Shown: in pieces, positions 1 through 64,000 of the stretch | Position numbering within the stretch: position 1 is the first letter of the stretch | How the letters are laid out: every line of letters begins with the position of its first letter | Source of the DNA: Tetmemena sp. SeJ-2015 | Lineage: Eukaryota > Ciliophora > Spirotrichea > Sporadotrichida > Oxytrichidae | DNA: 64,000 nucleotides | Reading direction: 5' to 3' | NCBI GenBank assembly: GCA_027382625.1 | Contig: JAJKFJ010020934.1 | Span: forward strand, 42,837 to 106,836 | Notes under the pieces: model-generated | Told to the model about the DNA's origin: nothing | Seen by the model: only the letters and a program-made list of their open reading frames with translations | The model's database searches: none | Translations under genes and position numbers: made by a program

Positions 1-3000
1 AGTTCGATGCTTCACTACGAATTTTGGAACCACTTACAAGATGAGTCTCCGGATCTAGTGAGGCTATCTTAGTAAGGAGCCAAAATCAACTAATCAATCA
101 TTCAAGTAGAAGATAACTGGAAGAAGCTGTCTAAGATGAGCACTAATACTCCAAAGGCTCTTAAACTTTATGCATCGTATCTAATAGAGATATTAAATGA
201 CAAAGAGACCGGAAATGAGCAGATGATAAAGGCAAAGGAGGCAGCCAATTTGAGGGTCAACTTTGAATTTAACAATGTTAACGAGGATTTTTCAGACTTG
301 AATAACTACGCTTAAGATGGAACTCCATGCATTTATATCTCTGGAGAGTAGGAAAGGCTAGGTATAGTCAATCAGTGTAATATGAGTTTGTGCAAGATTT
401 TTGGGTATACCAAGAAGGAAGATGTGATAAATAAGGATGTTGAGCTTCTAATGCCTAAACTCTACTCAGATAATCACAAGGACTTCTTAAATGTGAGCAG
501 CTAAAAATCAGCTGACTAGATTTCGAGCAGAGAGCGACAGGTATTTGGAAAGCACTTCTTCTGGCTACGTATTTCCTCTCTGGCTTTAGATAAAGAATCT
601 GCCAAGTCTGCTTAGTGGCAGGTAATACGTTGCTACATTTAAGGTAGAGAAGACAGGCATAAATAAAAATGTATGCCATTTGCTTCTAAACAAGAACAAG
701 GAGATTTAGGACATAACTCCCTCATGTCTCAAAATGCTTGGTATATCCTATGAAAAGATTAATAAGAAGATCATATTCTATGACATGCCCACTATCCTTC
801 CATAACTTTTCTAAGCCAATTAGCAACAGTATCAGAATAAAGCAGGAGCGGTCATTAATTTCTACGCTCCTAAAATAGTCGAGATAAGTGAGTTCAGAAA
901 GAAGCCATCCGATGACTATGAAATAGATGACAACGGAAGCAAAATGGGAAAGACCCACGGCAGTAACATTGATAACATGGGCGGGAACAACAATGATAAT
1001 GAAGACATGTCTTAAATTGAAAGAGGATCGTAGGAAGATAATGACAATGATGACAACGTATCCTAACTGCAACACAAGTCTTCCCGAAATGTGATAAGAG
1101 GTGCAAGAAGATAGGACTCAGATCATAATGGCCCAGATGATGATAACGATCCCAACTATTTCTAATACCAATATAAGGCAATAGGAGGTGACGATAAAGT
1201 GATTTAGTACCAGTGCAACTTGACTGAGGTCTACTTTGAGTTAATCAATTTGTCTTATGGCTATCACTTGAGAATAGAGAGCTTGCCAGATAAAAGCCAG
1301 CAGGATTAGGTTCAAAAGAAATTGACTTAGAATGCTTTCCAATTCTCATACGATCCCCTATATAAGAGGTTTGTCAGAGAACTTAGAGATTAGGAGAATA
1401 AAGACTTCGTTCTTGACAAGCACTTCCTTGAACTTAAACATCTTAAAGAAAAAGTTAGAGTGGAGAACTTGGAGGATGCTCAGATTTTAAAGATGGCTGG
1501 CCTCAGCTATATAGCATTCTTATAATTGCTACCTCATTATAGCAATTATTAGTTAAATTGTAAACAAGAAGCAAAAACAACAGGACAAACTTAACAGAGG
1601 TATGTCTGGGGGAGACGATGACGATGATGAGAATTAGTCAGAGGACGAGTCGAATGCCTCTGATGACTTCAAGAAACATAAAACTTAGACGAAAGACTTC
1701 GACAAAAATAACCCAAACAACCTTAAAGATGGCAAAAATTAAAACTATGAAATCTAATTTTATGAATATTAATCTTATAATCAGCTACCTTAGCTGCTCC
1801 TATACCAATGACTGTGATTAATAACAACAACATAGACTACCAAAAGATGCTTGTGGCTGGAGACGGTTTTGGAAAGGAGTTCTTAAAGGGAGAAATCGAG
1901 CGACTAATTAGAGTGCTACAGGAGAAATAATCCGTCTAGCTTGGTATTCACACTTTCATTAGAAACGATGGTCCTCGCAAGGGTTGGGAAGAGAGTAACA
2001 ACTAAAGAGCAGGTCTGTTTAGTGATAGAGCTGCAGAAATCCAAAAAATTGAAGAGGAAGAGGAGGAATAAGAAGCCAAGGAAAAGCACTCTGACAAAGA
2101 AACTGACTAACTCAAGGCAAATATAAAATCCAAGAAGGCTTTCTCAATGGCAATAAATGATAAGACTATGCCTTCTGCAATAAAACGCCTTTCGACCTTC
2201 GCACAAATCTTAGTGTTGTTCCTTGTTGCCATAGCAATTGCTGAGTATGCAATAATCTTTTCACTCTATTAAGATACCAAGACTAATTTCACTCTTATCC
2301 AAAAATCTTACCTCCGAACAGCTGAGCTCTAAAAAGTAGTTTATAATGCTCGGTCTATGATTCTAATGAACTAGGGTATCCTAACTAATTATCTTAACTA
2401 TGGAACAGCCTCTGCTTATGTAACAGCTATTTAGAGCGACTTGTCAGATTCTCTAGATTTAATCTACTCTATCCAGAATGAAATTAATCTCTCACAGCTG
2501 CCTATTTCTGATGAGTAAGATTAGTTACTGAATAATTCAACTGTCACTCTTTACTTCAAATAAGATGCAACTAGCATGAAGGCGCTCTAGTTCTCTCTAA
2601 CTGAATCCATATTGTAAATCTCTTCTACCATTTTCACTCTAAGTAACATGAAGTTGAGTGACTTCAATGAGACTAACGAGGATGTTTTCTTCTTGATGTA
2701 CAACTCCTTCGATTAATTTTACATGGGACTTGAGCTCTCTTCATAGTACTACGTTGACGAATTGAATGATAGATCGACCAGCAAAGAGGAAGTCACACTA
2801 TAACTAAAATTATATTAAGATTTATCTTTTAAATTTATAATCATCTTCATTTTGTCGATTATTGCAGAGGCCCTTTGTTTAGTAATTCTGTTCCCAGTCG
2901 TGCACTCGGTTAATCAATAAAAGGATAAAGTGCTCTCGCTGTTCTGCGAAATAGACAATTCAGTAATTAGAGTACTGGCGTTGAGATGTGAGAGATTTAT

Positions 3001-3080
3001 CAACAATCTGTAAACAGAGGAGGGCAATGACGATATCGACTCAAATGAGGACATTCAATAGAGTATTGTTATTATAGGAT
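1..3080 (+). CDS. PAS-domain TmcB-like membrane protein, 5' part (gene continues past element 1)
   Basis: Open from the window edge when TAA/TAG are read as Gln; the 5' end lies outside the window. Near 300-660 it has a PAS-like core (IVNQCNMSLCKIFGY, then SGYVFPLWLQIKNLP), followed by an acidic Asn/Asp-rich linker (about 950-1160). A hydrophobic segment near 2190-2270 (LSTFAQILVLFLVAIAIAEY) and another near 2825-2900 bracket an extracellular-type loop. PAS plus this membrane layout is typical of the large ciliate TmcB-like family (family knowledge). Its function is not established; a sensory or membrane-organising role is only inferred. The frame is broken twice by small pointer-flanked inserts (1510-1544 and 1786-1806) and once near 565. 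The in-frame TGA at 3078-3080 probably marks another IES, because family-like C-terminal sequence resumes at 7714-8811. Confidence 0.75.
1510..1544. other. IES, 28 bp, pointer TATAGCA
   Basis: TATAGCA occurs at 1510-1516 and again at 1538-1544. Deleting 28 bp (one repeat copy plus the AT-rich insert) joins SYIA to IISQIVNKKQKQQDKLNRG in one frame, whereas the unedited frame changes here. A 7 bp repeat at the exact frame break is strong evidence for a germline IES. Confidence 0.85.
1786..1806. other. IES, 17 bp, pointer TACC
   Basis: TACC lies at 1786-1789 and 1803-1806. Removing 17 bp joins SYNQLP to MTVINNNNIDYQ in frame. Without removal the upstream frame reaches TGA within a few codons. 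The pointer is short, so the exact boundary is less secure than the existence of the insert. Confidence 0.75.
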
Positions 3081-3440
3081 GAATACATTTAGGTGATTTC
3101 GAAAATAAAAACTCTAATATATTCAATTCTTTGGTTCATTCTAACTTAATATAATTTGCAAGTCTTTGGCGTAGGTTCTTGTTCTCTTCATTTAGTTCAT
3201 GTTTTATCTTTTATTACTTTTAGACATGCTTATTTACTCTTATATCTTATTTACATTCCCTCGCTTTGCCCTAAAGTTCATTTTAAGCATTAGTGCAGTA
3301 TATCTTACATTAGAAGAAAGGTAAGAGCACTCCCTCATGACTGTCTATGTCTGCTATCACAAAGACAGAGCTAATTTCTAGTATTTTCTTCAGTATTGAG
3401 AAGTTCCTTGCTGTTGGCTAATTTTAAAAACGAAATTTTT
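3081..3440. other. Interval before element 1: AT-rich sequence, then a probable MDS of the PAS gene
   Basis: From 3081 to about 3310 I see no convincing coding sequence. From about 3345 to 3424 one frame reads SMSAITKTELISSIFFSIEK and continues FLAVGQF, which looks like a coding block (MDS) of the interrupted PAS gene. It is separated from the upstream block by a TGA, so it would need another small IES. Element 1 starts immediately after this block. Confidence 0.4.
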
Positions 3441-3690
3441 GGGGGGTTGGGTCCCCCACCGCACGTGCGGTCCCGGCCCGGCAGGGGGGTTTCCCCACAC
3501 CGCACGTGCGGTCTGGGACATATGTGCGGTGTGGGGAAGTAGGTGGGTCCCCCACCGCACGTGCGGCTCCGTACCGCACATATATTGCCCCAGACCGCAC
3601 ATATATTTCAAGTCATCATAAATGTTCTCTGTATCTTAATCAACATGTTTCACACATAAATTTTAATTGGCTAGATTGGTGTTCTTACCT
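3441..3690 (+). repeat. Left TIR of element 1
   Basis: GC-rich outer part (3441-3605) with CCGCACGTGCGG near 3472, 3501 and 3556, and an AT-rich inner part (3606-3690). It is the inverted partner of about 7130-7439. Short translated runs such as CGPGP or RTCG repeats in this stretch come from the repeat, not from a gene. Confidence 0.8.
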
Positions 3691-4233
3691 TATTGCTGGT
3701 TTTTATGTTTAATGAGAAGAATATAAAATGAAATCAAGATGGATGACTTACCTTATTTCTGATCGGTTTGAGGTCCCCAACTACTACCACTGGTAAAAGG
3801 CCTAGCAGTATAAGTAGTAATCAATTACTTCAGTTAGCTTTTTCAGTTAGTAAAGTCCTCGGATCATTAAAGTGAGTTGATTGGATGAAGTTTTACTAGT
3901 TTAAATATATTTGATCACAGCCACTATGGCCACTCCTGAGTCTAAACACTAAAATCTCCCAGGCCTCATGATTACCCTATATGGATGTGATTCAGAGCTT
4001 GACTTCCCGGGAAAATTCACGTTGAAAATTGCCCATCCATCCGTGCCCATCTCCGATACTCCTATAGCTAGAAAAGAGTCAAGTAAAGTTTACCTGAAAA
4101 GGGGCCAAATATTCCCGATCCGAAGCGAGAAAGCAAGCCAACCTTTTGGATATCGACGCTTCGCTAAACCTCCCCACTCAATGGGAGAAAGGGAGGATTC
4201 TTGTATTCTCCCAGCGCTAGTCCCAGATAGCAT

Positions 4234-5238
4234 TCAAAGAAAAACCCTTACTTTCGCCACCTGCCAAAGGTTCTCTCTATATAACAAGCTTGGTTCAGCC
4301 ATACGCCCCAGGCTCCTCGTAGATCGTTATTTGCAATACTAGCGCTACATTTTGTCCCAGTGCCCCTCTTATTCCATCTTGGCAAGGTCCCCGACCTCGT
4401 TGAGATTTTCAAAGCTCACCCAGATAGTGGACTCGAGTCTGTGGCTCTTGAGCAGAGCCTCATTGATCTCTCGGAACAGGTAATCGTGCTCATCGAGAGG
4501 CAGGCTGGAATGGTCGAGTCCTAGATGTCAATAGTCTTTAACTCTCAATCAAAGATCTAGCCCCATAACCTCCTCCTACAGCACCTCTGCTATAGAGAAG
4601 ATGAGCATTTGGTCAGATGGCCGCAACTAGCTCACCACGTTCAAAGATGCTGCTATAAACTTTGTCATGCTGGCCCAGCTCTCCATAAACGCTTGGAATA
4701 GCTTAATTAGGTTCGAAGGAGGCTACCCTAAGTCAAGACGAGATACAACTCGCTACAGCAAAGGCTCTAAACCTGGAGGATTGTATAACTAAACAAACTT
4801 AAACCTTACTCCTATATAAGGAGGTCTCTAATGATGATTGATGCCGCCTTGAAGCCTCGAATAACCAATATCAAAAGTGCAAGTCCACCCATTTGAAAAA
4901 ATATTGAAGACGCAGATGTCGAGCTTTTATACCAACAAGTCTTTCGTGGCGTGGGGAAAGTACAAAAAATTTTTGTGCATTTGATCGTTGAGTACCATTA
5001 TGTCGAGCCCATATTTGTGGTTGCAATGCCAAGATTCTTGCATAAGCTCTGTTTAAAAGAAGATTAAAGCTTCAATTCCATCAAGGGCCTCGGTCAAGAG
5101 AAGAGAGGCAATTCTAAAGGGATACACTCAACAAAGATCAGGCCATATTCATTTACTCCAGTAGTCAATTGCAAGCAAGATGAATTTCATTCTTAGGAAG
5201 CGCAGACTTTTGTTCTGTTTAGCCTTTTTTTCATCCAT
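4234..5238 (-). pseudogene. Decayed ORF of element 1, function unknown (gene A)
   Basis: Reading the minus strand from an ATG at 5238 gives MDEKKAKQNKSLRFLRMKF and a long open stretch down to about 4548, broken only by two TGA codons near the start. A one-frame shift then leads into LDEHDYLFREINEALLKSHR and a downstream TGA at 4234. Amino-acid composition looks like protein on this strand, whereas the plus-strand ORF at 3968-4342 reads as its shadow. A phrase AIDYWSK near the N-terminus faintly recalls an integrase core, but no D-D-E set could be placed, so I do not assign a family. Confidence 0.4.
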
Positions 5239-5656
5239 TATAAATCAAATGTTCGAGTCCCGCAGCTACCTTAGGGCCCTGGGTGATGTGCGGGGAGGAG
5301 TGGCCTAGCATGCATCCCTTTTCCGGGGAGTGTGTTTTTCCAAGTTTTACACTCAATAAAAGTTTTGGTGATTCAAAGTGACCTGGAGTTTGGTTTAAAA
5401 GGGCGAATATCCCGTAAGAGCGAGACTAAGAGCAATACAAAGGATATCAGCAATAGGGACGACAGAGTATGAGAGAGTGATTATTATATTTAACTAAGTG
5501 CGTTTAAAAATCACCTAACTGATTCTAAGCAAATTACTCAGGTTGTGCCACTTCATTTTTTTTACCTTAATCGAGTGATGCAGGTGAAACCATACAGCTT
5601 AAAACTATAAGTTATCTCTATGTTCATTTATAATTATTAGTATAGTCTATAAAGTT

Positions 5657-6303
5657 ATGGATCCCTCGAATAATAAGACTTTCTTCTAGGTGAGCTCCTT
5701 TATCAAGAGTAAGAAGGAGCTGCATAAGGCCACACAGAAGAATGGCTACTTCTTGCCCAAGCTCATGAGTAAGGCAGTGGCCTAATAGAACCTACTGCAC
5801 GTGATTGTAGGCGTAGTTTGGTGTGCCCCGTATGAAGAATAAGACTACTGACTTGTCCCCTTCTCCCTCATCGGATATCTTATTTTCCAAGCCCTAGGAA
5901 GTTGCAAGGGGGGGACAAAGTGTGCATCTTGATGGATGAGTAGCAAATGGCTGATAGAGTGTGGCTCCTGACCATGCTTTCCATGTACAAGCCAGTCAAA
6001 GAGATCTTCAAGAAGGGGAAAAATTTTTCTGTTCAAGGTTTTCACTAGGCAGAGCCAGAAGACTGTGGATCTGTAGTGGAGCTTCCTTGAAAGGCAGCCT
6101 ATCTCCAAGACAAAGTCGAAGGCATAGTGATTTTTCTTCCTCAGCTAGAGCAAACAGTCGTAGAGGCTCCTACGCCTCAAGGACCAGAGGGTCAAGCTTG
6201 GCCTGCGTATGGAGACTCAAAAGATGTTAATAGCGTAGAGAAGGAAGAGCAAGCTGCAGCGACTATTTCGGAGGGTCAGTGTTGGGCCAGGCGGTCCTGC
6301 TGA
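5657..6303 (+). pseudogene. Decayed ORF of element 1, function unknown (gene B)
   Basis: The ORF starts MDPSNNKTFFQVSSFIKSKK with Gln from TAG, runs about 65 codons, then shifts frame into a second block (KVCILMDEQQMADRVWLLTM) and a third rich in Glu/Pro/Gln that ends at TGA 6301-6303. At least two frame changes or TGAs interrupt it. They may be small IESs or decay. I do not recognise the protein. It is probably transposon cargo or an accessory ORF because it lies between the TIRs and between two minus-strand ORFs. Confidence 0.4.
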
Positions 6304-6927
6304 CTCCCTTAGATGTACCAGTGCCGCTCGCCGTTGCGAATGTATGAGTAGCAGCTGCATGAGCGAAAGTATATCTCGTTCCTAAGGAAGAGCTTGGTTA
6401 GCGTGGCCGGGCAGACCCTGGGTGCATCTAATCGCACTTAGTAGAGTATTAGTCATTGCGCTATTTGAAGCTCGTGTATGCCATCTCTAGCAGGTTCTTG
6501 GCATAGGTGACGAGCGCCTCGATCTCACAGGGTATCTTCCGCACTCTTCAGTTCAATCTCCTCGATTCATGGATGAAATCGTTGCGGCGTTACCTCTGGA
6601 TGATCATCACGACAGTGCTGGCTTTGATGCTCATGGATTTGGCCACTTTATTGTAGCTGAGCAGGATTTTATGGTCATTGTAGACGGTCCCGTTGCGCAG
6701 CCTATGGCAAGTAACTACTGATCGGCTGTGTGCTTGGCTCTGATTCTCAGCTTCGGTGGACTCCACCTCTTTGGTAGGACTATAAGACTCGGACTACCCA
6801 TGCCTATAAAATAGGTTATGAGGTCTAGGTCTGGTATGTGAGGTGCGATATAGTTAAAGTTATCATAATATTAGAGGAACTCGACCAGATTCGGCTTGCA
6901 TTATCTGCTATCTTGAGTGGCGTTCAT
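6276..6927 (-). pseudogene. Probable Tc1/IS630-type transposase N-terminal region (gene C)
   Basis: The minus-strand ORF begins MNATQDSRQ. After a frame change it reads DHKILLSYNKVAKSMSIKAS followed by TVVMIIQRQRR, which looks like a helix-turn-helix of the Tc1/IS630 type. A further frame change gives ATLTKLFLRNEIYFRSCS and then RNGERHWYIQGSQQDRL, the usual linker before a DDE core. No DDE core follows on this strand; the next segment looks coding on the plus strand instead. It is therefore a truncated or broken transposase. Assignment rests on motif shape only. Confidence 0.4.
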
Positions 6928-7129
6928 TAATACAGATATTTCACACCTTACTATTAATTTAATACTAGAAATGAGTAACTACTCAATACTGATATAAACC
7001 AACTATTATTAGATATTATAAAATTTTTTATTGGTATAACTGCTTTTCCTAACATTTGTATATTGACAAATAAATTTATGACAATATACCAATGTTACAT
7101 AAAGTTTATACCCATTTAAATTTTTTTAA

Positions 7130-7439
7130 TAATATCTTAAGATAAGAAAACCAATCTAAGGCCCCATTAAAATTTATGTGTTTAAAACAGTTGATTAAGA
7201 TACAGAGAGCATTTATGATGACTTGAAATTTTATGTGCGGGCTGGGGGAATTATGTGCGGGACGGGCCGCAAAATTGCGGGGCCGGGACCGCACATACTT
7301 CCCCACACCCCCGTGCGTTTTGGGGCATATGTGCGGTGTGGGGAAAACCCCCGTGCTGTCCGGGACCGCACGTGCGGGTGGGCAAACCCTGTGCGGTCCG
7401 GGACCGCACGTGCGGTGGGGGGAAAAACCCCCCACCCCC
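7130..7439 (-). repeat. Right TIR of element 1
   Basis: Inverted partner of 3441-3690. The inner AT-rich part (7130-7225) matches the complement of 3606-3690; the outer part contains GTGCGG units and CCGCACGTGCGG near 7404. The two arms differ by small indels, so the element is not very young or the arms evolve by repeat slippage. Confidence 0.75.
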
Positions 7440-7713
7440 AAAAATTTCAATTAGTCGGATAAGTTATGTAAATTGTAGCTAAACCCAACAAATTTACCCC
7501 AAAAAAAGATAATATGCTCATTGGTTTTTTTTTTTAAGTAATTTATAAAGAGAAACTTTCGAGATGAGAGACGAACTTTAGAATTCCACTATTTGCCATT
7601 ATGAATTTTAAATAAGAAATTGAATTATTTTTTATTAATTTTAAATTAACTTTACTCCATTTAAATTTCAAATTATTTTTTTTTAAAAAAATTTTTATTC
7701 TCCTAATATTAAT
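7440..7713. other. AT-rich interval after element 1
   Basis: Contains homopolymer-rich AT sequence with no recognisable coding block. Coding sequence with the residue pattern of the interrupted PAS/TmcB-like protein resumes at about 7714. Confidence 0.5.
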
Positions 7714-8811
7714 ATGTTAATTTATAGAAATTTTATTGAGAACAATATAGCTAATGAGGAGGATGAAGAATACAGTTTGCTGTCAGGCACAGGTAAAAGA
7801 ATCAAGAAAGCTAAGGGAAGGACAAAGACTGACAAGAACTTCTTCCTGAAGTTTTTCCTCGCTCTCCTTGTCATTCAAGCCTATTACATCCTGAACTTTT
7901 TCCTTCAGAAAAATGCAGTAGACTCGACTCAAACTCTTAACTAAGTTCTCAATGTCACTGCTAGTGTAGAGCCATTCTACTGGTTTGCTCTAAACGTTTA
8001 AAGAGAAATGTTCTTCAATGCTTCAAAGCCAATAACTAAAAAGACCTCTATACTTGTTTCGATGCAGTCCATATACCAACTCTACGATTAAAACAACTAG
8101 CTTCAAGAAATTGAATATTTTTATCTCTTTCATTTAAATGCACTTGAATGATTAATCGACTCTAGACTCGGACTACTGGAGTATGTTTGAGCGAGTTATG
8201 AGTGATAATCTTTGCAACTCCTAAACTTATTTCAAAACTGCTGATGCTTGCGGAAACTTCAGCTCAGGCATTTTGCAGCAAGGCTTGCATGTTGTCATGG
8301 TGAACTATTTCTCAGGATTGCGCACAACTCTAAACAACTACCAAACTTACCTCAAGGCAGGCAACAGTACACTAATCAGAGGAATTTTTAATACACAAGA
8401 GTTCATTAATCTATGTAAGCTTCAATCTTAGTTTAATCTTTTTCTTAGATATTATTCAAAATTACATCACACAGGTTCTAATAAAATATTTATGATTAAC
8501 AGTAGGTTCAAATGAGGCAGTTAGTGAGCAACTTAGGCGACTCAATTCAAAACGAGTTTAGCTTTTACTCTGAGCGCAAGATAGCCCTGTTCATCGTGTT
8601 CCTAATCGCTCTTTTGATATCGTTCATAATTTTCTGGCTGCCATTCCTCAACGGCTTAAACTACCAAATTTACAAGACCAAGCTCATGCTAATGATTATC
8701 CCACTCGAGATACTTATGAAAATTAAGAACGTTGGAAAGGTACTACAGAGCTAAAGTTTCATATAAAGCAGCAAAAAGCGAAAAGCAGAGTCCTCAAGCT
8801 CGTCAGCGTGA
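7714..8811 (+). CDS. PAS/TmcB-like membrane protein, 3' part
   Basis: Resumes with a basic stretch (KRIKKAKGRTKTDKNF) and a transmembrane helix (FFLKFFLALLVIQAYYILNF), then an extracellular-type region with Asn/Gln-rich helices, a second helix (IALFIVFLIALLISFIIFWL) and a conserved-looking tail with a PLEILMKIKNVGKVLQ motif, a KKRK cluster and a serine run before TGA at 8809-8811. Blocks are in more than one frame: breaks lie near 8140 and at about 8415-8505. The second has GT and AG ends like an intron, but the join I tested did not keep the frame cleanly. Same strand and topology as the block ending at 3080, so I treat both as one gene interrupted by element 1. Confidence 0.65.
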
Positions 8812-8918
8812 ATTATTATCATACCTATATTTTAATGTAGCCTTTAAGTCGTTAAGCTTTCTTCTAAGTAAGATTGAGTGAGATCTAAATTATTTCACTA
8901 AAAATCAACTGGACATAT

Positions 8919-10110
<1,192 letters not shown>

Positions 10111-10270
10111 TAGATGATATATAAACTACAAAAATTCAATTATAAATACTAGAGTAATTATTGTACAAACATGTACATTTTGAAGAAAAATCTTTCATTT
10201 ATCTTTATTTCAATACTAACTACCTCTTATATATAATCTCCACTATAGAAGGAAAATTTAAGTGTAAATA

Positions 10271-11967
10271 ATGGCCTCAATGAAATCAAAAGCAGAACTT
10301 TTCGACCAAGGTCTCTTAGATCATTTTATTAAATAATCACAAATTACAGATGCTACAGAAGAAGACAGAGCCAAGCCTGTTGAGGCAACTTGTAACGCTC
10401 AGTTTCCCAATTTACATATCGACGCTGACAAACTTCTTAGTGCAGACAGTTAACTTAGTTTATTAAAATTTAAAATGGGAGAAACTTCTTTTTCGCAGGG
10501 TACTTTCACTCGTCAGTGATGGCAGGAATAGGACTTGCGTGTGTTTACATAAATTTGATGGTGTTTGCTGTGGGTACTGGTTTAAACTCAGCCATGTAGT
10601 CTCTCATATGCCAGAGCGAAGGTGCAGGAAATCATAGATCTAGCGCGCTATACGTAAATAAAGGAAGAATAGCTATCTCTATGTGGCTCCCTATCTTCAT
10701 CATTTCAAGTTTCTACTTTCCAAATCTACTTCTTTCTATAGATTTATTCACTAAATTGAACAATAGATTAATAAGTTTAAGTTTATCGGAATAGAGAAAG
10801 AGACATCGGAAGTAACTAATCTATTTATTTTAATTTCTGGTGAGGATGATCCCAGGACTCATTTTCTACAGCTACTTCGATCATATCAGACAATACATGA
10901 CTGCCCTCGGAAAGCCAAATACCTGTTCTATAATCCAAGTTGTGACTGTAGTAGTTCACGTCTTCCTTTCCTGGTTATTCATAGTGTAAATGAAGCTTGG
11001 AGTGCAATGGCTTGCCTATTCGTCAAGTTTGGGTTATTTCTTACAGTTCGTTGCTGCATATTTAATAGTCAAGTACGATTCTCAATATGCAGACACCTGG
11101 ATATTTATGGGCAGAGAAGCATTTTCTAATTACTTTGAATACATGAAGCTTGCGATACCATCTTTAATCATAACTTGCGTTGAATATGGAGGATTCGAGG
11201 TTCTTGCCATATTTTCTGGCTTGATTTCAGTATAATCAAATGCTGCCATGAATATGGTACTGAACACAAATATAATCTTCTTTATGCTTCCATAAGCAAT
11301 TAGCTTTTCAGCCACAACTATAATTGGAACTACGATTGGATAGATGAATTGGAAATTGGCAAAGTAACAATCTAGATACATAATCTCACTTTCCATGGGC
11401 TTTGCTTCATTAATGGGATTGATCCTATTCATATTCAGGTATTAATTTTCTAAGTTCTACTCCTAAGATGAGGAACTTGTTGAATTAGCAGCAAATACTT
11501 TCAAAGTGTCTGCATTTTCTCATGTAGTAGATTTCTTGTATGGCGTATAGCAAGGACCTATCAGAGCTCTTACAAAGTTTAATCATGCAGTAATAGGATG
11601 CGTGATTGCTTTCTACTTTATAGCTATCCCAATGGGTTGGTTCTTAGCTTTAAAGTGTAGTATGGGATTAAATGGTCTCTGGTTTGGAATAATCTTGGGA
11701 GAGATGTTCGTCATGATCTACTTCTTTTATCTTCTCAACTTTGGATTCAATTGGGAGAAAATAACCTTAGAGTGTGCCTAAAGAACTGAAAGAGACAACT
11801 AATATTCAAATTAGATGCTCCTCCAAGAGTCACAGACTATTATCGAATCACCTGACTTTAAACTTAATAAATAAACTAGATCCAATTATTAAACAGATGC
11901 TCCCGAGTAACTTTAAATCACTTATTGTTTTAAGTTTAAACAAGTCGAGTTAAAGTACATATCATGA
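10271..11967 (+). CDS. MATE-family multidrug/toxin extrusion transporter
   Basis: A polytopic membrane protein of the MATE family, which exports organic cations using H+ or Na+ gradients. Recognisable segments are GTGLNSAMQSLICQSEGAG, MIPGLIFYSYFDHIRQYMTA followed by LGKPNT, and paired hydrophobic helices through a GMNGLWFG-like segment (MGLNGLWFG). It ends at TGA 11965-11967 after a polar Gln-rich tail. ATG at 10271 opens a soluble leader. The sequence between the leader and NFFFAGYFHSSVMAG is too short to hold the first helix expected in this family. Frame breaks near 10510, 10760 and 10823-10836 are consistent with IESs. Divergently arranged relative to galE (start 10110), with about 160 bp between them. 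Confidence 0.85.
10823..10836. other. IES in the MATE gene, 10 bp, pointer ATTT
   Basis: ATTT at 10823-10826 and 10833-10836. Removing 10 bp joins ETSEVTNLF to LVRMIPGLIFYSYFD, the known MATE motif. A 4 bp removal using the ATTT at 10827 would also restore the frame, so length is uncertain but a frame-restoring micro-deletion is needed. Confidence 0.6.
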
Positions 11968-12105
11968 ATTCTTATTAACAGAACTGATGAAAATATTAAA
12001 AGTTCGCCGTCTTAATATCTTAATTTATTGCCACTATTTATTCTTAAAAATTTAAACATTTTACTTTAAAAGCGCCTCAAAAGCATAATAATTATTATAA
12101 ATAAC

Positions 12106-15100
12106 TCAGCTATCTACTAAGATTGATTCCAGAACTATCCTGAGATGATCCGTATCAATAGGCTTCGGTAAAAAGCCATCAAAACTTTTGTCGAGATAGG
12201 AGCCAAACTATTCTTCCGAGATGGCGGTGTGAGCGAATATTTTAGTTTGGAATTTTGAAGACTTGAGCATCTTCCTGATTCTTCGAGTAGCCTCAACTCC
12301 ATCCATACCAGGCATGTTAATATCCATGATTTACATAGGATAATAGTACGGTTTCTTATCTAGTACTTTTAAGTGCTGAGATTTGAAATTGATTATTAAT
12401 TCCATTCCTAAAATTTTACTTTACTTTACTTTACTTTAATATCCATGATAAGTAATTATATGATGACTATTTTGTACATATCTTCACTGCTAAATCTAGC
12501 AGTAATGGATTTATTTTCTTCTTTCGAGCAATCTGCATTCAAACCGAGTGAAGAGAGCTTGATCCTCTCCTCTACCATTTTAATTGCAGTTGAACCGTCA
12601 AAAGCAATATCACAGTCCAAATCAAACATTTGCTTCAAGAGCATTTGCAAAATGTAAACGTTGAAAGGAGTATCGTCTACAACTAAGATCCGATTCGCCC
12701 TTTTCTCACCTATAAGGGATAGCTTAAAAAATACTTCAAGGATTCCATCAGACTGGAATTTTAATTAGACCTCATCTTATTAAAATGAAGTTCCTTCTTA
12801 ACTGAGTTAACTGAAATGTACTCCTTCTTCAATTTATTATCCAGCATATCTTCACTTAAAAAGACATCACTGCTACTCCAGTCCTAATCTCCACCTCCAA
12901 TAGATCTAAAGGTAGAAGTGTTATTGAGTGGCGTTTTATCGTAAATTTAGCTCTCCTCAACTCTTACTGGAAGGATCATGCAAATTTTAGTTCCCTCATC
13001 TTTTTGAGTCCACTCTATAAAGATCTTGCCTCCATACTACTCGCAAATCATTTGTGAAACTGTCAAGCCCAAACCAATTCCACATTTGTTAACCTGGTCT
13101 GTAGTTATCTTCCGCAGAGCAAATAGACTGAAAATGGAGTTTATTTCATTTATACTCATGCCCTAGCCAGAGTCAGTTACGCTAATCTTTAGGAACTGCT
13201 TATCATTTGGATAGTAGCCTTAGAAATAAATTAGAGTAAGTTTTGGAGGATTGTGCTTTTCAGATAACTGAGGTCGTCTATATTCTTTATACTTGTTACG
13301 TCCTCAAATTAAAGACTTGGCGAGGATCCGTAAAACTTGCTCTCGTATTTCTCAGTTAAGTAAGCTTTAGTTGTAAGCTTCAGAGATAGAGAGATCTTTC
13401 CCTTTATTGTGTACTATATTGCATTCTAATAAAAAAATAAGAATCTGCAAGAGATTAAAAAGGATAAGCTAGAGTCTCGTAGAGTCCAGATAAAGTAGCT
13501 TTTTCTCCAAGTTTTGATTGATTTTGCTCTAGAATACAAGTTACTTCTGCTCGGCTTGAAGGCGGAAAATGTAGATGATCTCTTTAAGTTAATCGTTAAG
13601 CTTAACAAGACTTTGACTCATGGTGAATCTCTTGAGCCTAATTTTAGAGTACTCTTTTAGATTTTGAGAATTGTACATCAGCATTTTAAGGCAGATTTTA
13701 ATGAGCTGGATGTACTTAAAAGTAGTCTCTCTGTCTTAATCAATTTAATTCTCTAATAAATCGGCTAGGCCCTATATACTATTGACCGGTGTCAAAATAT
13801 ATTAATGTATAGATTGCGTCGATATGTTATGGGCAGATGAATTCAATAAAATATTAGTCATCTAGTCCTTCGTCTTTGCTTTCTAAAGCTTTTTGTAATT
13901 ACCTATTTCTTTAAATACCAACATTATTTGCTTTTCCTCTTTCAAGAAAGTCACGTTTACTTTAAAATAAGAAGGATTGACTTCGACTGAAATATTAATA
14001 GGAAGGATTTTGATATAGTACCTAAGAGTCTAGAAGGAAGTTGATTCCCTAATTAGTTCTATAAAATTCCTTAATGGCTACCCCTTCTTAGAGGAGGAGC
14101 TAAATTCCTCATTATACTATATTCTCTCGAAGATCTTTCTAACTCCCATCTGATTTTGAGATGTAATCATCTCCTCCATCATGATTTGGCTATCTTGAAG
14201 GTCATCATTTTCATCTTCCAATGTATAAATGAATAATATAGATTTAAAAGATGTATTTGAGGAAGTTGCATGATCTCTGTTAATAATTTTAAGGAGAGCT
14301 CTATTAATGTAAATGATTGATTCATCGTTTGGAGTATTCTTGATTATTATAACTCCATCTTGAATGGACTAAAGAGTCTGACTCAATTGGTCCTTGAGCT
14401 GCCTCACATTTCTGAAGTAGCAAAAATTATCTCTATCATAAACTTCCTTTTGTCTCAGAAGCATAGATGCCATTACACCTAAAAGTTGATTGGATTATCA
14501 ATTTACCTTTTACATTCAATCAAAATTGCTTAAATCAGTGACTGTTTATCTATATTAAAATGCAAAGTTAAATTTTATAAATAATGTAAATATAACAAAT
14601 TTATCATTTAATTTTCTTAGGAATTCTAAGATCAGAGTTATAAGAAGATAAGGATAATCTTAACCTAATCTAAAATTAATTGATGTGCGTATATGATTCA
14701 CAGTAGATAGGAGCAAGCAGAAAGTAAATCGATAATTTTAATTCCAGCTTTCTACTGTTGCTCACTCATTTTTTAAAAATACATAATTGATTTAAAATAA
14801 TACTTAATTATAATATACATAATGAGGATAAAAACTATTTTGATAAAAATAAGAATTTTATATGAAATAGAAGTAGAACAAAGTTGAATACGAAGTCGGT
14901 GTCAGGCTCAAATCCATCATATAAGTAAAGAGCAGTGCAAAACACTAACATATAAACTAAAAATTTGACGCTTTTTACCCACCACCGAGATGGAGCGTAG
15001 TGCAAATAGCACATCGACTGAAAGAAAAAGATAGCCGATAGAGGATTTTAGGATGCTTAACGGGAATTAAGTACCGAAATCCTGCCTGCTGTGGAAATTC

Positions 15101-15334
15101 TTAACTCAACTTATAATTTTTAATTCCAAATGCTATTTAAATCAAGTTCATAACTACTCTTAGAAGAGGTCCCTTAGATTTTATTGAGGACTTTATTGCA
15201 AAACTCAGCAATATTAGGGCTATATGGCACACATTAAAGCCAGGACTCTCATCGTTCTTGTAACTCTGAAGTAGTCTAAGGATAAGTGAGATGCCGAAGA
15301 AGTAAATTGCAAAAGACTGGTCCGACGCTATCAT
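12106..15334 (-). CDS. Hybrid sensor histidine kinase with C-terminal receiver domain
   Basis: Two-component phosphorelay protein on a membrane. An N-terminal helix-rich part (MIASDQSFAIYFFGISLILR at 15334, then a block with VKFLVYMLVFCTALYLYDGF near 14900) precedes a PAS-like region starting near 14473 (QSIQDGVIII). The dimerisation box SAHQYILTPVNSI appears once a 24 bp CAT-flanked insert (13805-13831) is removed. The ATP domain has SVTDSGQGMS (G1) and GIGLGLTVSQM (G2); the N box is poorly conserved. The receiver has RILVVDD, IMDINMPGMDG, AHTA and PKP; its phospho-accepting Asp codon lies in the pointer of an IES (12317-12449). Stop TGA is at 12106-12108. Several small frame shifts remain between blocks. 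Sensing input is unknown. Confidence 0.85.
12317..12449. other. IES in the histidine kinase receiver, 119 bp, 14 bp pointer
   Basis: TTAATATCCATGAT occurs at 12317-12330 and 12436-12449. On the coding strand the pointer encodes I-M-D-I-N, the core of the receiver active site. Deleting 119 bp joins YKIVIIQLL to IMDINMPGMDGVEATRRI; without deletion the frame is lost. Its body, including a TTACT/TTTACT tandem run at its right end, recurs at 52455-52563. Confidence 0.92.
12332..12440 (+). repeat. IES-body repeat, copy 1
   Basis: Begins TACATAGGATAATA and ends in the (TTTAC)n-like run followed by TTTAAT. A diverged copy in the same orientation lies at 52455-52563 with the same start, middle landmark (AGATTATTAATT-like) and terminal run. 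Confidence 0.8.
13805..13831. other. Candidate IES in the histidine kinase, 24 bp, pointer ATG/CAT
   Basis: ATG at 13805-13807 and 13829-13831. Removal brings the ph-acceptor His next to QYILTPVNSI, giving a canonical HisKA box; retention places eight extra residues inside it. The length is a multiple of three, so support comes from the motif, not the frame. Confidence 0.5.
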
Positions 15335-16322
15335 TTTTACATATTCGCAATTTTGTCTTTACCAAAATTATAATAATTTATAGTTAATAAAATTCTTGTT
15401 CATATTCTGGGGAAATAATTTGCATCTTGAAGTTTTTGTCTATAAAAAGCCTAATCTCTGAGATCATTATACACTAATACCAAAAATTAAATTATTGCCT
15501 TAAACGTTAGACTCCTACCATGAATTAAAAGTTCCTAACTCTCTCTATCTAAATAGAAGCAAAGGTAAACTTCTAACAGAGATTAAATATGATAAATAAG
15601 TTTAATTAATCTAAAAATCTTTATCTAAATTAAAAATAAATTAATAGTTTGCAAATTAAAATTGATCCTTAATTAAAACAACTCGATAAATAAATACTAT
15701 AAGCCTCAGAGAGAGAAAAGGTGAAATTTCAAACGAATAGATAATAAAATAAAGAAGTAAAAATATACAAGAAGCCTTGGAGGTCCAAGTTAGAGCAGTC
15801 TTGGGTTATTAAATTTATACATAGAGCTCAAATATATTTAGGGTTAAGAGTTTAGATTCATTTTTAGCCAACATTGCAAGTTTAATTAAATAAATTGCTG
15901 ATGATATTGTTATTGTGACGCCATATATGTTTGTTAAGTTATATCTCTATTTTTGATACCTATATTTATAATTATCATATACAAAACATCCAAAATATTT
16001 TAATTCATAAATTAAAAAATTAAGAAGTTTAGCTTTTACTTACTCTTTGTTATATATATATAAGAGTTGAAAATATTTCTCCTTAATAGATATTCTTAAT
16101 TTGAGATTTATTCTATGATAGAAAGTACACTTGTAAAATATATTTGTTCCTGATAGATTTCTTCATTCTCAGTTACAAAATTTATAACTTCTTTATCATC
16201 TAATTATTATATTTCTTCTCTATCTTTTATTTATTGAGGGTCAAAATAATGCATAAATTAAAGTCTATGACGTGTAGCTGATTAGCTTGTTTCATTTCTA
16301 CAATTTAAATAATCTATTGTTA
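15335..16322. other. AT-rich interval between two minus-strand genes
   Basis: No family-like sequence seen. One minus-strand frame stays free of TGA for much of it, but with TGA as the only stop and very high A+T such runs arise by chance, so I do not call a gene. It includes the 5' flank of the histidine kinase and the 3' side of the kinase gene. Confidence 0.5.
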
Positions 16323-18901
16323 ATTAAATTGCGTGACTCTGATCCTCATCAAATTAGATAAAGTGAGTAAGTGACTCCTCGCACTGACACCCCACTCTGA
16401 GAACATTCATGACGCTCTCTTTCTTGATTCTTTGAATCATCTGCCCCAGCGAGTTTATTATATTGTGCTGACTTTGCTTATTCACAACTGAATTTTTCAC
16501 AAAGTTCAGCTTTATTCTACTCATATCGTTCGCCGTGCTTATCTGCGCTTGGTGGTTATTATTATCCAGTGATTGTATGTTCTTTCTATGCTTTCTCTAA
16601 TTCGATTCCACGCTTCTAAACAAAAAATGTGTTAAGAAAAAAATAATTTTTAGCTATTGGATAGCAAGTTTATCCTCTTTCATAGTTGGACTTTGAAAAT
16701 GAGGGGAGGTTGACTGTACAAATCCAGAGGAAGTGTCGCACTTGTTGTAGTTCTTATTCGTAAAGCGGTAGTTTCTCTTAAAGTTCTGCCTTTGGATTTT
16801 CTTCTGTGACTCGTAAAATTATAAATAGTTGCTCTTTTCATTCTAAAGATACAATGAATAGTTTATTTACGTGGTAAAGAGCGACTAGGGTCTGGTTTTT
16901 TGATTTTCAGAATAGTCGTAGGAACTCGGAAAGGGAATAATTTCCTTCATTCGGAGTGTGTCAGTCTCAGACTTTTAGAAAATCTTATCCAAAAGTTACT
17001 CTTGGTTCATACATAGAATCTATAATTAATAAAGTCAAATCACTCTCTCTATTTAATAATAAGATAGTTATAATAGCAGGAATCGAAAGTGGATTCCTAA
17101 CTGCTTTTAAAATTGCTAAGAGCCTCTATAATAATTTCAATTTGCAACTTATGCTGAAGCCACTCAACAATAATAAGCAAATATAATCATAGTCTTTTTG
17201 TTTGAAATAGGAGAGGCTTTGAACTTGTTGCTAAAACTCAAAAGCTAGTTACTCTAGATAAAAACAAATTACAAAGAGATCTTCTTTGGAGTGGTGATTA
17301 GAGTTACTAGTTTGAATAAGAAAGAGACAAATTTGAATTTATAGTTGATAGTTGGAGAGCCATTAATGTTTGAGAGCGCCCTTAGCATCTAGTCGCGATT
17401 GTTCAGAGTTGGTTAGTAATTACTTTAGAAAATCGATAAGTTTGGGATTAATCTTGGTTAGTCTGTTAAGAGCTTCCCACTCATAAACCGTGTTTTCAGT
17501 TAGATTTTTAGGATCCTTAACTTATCTACCGAAGAGCCTTCCAGTCAAAATGTTGAAAATTACTGAACCTAAACTGAATAGGTCTGCCTTGAAAGAGTAA
17601 CCCTCCCTCCTCAATATTTCAGGAGCTACATAGGAGGGCGTTCCACATATCAACTACTCCTTCTTGTTATCTTCAGTCTGACAAGAAAGCCCTAGATCTC
17701 CTATTGTGATGTCATAGATTTCATTCTCATTAGATTTTATCAAAATATTATCCAGCTTAATATCTCTGTGGATTATTTTGCTCTAATGCATTTGAAACAG
17801 GCCAATTAGAATCTGAATTGTTATTATTTTAAGGTCACTATAAAAAAGCACAAAAAAGATTGATGCAACTTTCTCGAAGTCTGACTCTTTTCTCAATTAA
17901 ACTCAACAGAGAACCGCCTTTCTGATAATCCATGAAAAGATAAACATACATAGTATGCATAGTGATGTCTAAGAAAGTAATTAATTTCACATACTGGTGA
18001 TCCTCATAAATTCTCTGCAGATGCATAATGTTTGGTTTGGCATATACTTCTATGTGGGTGCTAATTTCTTGATAGAGCAGCTCTCGATAAGTCTCGTCGT
18101 CTCTAATGAATTGACTTCTGATCTTCTTGACCGCATATTACCTACTGCCATTTCCTTCCAATAATTATTGCTCAATATTCTCTACTTTTCTCTCTACTTC
18201 AGGGCTACTCTCCGCCCTCTCCGTTAACTAGGAATCACAGATTTCCTCCGCCAAAGTATCTAAGAAATAAAATTTTTAAAAATAAGTAACCGTGGAACTG
18301 GTTCCAGAACCGAGACATCTTCCATACCTCAAATTAAATGTAATAAGAAAGATAGAGTTTATACATTTCGGGGAGTTGAATTTTGAATGGTGAAATGTGA
18401 TAGAATTTGTCGAAGTTTTTGAGATTATAGTTTATCAGACAGAGCTAGCAAGTATTTATTGTCATTAGCTGAAAATTTGAAAATCACCGCTGATGTCTCC
18501 TCCTTGTAACTCAAGTACATCATTTTCAAGTTCACTCGCTTCTTGGCCACGACTTACGCTTCTTTATTATTGTCCTGGGTTACTCTCTCAAACAGAATCA
18601 ACTCGTGTCTCTCAAGAATAAATAAATTACATTCTAAAAATAAAGCAAGGCCAAGGAGTCTCTTCCCTGAACTTCCATTGAATTCTTATTAAGCTTGGGG
18701 TAATTTAATTTGAGAAGAAAAATTCACCTCTTTATCTGCTTTCTTGTCTTTCTTCTGATATGATATTGTCTGTCTGAAACTCAAAATAAACGATTCCAGT
18801 ACGATTTCGCATTTCTTTATCGAATATTTTGGTGCCTCGCTCTCCGGGAGGTCCTCTAGACCTTTGAAATTGCAATAGGAAAAATTAAATTCATGCATCA
18901 A
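16323..18901 (-). CDS. PH-like domain plus serine/threonine protein kinase
   Basis: Phosphorylates proteins on Ser/Thr (family knowledge). From ATG at 18901 an N-terminal region resembles a PH domain (KRLLGLALFLECNLFILE). It is followed by a glycine loop in a shifted frame (YGRCLGSGTSSTV), the ATP lysine in QYAVKKIR, the catalytic loop KIIHRDIKLDNILIKS, GDLGLS in the DFG position, the activation-end CGTPSYVAPEIL and LLTNSEQSRLDAKGALKHQW. A polar C-terminal tail follows down to about 16323 in a second frame; its stop is not resolved. IESs at 17837-17870 and 18378-18408 account for frame changes. DLG in place of DFG is tolerated in many active kinases. PH plus kinase suggests lipid-directed membrane recruitment (inference). 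Confidence 0.8.
17837..17870. other. IES in the kinase gene, 31 bp, pointer ACT/AGT
   Basis: ACT at 17837-17839 and 17868-17870. Deleting 31 bp joins LIEKRVRLRES to DLKIITIQILIGLFQMHQ, the helix leading into the HRD loop. Without it the frame hits TGA immediately. Confidence 0.85.
18378..18408. other. IES in the kinase gene, 25 bp, pointer GAATTT/AAATTC
   Basis: GAATTT at 18378-18383 and 18403-18408. Deleting 25 bp joins SQKLRQI to QLPEMYKLYLSYYI, a plausible end of the PH-like domain. One more break is still needed before the glycine-loop frame, so the local reconstruction is incomplete. Confidence 0.6.
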
Positions 18902-19360
18902 TCGAGGTCGAATAAGCGATCACGGCACAGATTGATTATATTTTTGCCTTAAATTGGCGTTAATAGGAGCAGTATTGAATTGAGTGGTATGTTTCATTGA
19001 GAGTCGCTGAAATTTAAGTTTAATAATTCAGCCACCTACTTTAATAATAATATATTTAACTAGGGTGATATCGATGCTTAATTTGCCCAGCGTCAGCAAA
19101 TAGATCTAAGATATAACCCAGCAAATAATATTTTAGTTTTGTAATAATTTTATAGCTTTAAATTCATTGAAACTTCAATAAACTAATAAATGACTCAATA
19201 TCAATATTCAACATTGCTTTTCCTAATGAATTTATCTTTATAGATTCAAGATTAGATTATCTATTTTAATTTCACCTGAAAAGGTTAAGAAGACAAAGAG
19301 AGAGAAAACTGATAATTTTTATTTATTCGAATCAGTTAAATATCCTAACGTATTTTCCCC
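18902..19360. other. Intergenic region between kinase gene (-) and channel A (+)
   Basis: AT-rich spacer between divergently transcribed genes, so it should hold both promoters. No specific element could be identified. Confidence 0.5.
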
Positions 19361-22300
19361 ATGCAAAAAGTAGAACCCCAAGGGAGCGTTCATCCCCACG
19401 ACAAGCATGAATAAACTATCCAAGATCTGACCAGTGAAGTAGATCTAAACGACGATGGCCCTATGGACTTAGTTGAACTTGTCCAGACAGAACTCTCCAT
19501 TTTTATTTCTAAACCTACAAAGAGGAACTAGTTTGGGAACACATTAACAGACAAAGAAAGTTTCAAGAGTCTTAGCTTAATATTTTTAGCATATAATTTT
19601 TAGTCCTACTGATAGATTGACTAGCGCTAATTAATACTACCACGAGGTAGCATACAAAGTCAATTTGAAACGTATGAACAATTTAACGATTTAAACTTCC
19701 CTTTAGACCTTTACAAAAAGATGGAGACGTGCTACTACAATGAAGAGCACGCTTACATTCCCGTCTTTATTATAATTTATGGAGCTGGGGGTAAAAGTGA
19801 TGATTGAGGCAAATAAAAATTGCAAATACATTATCTAGGTTTGGAACAAAAGCAAGGATATTCAGTTCTAACAGCCACTTCAGCGTAAATTATTAATCAG
19901 CTCAGTTCTGATCCGATTTGATAATTCATTCCACTAAACATTATCTAATAGGACCCATTGAAAGATTCTTATTTTTTAGATGGCAACAATGCTAGTCATT
20001 CGGACTCTATACCTTAAAAGAATATATTTTAAATTTTAGAATACTAAATTTAAAAAGAAGAAAAGCAGAACGTTCTCTATCTCATAGACTACGAATCAAA
20101 GACGTTGAAAAAATTGCGAAACCTTGCAATCCCATCTTAAAAGAGTATAGCTTTGCTTCCCTCATTTTCTTGTAGTGGAGTTTTTCAGCGTAAATTCTGA
20201 GTATCTGATACTCGCAACTGCCAATCAGATTTGCATCTACTGGTTCGGACAAATCACTAATGACGCAAAGTATCAAGAGGGAGAGATTGACTGCTCTAAA
20301 TTCAACTTTCAAATCCTTGAGACAAGACAGAGGATATTGGGGCTCTTTAACATGAACAGCGTAGACCCCGGATTCTACTAGAGTGATGCGCACTATGTGA
20401 TATTTGAAACCAAGGAATTCAAGCTAGATTTCAACCTAATTTAGCTTGAATACTATCCAAACTTAAAGAAATATTACTTCTATACAATATTAAACGAAGA
20501 GATGAAAGAATTTTTAGTTCAATTGAGGCAAATGTCTGATGTGAACCCCAGAGACGTATCTGGAGGAAAGCACACTCCAATTTATAGTAAACATTTATTT
20601 TAATTAGGAAGTTGTGCTACAAGATAGTGGAGAATAAGGTGTTTGCAATTACAGTGAGCGAAAGTAACAAAGCAGATCTCTACGCTAAAATGACTTTCCC
20701 TATTTTTTAACTTTTAAGCAACACATTGACTAAACGGTCTACGACGCAGAGATGAATCTATAAATAAATAGATGAGCATGTTGTCATTTTTCATTAAGCT
20801 TCAAGACGAAGCCCAAGCAGCAGAGGATAAAGAGAAAGAAGACGTTCCTCTTTAATAAAAAGAGGAATACTACTAAGGCAGAGGTCCTACTAAGTTTGAA
20901 CACTGGTATCCCTTATAATATTTTATTTGAGTTGGATAAATAACTTTGCAATTTACATTAAGCATAACGGAGTGGACAATTTCTCTTTTGAAAGCAAAGA
21001 TTATGTTTATGATGAGAAGTTTTCTCTAGAATAAGTGCAAGATAAAATCCTCTAAGACTATGAAAAATAAGTTTAAATTTTTAATGTCGACATCTTTTAG
21101 AGTTTCTTGATTCACAATGAGGGAGAGGATACGATCTGCCTAGTAAATTTAGAAAATTGGATTTTCAATTTAAATTTTGTTTTCTCTGATTAGCTCATGG
21201 AAAGTTCATATCTGCCTATGATATTTTGAGAGGATGCTATCTAGATAGACACCTGGTTTTGCCAAGCGAAATAGATATCTTGTTCCACACAGATAAGTAC
21301 GACTATTATAAAGTTAATGATTTAATGACTAAAATTATAATAAATATATTTTTGTAATACTCTTGGTGCACGGGGCGGAACTTGTGCGTGCTTTTGAAAA
21401 ATCTTTTGTATTTATTATTAATTCAGACGTGTACTACAACTTGATGGACAAGTTTAACTCAAGCGAAAAGATAGATTTCATAAAGGATGAGGAAACTAAA
21501 GGCCAAGAATGGGATAGTTTTGGCTTTGAGTATACTGGTACACAATATTTTTGTTGTTGTTGTTTTTAGGTACTCTTTACTTTGATGACTCTAAAGTAGA
21601 GAACGATACTTGGCTCCTAGTCTATAACTATGAAATCATTAAAGTATTGCACAGATAAACCATCTACCACAAGATCGTACTTCCCTCTCACCCTGTATAC
21701 AATAATTATAGTATCATCAGTAGCAAGGTACTTTTCTCTTGGTGAGTCTAATCAAAGCAATGAGCATCAGTTAAAAAAATAATTTGAAATTAGATTATTC
21801 GTTTGTTCTAAACAGTGATGGAAAGCATGTGCTTTGTAATTTGAAAAAGCCTGAGCAAGAAAGCCAGAACGCCAAATGCATCCAAAAGAAAAAGTTCTTG
21901 TACGATAATAGTGCCGACTATGACTATTATAATGGAACTAACTACGTTATCTATTTCAATTCTCACCCAAACTAGTACATAGCCTTAAATAAGAATGACA
22001 TTTATCTCAACAACGTGCAAGACCCAAGCAAATCTAAAGTGTTTGCAGGATACTAAATTGCTTCTTTCTAATTCATCACAGAGACCGTAAATTACGCCCT
22101 TTGCAGAGAAAGCCATAATTTATTACAATTAATATTCTCAGGCTCATGGGTTGATGCTTATTGACTTCAACTAAATGCTGAAAGATTCCACAATAGCTGT
22201 CACCGAGTTGAATGATAACGATGTTCCAATAGACCCTCAGCTAACTTAGTTTAACTCTTTAGAAAGAATCGGCTTCATGAACTCGGTCAACTAATTTTAG

Positions 22301-24106
22301 ATAAAGAAATGCATGTATATTATTCGTTCTAGTGCCTTATCTCCATTCAGATAGAATAGTGCTAATGGGCTATTAAACTATTCCTGACAGTTCTAAAGTC
22401 TTAGAGGCACAAATTGGACCCTTCTATAGCATGCTGACAATCAAGAACGAGTTAACTTTGTGGACGCTTTATAATGGCAAGCTATTATTTATATTCGACA
22501 GAGTCAAAGCTCATCTTCCATTTGATCTTTCAACTTATGAAAAATCCTCGAGTGCTTAGAAAGGTGTATCTACTTTATTCAAGGACGATAATTTCCCTCA
22601 TGATAATGCAGAAAATCGCCTGAACTAATTCTTCCCTGGTAGTCTCATGGAGCAAAGAGAAAACAGACAGAAGACAAGGACTGAACTACAGGTTCAAGGA
22701 ATTAAGGAATGGGTGGCCCTTAAGTTTTAAGACGAGCAGAAAGTTGACTTCATAACATTCGAGTTTCCTAAGTTTGAGGAAGGCAAAATGTACTTTAGCA
22801 ACGATTTTCAAACTCTTATTGAGGTGATTCAGGAAAGAGTTGTGCTGTATAATGCACTTAAAGTGTCTGCTGAAAATAGCAATAGAGTGACATGGCAGTC
22901 AGTTAGGATTTTCAACGACTATCCATCTTATATAGACTACATTAATCCAGAGTTATAATCTCAACCTCATGTACTCTCTCCCGATTTCAATCATAATTAA
23001 AAGTTAAATATCTTTAAGTGCTTCTTTTAAATATATTGATAATTTTATTTTAAATTATAATTTCAAGTACTACTTGAAATATAAGAAAGATAGAAGCCTA
23101 TTCGCTATCAGTTTTTAAATGGTTATAAATATTTTTGTGACAGCGGAGAGTTACTTGCAGAAATAGATGTTATAAATAAAAATGAAATTAAATTAGCATG
23201 CAATTTAAATAAAGCTGATCAATCAAAGTTAAAATATAGCTGATGAAATATTTTCTAGCTCTTCAAAAAAGAGAGACTAAGAATTAAATGGTCTTTATTT
23301 TTATGAATTTGATTATCATTTGATTTGAGCTAAAACGTAATTTCCTGGTATAATATTCTCTATGCCTCTGAAATGAAATTCACGAGAGGAGAAGCTAACA
23401 GATTCTAATGGATTTCTAATAACTCTTTCAAAGTTATGCATGCTGGTGGCTCTGAAGTCATCTTATGTTTAATTAATCTATGAAATTGATTCTCTCAATA
23501 AAAAGATAGTCGAGACTAAGTAAATTAAAAATACAATATAGCAGCTTATTAAATGAATCCAGCATGAATTTACAATGTGTGGCCATTGTTCGGCGAATAA
23601 TTTATTCAAGACATGTTTTAGAGAGAAGATATACCTTTCATAAAATTTTATTCTTATTGCTTTCTACTCTCTGATCTTGCAGGAAAACTTAGAAGAGGAG
23701 AAGTAACTTGAAAACTTAAAGCTCTCTTATCAAAAGTACAAGTCTGATTACTATCTTGAAAAGTATCCAGATCCCGAAACTAGATATCAAATGATTCACA
23801 CTAAGAATAAAGCTGACTGCTATGTCACACAGAGTTTCACCTATCTCTATTGGACTTTGATTGAGGATATTGAATACGAAAATGTGAAAGTGTCTGATCT
23901 CTCAGAGAAAATCATTGAAAGTATGGTCTACAACATATTTAATTAAATTGCTATTCCCAGGTGGAGACACCTTTATCCACATACTATCTACTGATATTAA
24001 AAAGGTCAAGAGTATTTATGAGAGGTGCCATGACCCGGAACTTGGAATAAAAATACATGTTCCATACCTGCCCAATAATAGCGGGGAAACATTCTTCTCA
24101 AAGGTC
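19361..24106 (+). CDS. TRP-like cation channel A, N-terminal part
   Basis: ATG at 19361 opens MQKVEPQGSVHPHD; blocks then follow on the plus strand in several frames, separated by short AT-rich inserts. The long N-terminal region contains WD/propeller-like phrases such as VFIINSDVYYNLMDKF and ENYWIFNLNF-type units and aligns block by block with channels B, C and D (for example LDLYKKMETCYYNEEHAYIP against LYKLVDTCTYHCDMPLIP). Near 23880 an ankyrin-like stretch begins (FPGGDTFIHILSTDIKKVKS, then NNSGETFFSKV) and is cut by the Merlin-like element at 24106. The propeller and ankyrin labels are inferred from pattern and confidence in them is modest; homology among the four copies is clear. Confidence 0.7.
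24099..24106. repeat. Left target-site duplication CAAAGGTC
   Basis: CAAAGGTC directly precedes the first G of the left TIR and recurs at 29527-29534 directly after the last C of the right TIR. Eight bases is the usual duplication for Merlin/IS1595-type transposons. Confidence 0.9.
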
Positions 24107-24434
24107 GGGGGGTGGGTCCGGCACCGCACGTGCGGTCTGGGGACCGCACATATTTGCCCAGACCGCACATACATTCCCCAGATTGCCCAGACCGCACATA
24201 ATTTGCCCAGACCGCACACACTTTGCCCAGACCGCACTTTCAAAACCCTGAGTGCCCAGACCGCACACACTTTGCCCATACCGCACACTCCAAACCCATT
24301 GTGCCCAGACCGCACGCACTTTGCCCATACCGCACTTACAAAACCCTGAGTGCCCAGACCGCACACACTTTCCCTAGAATACTCTTACACGTTAATAAAA
24401 TATTTATGATGGCACTATAATATAATGTCTAATA
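24107..24434 (+). repeat. Left TIR of element 2
   Basis: After the G-rich tip it has CCGCACGTGCGG at about 24125, then about ten CAGACCGCACA-type units at irregular 20-30 bp spacing to about 24370, then a unique 60 bp inner part. It matches 29199-29526 inverted with only scattered differences in the repeat zone. Confidence 0.9.
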
Positions 24435-24516
24435 AAAATATCTAGAATAAGTACACCACATCAATTTGAAAATATAATTTAACGGGCATGACATAAATTT
24501 TTTTCTTCTATAAAAA

Positions 24517-25146
24517 TTGGGGGGGGCCTTTCCTCGCCATCCATTTTTTCATGAAAACATGAACAATCATGATCTAACCAAAAATTAGACAAAAATAATA
24601 ATTTTTAGTCCAAAATCAAATTAAAATAGTCCATCTAAGCCATATTCTTTATTTTAGTATTTTAAGAAGATCTTTTAATGAACATTTTTTTTATGTGGAA
24701 AAATATTAAATTTCATAAGAATTGGAATATAAATAAAAACATTGGATGAATTTTATAAATTCTACAAAAATATTTCAGAAGCTCAGAGATCTCTCAAATT
24801 AAACATCAATTATTAGGATCTTATTTATTCTTAAAGAACCCAATAAAATAAAAGCTATTCTTTTATATAAATCTATTTACTTTTATTAAAACTACTTATA
24901 TTTGTATTCTATACTTTGTATATAAAATATAGCTAGTTTTTAATAAAATCTTCTGAAAGATAATTTAGAGACTTTTATTTAAAAAAAAGATTAAAGTTAC
25001 TTTCTAAAATAAAGAATATGGCCTGGATGGACCCTTTTAATTTGAACTAGGACTAAAACATTGTTGTCTTTGGCTAATTTTTGACTGAATCATGATTTTA
25101 AATATTGTCATGGAAAAAGTTGATGACGAGGAAAGGCCCCCCCCAA
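24517..25146. mobile_element. Nested MITE-like insert with long TIRs, 630 bp
   Basis: Left end TTGGGGGGGGCCTTTCCTCG at 24517; the inverse of this sequence ends at 25146. Homology continues inward for about 150 bp per arm (both contain a variant of CCATATTCTTTATTTTAG). No ORF was found, so it would need a transposase from elsewhere. Flanking A/T-rich bases do not show a clear duplication. Confidence 0.75.
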
Positions 25147-26087
25147 AATTTGCATTTAGTAAATAATAAGACTTACTGTAAAACTAAGCATTATTAATTT
25201 GAAATACAAAAATTTATTAATTAAAAGTAACAATTAAGTCTTTATATTTCATCAAAAGTGATAATATCCAGTAGAATTATATTCTAACAAAAAGCAAAAC
25301 AAGTGAAACAAGAAAGGTAGCCTTTTTTAACCCTTAAAAAAAGGAAAAAACTAAAGATGATGCTTTACTGAAGATACCAAATTTTATTAATTATTTATAT
25401 ATGTAAATTTAATGATAGGTGTAAATTATTTTTTTGTGATCTAAAGGGAAAAAAAACGTAATAATATGTAGTATAATTCTTAATATTAAGGAGACATAAA
25501 ATTAGATTATAAAACAGTTTATGTGTAAACATTTTTAAAAATAAAATGTTCGATAAATAAATTTTATTCATAGATTACTAATAACATAAAGTACGTCAAA
25601 ACTATAGACTAATGTGTGATAAGTTGCGTTTATAAAAGCTGCATTCTGTTTTTACTTTGAAGTATCTGTACGACATATATAAATGCGATTAGCTACGGAA
25701 ATCATAACATGTGCAAATACTAATAAGTCTCTTCAATATATTATTGAAAATAATTTTAAAATACGTAAATTTATAATTATTTACAATAGTTGATATAGAA
25801 ATTTTTAACTTACAATTAGAGATATAAATAATAATGGTTAAGATATTTTATCTTGGAAAATTAAAGGTAAAGAGAGGAGTGAGAAAGTTTAAGTAATGAT
25901 TTTTTTCCCTTTGATGAAGATAGCAAGAAAAGATAAGCTGCTACATATAATAAATAATCTTTACATGTAAAACATAACCTCTAACATATAAATACAATCT
26001 TAAATAATAAAAAAAAATATCCACATACAGTAAATAAATATAATTCTATCTAAATTTTTAACTAATTATTATTATAATTTTAATATA

Positions 26088-27331
26088 TTGCAGTCTATCG
26101 TTTGTGGTATTAAGCATGCGCAAATTGCGACGCCACAAAGCTTCAAATAAGAAGTGTTCTATTTAATCGGGGTCTCCTGGGAAGGAATTGTACAAATGGC
26201 GACAATGGTATTATAGGGTACCCCAAAGTCCCTCTATGAGGTTGGAGTGTAACATAGTTCTCTATTCCCCTGTTAAATAGTAATATTTTATGAGACACTA
26301 GGCCAATTAATACTGAAAACTAAAATTTTTACAGTAATATTTAAAGATTATATAAAATTTGTTGGTGTATTGTGTATGTGTCTTGTATGAGTTATATTCA
26401 TATCAGCCCAAGGTACAGCTAAGTACGATAAATGTCCGTCATGATCAACATGTGAACCAGGGGAAACATTGTCGCGAATAAGTTCGGTAAAAGTTGCAGC
26501 TGTTCTATTTTCAATTCGCATTATCTTACACCTTTGAGTATAATAATATAAATTTTAATGTTAGCACGTTCTTCCACCAACCCAAATATCCAAATCTATC
26601 TCTCGTGTCTTCGTAACGGTTCATCATAAAATAAAATAGTACGAAATGCTGTTGTGAGTCCACATAATAATATAACTCTAAATATATATAGATATATATA
26701 TATAAATAATCGCTTTCTTTATTTATTGATAAAATAAGTGTGTGCCTCTTATTGTGTGGATAGTTGAATTTTAGAAGTTCTAATCTTAAGTAAATATAAT
26801 ATGCTTTTCTAATGTACGCAAATTGGTGTATAACATAACTTTGAACGACTTGTTAATTATGTAATGTATTTTAAATTATTTTTGTAAGCTTACATAAAAT
26901 ACTCTTGCATTTTTAGTTAATCTGAATGTTAAAATTATATTTATTTTATAATGTCATAAACAAATTAGGATTTTGTCACATTAATAGATAAAATAGCACT
27001 ATTTAAAGAGCACATGCTCTCATCTACCTGGATTCTTAAATTTATTATTCAAAATCCATCAATAATAAAATTATATTCTTCCTTGTAACATGAAGCTCTA
27101 TTACTCCTCTTAGTATCTTCTGTAAATTGCCTTTCTTAAGACCTAAAAAATCTTGCCAACTGCCTTCCTAAAGTAACTAGCTAATACAACAACAAAATTT
27201 TAAAAACCTTAGGTTTACTTGTAATGCATCCGTAACGCATTTTCAGGATAATAGGCAATTAAAAAATATAAATATGGTACATTTTACACTAATTCTGTGC
27301 TGTTACAGCCATTAGGGAAGTATATATAATA

Positions 27332-27363
<32 letters not shown>

Positions 27364-28382
27364 TTGCTTGTTCAATGGCAATTTCATTATAAATTATAAC
27401 CTGACAATATTTAACAAAATTATGTGTTTAACATAACGATTTATATTTTATTTAGATGGAAAGTATTCCTAAAGGACATTGCAAAGAATAACCACATCCC
27501 AAGTCCTTGGGCAATATATCAAGAGTCCATGCTTAATTGACTACCGACTTCTACATTTGTATTGTTCACATTATTTTTTAGTAATCGTATGTATTTAATT
27601 TATTAACAATTATTAGTGAAAATTACTAAATGAAATGCTTTAATTCAAGAAGATGCCTCTAATATTTTAAGCATCTTTAAAATTGCGTGCCTGATAAAAA
27701 AAAGCAATTTACATTTTATGTTGTGCAAATCATAAATTAACCATAAATTAGTTCAATTGAATAACTTTCTTATATTTATGTTCTCGCATTCCTTAGGTTA
27801 TAAAACATTAAACTCGTGTCATTCGATGCTAAATATTTTGCAATAATTTTTTCTTATTTTGGATCCGTATATATGTGAACATATGTATATATATATATAC
27901 CTATAAAGATATTTACTTTTTTCATTTGTTTTTATATAGTACATAATATATTGACATTCGTAAGCGGTGCTATCTTTATACCCGTGCCGTTTAGAGTCAC
28001 AAATAATTGCGCGTCCATCACAGTTCAACATTGTTTTAAATATATATGTGGATTTATCATTAAATTAAATTAATGTTATTATACATCATAATATAATAAT
28101 AAGTTTAAAATTATTATTTGTTTAAAACTTTTTATTTTTTTAACTTTCACATATAATGATATATATATAGTAGTAGCTAATCAGTGTTATCAGGAAACAT
28201 TTTTTAGCCCGACAGATTTTACCCCCCTTTGGAATAAAATTATATATAATATATATATATATATATTTATATAAAATAATTTTATACATTTTGCACGGTA
28301 AGCTTTCATAAAGCAATCCGAGATCTAGCAAATATTGTATCGCACAACTTGTTCTTTCCATGCTCGCTTTTTCTCTTTCCAT
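26088..28382 (-). pseudogene. Merlin/IS1595-like transposase, fragmented
   Basis: Cut-and-paste DDE transposase of element 2, read on the minus strand with TAG as Gln. N-terminal block at 28382: CAIQYLLDLGLLYESLPC, then at 28031 a block CDGRAIICDSKRHGYKDS, matching the zinc-ribbon and basic region of this family. The core block at 26521 is NRTAATFTELIRDNVSPGSH followed by VDHDGHLSYLAVPW, the segment around the second catalytic residue, with H..H spacing after it. The last block, near 26276, is SNLIEGLWGTLQYHCRHLYN and FLFEALWRRNLRML, which holds the catalytic Glu. The first catalytic Asp was not located; the block near 27570 (VEVGSQLSMD) is a weak candidate. Blocks are separated by AT-rich gaps that could be introns, IESs or decay. 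Confidence 0.7.
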
Positions 28383-29198
28383 GGTTAATGATATTATATT
28401 ATCAGCAGCTATTACTTTTATTTTTCAATTAAAATTTATCATACCTAGACAAGTATTTATATCCGCAATAATTGGAATTTTAAAATTATCATTAGTGCAA
28501 ATCTGTTTTTACACTTAAAACTTGTTTTTAATTTAATCATAATAGTATATACTTACATAAAATAAAAACATAAACGATTATAAATATTTTTTATAAAATT
28601 TATTAAATACATTGATTTATAATGTACTCATGAATACATATATAATAAAATTTAGAGACAGTTGATTAAATTTATTTGGCTCCTAACCACAAAAGGAAGC
28701 ATTAAGTTGTTGAAAAAACTTTAAATAATATTTTTGGCGCTACTATATATTATATAAAATTAAGATTTAATAAAATCTTTTATTAATTATCATTTATGAA
28801 CTATAAATTTCTTCGTTTATTCCAACATTTATTAATACAACTTGATTCGTTGGATATTTATTAAAGCTATTTTAATGCTTGTTATAATATATCATAATAA
28901 GTAACAGGACTTAGACTGTCTAAAATATACCCCTGCCAACATTATCTTCAGTATCATGCTTGTTTAATTAATTTGAGTAAAATAATAATTGACTGTATCA
29001 CTTTAGAAAAGAAATAAAGTGCATACGTATCAATTTTAATTTATAAATTTATGAATATCAAATTATTTATGTTATATTATACGAATAGTCTTATTAACAT
29101 TTACAGGAAATTTTAAATAAAAAATTTTATTTTTATAGAGAATGCTCTTGAAATTACATATTTTTTTTGGTGTACGGGATGTATTATATATATATATA

Positions 29199-29526
29199 TA
29201 TTAGACATTATATTATAGTGCCATCATAAATATTTTATTAACGTGTAAGAGTATTCTAGGGAAAGTGTGTGCGGTCTGGGCACTCAGGGTTTTGTAAGTG
29301 CGGTATGGGCAAAGTGCGTGCGGTCTGGGCACAATGGGTTTGGAGTGTGCGGTCTGGGCAAAGTGTGTGCGGTCTGGGCACTCAGGGTTTTGTAAGTGCG
29401 GTCTGGGCTAAGTATGTGCGGTCTGGGCAAAGTATGTGCGGTCTGGGCAATCTGGGGAATGTATGTGCGGTCTGGGCAAATATGTGCGGTCCCCAGACCG
29501 CACGTGCGGTGCCGGACCCACCCCCC
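29199..29526 (-). repeat. Right TIR of element 2
   Basis: Inverted copy of 24107-24434, with GTGCGGTCTGGGCA units and a terminal CCGCACGTGCGG near 29500. Apparent ORFs through this stretch (repeats of VCGLG or AVWA) are produced by the tandem repeat. Confidence 0.9.
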
Positions 29527-29534
29527 CAAAGGTC
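29527..29534. repeat. Right target-site duplication CAAAGGTC
   Basis: Second copy of the 8 bp at 24099-24106. The codons AAG GTC within it encode the K-V that joins the two halves of channel A. Confidence 0.9.
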
Positions 29535-32137
29535 TATGCAGGAGGGAAAGAGACTACAGACAGAAAGCAAGTTTTCACAATTTTGCAGTATTTGAAGCTC
29601 TATGGAGTCGATCATCATTCAAGGTGTCTCAGAGAATTTTATGATGAGATCATTGCAACTAAGAACCAGATAGCTCTAGATTATTTGAAGAATATTTTAA
29701 CTTTTTGGAGTCACGCTTTTAGTAAACAGATGAACTTTCGGAGTTTAATCAGGGAGTAATATCAGGAAATAAGAAGATCATTTCAACTCCAAAGCTACAT
29801 GAAGAATAATATAAAAGATATGTAGATGGGGAAGCCTCAAAGTATAGGATGGTAAAACTAGAGATCTTAGATATACCGCAAGTGTATCATTACCAAGACC
29901 CGAACTTCAAAAAGATTTTCAGCGAACTTAGCACACATGAGAGCTATGAATTCTTTAACAATAAAGCAATCTAAGCGCTTATAGATCTGAATTATCCTTT
30001 AGTCAGAAACGCTATTTTGATTAGACTCATTATACCCTTCTTCATCTTCCATGTTCTATATGTATGCTACACTAACATTCTTTAAAATAGAATATTCATG
30101 CTCATGTTTATCTCATTATCAAATAAATTGTCTATGAGCATAGAAATGATGACGATAGTTACAAGAACGCTAACATTACTATTGGTGCTATCATTTTAGC
30201 TTTCAGTGCCTACTTCTTGGGGAACGAAGTGAGACAAGTCTGGAGTTTAAAATTAAGCTATTTCGCATCTTTTTGGAACTACATTGATATTCTTGCTCCT
30301 TGCTTTTATTTATCTTTGTGATAGTGCAGTAGGCTCTACAATTTGCTGAGTTGAATGAAGTTAGAGATATCGATGACACAGTCAACACTAATATTTTATT
30401 TAAATTTTTAACAGAGTTTTCCTAAGTTTAGCCACTTTACTGATGTGGGCCAAGTTCTTGTCAATTTTCAGAGTATTTGACTCAACAAACTATTTGATTA
30501 GAACTATTTACGAAGTGATCTATGATATGGGAATTTTCCTGTTCGTGCTGTTGATCACAGTCGCAGGTTTCGGAGATTCGTTCTTGAGACTATCCCTTGG
30601 AAATGAAGAAGATAACCAGTTTACAACTTCTTTCGTTCCTGCAGTGCTGTATACTTATTCAATGATCTTAGGAGGGTACGATACAACTGCATTTGGTGAT
30701 GTTGCAAATAGCCTAGTATGGATTTTGTGGATTCTTTGCACTATCTTCGATATGATAGTTATGCTCAATCTACTTATTGCTATAATCTCAGAGACCTTCG
30801 GTAAAGTTAATGAGAATCAAACTGGGGCAAGTTACCAAGAGAAGGCCTGCATCATTTCAGAGAACGTGTATTTGATTCCTCAAAAGCAAAGAGAGAACTA
30901 CGTCACTAAGGGAAGATTCATTATAGCAGGAGAAGACATTGAAAAGGGCAACTAAGTTTTAATCTTACTGTTATATTGATTTGTTTCATTTTTAGTTATA
31001 GACGAGACAGAGAAGAGATTCAATGATTTGAATGAATTATGTGGCACGATAAAGACTATTATTAAAGAGAACAACTAGAAGATGATTTATTATGATTGAG
31101 TAGGAGCAGGCCAAAGAAAAGAAGCAAGATGAAATCAATTCTCAGATAATCAAGCGTATCGGAGAGATCAAACTTAGCATGCTTAAGCAAACGAGAACGT
31201 CAAAGACAGAAATCAGAATCCAGTAGCACAAAAGAAAGCTAGTCAAGCTACTATTAGCTGAGGTGCAAGAGCTCCATCCTGATGAATACTAGTTCTGGAA
31301 CTGCGGAGCCAAGCGCTTCGTGTAATGTAAAAATCCAGAAATTACTTATACTCAAATATATTTCTTAGGAAGGTAAAACTGAGCAGCAGTATCAGGACGA
31401 GCTAGCAAAGGAGGTAGATTAATTTTTAAAGGTGATTTATCACTGCGAAAAGTGCCTGTTCGATTTCTGTGCTGTCTGTATGAAGGAGTATCCAGACGCT
31501 CACTCTCATGAATTAGAAAAGCTTACTTGGGGAGAACTGATGTTATTTTATTTTAGAAATTATTTTATTATACTGAGAGTGAAGAATACGGCTTACGAGA
31601 CAGGTTGGGGATGTAACGGAAAGTAAAATTAATTAATGAGAGTGAGTTTGATTTGATATTAGCATTTAGGTTTATTTCTATCAGTGCACAAGAGGTGCCG
31701 AGTTGGATAACGGAGATATTTATGAGGAGTTGTACCATGACGAGAAAGAGCAGTTCGATATGTGCTTGGAGTGTGGTGACTATTACCAGAGGTGGTATGC
31801 GGATGAAAATCAGAGTGAAATTGCAGAGGAGGGAGAGGAGGATAGCGATTAAGACGATTAATCTGAGAACAGCTAAAAAGAAGCAGCCGTTTAGAACAAT
31901 GAATAGCCCAATTTAAATATCATTTTATCACTTAAAGTTATAGTTAAAAATTTATTAAATTTTACTTAGAAAAGTTCTCATAAAGCAAAATTTAAATTTA
32001 TAAAATTTTGCAAAATTTAAACTTAATCACAAGAATACACTTCTATTAATGTTTATTGTACATAATAAAATTCTCAATCCTTCTTTTTATTTTAGTTTAA
32101 AATTTACTTTATAGTAAAATTGTTTATTAGTAAATGA
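29535..32137 (+). CDS. TRP-like cation channel A, C-terminal part
   Basis: Continues VYAGGKETTDRK, then GVDHHSRCLREFYDEI (aligned with YPVDHHSRTLK in channel B). Helices follow (ILIRLIIPFFIF-type near 30020-30130, AYFLGNEVRQV near 30210), then the block 30443-30955 with the last helices: MGIFLFVLLITVAGFGD, pore segment SMILGGYDTTAFGD, and S6 FDMIVMLNLLIAIISETFG, a TRP/ion-transport signature. A short coiled coil follows, then a cysteine-rich region (FWNCGAKRFVQC, YHCEKCLFDFCAVC, CLECGDYYQ) resembling a ZZ/DC1-type zinc finger, and an acidic tail. The stop used is the first in-frame TGA, 32135-32137, but the true end could be earlier if another IES intervenes. Confidence 0.8.
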
Positions 32138-33361
32138 TGAAAATGAGGAGGGTAGAATATTTATATGTAATAAAAGAGACATAATGAGAGCTCAATAATC
32201 AATTTAGAAAAACAATATTAAATAAATCCTTATGAATACTTAGCTCTATCTAATTTCAATTTTCTGATTTATTTAATTACTGAATTTAATAACTTCATAA
32301 TTTAATACTTAAATGGTTAAATTTAACTTTTTGGAGGAAATCTATATATAATCATAACGGTTTTTCTATATAATGGGAGTTATATCTTTTAATCACTATT
32401 GAAGAGGCTTCACATTATTATTCTTCAAATTTATTTCAAAGATAGTGTAAGTTAAATAGAATTAAAATGAAATAAAGATAGTTTAAGTCAAGGGAAAAAG
32501 AGAAAAAAGAAGAACTTATTTACTACACATATATAAAATTTCATACCCTTTTTTAGTCAATACAATTTTTCCTTTATTTTTTTTATGTCATAATAAGTTT
32601 TGTGAGCTCAAGCAATATTATAAAACTTAGAAATTCTTGACAAGACTTGATAGGCATCAATTTTTATTTTTAATTGACATATTTAATGCTACATTTGCAA
32701 CTTCTGTTATAATTTATTTTAGATCTCTTTGCGGCTGAAAGAGAAGGCATAAAATATCTTTTGATGAGAATAGAGCCGATCAAATAAACTTGTTTTGGGA
32801 TTTCAAAAATTATTGATAAAATAGCTTTTGAAAACAGACTGAATCTATATCCTTATCAATTTTATAAATATAGGGTTGTCTCAATCCATATCGGCATATT
32901 CTTAAATATGAAAAATACTTAACTTCCTCAGGAAAAAAATAGGGTTCTCAAAATCAATTGGAAATCGAGACTGGCAGCAAAATATGTTTATAATTACTTA
33001 TAATAAGCAATATCTTTAAAATGACATTACGCCCTGAGGCTTTAAAATCAGAGAAATAAACTGCAACTAAAACATTTTATGTATGATAAAGCAAAAGGAT
33101 TTATTATTTGCGGGCTTATTTGTGTTAGAAGTTTGAGGAAAAAAATTAAAAAAATATTTTTCGCACTCTTTCTTTTTCTATGATTTTTACCAATTCATTT
33201 TTGTCTTGCTAAACTTTACTATTAATTTCTAATTATTTTCCTAATAAGTTTTGTGAATATTTAGGGAGTGGTCAGATTACAAATGAATAATAAACATTAA
33301 AATAAAAGCTCAGAATAAGTAAGCACAGCCAATTTGATTAAAACTTATCGCTTATAATAAA
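32138..33361. promoter_or_regulatory. Upstream region of channel B with a conserved noncoding block
   Basis: About 32130-32450 (from GAAAATGAGGAGGGTAGAAT through a TATTGAAGAGGC landmark to a TTCAAATTTATTTCAAAGAT landmark) is closely matched at 47585-47920 and more loosely at 58262-58530, upstream of channels C and D. A second block, 33240-33361, directly before the ATG, matches 48390-48522 nearly base for base. Conservation of AT-rich noncoding DNA in the same place suggests promoter function, or simply recent duplication. Confidence 0.5.
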
Positions 33362-33470
33362 ATGTCAATCCCAGTACCAAAGAAAGGAGGAAAGTTTAAC
33401 AAGGTCACTGCCAATTTTGAAAGTGCACTTGACAATTTTAATATCAATTCCAAACATACTATCTTTATTT

Positions 33471-33487
33471 GTATTAAATAAATATAG
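33471..33487 (+). other. 17 nt intron-like insert in channel B
   Basis: GTATTAAATAAATATAG begins GT and ends AG; removal gives KHTIFIYTWLSSDNLNTY. The same insert in channel C (48632-48652) lacks GT but is flanked by ATAC repeats, and gives the same product if removed as an IES. Confidence 0.6.
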
Positions 33488-33884
33488 ATACATGGCTTAG
33501 TTCAGATAATCTGAACACATATAGATCAGACGATTACTTTAAGGATATTAAATATTTATATATAAATGGAGATATCTCCTACATTATAGACTTGCAGCGT
33601 AAGTTTAAAGATGCCTGAAGGAAGTTAAATGCTTTTTTAAAATGAACTTGACAAATATAAAAGGATTGCAGAAATTTCAAAAATTAATGAGCTAACTAAT
33701 TATCGACCTATAGATTTATACAAACTTGTTGACACTTGTACATATCATTGTGATATGCCACTCATTCCTATCCTCTTGCAAATCTAGCCTTAGAAAGTTA
33801 AGCAAGCTTTCAATGGTGCAAGTTATCTAATGTAGCTTTGGCGAATAGATAATAAAGAAAGAGTATTCCAAATACCTCTCAACA

Positions 33885-33971
33885 GTAAGATCTTTATATA
33901 TTGATACCTCTCTATGGTATTTCTTAAGTGTTCAAGTTTTCTTGATAAAAACCGTCTAACTATGATTATAG
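33885..33971 (+). other. Intron in channel B
   Basis: Starts GTAAGA and ends TAG; flanking codons give QIPLNSTIKYWNVTFNELVY-type sequence, matching the equivalent join in channel C (intron 49067-49150). Confidence 0.75.
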
Positions 33972-35549
33972 GTACCATAAAATATTGGAACGTAACGTTT
34001 AATGAGCTTGTGTACATCCTGGAAGCAGACTCAGTGCACTAAATCCATCTTATTAGATTCTCTGAAAACGGTTCAGTTTTTACATTTAAGCAGTCAGTAA
34101 TCATCGGGATACCTAATCCTAGTCATAGTAAGTTCTTCAAAATTAGTGAGCTTTTTTTAATAACGGAAGTTATAAAAATTCTTATCAGAATTTGTCAGAT
34201 AAGAGCCTCTAGCATAATTTATGCTTATCTAAGATGTCATCTAATCTTTATTTAATAGTCAAGCATCTTTCCATAATCAATCAGTTCCTTGTTCTTGCAA
34301 CTAACACAAATACTAATTTATTTTCATTATAAAATGAGCTGAAGATATTTGACATTGCAGACATTATAGACTCCAAGTCTATTGATTTGACAGAGGTAAA
34401 GCTTAAAGACTCTTATCAGTGCGACTTGAACATTATAAATTGATTATTTATAACTGATTCTTAATTATGGCGTTGCTGAACGAGAAAGGAAATAGTTCGC
34501 TTGTGCTTGTCTTTGAAACTATATAGAATAAGTTGGACTTCAATCTACTCATAAATATCTCCCTTTTAAAATATTTTACTAGGTCTTGAAGAGAATAGAG
34601 AAGACTATGAGAAGGGGAGAATATTTAAGAAATTTATGCAGCTTAGAGATATATACCCCAGAGAGCCTGGCTACTTCGCAGACCCCATTTAGAAAGTAGT
34701 ATTCAGGTATCATCACAAGACAATCCATGAAACCAAAGAATCCCTTTTGTATACAGTTGCCTTAAAGCAATCAGGCAGGATTGATCTCTACAGCAACATG
34801 TTGCATAAATAGCATGTTCTCGATGTCAGAAATATCAAATTGTGATTTATTTATGTGCTGTTTAAGGACATCCAAATTAAAGCATAAAATGTGAACTTCT
34901 AAGTAACCTTCTAAAATTAATTGAATGTCGCTCTCTCATTTTTATTTCAAGACTATTCAAGACTAGTACTTCAATCATAATGGAAAATATAATTGTGAAT
35001 CTGAAGCACATAGAGTCTAATGTGCTGTCTTTTGAGCAATCTGAGTAAATCTTAGACACTGATTTTAACATGCGGTCAGTTATGTTTAAAATCATAGAGA
35101 GGTATGCTCGCTTTTATCATCAATACCAACTACTGATGTTTGAAGACATCACTTACTGCCTTGTAGTTCATCAGAATTTTGTCTCAGTTTTCGACATCAT
35201 ATATATAAATATATAATTTGTCTTAGATCATTAATTGGAAATGGATAAATCACATTCATTTTGAGGACCAAGTGAGTGCTATCTTCTTTCAAAAGATCGG
35301 CTCAATCTACAAATTTCATGTTATAATTTGTTTGTATCATCTACTCTTCATGCGTACTATTGAATAATTAAGACATCTTTTACGATATCACTAAGTTCTT
35401 TACGAGCCAAGAAATAGTAACCTCCGCTAAAAGAAATGACTATCTCCCAAAACCTTGCTTTAAATTTGTGGAAACAAATGACAATCACTATTTTAATTAA
35501 GGAGAGTATACCATTCTGTTTTTATAGTAGAAGATGAATGGATTAGAAA

Positions 35550-37190
35550 AATTTAAATAGAGATGTATAAGTTTAGGCATATTAAAAACATCTCTAGATA
35601 ATAAATACCTTCATCATAAATTGGGCACTTTTTAGCCTCACTTTATCTAGTTCGATTTTCATTTTTTTACAAATCTCTAATATAATTTCCAACTTTTTAA
35701 ACTATTCTTCCGCTAATTAATTTTCTCCTATTCATCTTTTTCAATAGAAATATTTCTTTAGTTATTTTTACAATTATTGATGATTTGCTATTATTGCTTT
35801 TGCTGTTAGAAATATTGGTCCGAAAAAAATTGATAAAAAGAGGTTTATATGTAGGATTTGAACTTTGGCAAAAAAAGGACTCATCTCGGCGTTAACCTTC
35901 TGAACATCAGGTTTTCAGTCAAAGTCTACTAGTTATTTATCTAAAATATCTCTAACCTCAGATTTTGCATTCGTATTCATCCTATAATTTGAATGAGGGA
36001 TCTTCAGGAGACGCTTATTTTCTTGCATACAATCAAGGCAATTCGAATGTGTACATTATTTCAAACAATAAGATCATAACGGTTCCTGGAGTCTTTGACG
36101 CTTACACCGAATTTAAATTCATATAATAATTTCCCAATTATAAATTAAGATAATTGATCCAACTTAGAATTGATTTATCATTCGTATTTACCTATTTAAT
36201 AAATTATGATGGCTTTTAATGAATGGAAGTTTAAGTATATCCAATTTATTTAATTTATATTTCACGATTTCGCATACAACTTGATTCTTTCAATTGTAAG
36301 TGAAGACAAAAGATCATAATTAGTAGCGCAAAAGTAATTTTCATTATAAATAAGATGAAAGGAATAGTGCACAAATTATATCTTACCACTGTAGACTAGT
36401 ATATAGATTATTAGAATAGAAATCTTCTTAATTTTGATTTATTCAAATCTGAGGAAATGATAAGCTCTTAAACTTTCATTATGCTTAAGATCCCCATTTT
36501 TTCATTTAGAAACAATTTTAATTAAACTCTAAACTATAACACTTGAAATTTATGTTCAAATTCAAATTAGAATTAATTTTAATTATTTTAAAGTTTAATT
36601 AATAATTAAATTACTATTTCTATAGGTAGATTATCTCAAGTTAATTAATATTATTTTATCTATTTAATTTTAATTTAATACATATTTTCATGTTTTATCA
36701 ATATATACTAAAATTGGAGTAAAATATTTTTTCTTTAATAAATAGAGAATTAAAATTAAATTTTTTAAAAAGTTGTAGTATCATCGATAAGAAGAAGAGT
36801 AGAATATGGTCAAATTTTTATATTTTTTTTTAATTTGTGGGACTAAATGGTTATGACTTGAGCATCTATTCCTTTTATAAGGAAAACAATGAAGTTAAAA
36901 TTAAGAAAGAGGCCTAGTTTTTTATAAAAAAATAATTTGTATTTTAATTAATTATAGTCGCTATTTAACTTTAGTTGGGCCGACGAGGATTACGCATCTC
37001 TCATTAAACTTAATCAGAAAATGATTGTCAAAATTAAATTCTTAATTTTTAATTTTTAAAAATCCTTTTCAAATTAGAGCAAAGTAAAATCTAAAACTTA
37101 ATTTTAAACAAATTTTAATTTAAATTATAGTCATAATAAAAAATAGTTTTAAATAAGAATTTTAGCAAAAATAATGAATAAAAATATTTA
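35550..37190. other. Low-complexity stretches between channel B blocks
   Basis: Coding blocks at about 35950-36120 (YFLAYNQGNSNVYIISNNK-like) and 36835-36920 (NGYDLSIYSFYKENNEVKIK) are set in AT-rich sequence without other recognisable features. Matching blocks in channel C lie at 50620-50740 and 52265-52370. Confidence 0.45.
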
Positions 37191-40100
37191 AAGTGACACA
37201 TACCTTATTTTCGACAAACACAACTGCTACATAATTAATACTACCAAAAGGTCCAAATCCACCGTCAAAGATGTTGAGTGCTCAAATTCATAATTTATTT
37301 TGCTAAGGGCTGCTCATATTCAATAAGTATGTCAATTATGGAACCTTCTTTGAATACTATATTTAATTAATCATCCCACTAGAATATTTCAGGGCTTAAG
37401 ATGATAGACATCAAAGAACTTATTCAAAGAAACGGTGTAATTTATTATAAATATTTTCAAAGTTATCTTAAAATCCATCTCTATAGAATTTAAAATTATT
37501 AAGTGTGAAGCTGACTCTACTGAAACAAATTGACATTGGTGGTTCAGGCCAAGTGTATTTTGATAACGACATTTCTAGAATCTGCTTCCAAGAATCGCAA
37601 AGAAACATAATTGTCCATCCTTACCTTCATAAGAACTTCAACAAATTCATCAATATGGGCAACCCGGACGAGTACATTTTAATGTGATAATTCTATAACT
37701 CATTTGCTACAGAAAGATGAACCACTAGTTCATAGCCTTCAAAATGAAGGGAGAACTCAATACTTGGGACGTTCTCACCGGAAAATTTCTTAAGAGTGTT
37801 AAAATTCTCCAAAGCAAGTTCACTGAATTCGAAGTTTTCGTCAATTATGAAGGGCAATTCCCTAGGCTCCCCGATCGAGTTCTTTTAATATCTAAGTTTG
37901 AAGTTTCGGATTGTAAATAAAAATAATAAAGTATACGATTTTAGTTATTTGATTGTAGCGACTAGAATTATTTTACAGCTGACTAGCTTGCTGTTACCCA
38001 TAAAGATCAAATTTCCTTAATTGAGTTCACCCCTCATACATACAGATAGTTTTATCTGCTTGAGATTAAAAAGTTTTAAAAATTAAAATAATTTGATTCT
38101 TAGCCCAGAGCACATCGAAATCAAGATGGACTTTATTTTCCCTAAATTTGAATAGCAGAAGATGTTCATTAATGACACCTGCGATAGAATATAAGATTTC
38201 TTGTATTAAAATGAATGGTAGTGATGTTATAGTTTCAAAGAGTATTTTTATACAAGGCTAGGGGATTGAAGTCAAGTGGTTTTTAGAGCGATAAGAATTC
38301 CCCTTAATGGGAGTTAATGAGGCAAGTGACTGACTTTCTACAACTTTATTTATTTTCCCTATTTCCTTGATAATAAGAAGACCGAGACCCTAGAACCTTT
38401 CACTAAGGATTTCTCTCTTTACATTAGATACGGAAAGAAAGCCAAGGCTTTCCAAATCAAGCACACAGATACAGGAGAAATCTGGCAACAAGTCCCAAGT
38501 GATATCATGAGTTATGGAGCTGAAGAAGATCCAATGACTATCATCAACAGATTCAAGTGGATTGACAACGAACGATTCCTTATCACTAATATTGATGGAG
38601 TGGAAAAGATCGTAAACATTAGGAAAGGATTCGAAGAAGAGTTCTTTAATCAGAGGCCTTTATTCAACGATTTAAATGGCAAGGAATGGTTAGAATACCC
38701 TTACTATTCAGAAAATTCTATAAATATTTTGCCTTAAAGCTATGAGTTATAATGATTGCAAGAGATCTGATTTGGGCAGCGATGTTTTAACAAGATTAAA
38801 GCGAAAGTATCAAAATTATAAGTCGATGCTCCATCTTCACAGATTCACTGAGCCAAGTCAGTTTTACGAGGATCTGCTTAAAGTAGATTAAGCAAATATA
38901 CAATTCTTTGAACACAGCTTCACATTCTTGCACTGGAGTATTATGGACTAACTCAACAGGAAACTCATGAAAGTCAAAGATCTAAGAAAGGGAACTCTTG
39001 AGTTCATGGTCTACAACATCTTGCTTATAATTTAAATATAAACGTTTGCCTGGAGGAAACACTCTTATGCATAAGATCTATAACTCTTAGGAGAAGATGG
39101 CAAAAGTATTTAAAATTTGCCACGAGAACGACACAATTGACATTCACATGCCAGTGTTACTGAACATGAGCGGCTATTCCTCTTTTGACTTGAGCCTGAG
39201 TTTAGGCTAAAAAGATTACAGAAGTATCTTCTCAGTGCTTAAGTATCTCCAACTTTATCCATTAATACGTTTAAACTTCTCTATAAATATCCAGTTGATC
39301 ATCACTCTAGAACTCTCAAGAGCTCTTACAACATAATGATAGAGCAAGAGTTGCCCGAGTTTTTGGAATACCTGGATACAAGATTTTATTTATTCTAGCA
39401 AACAGATCAGATGAAGGAATTAGATAAGGGCTAAATTGAAAATTCAACTACTACCACAAGTCTCTGGCTAGAAGAAAAAAGGGAAAAGAGAAATTTAACC
39501 TTTTTACCTTAAATAGAGTATTGACACCCCATTTTTCCCTTTTAATTTTTGGGTTAATTTTAAAAATTTAATTAAAGGTTAAATATGGAAAAAATTAAAA
39601 GCGTTTAAGAAAAATAAAATAAGGACCAAATTTTGGAAAAATAAGTCACCTAATTTTAGTATACAATTTATAAAAAATTAATTGACTTCTTTTTTGAATT
39701 AAAAATTTCCCCTCTTAAAATTGTGTCATTTATAACTCTGTACTAAGCGTTCCCAAACAAAAGTTGCAAGGATATAAAGTTCTTATAATTCTATGTTGAA
39801 TCGAATGGTGTAATTATTAACTAGAAATAAGATTCTTAAACTGCCACTGATCTGTTCCATTTTAATTAAATATATAAAAATAATTTGATTTCCAATGAAT
39901 TATCAACTATAATGTTTCTTTAGTGATGAGAAGTTCAGCGACATTTTCAAGGAACTTGCAGGATTAGAGAACTACAACTTCTTTGAAAATAAAGCAATCA
40001 GAGTGCTGATTGAGTTCAACTTCCCAATTGTTCAAGGATTCTTATTGGCTCTTTTGATTATTCCGTTCGTCATATTCCACATTATCTATGTGGTTTATAT

Positions 40101-40589
40101 GAATGTGATCTACGAACACAGAACTGAGGACGAATATAAGAATGCTAATTATGCTATCGCCATCATAATGCTCGTATTCTCAGCCTATTTCTTGTTCAAT
40201 GAGGCTCGACAGATCATCAATCTCTAACTCTTTTAAATTTAAATTTTATTATCGTATAAATAAATACTCTAATATCTTACATCAGTTTGGAATTATATAG
40301 ATCTTCTAGCAAAATAATTTAACTATATTTAAGGCACCATCTTTTGTGATTATTATTATGGCAATTCAGTTTGCAGAATACAATGGGAAAGAATTCACAG
40401 CTGACACAGTCAGAACAATCCAGTTAAAAATTAATTAAATATGAATCCTTGCATTTTCAACTTTCTTAATGTGGATAAAGTTCTTATCAGTGTTCAGAAT
40501 TTTTAAAAGCACTTCTTATCTAATCCGCATGATCACAGAGGTTATTAGAGATATGGGTATCTTCTTGTTCATTCTTAATAAAAATTTTA

Positions 40590-42057
40590 AATTTTCTAAT
40601 TCTCTTAATTTTCAGTAAACCCCATAATTATAAAAGAAAGTGAAAAATAAATTTAAATTAATTTCTTTATTTAAAACTTTAAATTAATCCTAAATTTTAA
40701 ACCCTAAACAGCAATCTTTTAAGTTTTTCTAGGAAGGTGAACCCTTTAGCTTTCTAAATTCTCTGAAATTTTTACCCTTTTAAGTGCTCCTCTTTCTCAA
40801 AAAACTGAGTGTTAGTTTTCATAGGTTGCTGATTATTACTTTGTTTACTAACTTTTCAAAGGTTCTGATACCCTTTTCTATCTTACAAGTCTTGTTGCAA
40901 ATTATATTGCATCATTTCATTACACTTTGTAGTATTCTTTTGTTTCATATCGCATTCAAGTATGATTGCAACTAAAACCAAATGTCCCAACTGACTGAAC
41001 CGTTGAGCAAGTCTGTCTCTATGGGAAGTAGCCTCAGTTCCTTGCACCGATGCTTCCAATGTTTTCTCTTCTTAAATCTATTGAAGTTTGAATTGCTCTG
41101 ACTGGTCAAAATTTATATTATTTCCTGGAATTTTGAGAATTTCCCCAAATCATTTCAACTCCATCACTCCTCTAACGAGGTCAGTGAAATAGCAGTAAGC
41201 TAGTACTTGTTCGCCTCGTGCTGAGAAATTCTCTTAGTGTGATCTCCATTTAGGAAGGCGAATGGGATGTAATCATATCGATAAGACACCCGCAAGATGA
41301 AGAACGTACTTCAAGTTTTTGTCCCTCGCTTCTCTCAACACTGTCAGTTGTTCGCGAACTCAAGACCTCTCTCTTCCTTCTTTACAAGGATTCGTAAGGG
41401 AAGACTTGTAAGCATACCCTTCTTGTATGAGGTGTCTCTTCGCTTCGCATCAGCAAGGTGGAGGTAATTTGAACACACTCCTCCAAAGTTACAACTCTCA
41501 AGCAGGGTCTTGTTTGAGCTACTGAAATTTTCTGACACCCTACATAAGGCTTTTTATTCATAACCAATTTTCCTCTTCTTTTCCTCTTGCTTCTCTTTAA
41601 TTTAGTTGATATTTTTAGATATTAAAATAGGAAAAATTGGGTTTTAAATTAAAATTTAAAACCCCATTGGTTAAAACACTGATTTTTTAGAGAATCCCCA
41701 AATTAAACATTAGAGTTTAATTTTACTCTGATATTATATTAAAAACAAAAAATATAGTTTTAAAATCTCTATTAGCCAATCACTTAAACTTAATCATTAT
41801 AGCCTTAATTAATCTCTAAAATTAAGAATAGGGTTTGATTTTTTTATAATAATCCTTCCCTTTTTACTTTTGCTTTAGTAATTTGAGTTTGACTCCATAT
41901 TATAATATTAAAAAGAAATTTTAAATTTTACACAATTTTTTTCACTTTCTTATCTATTATGGGGTTTTTGTAAAAATTTTAATTTTTAAAATTTAATTAA
42001 GTTTCTTATTTATTAATAAATTTTAAATTTTTTTAAAATTTTTTTAAAAAAGAAATA
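40590..42057. mobile_element. 1.5 kb insert/replacement inside channel B
   Basis: Relative to channel C the sequence between the S5 helix (FLFIL at 40575) and IDTFVPA (42060) is replaced by 1.5 kb with its own base composition and an opposite-strand ORF (41150-41567). No TIRs or clean pointer were found, and about 80 bp encoding AFGDTFLRISLGNEEDERF are missing, so it is an insertion with deletion rather than a simple IES. Confidence 0.5.
41150..41567 (-). CDS. Unrecognised opposite-strand coding fragment nested in channel B
   Basis: The minus strand reads protein-like in overlapping frames: MSENFSSSNKTLLESCNFGG with KKGMLTSLPLRILVKKEERG, then REQLTVLREARDKNLKYVLH and ENFSARGEQVLAYCYFTDLV to TGA at 41150. 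The frame changes near 41345 and 41280 suggest small IESs. No family recognised. It may be an MDS group of another gene lying inside the insert, or cargo. Confidence 0.4.
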
Positions 42058-42430
42058 AAAAATTTATCGACACTTTTGTGCCAGCCTTCTCTATGCTTAT
42101 TCTATATCTTGGGAGGGTATGAACATGCATTTGGGGTTTTGGCTGAGTAACTTGTTTTCTTCTTCTGGGTCTTTGCACACTTTTGATATGATTTGTGCCA
42201 ATCTTCTTATTGCTATTATTTCAAGCACCTTCGATAAAGTTAACAGCAACGCAGACCAAGCCAGTTACTAAGAAATGGCTGCTCTCATCTCAGAAAACTA
42301 TTACCTGTTACCTAAGCGTTTAGTCGAGAAATATGCTGAGAAGAACAAGTACATCATATTCAAGAAAGATAAATTAGGATAAAGGGTAAAGAAAGAATAA
42401 TCTATAGCCCATATATATTTTAATCTTGCG

Positions 42431-43465
42431 ATGAGGAAGCAGGCACTGATACCATAGCTGTCCAAGCTCATAATCTTGCTCAGGTTCAGAACTTTGAAGC
42501 CCACAGCCGAGAGCTTGGTATATTGCTCCTTCTCAGAGATCCGAGCTGCTACTGGAGTTGGAGTGTATTCCATCTAGAGAGTCTGCAGGGGAGCTCTCGC
42601 CCTCACCATGGAACTGTGCCTGGGACCCAAGTCTAGGTCGCCATCGACCTTTGAGCACTTGTGCTACCTTCTGAATGACCACACTCTGGCAGAGCAGAAG
42701 CACTTCTCCCTCGCTCAGCGATGCTTGATGCTCCATCGCAGGCACCCCAAAGTGAGACTCTGCAAGGGCTCACTGCGAAACATCTATTTTGTGTATAGCA
42801 TAAAGTTCAAGGTGACTAGGAGTGACTACAGTTTGAGCCAGCACAAGCAGGAGGAAATACTGAGGACACAAATTTGCATGTACAGAAAGATGCTCGCGAG
42901 CTGGAGCGAGAAGGCGTACATCGTCTACCTCGACGAAACGATACCAAGCCGTACCATGCCAGCATCAGGTCTTGGGTGAAGCCTTACCAAAATTAAATGC
43001 TTCACAAGGAGGGGATTAAGCTCGACACCATGGCTGCTCTCGTGATGATAAGCTCGCACACAGGCTTGGAGGTGTTCACCCTCCGTGAGATGATGATCAC
43101 CATAGAGATCATCGCACGCGAGCTGAAGCTGCTTCAGTTGCGTCATCCACAGGAAAGGATCTAGTTGTTCCTCGACAACCTCAGAGCACATCACTCTCGA
43201 TCGGTCGCCCAGGCTTGCTCTGAGGTAGGCATAGAGCTTATCTTCAACGCTCTACTCCTCGTGCTTCAACACAATAGAGGAAGTGTTTAGCAGAGTGAAA
43301 GGCCACTACAAGCGGGCACTCGTGCGAGAGAATTTCAGGGTGAGCCAGGCCGATCACATAGCCATCATAGCTGGCGCTATTCGGTCGATAGAGAAACTGG
43401 ACTGCCAACGCACCATAGCACGTGGCCTCTGGAGAATGGAAGACGGAGTCATTGAGTTTGAGTGA
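42431..43465 (+). pseudogene. TBE 42 kDa-type transposase (Tc1/IS630-like DDE)
   Basis: From ATG 42431 (MRKQALIPQ). The DDE triad is visible: IVYLDET (first D, about 42920), LFLDNLRAHHS (second D, about 43165) and NTIEEVFSRVKGHYKRAL (E, about 43275), with SWVKPYQ between them. The order and spacing match Tc1/mariner/IS630-type enzymes, which TBE transposases belong to. It needs one-base-type frame corrections near 42945 and 43250 to read through, so this copy looks inactive. In oxytrichids such transposases take part in genome rearrangement (established knowledge); nothing here shows that for this copy. Confidence 0.8.
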
Positions 43466-43515
43466 TTAGGATTAATTTTAAAAGCAACTTAAGCTTAACT
43501 ACTCTATTTTAAACT

Positions 43516-44291
43516 TCAAGCCATCATCCTCTTAGCGGGAGGCGACCTAAGTAGTCCCATCTCTACGTCAAGGCGCTTCAGCTCACCAATTCCGTTCCCT
43601 GCCATCAGGCTGTCTTCCCCTGGTCCCTCGTAGCCACAGCTGATCTCAAATCGCTTGCGCTTTTTCTAATGGCGCTTCTCAGTAGAGGTCACCTTCAGCA
43701 ATGCCAGGGCTTTCCCCTTCTTTTCTAAAGCATAAACCTAGGTACCCAAATTCTTAATCGAGTAGTATGGCTGAGCCTCAAGACTTCGAAGCACTCAGGG
43801 CAAGCATCGATAGTGTCAAGCTTCTCCTCGAGTATGCCTGACATTCTGAACTATTGCTGTGTGTGGACGAGCTTCTACAGGAAGTCTCCTCTGAGAGTGC
43901 CGAGTATGGATAACATGTAGCTGCGTTCAGGCAGCTCGCCCATGTCCTCGTAGTAGTTGAGATAGCTCAGGATCTCCTTATCCCCTCGCATCATCTTGAA
44001 GATGTTAGCCACAAAGAGTTCAGGGTAGTTTGGAATGTTGATTTGGGTGAGCTCAGCAGTCCTCATCAGTAGCTTCTACCCTGAGAGTAAATTTATTAGG
44101 AAGCGGAGGCTGGTCCTCTTCAAGGAGGGAAGGTGAATGCCAGCTATAATAGCTTAAGTAGATTACTTACCTTGGAACTTGAGATATGAGTAGAGGTCAC
44201 CCTTGGAACTGAACTTCGATTATAGCTGCTTGCTACTGACGATGTGAGTCTGGTTGATGCTCGTGTGAGCTCTCTGGTTGAAGTTCATCAT
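43516..44291 (-). CDS. TBE 22 kDa-type ORF
   Basis: The minus-strand ORF begins MMNFNQRAHTSINQTHIVSS; a GTAAGT..TAG intron-like gap sits near 44145-44170. The main block has MRTAELTQINIPNYPELFVA and FKMMRGDKEILSYLNYYEDM. A frame change near 43760 leads to EKRHQKKRKRFEISCGYEG and TGA at 43516-43518. Size and position between the transposase and the zinc-finger/kinase ORF fit the TBE 22 kDa protein, whose function is not known. Confidence 0.65.
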
Positions 44292-44578
44292 GACTAGAGT
44301 CAAGTCCTTTCTGTCTTATCCTCCTTTAAAATAAGTTAAAGTCTTAATTAATTGAAGTTACATAAGCTTAAATTAGAGCTTGGGTACTTGATAGTAGAGC
44401 TATCTCAATTAACTAAGCTAGCGAACTAAGTTAGGCTAACATAAACTTAAACTTGTGTCCCCGAAGCTGCACTGCGATGTAATGTAAAATCTAGGATTGG
44501 CAATGTATAAGTTGTTTTGGCTGTCTGTAGCGAGCTCAAGTCTCTTGCATGGCTTGAAACTCTAAAAATAAATTAGAG

Positions 44579-46279
44579 ATGAAAATGGATGTTTTCAACC
44601 CCAAAAAAGAGATGATTTAGGATGTTTTTCTTACATTGAGGAAAATGAGAGAGCGCTATAGTCAAGTTGTGACTGAGTAGTGTGCCTTCAAAGCTATCTC
44701 TCTTATGGTGACTAAAGTTTAAGTACCTGATTATTTAATAGGTATATTTTACTTTTTAATATGGAGAGCGCTAACCAATCGCAAGGCGTAGACAGTAATA
44801 CACAGTGCACTGAGCCTATGAGTCCTCGGCACAATTATAGCTGCAGCTTTGCTTGTCAAGGAAACACAGTGCCTTATCAACGAAAGCGGGGACAGCAGGG
44901 CTATGACGATTGGCTGGAGGAATGGCTGTCGGAAGAAGAGGATAGGGAAGCGGGAAGGCCCAACGGCCCAGGCTTCTTCTCAGGTGAACGCATTGCCACA
45001 AAGTCTACAAGCCCAAAGAGTTTAAGAGGCGCGCCGTGGTCCATGAGCGCACCTCGGGCTTCTACCAACAATTAAAAATCAGAGGCACATATTATTGCAA
45101 GCTCTGCAATAATGAAGAGAGGGGGTTCCCAACTTCTCGTGCCCTCAAGGCGCACCTAGCTAGCCATCGTAAGGAGGATCTCAGGCACTCTGGATACAGC
45201 CCTCTTGTCGTGAAATAGCTTAAGATCGAACCTGCTCCCTTAACCGCTCCTAGACAAGACGCGATCGCTCCAGAAAAAGTTATCCCATGATGGCTCGCAT
45301 TGGTTTTTTACGTAGCTCTTGATCTCAGCAGAAGATTGTGAAGTCAAGCCGCCATGCTTGCTAGACCAACCTAGCCAGGCCCCTGTGCAGGAGTTCCATC
45401 ATTAATTAAAACCCGAAGAGCCACAACTCTGTCATTATTAAGGAGGCCTCTTCGTGAGGACCAGTGAAAGTATCGCCCGAGCACTGGATGAGCTAGAAGT
45501 CCCAATTACAATTCGATGGGAGCTCAATACGATCTTGGAGCACATAGCATAGGCTGGAGGCCTCTACTTGGAGCAGCCTCAGAAGCATGAGGAGACTCAA
45601 AGCACAATTTGCGTTTCAGTAAGTAGGTCTTGCAAGAAGATGCTGAGAGCATGATGAGGGTGTTCAATGATTTCAAGGTAGCCACCTATCACAGGCAAAA
45701 GGGAGTACAAGGTCTCGACGAGATCAGGCAGGTCTACAACTGGCTGGATGGGGTACTATTCATCTACAGAGAGTATAATTATAACTTCGCAAGGTTCACA
45801 CAGAACCCCGTCCAGCACTGGATGCTCATCGAGGTGCTTGGTATGATGCTCAGCATAGTTCAAGCAGTGCATCAGCAGGGGGTGACGCACCGCTGTCTCA
45901 GCCCTTCCTAATTTCGCTTAATAGGAAAGACCCCGCCCTAGGTCTTCCTGTGCAACTTTCGCAATACATGCAAGACTGGCTAGGAAAGCCTGGACCAGTA
46001 GTTGCCACCCATTCTTTGGGTCAAGCATCGCGAGGAGGCAGAGGTGCTAGCTGCCAAGGCCTCGTTTGACATCTACTGCATGGGCCTCATTGTCTTCAGT
46101 GGTTTCCTCAAAGACACTCTCCTCTCACTCACCACACATAATGGGTCGTTCACACATCCTTAAGGCTGCAGTACATAGCTTCGGGTTACACCAAGAATCA
46201 GAGATTGTTCATAGACGACCTCATTAAATTGAAAGAAGTAAGCTTGACCCTAGACGACATTGCAATTAAACTCAAGTAA
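44579..46279 (+). pseudogene. TBE 57 kDa-type zinc-finger/kinase ORF
   Basis: Starts MKMDVFNPKKEMIQDVFLTL, or at the later ATG 44761 (MESANQSQGVD). A C2H2 finger is clear at about 45090-45170 (YYCKLCNNEERGFPTSRALK then AHLASH). Downstream is a degenerate protein-kinase-like part: QAVHQQGVTHRCLSPSQF in the catalytic-loop position, CNFRN where DFG is expected, then FDIYCMGLIVFSGFL and LFIDDLIKLKEVSLTLDD. The catalytic Asp of the kinase loop is replaced, so it is probably not active. Frame changes occur near 44985, 45610 and 46150. No TGA closes it before host channel B sequence begins, indicating a truncated 3' end. Confidence 0.7.
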
Positions 46280-46340
46280 TTCTTTATAATAAAAAAAACA
46301 TAATATATTGTATTTGATAATTAAATTTTATTTCGATATT

Positions 46341-47100
46341 TTCCTCTTGATTAATTACTGATTGATTAATTACTCTCCTATTTAACATTTTGGTTGCTGA
46401 AGATATGGAAAAGCAAGGCAAGTTTAAAGATCCCCTAGAAGAACAATTCAAGAGCCTCTAGCAACAGATAGACCAACTCAAAGAATCAAATAATTATAAT
46501 TTCGCTATTCAGCAATAAAACTACATAAGTACTTTAGAATCAGCCAAGGACAATAGCTTAAAGCTCAATGAAAAGTTGGGAGATGTTAAACTTATTATGG
46601 CAAGTTCGATGTCCAAAGAGTTAATAAAAACTTATGTACACAAGAATCCTCTCCAAAAACTCATGCTTTACCATCTTCAGGAGATGTATAATTTCTAAAG
46701 CTACAGCTCCTGGCATTGTGGCGCTTGAATTTTCAATAATTGCCTCTCAGGCTACTCTTACAATACTCAGAGCGATCCTAATGAAGTTCTTTACCACTGC
46801 AAGACTTGCAACTTTGATCTATATAATTTAAATTGGTTTGATTTCTGTGTTAAGTGTTATGAAGGTTACTATGCTGCTCACGAGCACACTATGGACTTAA
46901 TGAGTCTCGCTTAACTTACTGAAAAGTAGCCAGAATATAATATTGTTTAATATGCTTCAGGATGGATGTGCGATGGGAGAAATAGAGCCCCTTGTTCCGC
47001 AGGGGATATAAACAGGACAGACATTTATGAGTACATTTATCATGACGATGATGAATGCTACGATCTTTGTCAAACTTGTGTCAGAAAGTTCAAATAATGA
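46341..47100 (+). CDS. TRP-like channel B, C-terminal coiled coil and zinc-finger region
   Basis: Begins VAEDMEKQGKFKDPLEEQFK, a coiled coil (QQIDQLKES, NYISTLESAKDNSLKLNEKL), then ELIKTYVHKNPLQKLMLYHL. A cysteine-rich domain follows: YSSWHCGA, VLYHCKTCNFDLYN, FDFCVKCYEGYYAAHEH, GWMCDGRNRAPC, DLCQTCVRKFKQ, ending at TGA 47098-47100. The CxxC pairs and the HEH resemble ZZ/DC1 zinc-binding modules. Same order as in channels A and C. Confidence 0.7.
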
Positions 47101-48522
47101 ATTAAGTAGTGTATCAAGTTTTATCTACAAATCTAATTTATTTATATTAGTTAAATTATTTTGGTCATAATCGATTTCTCCTGGAGACTAGAGATAATTG
47201 TAAAAATGTGGAAAATGGATTCTAAACCAATAGTGAAAATAAATGAGCAAATTTTAGTAAAGTTAAAGATATAGTAAAACACACAAAAATTGAGAATAAC
47301 CTTTTTATCAAGAAATTGAAAGGATTTAACTATATTAATAATTTTTCCCCCACTATTCATCTAAAATTAATTAAAGACTTGCATCATATATAGCTATTAG
47401 TATAAAATAGAGATTTTACGAGAAAGATCTCTTAAAACTTCTTACTTCTTTGCCAAAACTTATTGTGAACAAATAAGAATTCATAATGTTTGTACAAAAA
47501 AGTTTTACAGACAAAAATATAGTATATCTTAGTTCGTCTCAATATTTTACATTCAATATTTACAATAAAGTTATAAATAGGTAGATAATGAAAATGAAGA
47601 AGGAATAATTTTTTTTAAAAAAAGAGACATAATGAGCACTCAAAAATAATTTTACGATAATTAAGTAACTAAATCCATATAAATAAATTCTAACAGCAAT
47701 AATCTAATTTTAATTTTTAAATTTATTTAATTATTCCTAAATTTAGGCTTTTTATCAAACTTGAATGTGATTCCACAACATTTGAAATTAACTTTTGGAG
47801 GAAACCTTATATTAAAATAACTGTTTTACATTTTAAACGAGTAGTTACATTTATTAATGACTATTGAAGAGACCACACATTATTATTCTTCAAATTTATT
47901 TCAAAGATTGTTGAGGCTAAATATACTTTAAAAGTAAATGAGATAAGTGTAGATATAATCAAGAGAAAAGGAGTTCATATTTAAACAACTTAAATCTTCA
48001 AATAGATTTCATCTTCATATTCTTCATCAAAAGTAGTCTCAAGCCCTAATGCCTATCCTCGCTTCTTTATTATTTTTACCTTTTCACTTTTTTTTTCTTC
48101 AATCTTTCAAAAATACTTTGAAATTTTTTGTCTATACAAATTCGAAAAGCTGGAAAACACTTTAAATAATTTCATATTTTTATTCTTGATATTGGCATTT
48201 TGAAAATTTGTATTAAAGATTAAATGAAGGAATTAAAATAAATTATGAAGATTATTACAAAGAGTTTAAGAAAGACTATCAACACTTTTTTCACGATGAT
48301 AAAAAATAACTTTTAAGTTATATGAGTTAAATATACAAGAAGATTCTGTTTAAGTAGATATCTGCATATAAATTTTATTTTATTTAAAATCGCATTATTT
48401 CCTAATAAGTTTTGTCTATATTTAGGGAGTGGTCAGAATACAAATGAATAATAAACATTAAAATAAAAGCTCAGAATAAGTAAGCACAGCCAATTTGATT
48501 AAAACTTATCGCTTAAAATAAA
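47101..48522. promoter_or_regulatory. Upstream region of channel C with conserved noncoding block
   Basis: 47585-47920 repeats the block at 32130-32450; 48390-48522 repeats the 5' flank 33240-33361. The remainder is AT-rich with no gene seen. Confidence 0.5.
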
Positions 48523-51500
48523 ATGTCAATCCCAGTACCAAAGAAAGGAGGAAAGTTTAACAAGGTCACTGCCAATTTTGAAAGTGCTCTTGACAATTTT
48601 AACATCAACTCAAAGCATACTATCTTTATTTATACTAAATAAATATAGATACATGGCTTAGTTCAGATAACCTGAACACATATAGATCAGACGATTACTT
48701 TAAGGATATTAAATATTTATATAAAATTGAAGATATCTCCTACATTATAGACTTGCAGCGTAAGTTTAAAGATGCCTGAAGGAAGTTAGTTTTTTATTAT
48801 TATTATTTTTAAAAGTTACATGTTTAAAGGTTCATATCAATTAACAGCTACCATTGCCGAATTTCCAACACAGAAATCCTAACTTGATGTTATAGATTTG
48901 TATAAGCTTGTTGACACATGCACATACCACTGTGATATGCCTCTTATTCCTGTCCTCTTACAGATTCAGCCTCAGAAAGTTAAGCAGGCCTTCAATGGTG
49001 CAAGTTATCTTATGCAGATTTGGCGCAGAGATATCAAAGAGAGAGTTTTCCAGATCCCTCTCAACAGTAAGTTGCCTCTATATTGATACCTCCTCATGAA
49101 ACTGTCCAAGAAATCAAGTTCTCAGGATAAAACGTTAAACTTGAATTTAGGTACCATAAAGTATTGGAACGTAACGTTCAATGAACTTGTCTACATCTTA
49201 GAGGTTGACTCAGTGAATTAAATTCACCTAATCAGATTCTCTGCATAAGAAACTACCTTCAAACAGTCAGTGATCATCGGGATACCTAGCCCTAGTCATA
49301 GTAAGTACCTTCAATTAATGGTCTTATGAATTTTATTAAGAGCAGTTATAAAATACTTAATCAGAATTAGTAGTGGCTGTGTGTAATTAAGCTTATTTTA
49401 TGGGTCGTCTAATCTCTATTTAATAGTCAAGCATCTTTCAATAAACAACCAATTCCTTGTCCTTGCAACTAACTCAAATTCTATTATCTTTAAATTTTTT
49501 ATTACAAATGAGCTGAAGATATATGACATTGGAGATATGATTGATTCAGATTCTATTGATTTGACTGAAGTAAAGTAAACCCTTTAATGGTTTAAAATTA
49601 AAAGAAGAAAAATTTTCTCTCCAAGACCATTTAAAATAAGTTGGAATTCAATCTACTTAAAATCATTAACCTTCAAAAGTATTTTTACTAGATCTTGAAG
49701 AGAATAGAGAGAACTATTAGAAAGGAGAATATTTAGAGCATTTAAGCAGCTAGAGATATTTACCCCAAGGGGCCTGGGTACTTCCAACCCCATTTAAAAG
49801 AGTATTCAGGTATCATACAAAATTTATTAAAAAAAAGAACCCTTTTTATGCAGTTCTTTTAAAAAACAGGCGGATTGATCTTAAGCAACATGTTCACAAA
49901 CAGAGTTTCGATGTAAATAAAAGTGACCACTTTATCTTTTATATGTCTTGTTCAAGGATATCCAAATTAAATTTGAAACTTAAATTTTATAATTTTAAAT
50001 TTTTGAATGTCCTTCTCATTTTTACTTCAGGGCTATTATGCTAGTACTTCAATCAAAAGAAAAAATTTTTTGTATAATCTGAAGCCATAGAATCTAACTG
50101 TTCTTAGAGCAATCGACAAATCTTTGACTCTGATTTTAACATGCGGTCAGTTACGTTTAAGATCATAGAGAGATATGCTCGCTTCTACCAGCAATACCAG
50201 CTGCTGATGTTCTAAGACATCACTTACTGCCTTGTCGCTCATCAAAACTTTGTCTCAGTTTTCGATATCTTATGATGTATATATTAATCCTTTAATATCA
50301 TTAACTGGAAATGGATAAACCACATTCAATTTGAGGACCGAGTGAGTGCACTATTCTTCTAAAAGTCTGGTCTGATCTACAATATAGTACTTTTAGTTAT
50401 CATGTCATTAATAATAGAATCTACAATTCCTGTGTGATATTGTTTAATTAGGACATTTTCTATGATATCTCTCAGTTCTTTACGACCCAAGAGCAAGTAA
50501 CTTCTGATAAAAGAAGTGACTTCCTTCCAAAGCCTTGCACAAAATTTGTAGAAACAAATGACAATCACTTTAAATAAAAGAAGGAAGTTATAACAAATAT
50601 TTATTAATTAAATGCGACTACATAGGGAGAAGTTTATTTCCTTGCTTACAATGAGGGTACTTCCAATGTCTATGTCATTTCAGACAATTAGATATTTACG
50701 ATTCCTGGAGTCTTTGACGGAACTTACGAATTATAAAATTAACATGAAATTATAAATAAGAAATAAAGTATATATTGAGTAATAAATTAAGTAATAGTGG
50801 TCTCAAATATCCACACACTCCTTTTAGTTTTAAGCTTCACAATACTAAATGAAAATTTTTAGTAAGCAAAATAAAATATTGAAAGCTGTCTGGCCTAAAA
50901 TACAATCTCGCCAAGAGACTCTGATAGAGTACTCAGCAGTATCTCCTTCATTTGTCCTTAGTGATTATCTTTGAATTTTTATATAAGATCATCGCTCCTT
51001 GATAACACTGCTTTTCCTCTCTAAAAGGTAAGGTTGATTAATTTCAAGCCAGGTATTATCAGATACTCTTCATAATCTACGCACTTCTAAAAATATTTCC
51101 CTGATAATTTATTTATAAACCGTAAAATAGAATAGTAATTTCAAGACCATGAAATATATTTTTATAATTTTGCAAAAATTTCATCATAGAGATAAAAAAA
51201 TAGTTTTAGAGATAAAGATGAAGAGCTAAGATCGCGTCATTTTTTAAAGTGACAGGAGAGAAATATGACTACGATATGTTAAGAGCCTTAAGTTTTAATT
51301 GCTTAATTGATTAAGCGCAGATTTATGGCCTAAATATATATTTATTCTTTCTCTTTTTATCTGAGGCCGCATTTATTTGGTGCAATTAGGTATAATAATT
51401 AAAATTTAGCAATAATTAAGAATTTTTAATTTATTTACTCGTCATATTTTATACAAATAATAAAAATAACCAATAATTAAATTATTAAATTAAAATCTAG

Positions 51501-54500
51501 GGCTCTTCATTTTTACAACAAATGCAGGCTTGGAGTAGTATAGGTAGATCAGCCGGCTTTAATCAATTCCTTTACCATCGAGCAGCCCTCAATAAATCTG
51601 TTTGTTGAAGCCTAATAATAAATAATAGGCCGTAAATAAATTACATGAAGTTAGAAACTTTTACTTAGGCAAGAAGGTCCATAATAATTAACAACTTTAG
51701 TTAAATCGGTAAGAAGTGAGTGAGCTAGATGTAATATTTACCGAGATCGTGATTCTGTGATGAAATGATGAAGTAAGGTACTGTATATTATTCAGTTTTA
51801 GCTTCTTGAATGCAAAATTAAATGCTTTGTCCAGTAATAGATAAAATTTAAGTCTAATGGGAGAGTCTGAGTGTCAAGCTAACTTTTATAGCCTATTTAC
51901 CTCTAATAAAGGGTTAGGAAAGACTCGTTAGCCTGATCTTTCTATTTTTTACTAAGTATTTATTTTTCTGGTTACTTATATTATATTTATGCTATGAAGA
52001 GCTAAGATTTTCTTTTAAAAATTATTAAAATTTCAAATATTTTTTTACGAAGGGATGCTCCTCCTTTAGTTACATCAATTTTATTAATTTTAAAATTTCT
52101 ATTTTTCATAAAATTAATTAGAAAACATTATAATAAGTTTGAGTTCCTAAAAATAATTATATAACTCTGTTAATAAGAATTAAATAGTTGATAAAATTTA
52201 ATTGTAAAGTTACAGTATCATAGAGAAGAAGACGTGGAAAATAAGATCAAATTTGCTTATAATAATTATTTAATTCGTTGGACTAGATGGCTATAACTTA
52301 AACGTGTACTCCTTATTTAAGGAGTACAATGAATTCAAGATCACCAAAGATTCCTAGTATTTTACATTTATTTGTAAGTAGGAAATTTTTGAATGCTAGT
52401 GGTTGCCCACTGAGTTCTAAATATCCCTACAAAATATTAACTAACGCCATACTCTACATAGGATAATAAGATGTTTCTCAACTAGAACTGTAATAAGTGC
52501 TGGTTTTGAAATAGATTATTAATTATATTCCCTAAATTTTACTTTACTTTACTTTACATTAATTTGCATATAGTAATTACATACCTTCGACTATTATTAC
52601 GACGACGGTGATCGCTAAGCTCTAGCTAAACCTAAATACTTTAAATAGCAGCAAAATAATATTATTTCGCATACTATAAATTCTAAAATTAATGTCAGTG
52701 AGTTTAAGGGAGGCCATTCGGTCGTAAAAAGCGGTGATATTTTATAAGAAATTCAAATTCTAAAAAGAGTTGTATTTTTTAAGGTGACACATACCTACTT
52801 TTCGACAAGCACAACTGCCAGTTGATAAATCCTTCAAAGAGATCCAAAGTCACTATAAAAGATGTCGAGTGCTTAAATAATTTATTTTGCTAAGGGCTGC
52901 TCATTTTCAATAAGTATGTTAATTATGGAACTTTCTTTGAATCTACCTCCCAAAACATTTCAGGGCTCAAGATGATAGACATCAAAGAACTTATTCAGAC
53001 AAAAAATGTCATAATTTTTAAAAATATATAATTTCAATATCTTTAATAAGATATCAGAAATTATTTAATTGCGAAAACTATAAGTTTTTGAATGTAAAGC
53101 TGACTCTCTTGAAGTAAAATGACATCGGTGGCTCAGGACAAGTGTATTTTGACAACGATATTTCTAGAATATGTTTCTAAGAGTCACAAAGAAACATCAT
53201 AGTCCATCCTTACCTTCACTAGAACTTCAACAAGTTTATAAATATGGGCGACCCTAATGAGTACATTTAAATAATTCTATTTCTATAGTTAAATAGAATT
53301 TGCTATAGGAAAATGAACCACTAGTTGATCGCTTTTAAAATGAAGGGTGAGCTCAATACTTGGGACGTCCTCACTGGAAAATTCCTGAAGACAGTCAAAA
53401 TTCTCTAAAACAAGTTCACTGATTTCTAAGTTTTCGTAAACTATGAAGGTGAGTCCATCCCAAGGTTACCTAACCGTGTTCTTCTTATGTCAAATTTTGA
53501 AATATCGGACTGCAAAATGAAATTACGAAGTTTTATTTAAGAACCACATTAATTATTTTTTATTGCAAGGATCTGAATTATTTTACCGCCGATCAATTAG
53601 CCGTCACCCACAAAGATCAAATTCCTTTAATTGAGGTGACTCCACATTCTTACAGGCAGTTCTATCTACTTGAGATTTATAAATGATAATTTAAAATGAT
53701 TCTTAGTCCAGAGCACATTGAAATCAAGATGGACTTTATTTTCCCTAAATTTGATTTGCAGAAGATGTTCATTAACGATTCATGCGATAGAATTAATTTA
53801 AGTAAAATGAATGGTAGTGATGCTATAGTATCAAAGAGTATTCTTATACAGGGCAAGGGGCTTCAAGTCTAGCGGTTTTTAGAGTGATAAGAATTCTCCT
53901 TAATGGGAGTTAATGAGGCAAATCACTGATTTTCTACAATGATATATTTATTTTCCCTATTTCCTTGATAACAAGAAGACCGAGACCCTAGAGCCTTTCA
54001 CTAAGGATTTCTCACTTTACATTAGATACGGAAAGAAGGCCAAGGCTTTTCAAATCAAGCATACAGATACAGGAGAAATCTGGCAACAAGTCCCAAGTGA
54101 TATCATGAGTTACGGAGCTGAAGAAGATCCTATGACTATCATCAACAGATTCAAGTGGATTGACAACGAGCGATTCCTTATTACTAATATAGATGGAGTA
54201 GAAAAGATAGTAAATATTAGAAAAGGATTTGAAGAGGAATTCTTTAATTAGAGGCCTTTATTCAACGATTTACAAGGCAAAGAATGGCTTGAGTACCCTT
54301 ACTATTCATCAAATTCTTTAGGTTTATATCATTTATTTGCTCATGAAATGATTGCAAAAGGTCTGATTTGGGTAGCGATGTTTTGACTAGATTAAAGAGA
54401 ACATATCAAAACTACAAGTCGATGCTCCATCTTTACAGATTCACCGAATCATCGCAGTTCTACGAGTAACTACTCACTGTAGATCAAGCTAACATACAAT

Positions 54501-57228
54501 TCTTTGAGCACAGCTTTACATTCTTGCATTGGAGTATTATGGACTAACTCAATAGGAAGCTAATGAAGGTCAAAGATCTAAGAAAGGGAACTTTAGAATA
54601 TATGGTCTACAACATCCTGCATATTTTTCCCTTCTTTAAATATTAACTTTTGCCTGGAGGAAACACATTCCTGCATAAGATCTATAACTCTTAGGAGAAA
54701 ATGGCTAAGGTATTTAAAATTTGCCACGAGAACGACACAATTGACATTCACATGCCAGTGCTACTAAACATGAGTGGTTTATCCTCTTTTGACTTGAGTT
54801 TGAGTCTAGGTTAAAAAGATTACAGAAGTATCTTCTCTGTGCTTAAGTATCTCTAGCTTTATCCAATAACTCATATTTTTGCTCTATATATATCCTGTCG
54901 ATCATCATTCGAGAACACTCAAGAGCTCTTACAGCATAATGATAGAATAAGAGCTACCTGAATTTTTGGACTACCTGGATACAAGATTTTATTTATTCTA
55001 GCAGACGGATCAAATGAAGGAGTTAGATGAGGGACAGATTGAGAATTCAACTACAACCACTAGTCTCTGGCTTGAAGAAAAAAAGGTAAAGACAGAAATC
55101 CTTAGCCCAAATAAGAGTGAAGCTAAGATTAAGATTGAATTACTTGACATGCCCGATGTCTACCACTTTTATTGTGATTCCATTTATCTTTCTTTAGAGA
55201 TGAGAAGTTTAACGACATATTCAAAGAACTGGCAGGCTTAGAGAACTACAATTTCTTTGAAAATAAAGCTATTAGAGTACTGATTGAGTTCAACTTCCCT
55301 ATTGTGAGAGGATTCTTGTTGGCCCTATTGATTATTCCTTTTGTCATATTCCATATCATCTATGTGGTGTATATGAACGTGATTTATGAACACAAAACTG
55401 AGGACGAGTACAAAAATGCTAATTACATTATCGCCATCATTATGCTTGTATTCTCAGCTTATTTCCTGTTCAATGAGGCTTGACAGATCATTAATCTCGG
55501 ACTCTATTAGATTTAATTAATTCTTTTTAAAATTACTTACTCTAATATCTGACTTCAGTATGGAATTATATAGATCTTCTAGCAAAAATAATTTATCTAT
55601 TTTTAGGCACCCTCTTTTGTAATTATCATCATGGGAATTCAGTTTGCAGAGTACTATGGTTAAGAATTCACTGTTGATACAGTCAGAACAATCCATTAAA
55701 GTTTATATAAAATGAATCCTTGCATTTTCAACTTTCTTAATGTGGATAAAGTTCTTATCAGTGTTTAGAATCTTCAAAAGCACTTCTTATCTAATCCGCA
55801 TGATCACAGAGGTTATAAGAGATATGGGAATTTTCTTGTTCATTCTTATAAATTATAAATATTCTACTCATAACAGTATGAATTTGAATATGCGGAGTTT
55901 TATAGTATCTCTTATTTTATTGAGTGGCAGCTTTCGGAGACACCTTTTTGCGCATTTCTTTGGGAAATGAAGAGGATGAAAGATTTATTGACACTTTCGT
56001 TCCAGCCATACTCTATGCTTACTCTATGATCTTGGGAGGGTACGACACAACCGCATTTGGATCAGTGGCTGAGTAACTTGTTTTCTTCTTCTGGGTGCTT
56101 TGCACACTACTTGACATGATTGTGATGCTAAACCTTCTTATTGCTATTATTTCAAGCACCTTCGATAAAGTTAACAGCAACGCAGACCAAGCCAGTTACT
56201 AAGAAATGGCTGCCCTCATCTCAGAAAACCACTACCTCCTTCCAAAACGTTTAGTAGAAAAATATGCAGAGAAGAACAAGTACATCATATTAGTTACTGA
56301 TTGATAAATTACTCTCCTATATTACATTTTGGTGGCTGAAGATATGGAAAAGCAAGGCAAGTTCAAAGATCCACTAGAAGAACAATTCAAGAGCTTACAA
56401 TCATAAATAAACCAGCTCAAGGAAATAGTGACTAATAATTTTGCCACTCAGCAAACAAACTACACTAGTACATTAGACATAGCTAAGGAGAACAGTACAA
56501 AGCTCAATGAAAAGATGGGAGAAGTTAAACTCATGATGGCAAGTCAGATGCCTAAAGAGCTCATAAAAACTTATGTGCATAAGAATCCCCTCCAAAAGTA
56601 TATGCTTTATCATCTACAAGAGATGAAGAATTTCTGGACTTACTCCTCCTGGTACTGTGATGCCAAAAATTTCAAAGGTTGTCTCTCAGGCTACACTTAC
56701 AGTACCCAGAGTGACTCTAATGAAGTGCTTTATCACTGCAAGACTTGTAACTTTGATTTAAATCACAAAAAATAAGAGAAAAGGGGAGTCCCTTCTTCTT
56801 AATATATTCTTAATAGGATTCTAATTGATTTTTTTGGGTCATAATTGCTGCCAAAATTTTTAAATCTCTTATAACGATAATATATTCATTTATAAAAATA
56901 ACTCAGATAATATTTTAAGATTTGTATAAAAAGAGGTGGTTTTCCTTCCACTCTAGATAATTTATTTCTGCGCTAAGTGCTATGACGGTTACTAAAATGT
57001 GCACGAGCACCCTCTCGATTAAATGACTCATGCCTAGCTTGCTTAAAAGCAGCCAGAATATATTTGAATATTGTTTAATACACTTCAGGATGGATGTGCG
57101 ATGGAAGAAATAGAGTAGCCTGTTCCACAGGAGATTCAAGCAGGTCAGACATTTATGAGTACATTTATCACGACGATGAGCTTGGATATGATCTTTGCCA
57201 AACATGTGTTAAGAAATTTAAGTCTTGA
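48523..57228 (+). CDS. TRP-like cation channel C (locally decayed near 49575-50110)
   Basis: Tandem paralogue of channel B with the same blocks: MSIPVPKKGG, LYKLVDTCTYHCDMPLIPV (48900), KLTLLKQNDIGGSGQVYFDN (53100), propeller-like RFLITNIDGVEKIVNIRKGF (54170), ankyrin-like LPGGNTFLHKIYNSQEKMAK (54655), helices FLLALLIIPFVIFHIIYVVY (55300), MGIFLFIL (55825). The pore block is VAAFGDTFLRISLGNEED with SMILGGYDTTAFGSVAE and S6 LDMIVMLNLLIAIISSTFD (55930-56170), then coiled coil and zinc-finger region to TGA 57226-57228. The pore is intact, unlike channel B. Between 49575 and 50110 many small deletions relative to channel B break the frame. Between 50760 and 52150 there is extra DNA with an opposite-strand ORF and an IES-type repeat. 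Confidence 0.75.
48632..48652. other. 17 bp pointer-flanked insert (ATAC) in channel C
   Basis: ATAC at 48632-48635 and 48649-48652; deletion yields IFIYTWLSSDNL. It corresponds to the GT..AG insert of channel B at 33471-33487. Confidence 0.6.
49067..49150 (+). other. Intron in channel C
   Basis: GTAAGT..TAG, 84 nt; joins FQIPLN to STIKYWNVTFNELVYILE. Conserved in position in channels B (33885-33971) and D. Confidence 0.8.
50780..51120 (-). CDS. Unrecognised opposite-strand coding fragment nested in channel C
   Basis: The minus strand reads FINKLSGKYFQKCVDYEEYL, then IIPGLKLINLTFQRGKAVLS, DDLIQKFKDNHQGQMKEILL and STLSESLGEIVFQARQLS without TGA. Composition is clearly more protein-like than the surrounding AT-rich DNA. 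No family recognised and neither end is resolved. It occupies DNA absent from the same place in channel B, so it may be an MDS of another gene or cargo of an inserted segment. Confidence 0.45.
51121..52150. other. Extra AT-rich DNA in channel C
   Basis: Absent from the matching interval of channel B. A minus-strand fragment near 51560-51600 (FIEGCSMVKELIKAG) hints at an ankyrin repeat but is too short to call. Nothing else recognised. Confidence 0.4.
52455..52563 (+). repeat. IES-body repeat, copy 2
   Basis: Matches 12332-12440, the body of the histidine-kinase IES, in the same orientation: same TACATAGGATAATA start and same TTACTTTACTTTAC run at the end, about 80 percent identical by eye. 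Here it lies between channel C blocks near 52370 and 52785. Confidence 0.8.
57060..57072. other. IES in channel C, 8 bp, pointer ATATT
   Basis: ATATT at 57060-57064 and 57068-57072. Deleting 8 bp gives KQPEYIVQYTSGWMCDGRNR, matching channel B (EYNIVQYASGWMCDGRNR). Without it a TGA follows at once. Confidence 0.7.
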
Positions 57229-58654
57229 ATTAAAAATTATACTTTCAAAATCTTATATCTAACTAATTTTAAATCAAGCAAATAAAGATTTTTAATTCAT
57301 GATTTCTGCCGGTCGTTAGTTTTCTACAGTAGGAGTATTTTAGTAGTCATTAAAATTATATAAATGAGAAAAATGTGCATTAGAGACGATCTAGAGCTTA
57401 TAATGAGCTACCTTCTTTCAGCTATCCTGGGAGGTAATAACTGGCCTAAAAAGTGGCAAATGTCAATTATTCGTGGTAAAAGCGCATAAATAAGTGAGGG
57501 CCAAAAATTGAGAACTCAAAAAATTCAGCAGGATCTGATTTAATGCTATAAAATGAATTTTTCAATCAAAACCTCAATATAAAAAATAACTTGTAAGCAA
57601 AAAGTTGTGTATAATTAATTTATTTATTAATACTTATAATCATGCTAAATTTTAACCTTAAACAGGTTTATTTTGCGTCTGTCTCATATTCTCTGAATTT
57701 TATACCTGCTTCCTCTATCTCAGATAACTGAGGTTGTCAACATAAAAACTAATAATTTTATAGAAACTTTTATAGTGATATAATTATTTGAAATTCGCAT
57801 CGATTTTTACTAATCAATTAAAAGAAAAATATAGAAGCCACAAACGAAAGCATTTTTAAATCCCTATATCTTTATTTTATTTATTGTATATTCTAGTAAG
57901 TTAGAATATATAATAAAAAAATGAAGTAAAATTTTTTAAATGAATTTATATCCTTTGTAAATATCATAAATGAATTGATTATAGACAAACCAAACATGGA
58001 TAGAATTATAAAGCTCAAAATAATGCCCCCAAAAAATTATAATTAATTGTATAAAATAATTATTTATCAGAGTATCACATTATGCGATTATTTTATAATG
58101 ATGATTTATTTTATAATCTATTAAATAAAACCTTTTTTCTTTTTTGATAAAATTTAATGCTAAATACTATAAAATATAACTAAATTTTAAAACTTACAAA
58201 AAATCTCTATCAATGACTCTTTTTTAATCATAAATTTGTAATAAATTGATAAATTATAAATTATGAAAATGAGGATGGTTGAATATTTTTGTAAATAAAA
58301 TAGACGTTATGAGAACTCTGAAATTAATTTACCAAAATTATATTTTTCGAATATTCTTATTCACTATTCAATTTATATTCATTTCATTAAATTCTCCAAC
58401 ATTCGAATTAAACTTTTGGTCGAAATTCGAAAATTAATATAATTATTTTAGAATTTAAGTGGGGAGTTATATCTTTTATCAGATTTAAACAGGCACCACA
58501 TACTATACTTCTATTATATTGAAAGATAGATGAATAAAAATAAAAGCAAGAAGAGATATATATATTACAACTTTTTAATTATTATTAAATTATTTTCACA
58601 CAACTTTCATTAAAAGTACTATTGTTGAAGTAGCGTTGAATTCACAACACTTTT
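57229..58654. promoter_or_regulatory. Intergenic region upstream of channel D, with conserved block
   Basis: 58262-58530 is the third, most diverged copy of the upstream block seen at 32130-32450 and 47585-47920. The rest is AT-rich; a short plus-strand ORF (57364-57696) is listed separately. Confidence 0.45.
57364..57696 (+). CDS. Hypothetical small protein, 110 aa
   Basis: ATG at 57364, TGA at 57694-57696. The first half is protein-like (MRKMCIRDDLELIMSYLLSA, ILGGNNWPKKWQMSIIRGKS); the second half is Gln/Lys/Ile-rich and may be chance read-through of AT-rich DNA. No family recognised. It may be an MDS rather than a complete gene. Confidence 0.3.
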
Positions 58655-59351
58655 AATAAAAAAATTGAGTTCTTACTGGAAGATGAAGAGAAGAGGCTGA
58701 TTTCCTAATGGAATAGCTCCTACTGCTTTGTATTTGCTGGGTTTATCTATTTTAACAGAAATTAAATAAAGCCATTTCGTTGCGCATTATTGAATCAATT
58801 GGTACATTGACTTATATACTAGAGAATTTAATGCGTGATCGAAGGTCACAGAAACTTTAATAAAGAGAGATCTGATGTTTAAAAAGAGATTAGTATATAT
58901 ATTTCGTTATAATTTAAAGACATTAAATTTTTAATGGAGGGGAAGTGCGGCAAGCGAACTAAGGCAAGCACACTAAGTTTCGAAAGTGGTTTGCATTTTA
59001 TTCTTCAGTATCTGTTTTTTATTTTCGTTGTTTGGAGTGTTGCTCTGGCTCCTTTTGAAGTATAGTCAGAAAGTGTTCTTCTTGTAGATTATCTTTTTCA
59101 ATTTTTGATTGTGTCAAAGTGTTCAGTAGTTTGATGATGTGAGTTTGAGTGAAATGCTTTCCAACTAAGTTGAATCTCTATTGGTGGAGTAGGTTTGGTT
59201 TCTTGTCCTAGATCATAGCTTTGACGTTCTCGATGATGTCGGAGGCTCCCTTGTTTTAAGAGTTTTTCTGGTTGTAATTGTTGATGATGTTATTCAGGCT
59301 GTTGGCTTCCACATTTAAATTAAGAGATTGATAATATTTAAATGCACGCAT
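58596..59351 (-). CDS. Unrecognised 251-codon ORF in the left arm of element 4
   Basis: Minus strand, ATG 59351 to TGA 58596-58598, no internal TGA. The first 130 codons are protein-like: NVEANSLNNIINNYNQKNSQ, SDIIENVKAMIQDKKPNLLH, KHFTQTHIIKLLNTLTQSKI, with a predicted helical, Gln-rich character. The last third runs through TIR sequence and may be chance. No family recognised. Confidence 0.4.
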
Positions 59352-62040
59352 AATTAGCAATAGCCGCTTATGGAACATCAATTAAAATGTATTTTAAGAA
59401 TTAATGACACATCGACGGGAGCAAAGTGCTCCAGGTTGGATTAAGCTGTTAACTATACAGCATACACTCCTATTGTGCAAATGCACTACTCAAAAATTTG
59501 AAACATTCAAATGTGAGCTAATAAATTAATAATTGCACTGGACAAAAGGATTTAGGGTGCTTTATAAATTAATCTTGAAGGTTTTCAAGAATTACAATTT
59601 CTTATTTAAAAAATGGGTTAAAAATTACTCTATTCTTGGCAATTAACACTCCCTCTCCTTTTTAGTTCGACATAGATAGAACTTCTTACTTTAAGTTATT
59701 TTGAATCCTCGTTATATTTTTATTCTAATAGGGGAAAGAATTGTTTCACATAAGAGAATCCTGAGTTTATTACATGAAGAGTTATCTCCTGTATTGTAAA
59801 TCGCATTAAGATTATTCTTCAAGATTACCATCCTATATATAAGATCTCCATTTTTATATTAAATTTAACCAGTAACTTGCAATTTCAGCTGAATTCCTTC
59901 TCATTATCATATGATCATAGTGAATGGCAACTTAACTTACAATATTTTTGATTTATGTATGGAGTTGCAACCCTTTTTTATTATCTCTTTGGCCGTTTAA
60001 CTGAGCTCTGATCTTGTGCTCATTATTTAAAATTAACAGTTTAGAGATTAAGTATATCTATTTATATATAAAGGGAATACATATAGGGATAAGAGACTGC
60101 TCAAAGAATATATCAGTGACTAATTTTAATCCTGAACTTACTCATGAATTCTATATAGGTATATGCATAGAAAATTTTTCATCAAAATCACTTTTCTAAA
60201 TTTTTCGTTCTCAAGTTAGAGTCTCTAAGATATTATAAGAAGGTTATCTGTTCGATTATATCGATTATATAGACAGATATAGTTTTTATTATTAATTTTA
60301 ACTTTTTTAAAGTTATACATATGAAAACTGCATTTATATGAAATCATCACTTTTAAAAAAAATTAAAAGTAAATGTCTCTTTCTGTATTGATAAGAAAAT
60401 TGAAACAGCAGGAATGACTTACTTTTCGAACTCTATGCATTTTAAATATTCTAATGAAGTTCGCAGAGCTTTTTGATATCTGCAATAATTATTGAATAGG
60501 TTAATAGGGGGCCACTATGGTATTGGAGATATGAGATAAAAGAAAATTCTTACTTTATTTTATGGCCTTAGCTTTTATTAAATTAGTGTTTGCCTCAAAA
60601 TAGTTTTATTAAAAACCATATATGTTTTCTTTCTTGTTTTTCAACACTTTAGACACCACATATATCTGCAGTTTAAAAATTTCTCAAAATCCTTTCTCTA
60701 AATCTATATAGCTTTCTAAGTCGGCCTCTTTTTCTCCCCCCTAATGGAAGAGCTAAGCTGCCCTCTACAATAAGGCTTACCTCAATGCACCTGGCGAAGT
60801 TGAAAAAAGGTAGGATAGTAACAGCCAGTAGAGGAGCAGTATAATTAGTAATGGGAGAAAGCAGCTTCGTCTACTTGGAGGATGCCAATTATAGGTCAAA
60901 TACAATAAGGTGATCAGTGATTGATAGTCATTAAAATACAAATTTTTTCTAACCTTAGTCAACAGCTGTATAATAGCTCAATCTTGATTATAAATTCATT
61001 TATAAAAATAATAAACATGGACAAAATAAGAATTAGGAAGGAACCGGGAAAAAAAACTCACTATAGAAGCTAGAACGATTTCGATAGCAAGTCAAAGTAA
61101 GTAAACCTTTATTATTTGACAATAATTATGATGATTACCTTTGAGTTTAGTTTATATTTAACTCTTGCTATAATGTTTTTATAGGAGAAAATGCAGACTT
61201 TAAAAATGACGATTTGCAGCCCAAGAGTCCTTGGAGAGCTTCATGATTACAGTATCTGTATATGATTCATAATGACATGACTGTATACTAAGAAAAAGTT
61301 ATCTTCAAAGCAGAGATAAGTGTAAGTCTTCTAGAGATGCCATCGATTTACTTATTCAATAAATGTAGGGTTTGAATGGCAAGAAGGAGCAACAAAAAAA
61401 ACAATGTGAAATAGAAGAGCAAAGATATAAAAATTAAGTCTCTAATAAGACTCAGTGCGATGTAAATGTGCATTAAAAATAAGAGTCAGCGCTAATAATG
61501 CTTTAAATTTGTATCGATATGAACTATATTTACAAAATAACCTATTTGTATTTGACCTATAATATTATTTTGGCTAGGAAATATGGCCAAGCTGCTTGTT
61601 CTTTAGTCGCATAAATTATGATTCAATATGTTGTTAGTTATATCTATCTGAGCAAGACATTTTTTCTAAAATATAAAGATTATAAATTAAATTATTCATA
61701 GGCTCCTTAAATCCTTTTGTCCAGTGCAATTATTAATTTATAAGCTCACATTTGTATATCTCAAATTTGTGATTATGCATTAATACAATAGGAGTGTAGC
61801 TTAATGAAGAGAATAAAAGAAGTCAATGTACTAATCGCTGAAAATTGATATTGCCTAACTTAATAATGCGCAGCGAAATGGCTTTATTAAATTAATTTCT
61901 GTTTTCAGATTAAATCCTACCTAGAATAGATTAACCCAATAATTATTGAGCAGAAGGAGCTATTCCATCAGGAAATTAGACTCTTCTCTCAAATCCACAG
62001 TGGATCCTCAACTTTTTATTAAAAGAGTTGCATATTCATT
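58655..62040. mobile_element. Element 4: 3.4 kb TIR element upstream of channel D
   Basis: The right arm (about 61690-62040) is the inverted copy of two left-arm pieces, 58655-58815 and about 59440-59600. Landmarks on both arms are AATAAAGCCATTTCG, GGAATAGCTCCT, and TAATTGCACTGGACAAAAGG. The left arm is split by about 620 bp. The body carries ORFs on both strands. It lies between the conserved upstream block and the channel D start, where B and C have much shorter spacers, so it is an insertion. Confidence 0.7.
60743..61850 (+). CDS. Coding blocks in the body of element 4, function unknown
   Basis: Three plus-strand blocks: KSQAALYNKAYLNAPGEVEK (60750-60920); MDKIRIRKEPGKKTHYRSQ from ATG 61017, followed by a GTAAGT..TAG intron-like gap to about 61185; and a coiled-coil-like run RDAIDLLIQQMQGLNGKKEQ to QCEIEEQRYKNQ (61330-61460), which stays open to about 61850. 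Joins are not established. It may be the element's own gene. No DDE motif was seen. Confidence 0.35.
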
Positions 62041-62511
62041 GCTAGTGCAATAATATTATGAGAAATACTAATTTCATATTTGCTAATCATAATTTTTAGA
62101 CATTAGATTCGTTAGTTCTTCATCTTTTATAATATTTTTTTTTATTAGAGTTTGCATACTTCAACTTCGAGAACTTCCTGATAATTGAAATATGTTCATT
62201 CATACTTTTGTTTATAGGTATCATAATCCTATGAAGCACAAATAGAGTTATTATAATTTCGACGATAAAAATAATCATAACTCAAGTTAGAAGATAAAAT
62301 ATCGACTTTAAAATATTTTGAGCTATATAAAAATTATTAATTTTTCCCATCATGCTTTCTTTTAATATTTTTGAATTCTTTAATAAATTAATTCATTATT
62401 TCCATAAAATTTTGATCTATATTTAATAAGTCCTCTAATTAGAAACGTATAATAAAAGATTCGAAAAGAAACCACACCCAATAGATCAAATTTTGCACGC
62501 ATCAAAATAAA

Positions 62512-64000
62512 ATGTCCACCCCATTACTTAAGAAAGGAGGAAAAATTAACAAAGTCACTTCCAATGTTGAAAGTACTCCTTAAAACTCCAACAAAAGCTC
62601 TGATCATACTATTTTTATATCTATTACTTAATTTCTATACATGGCTTACCTTAAATAATCTGAAAACTTATAGATCTATTAAATATATATATTCATGAAC
62701 TCATACTGGATCAGACGATTACTTTAAGGATAAATAATATTTAAATTATTTAGATATCTCGTCTTTTATAGACTTGCAGGGTAAAGTTACAGCACAAAAA
62801 ATTTAGCAGCTTACTTAATAAAATTTTCATCCTAGAGATGTTAAATGCTTAAAATTCATATAAAATTGCTTAATTATGAGATTATTTAAAATTTCCAATT
62901 ATGAAATGATAACCTAAATTTATAGATTTGTACAAGGTTGTTGGAACATGCACCTATCACTGTGATATGCCTCTCATTCCCATCCTCTTAGAGATTGTAC
63001 CTTAGAAAGTTAAATAGGCCTTCGACGGTGCAAGTTATCTGATGCAGCTTTGGGACATAGATACCAAGGAAAAAGTTTTCCAGATCCCTCTCAACAGTAA
63101 GTTGTCTATATATTGATACCTTCTCATCGAATTATCTAAGAAATTGAGTTCTCAGGATAAAAAATTTAACTTGAATTTAGGTACTATAAAGTATTGGAAC
63201 GTAACATTCAATGAAGTCTTGTACATCTTATAGGAGCCGATTGTCGTGAATTAAGTAGATTGCAGAAAAGTTAATGAATAGTGCTTACAGATTTAAAACT
63301 TGAAAGGAAAGAATAGAGGAAGTCTTATAGGAAATGAAATACAACTCTATTTTAGAAATTATTACAATTTTATAATTAGAGATCTTAATTATTATAAGTC
63401 GAGGTGGCTGACATCTTTAATTAAAAAGTGGTTAATTAAAATTTAAGACATTGGAGCGGTTGGCAATTAATTTATAATGTAATCAGGGGTTTGAGTGATA
63501 AGTTGATTTAATTAAGATTTCGCTGGCTGGGTGCAGGGTACCTATATATCTACTATACTCACCCCTCAGCGACTCAGCGAAAATGAGGTTTGTATTTCGT
63601 TTACACCATTTACTCAATTAACTTCAATAAATTCCTATTAGAGGATGACTAAGTGAACTAAATTCATCTAATCACATTCTAGCAAGAAGATTACGGTTAT
63701 ACCTTTAAAGAGTCAGTGATCATCGAGATACCTAGCCCTAGTCATAGTAAGTATCTCAAAATTAAAGTTCTTGTGAATTTTATTAAAGGCGGTATAATTT
63801 ATTTAACCATTTAAGTATTTAAGCATTATTTGAATTTTTCAACCATTTATATTATTATTATCCACAATTTAATTTGTTAATTAAATGTAATACAACTGCT
63901 CCTTGCTCATGACTTCCATTACCTTGACTTAAACTTTATTATTTTCGTTAATATTTAAAAGAATATCTGGCGATGACGTCGGCCTCCCACATTCTCAAAA
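62512..64000 (+). CDS. TRP-like cation channel D, 5' part (runs off the window)
   Basis: ATG at 62512: MSTPLLKKGGKINKVTSNVE, homologous to the starts of channels B and C but more diverged. The second block is LYKVVGTCTYHCDMPLIPIL (62930); then the conserved intron and TIKYWNVTFNEV (63190). A 410 bp insert with TTA pointers (63228-63640) splits YIL from EDDQVNQIHLITFQQEDYG. The copy ends at the window edge. Whether it is functional cannot be judged. Confidence 0.65.
63228..63640. other. IES-like insert in channel D, 410 bp, pointer TTA
   Basis: TTA at 63228-63230 and 63638-63640. Deletion joins YIL to EDDQVNQIHLI, as in channel C (YILEVDSVNQIHLI). It contains an imperfect inverted repeat at about 63520-63584 around TTTCGCTG / CAGCGAAA. 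The pointer is short, so the boundary is supported mainly by the paralogue comparison. Confidence 0.65.

Follow-up and report, generated by a model that had tools for sequence, protein, structure and literature searches.

A recent Merlin/IS1595 insertion in an IES-bearing ciliate germline gene and its putative removal at an 8-bp duplication

Features of the locus

Analysis of the 64-kb window (the whole stretch of DNA analysed here) revealed a plus-strand channel gene interrupted by five short IES-like pieces and by a Merlin element, which itself carries a transposase gene in separate blocks on the minus strand. The features, in window coordinates, are as follows:

23728-30946, plus strand: interrupted channel gene (part), 556 codons once the element, one TSD copy and the five pieces are omitted
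23940-23955, plus strand: IES-like piece, 16 nt, repeat TATT
24099-24106, plus strand: left TSD copy CAAAGGTC, adjoining the TIR end
24107-29526: Merlin element, 5420 bp, between the two CAAAGGTC copies
24107-24444, plus strand: left TIR, 338 nt, starting GGGGGGTGGG
26084-28382, minus strand: transposase gene, conserved blocks with AT-rich stretches in between
28293-28382, 27954-28022, 27080-27175, 26551-26625, 26360-26521 and 26084-26267, minus strand: transposase blocks
27022-27024, 26438-26440 and 26232-26234, minus strand: first D, second D and E of the transposase, respectively
29189-29526, minus strand: right TIR, 338 nt
29527-29534, plus strand: right TSD copy CAAAGGTC, adjoining the TIR end
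29688-29707, plus strand: IES-like piece, 20 nt, repeat TTTG
30080-30129, plus strand: IES-like piece, 50 nt, repeat ATT
30307-30317, plus strand: IES-like piece, 11 nt, repeat CTTT
30387-30412, plus strand: IES-like piece, 26 nt, repeat AAC

Structure and relatives of the element

The two TIR arms are 98% complementary over 338 nt, and the left arm contains nine GCCCA(G/T)ACCGCAC repeats; the TIRs claimed in an earlier note on this DNA are thus present but measure 338 nt rather than 328 bp. On the plus strand of the window CAAAGGTC occurs exactly twice, at 24099 and 29527, each time abutting a TIR, which bears out the perfect 8-bp duplication described previously. The left arm matches 44 stretches of the genome, namely the element's own two arms and 42 further ones, the best five matches (own two arms included) being at 98-100%; these genome-wide matches rule out chance, and by this evidence the TIR represents a genuine repeat family. 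Regarding other germline copies and their flanking duplications, to which the earlier note had pointed, exact TSDs of 7-9 bp were found in seven of 11 paired copies of the element family and were absent in the other four. In one copy, on contig C3293, the left arm has a single difference in 338 from that of the window and the TSD is CTTTCTAA or CTTTCTAAG; a search for the empty site of this copy returned its own two flanks only.

Regarding classification, the joined minus-strand blocks match the DDE_Tnp_IS1595 profile (PF12762, cut-off 27 bits) with 32.5 bits (E=1e-7), whereas a single window ORF remains under the cut-off with 15.2 bits, so that the profile search advocated earlier succeeds with the joined blocks but fails with the lone ORF. 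The whole-genome search with PF12762 listed 12 other places and missed the window element, the transposase blocks of which are split. The NCBIfam IS1595 equivalog gave 28 bits and its cut-off of 75 was not reached. The D, D and E residues are present, as shown by an alignment with L017 and L009, two further IS1595 ORFs from this genome; four of 11 IS1595 loci (L009, L013, L015 and L017) were usable. As in Merlin/IS1595 elements described in PMC8101967, the TIRs start with GG and fall within 24-462 bp, and the 8-bp TSD lies in the 8-9 bp range of Merlin/IS1595. From these sequence characters the window element is a member of the Merlin/IS1595 superfamily, as had been proposed. The zinc ribbon claimed along with it was not recognized, since the N-terminal 59 aa of the transposase matched 0 Pfam families; this is in line with PMC8101967, where an N-terminal zinc domain is attributed to bacterial IS1595 members and reported missing from eukaryotic Merlin. 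No public protein matched the joined transposase at E<=1e-3 among 98 candidates.

The host gene and its empty counterpart

The flanking gene has an Ion_trans match at 30377-30979 (E=2.2e-8) and, judged by its sequence, encodes a polycystin-type channel, in keeping with the channel gene named earlier as host. As also claimed, removal of the element together with one TSD copy joins the host reading frame at CAAAGGTC (..NNSGETFFSKV|YAGGKETTDRKQVF..). When five AT-rich, repeat-flanked pieces of 11-50 nt are omitted as well, the frame of 556 aa is free of stops and shares 57% identity over 355 aa with a protein of Stylonychia lemnae. The five pieces have the attributes of IESs, with a direct repeat, restoration of frame and homology, and absence of spliceosomal boundaries, no GT..AG boundaries being found at any of them in any register; their direct repeats are individually weak (shuffle p 0.022-0.083) and the joins were picked with the repeats in view. 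On these grounds the channel gene is a germline gene with IESs, at least five of them short. The five short IESs do not appear in the earlier note. A 40-nt GT..AG intron at 23921-23960 was considered and dropped, as it would remove residues conserved in S. lemnae proteins. Paralogous channel genes are present in the same window.

A second contig, C4021, contains the same gene with the same five pieces and without the element, and both element flanks are colinear with it. Over 556 codons the window copy and C4021 differ by two nonsynonymous differences and no stop (dN/dS = 0.015), and the possibility of a pseudogene was rejected on this ratio and the lack of stops. An insertion within coding sequence under selection is thereby supported. 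Since C4021 has the same gene and pieces without the element, the insertion is, by this comparison, young. Insertion of the element into an older IES was also rejected, C4021 being continuous coding sequence at the insertion site.

A divided transposase gene

Three AT-rich interruptions of the transposase gene, which the earlier note did not mention, are at identical places in three diverged copies. At junction Ja three residues are left in all three, the joined length is constant and the repeat is different in each (shuffle p 0.007, 0.061 and 0.025); Ja and Jd fit the IES pattern in three copies, the choice of repeat is ambiguous at J0 and Jb, and Jc retains a frame change. In a search extending 25-45 nt from the anchors, none of the five junctions had a GT..AG intron common to two copies. 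The gene has a dN/dS of 0.137 over 193 codons. A further 26-nt IES between blocks B and C was not kept, because the piece is the same in W and in L028, and because C1757 reads through with a longer peptide.

Reading of the transposase may have to await DNA elimination. We tentatively propose, at a confidence slightly short of even, that the Merlin transposase gene is IES-divided and would be readable only in the developing macronucleus, after loss of its internal IESs and before removal of the element, which would tie transposition and self-removal to genome rearrangement and render new genic insertions harmless from the outset, with the 8-bp TSD as pointer. That the interruptions are instead unusual introns or marks of decay is a serious alternative, though less likely than not: single copies offer in-frame GT..AG options (L028 at J0 and Jc, W at Jb) and L028 has a GT..AG option at Ja, the ambiguous repeats of J0 and Jb and the frame change at Jc fit such a reading, as does the length of block A in L028, off by one base inside a T run, and the transposase ORF of Paramecium Anchois has a potential intron (PMC3464196). 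Against introns, no GT..AG option within the span searched is shared by two copies; against decay stands the dN/dS of the gene; and the constant outcome at Ja by way of three different repeats also speaks against this alternative.

Putative developmental excision

The proposal of an IES-divided transposase gene belongs to a wider account, which we regard as reasonably probable, of a recent Merlin insertion in an IES-bearing germline channel gene that is putatively removed at CAAAGGTC in macronuclear development. The element entered a coding, macronucleus-destined part of the polycystin-type channel gene in the micronuclear genome of a Stylonychia-like spirotrich ciliate, a gene in which five or more short IESs were present beforehand, and its insertion produced the 8-bp duplication CAAAGGTC. 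Of this account, the Merlin identity, the duplication, the IES-interrupted state of the gene in the germline, the selection acting on it and the empty germline copy are shown. During macronuclear development the element would be removed at the same time as the IESs, with the CAAAGGTC pair serving as pointer, so that one copy and an open frame remain, and the element's own transposase gene, split by IES-like pieces, would become readable only once DNA elimination has begun. In Oxytricha, RNA from the old macronucleus guides the new one in the choice and joining of the DNA that is retained; an insertion that the old macronucleus lacks would, on this basis, already be deleted in the first generation and in those that follow. 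Precise developmental excision of the element at CAAAGGTC accords with these findings and is likely. The CAAAGGTC-flanked element does have the short direct repeat and the preserved frame of an IES, both equally expected of any transposon insertion, and the frame-restoring removal that the earlier note took as an argument for excision says nothing on this point because any TSD-making insertion gives it.

Alternatively, an ordinary disruptive insertion may be considered, in which a young Merlin copy killed this gene copy, with imprecise or no removal or with loss of the copy from the soma, and C4021 or the tandem paralogues supply the channel. This seems doubtful to us but deserves serious weight. 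In its favour are the empty copy in this assembly, the youth of the element, judged by its single difference in 338 from the C3293 left arm, and the paralogous channel genes of the window; on the other hand, 4-6 extra nonsynonymous differences were estimated for neutral change since the insertion and the window copy shows two in all and no stop against C4021, which is a lean only, and five other pieces already have to be removed precisely for the gene to be read. Misjoining of the element into the contig during assembly is very improbable, since a perfect 8-bp TSD and flanks both colinear with C4021 are unexpected from a false join, even though the assembly has near-duplicate contigs (C3534 and C4005, scoring equally).

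Because the germline assembly also includes C4021, a working gene does not require excision from the window copy, and the youth of the insertion leaves molecular-decay tests of excision with little power. The "clear case" for the transposon-to-IES model claimed previously was too strong. Counting against the account as a whole are the potential of C4021 to supply channel function, the paired copies without TSD, the individually weak repeats at the five short pieces, and an insertion too young for selection to discriminate.

Comparison with known systems

The case for a transposon origin of IESs has been built mainly from Tc1/mariner elements. A young Merlin copy within an IES-bearing gene, paired with an empty counterpart in one germline assembly, would permit a direct test of precise removal at the TSD for a fresh insertion of another superfamily. 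Merlin-related sequences were reported from 24 of the 33 ciliate genomes screened by tblastn in PMC8101967. In the ciliates curated there (Stentor) conserved TIRs and TSDs were not found, whereas the window element has both, together with an empty site and a transposase gene that is split. Like the Oxytricha TBE elements, it is a germline DNA transposon near or in macronucleus-destined DNA with genes under purifying selection, whereas TBEs are Tc1/mariner elements with telomere-bearing TIRs and the TSD ANT (PMC4724952). In Paramecium, Anchois and further IESs that are mobile or derive from transposons are described as full-length or near full-length transposons eliminated as IESs; these are Tc1/mariner (ITm) elements with TA boundaries and measured excision, whereas excision is putative in the present case (PMC3464196, PMC8354472). 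In Blepharisma, DDE_Tnp_IS1595 (Merlin) domains were likewise found in a ciliate germline/soma comparison, but the MITE-rich family there is Pogo/Tigger with the TSD TAA, and a Merlin within a gene is not described in the available portion of that source (PMC9942856). The open-licence literature searched, as far as its text was available, yielded neither a Merlin element within a ciliate gene nor an IES-split transposase gene.

If the transposase gene is IES-split, DNA elimination would have become a precondition for the transposon's own expression, and the broken frames of further germline transposons, TBE among them, might have the same explanation; TBE genes are under purifying selection even in frame-broken copies, for which some correcting mechanism has been suggested (PMC4724952).

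Regarding the organism, a ciliate germline setting is supported. The C4A4 telomere pattern gave 21 matches, spread over 3 contigs, and the reversed control gave 28; this is no evidence for or against macronuclear contigs. The use of TAA/TAG for Gln occurs in other groups besides ciliates; a non-ciliate host was checked and rejected, the nearest named proteins of the channel being four from S. lemnae and one from Halteria. An epimerase ORF has its best named match in S. lemnae (67%), behind an environmental sequence (91%).

Structure and identity of the element

The transposon in the polycystin-type channel gene of the window (C2013:42837-106836 of an assembly of 146.2 Mb in 5213 contigs) is bounded by inverted arms that are 98% complementary:

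24107-24444, left arm, 338 nt
29189-29526, right arm, 338 nt

Each arm opens with six G's and contains nine copies of GCCCA(G/T)ACCGCAC, and the only two plus-strand occurrences of CAAAGGTC in the whole window lie immediately outside the arms. GC content is 0.244 in the element interior, 0.51 in the left arm, and 0.33 and 0.35 in the flanks.

Regarding the transposase, one minus-strand ORF by itself scored 15.2 bits against DDE_Tnp_IS1595 (cut-off 27 bits), while the joined conserved minus-strand blocks reached 32.5 bits (E=1e-7, residues 14-147), bearing out the family named in the earlier note; the NCBIfam IS1595 model gave 28 bits for the joined blocks, short of its cut-off of 75. The zinc ribbon that was also claimed is not a domain that Pfam recognises there. 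Genome-wide, 12 further IS1595 matches exceeded the cut-off, and the catalytic D, D and E align with those of the IS1595 loci L017 and L009. On sequence grounds the window element is assigned to Merlin. Two of the other loci are:

L009, C2848:25728-26084, IS1595-type transposase, uninterrupted 481-aa open frame
L015, C3127:43624-44064, IS1595-type transposase, uninterrupted 475-aa open frame

Merlin sequences in ciliates (PMC8101967; PMC9942856) and transposons as IESs, for Tc1/mariner elements (PMC8354472; PMC3464196), are already published; a search of the open-licence literature found neither a ciliate germline gene containing a Merlin element together with its TIRs and TSD nor an IES-split transposase gene.

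Another GC-rich inverted-repeat element, at 3440-7434, has arms of the same CCGCACGTGCGG kind (outer arms 88% complementary, inner 40-nt arms 98%), and its internal ORFs gave no Pfam match. The stretch at 43000-46000 is also GC-rich (0.42-0.50); a search there for long inverted arms found none, and its long ORFs are without Pfam matches.

Copies in the genome

Further germline copies with flanking repeats, for which the earlier note proposed a search, were found. The left arm matched at least 44 stretches, the element's own two arms included, a lower bound from 40 scored candidates of 142 and one in which some stretches are fragments of a single copy or lie on near-duplicate contigs. Twenty stretches were retrieved; of 21 sources, counting the window, 12 that appeared to have both ends were tested for a TSD, and all except L026 gave paired ends. 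Allowing a few bases' slack, seven of the 11 pairs (window, L024, L027 with only 7 bp, L028, L029, L032, L033) are flanked by an exact 7-9 bp direct repeat, and no such repeat was found at the ends of L030, L031, L034 and L041. Nine pairs are just 1.5-3.1 kb from end to end.

Elsewhere in the genome, C3534 and C4005 matched the transposase region at 77% and with equal scores. C2750 has two partial copies of it, and there are also matches over 99 bases of C1757 and in two short stretches of C2916. The partial copies of L025 (C2750:1-5392) are adjacent and oppositely oriented. At C2828:3860-4156, C4A4 telomere-like repeats are clustered, perhaps in a telomere-bearing element. The C3293 copy is a possible second insertion into coding DNA: its flanks minus one TSD, read by eye, join in frame in a stretch starting with ATG, although a different frame stays open further. 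No empty counterpart of this copy was found in the genome.

The host channel gene

The joined channel frames, as protein query, gave six matches among 7995 candidates scored: four from S. lemnae, one from Halteria grandinella and one unnamed. In the alignment, the frame changes of the window are due to five short pieces (joins J1-J5), each with a flanking direct repeat of 3-4 bp:

23940-23955, short piece
29688-29707, short piece
30080-30129, short piece
30307-30317, short piece
30387-30412, short piece

Removal of these pieces, the element and one TSD from 23728-30946 leaves 556 codons with zero stops and 57% identity to the protein P0001 across 355 aa, with one gap. GT..AG boundaries are absent from all five pieces in every register of the repeat checked. 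As we read the boundaries, in-frame GT..AG alternatives are confined to J1 and J3, where using them would remove residues conserved in S. lemnae; none exists at J2, J4 or J5. The repeats are weak one by one (shuffle p 0.022-0.083), and the joins were picked with them in view. Judged by its sequence, the channel gene is in its germline form and contains IESs. The published genome of S. lemnae is macronuclear. The contig is read as micronuclear because it is 107 kb long with several such genes, against the short, mostly single-gene chromosomes that PMC9797194 describes for hypotrich macronuclear genomes. Paralogous channel genes form a tandem array at 21300-57700, every one split into short frame segments.

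The empty site and the proposed excision of the element

The joined flanks of the element match C4021:2897-3900, a contig of the same assembly, at 96% across all 1006 bases, and the two aligned blocks overlap by exactly the 8 bases of CAAAGGTC, which is therefore single in C4021. This contig is colinear with window 21304-31918 (93-97%) and then with 48.4-57.7 kb (86-97% in longer blocks), lacking the middle tandem channel gene copy and thus having one copy fewer. Colinearity stops at both sides: the first 563 bases of C4021 have no window match, and past base 18000 there are only short scattered matches. All five short pieces are also present; one of them shows 1 difference and another 3. C4021 is a further germline copy, either allele or paralogue, rather than a macronuclear contig.

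Removing a cut-and-paste insertion together with one TSD always gives back the original frame. The frame-restoring removal reported in the earlier note thus proves insertion into coding DNA; as evidence for developmental excision it does not hold, because every TSD-making insertion yields it. The empty germline copy is an alternative source of a working channel. Precise excision of the element in macronuclear development is still somewhat favoured as a prediction, mainly because the channel gene already relies on the removal of five pieces, and also because Paramecium has full-length transposon copies among its IESs (PMC3464196).

The 556 codons of the window gene differ from those of C4021 by 33 synonymous and 2 nonsynonymous changes (dN/dS 0.015), with zero stops and zero gaps. 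The left arms of the window and C3293 copies differ at 1 of 338 positions; over the first 1045 nt of the two copies there are 4 mismatches and 2 gaps. The two window arms differ at eight positions, two of which are common to C2750 and so predate the insertion, and the C3293 right arm differs from the other arms by 12-18; the divergence of arms therefore dates an insertion poorly. Counting just the changes unique to the window arms gives an estimated insertion age of 0.2-0.45%, compared with the 10% synonymous divergence from C4021. Had the gene been dead since insertion, an estimated 4-6 extra nonsynonymous changes would be expected, against 2 observed in total, a count that points towards continued function but is no proof of it.

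The split transposase gene

In the window copy and L028, conserved transposase blocks lie in differing frames with AT-rich stretches between them, and C1757 has three of the same interruptions (Ja, Jb, Jd). The window and L028 copies give a dN/dS of 0.137 for five blocks totalling 193 codons; block A, where L028 has one extra base and perhaps a broken frame, is excluded. Ja lies just ahead of the first catalytic D; its removal at AAGAAT (window, 43 nt), AGAA (L028, 39 nt) or TTCAA (C1757, 52 nt) brings the spacing of the anchors to exactly three residues in each copy. These repeats are the longest available in the window and C1757 and tied longest in L028 (shuffle p 0.007, 0.025 and 0.061, respectively). 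Within 25-45 nt of the anchors, the range of the GT..AG search at all transposase junctions, no in-frame option exists for Ja in the window or C1757, and the one in L028 yields a different peptide. Jd, ahead of the catalytic E, has no GT..AG option in any of three copies, its repeat not being clear-cut (TTTAA in the window; a longer one in L028 yields another peptide). J0, Jb and Jc have such an option in a single copy each, never common to two; the repeat used is ambiguous at J0 and Jb, and the frame change at Jc remains without explanation.

At least Ja and Jd are read as putative IESs within the transposon gene. We tentatively propose, as a less probable extension, that the split gene would be readable only in the developing macronucleus, between loss of the internal IESs and removal of the element, and that new insertions would be harmless via the TSD pointer. 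The frames of L009 and L015 are unbroken, in contrast to the split transposase gene of the window element.
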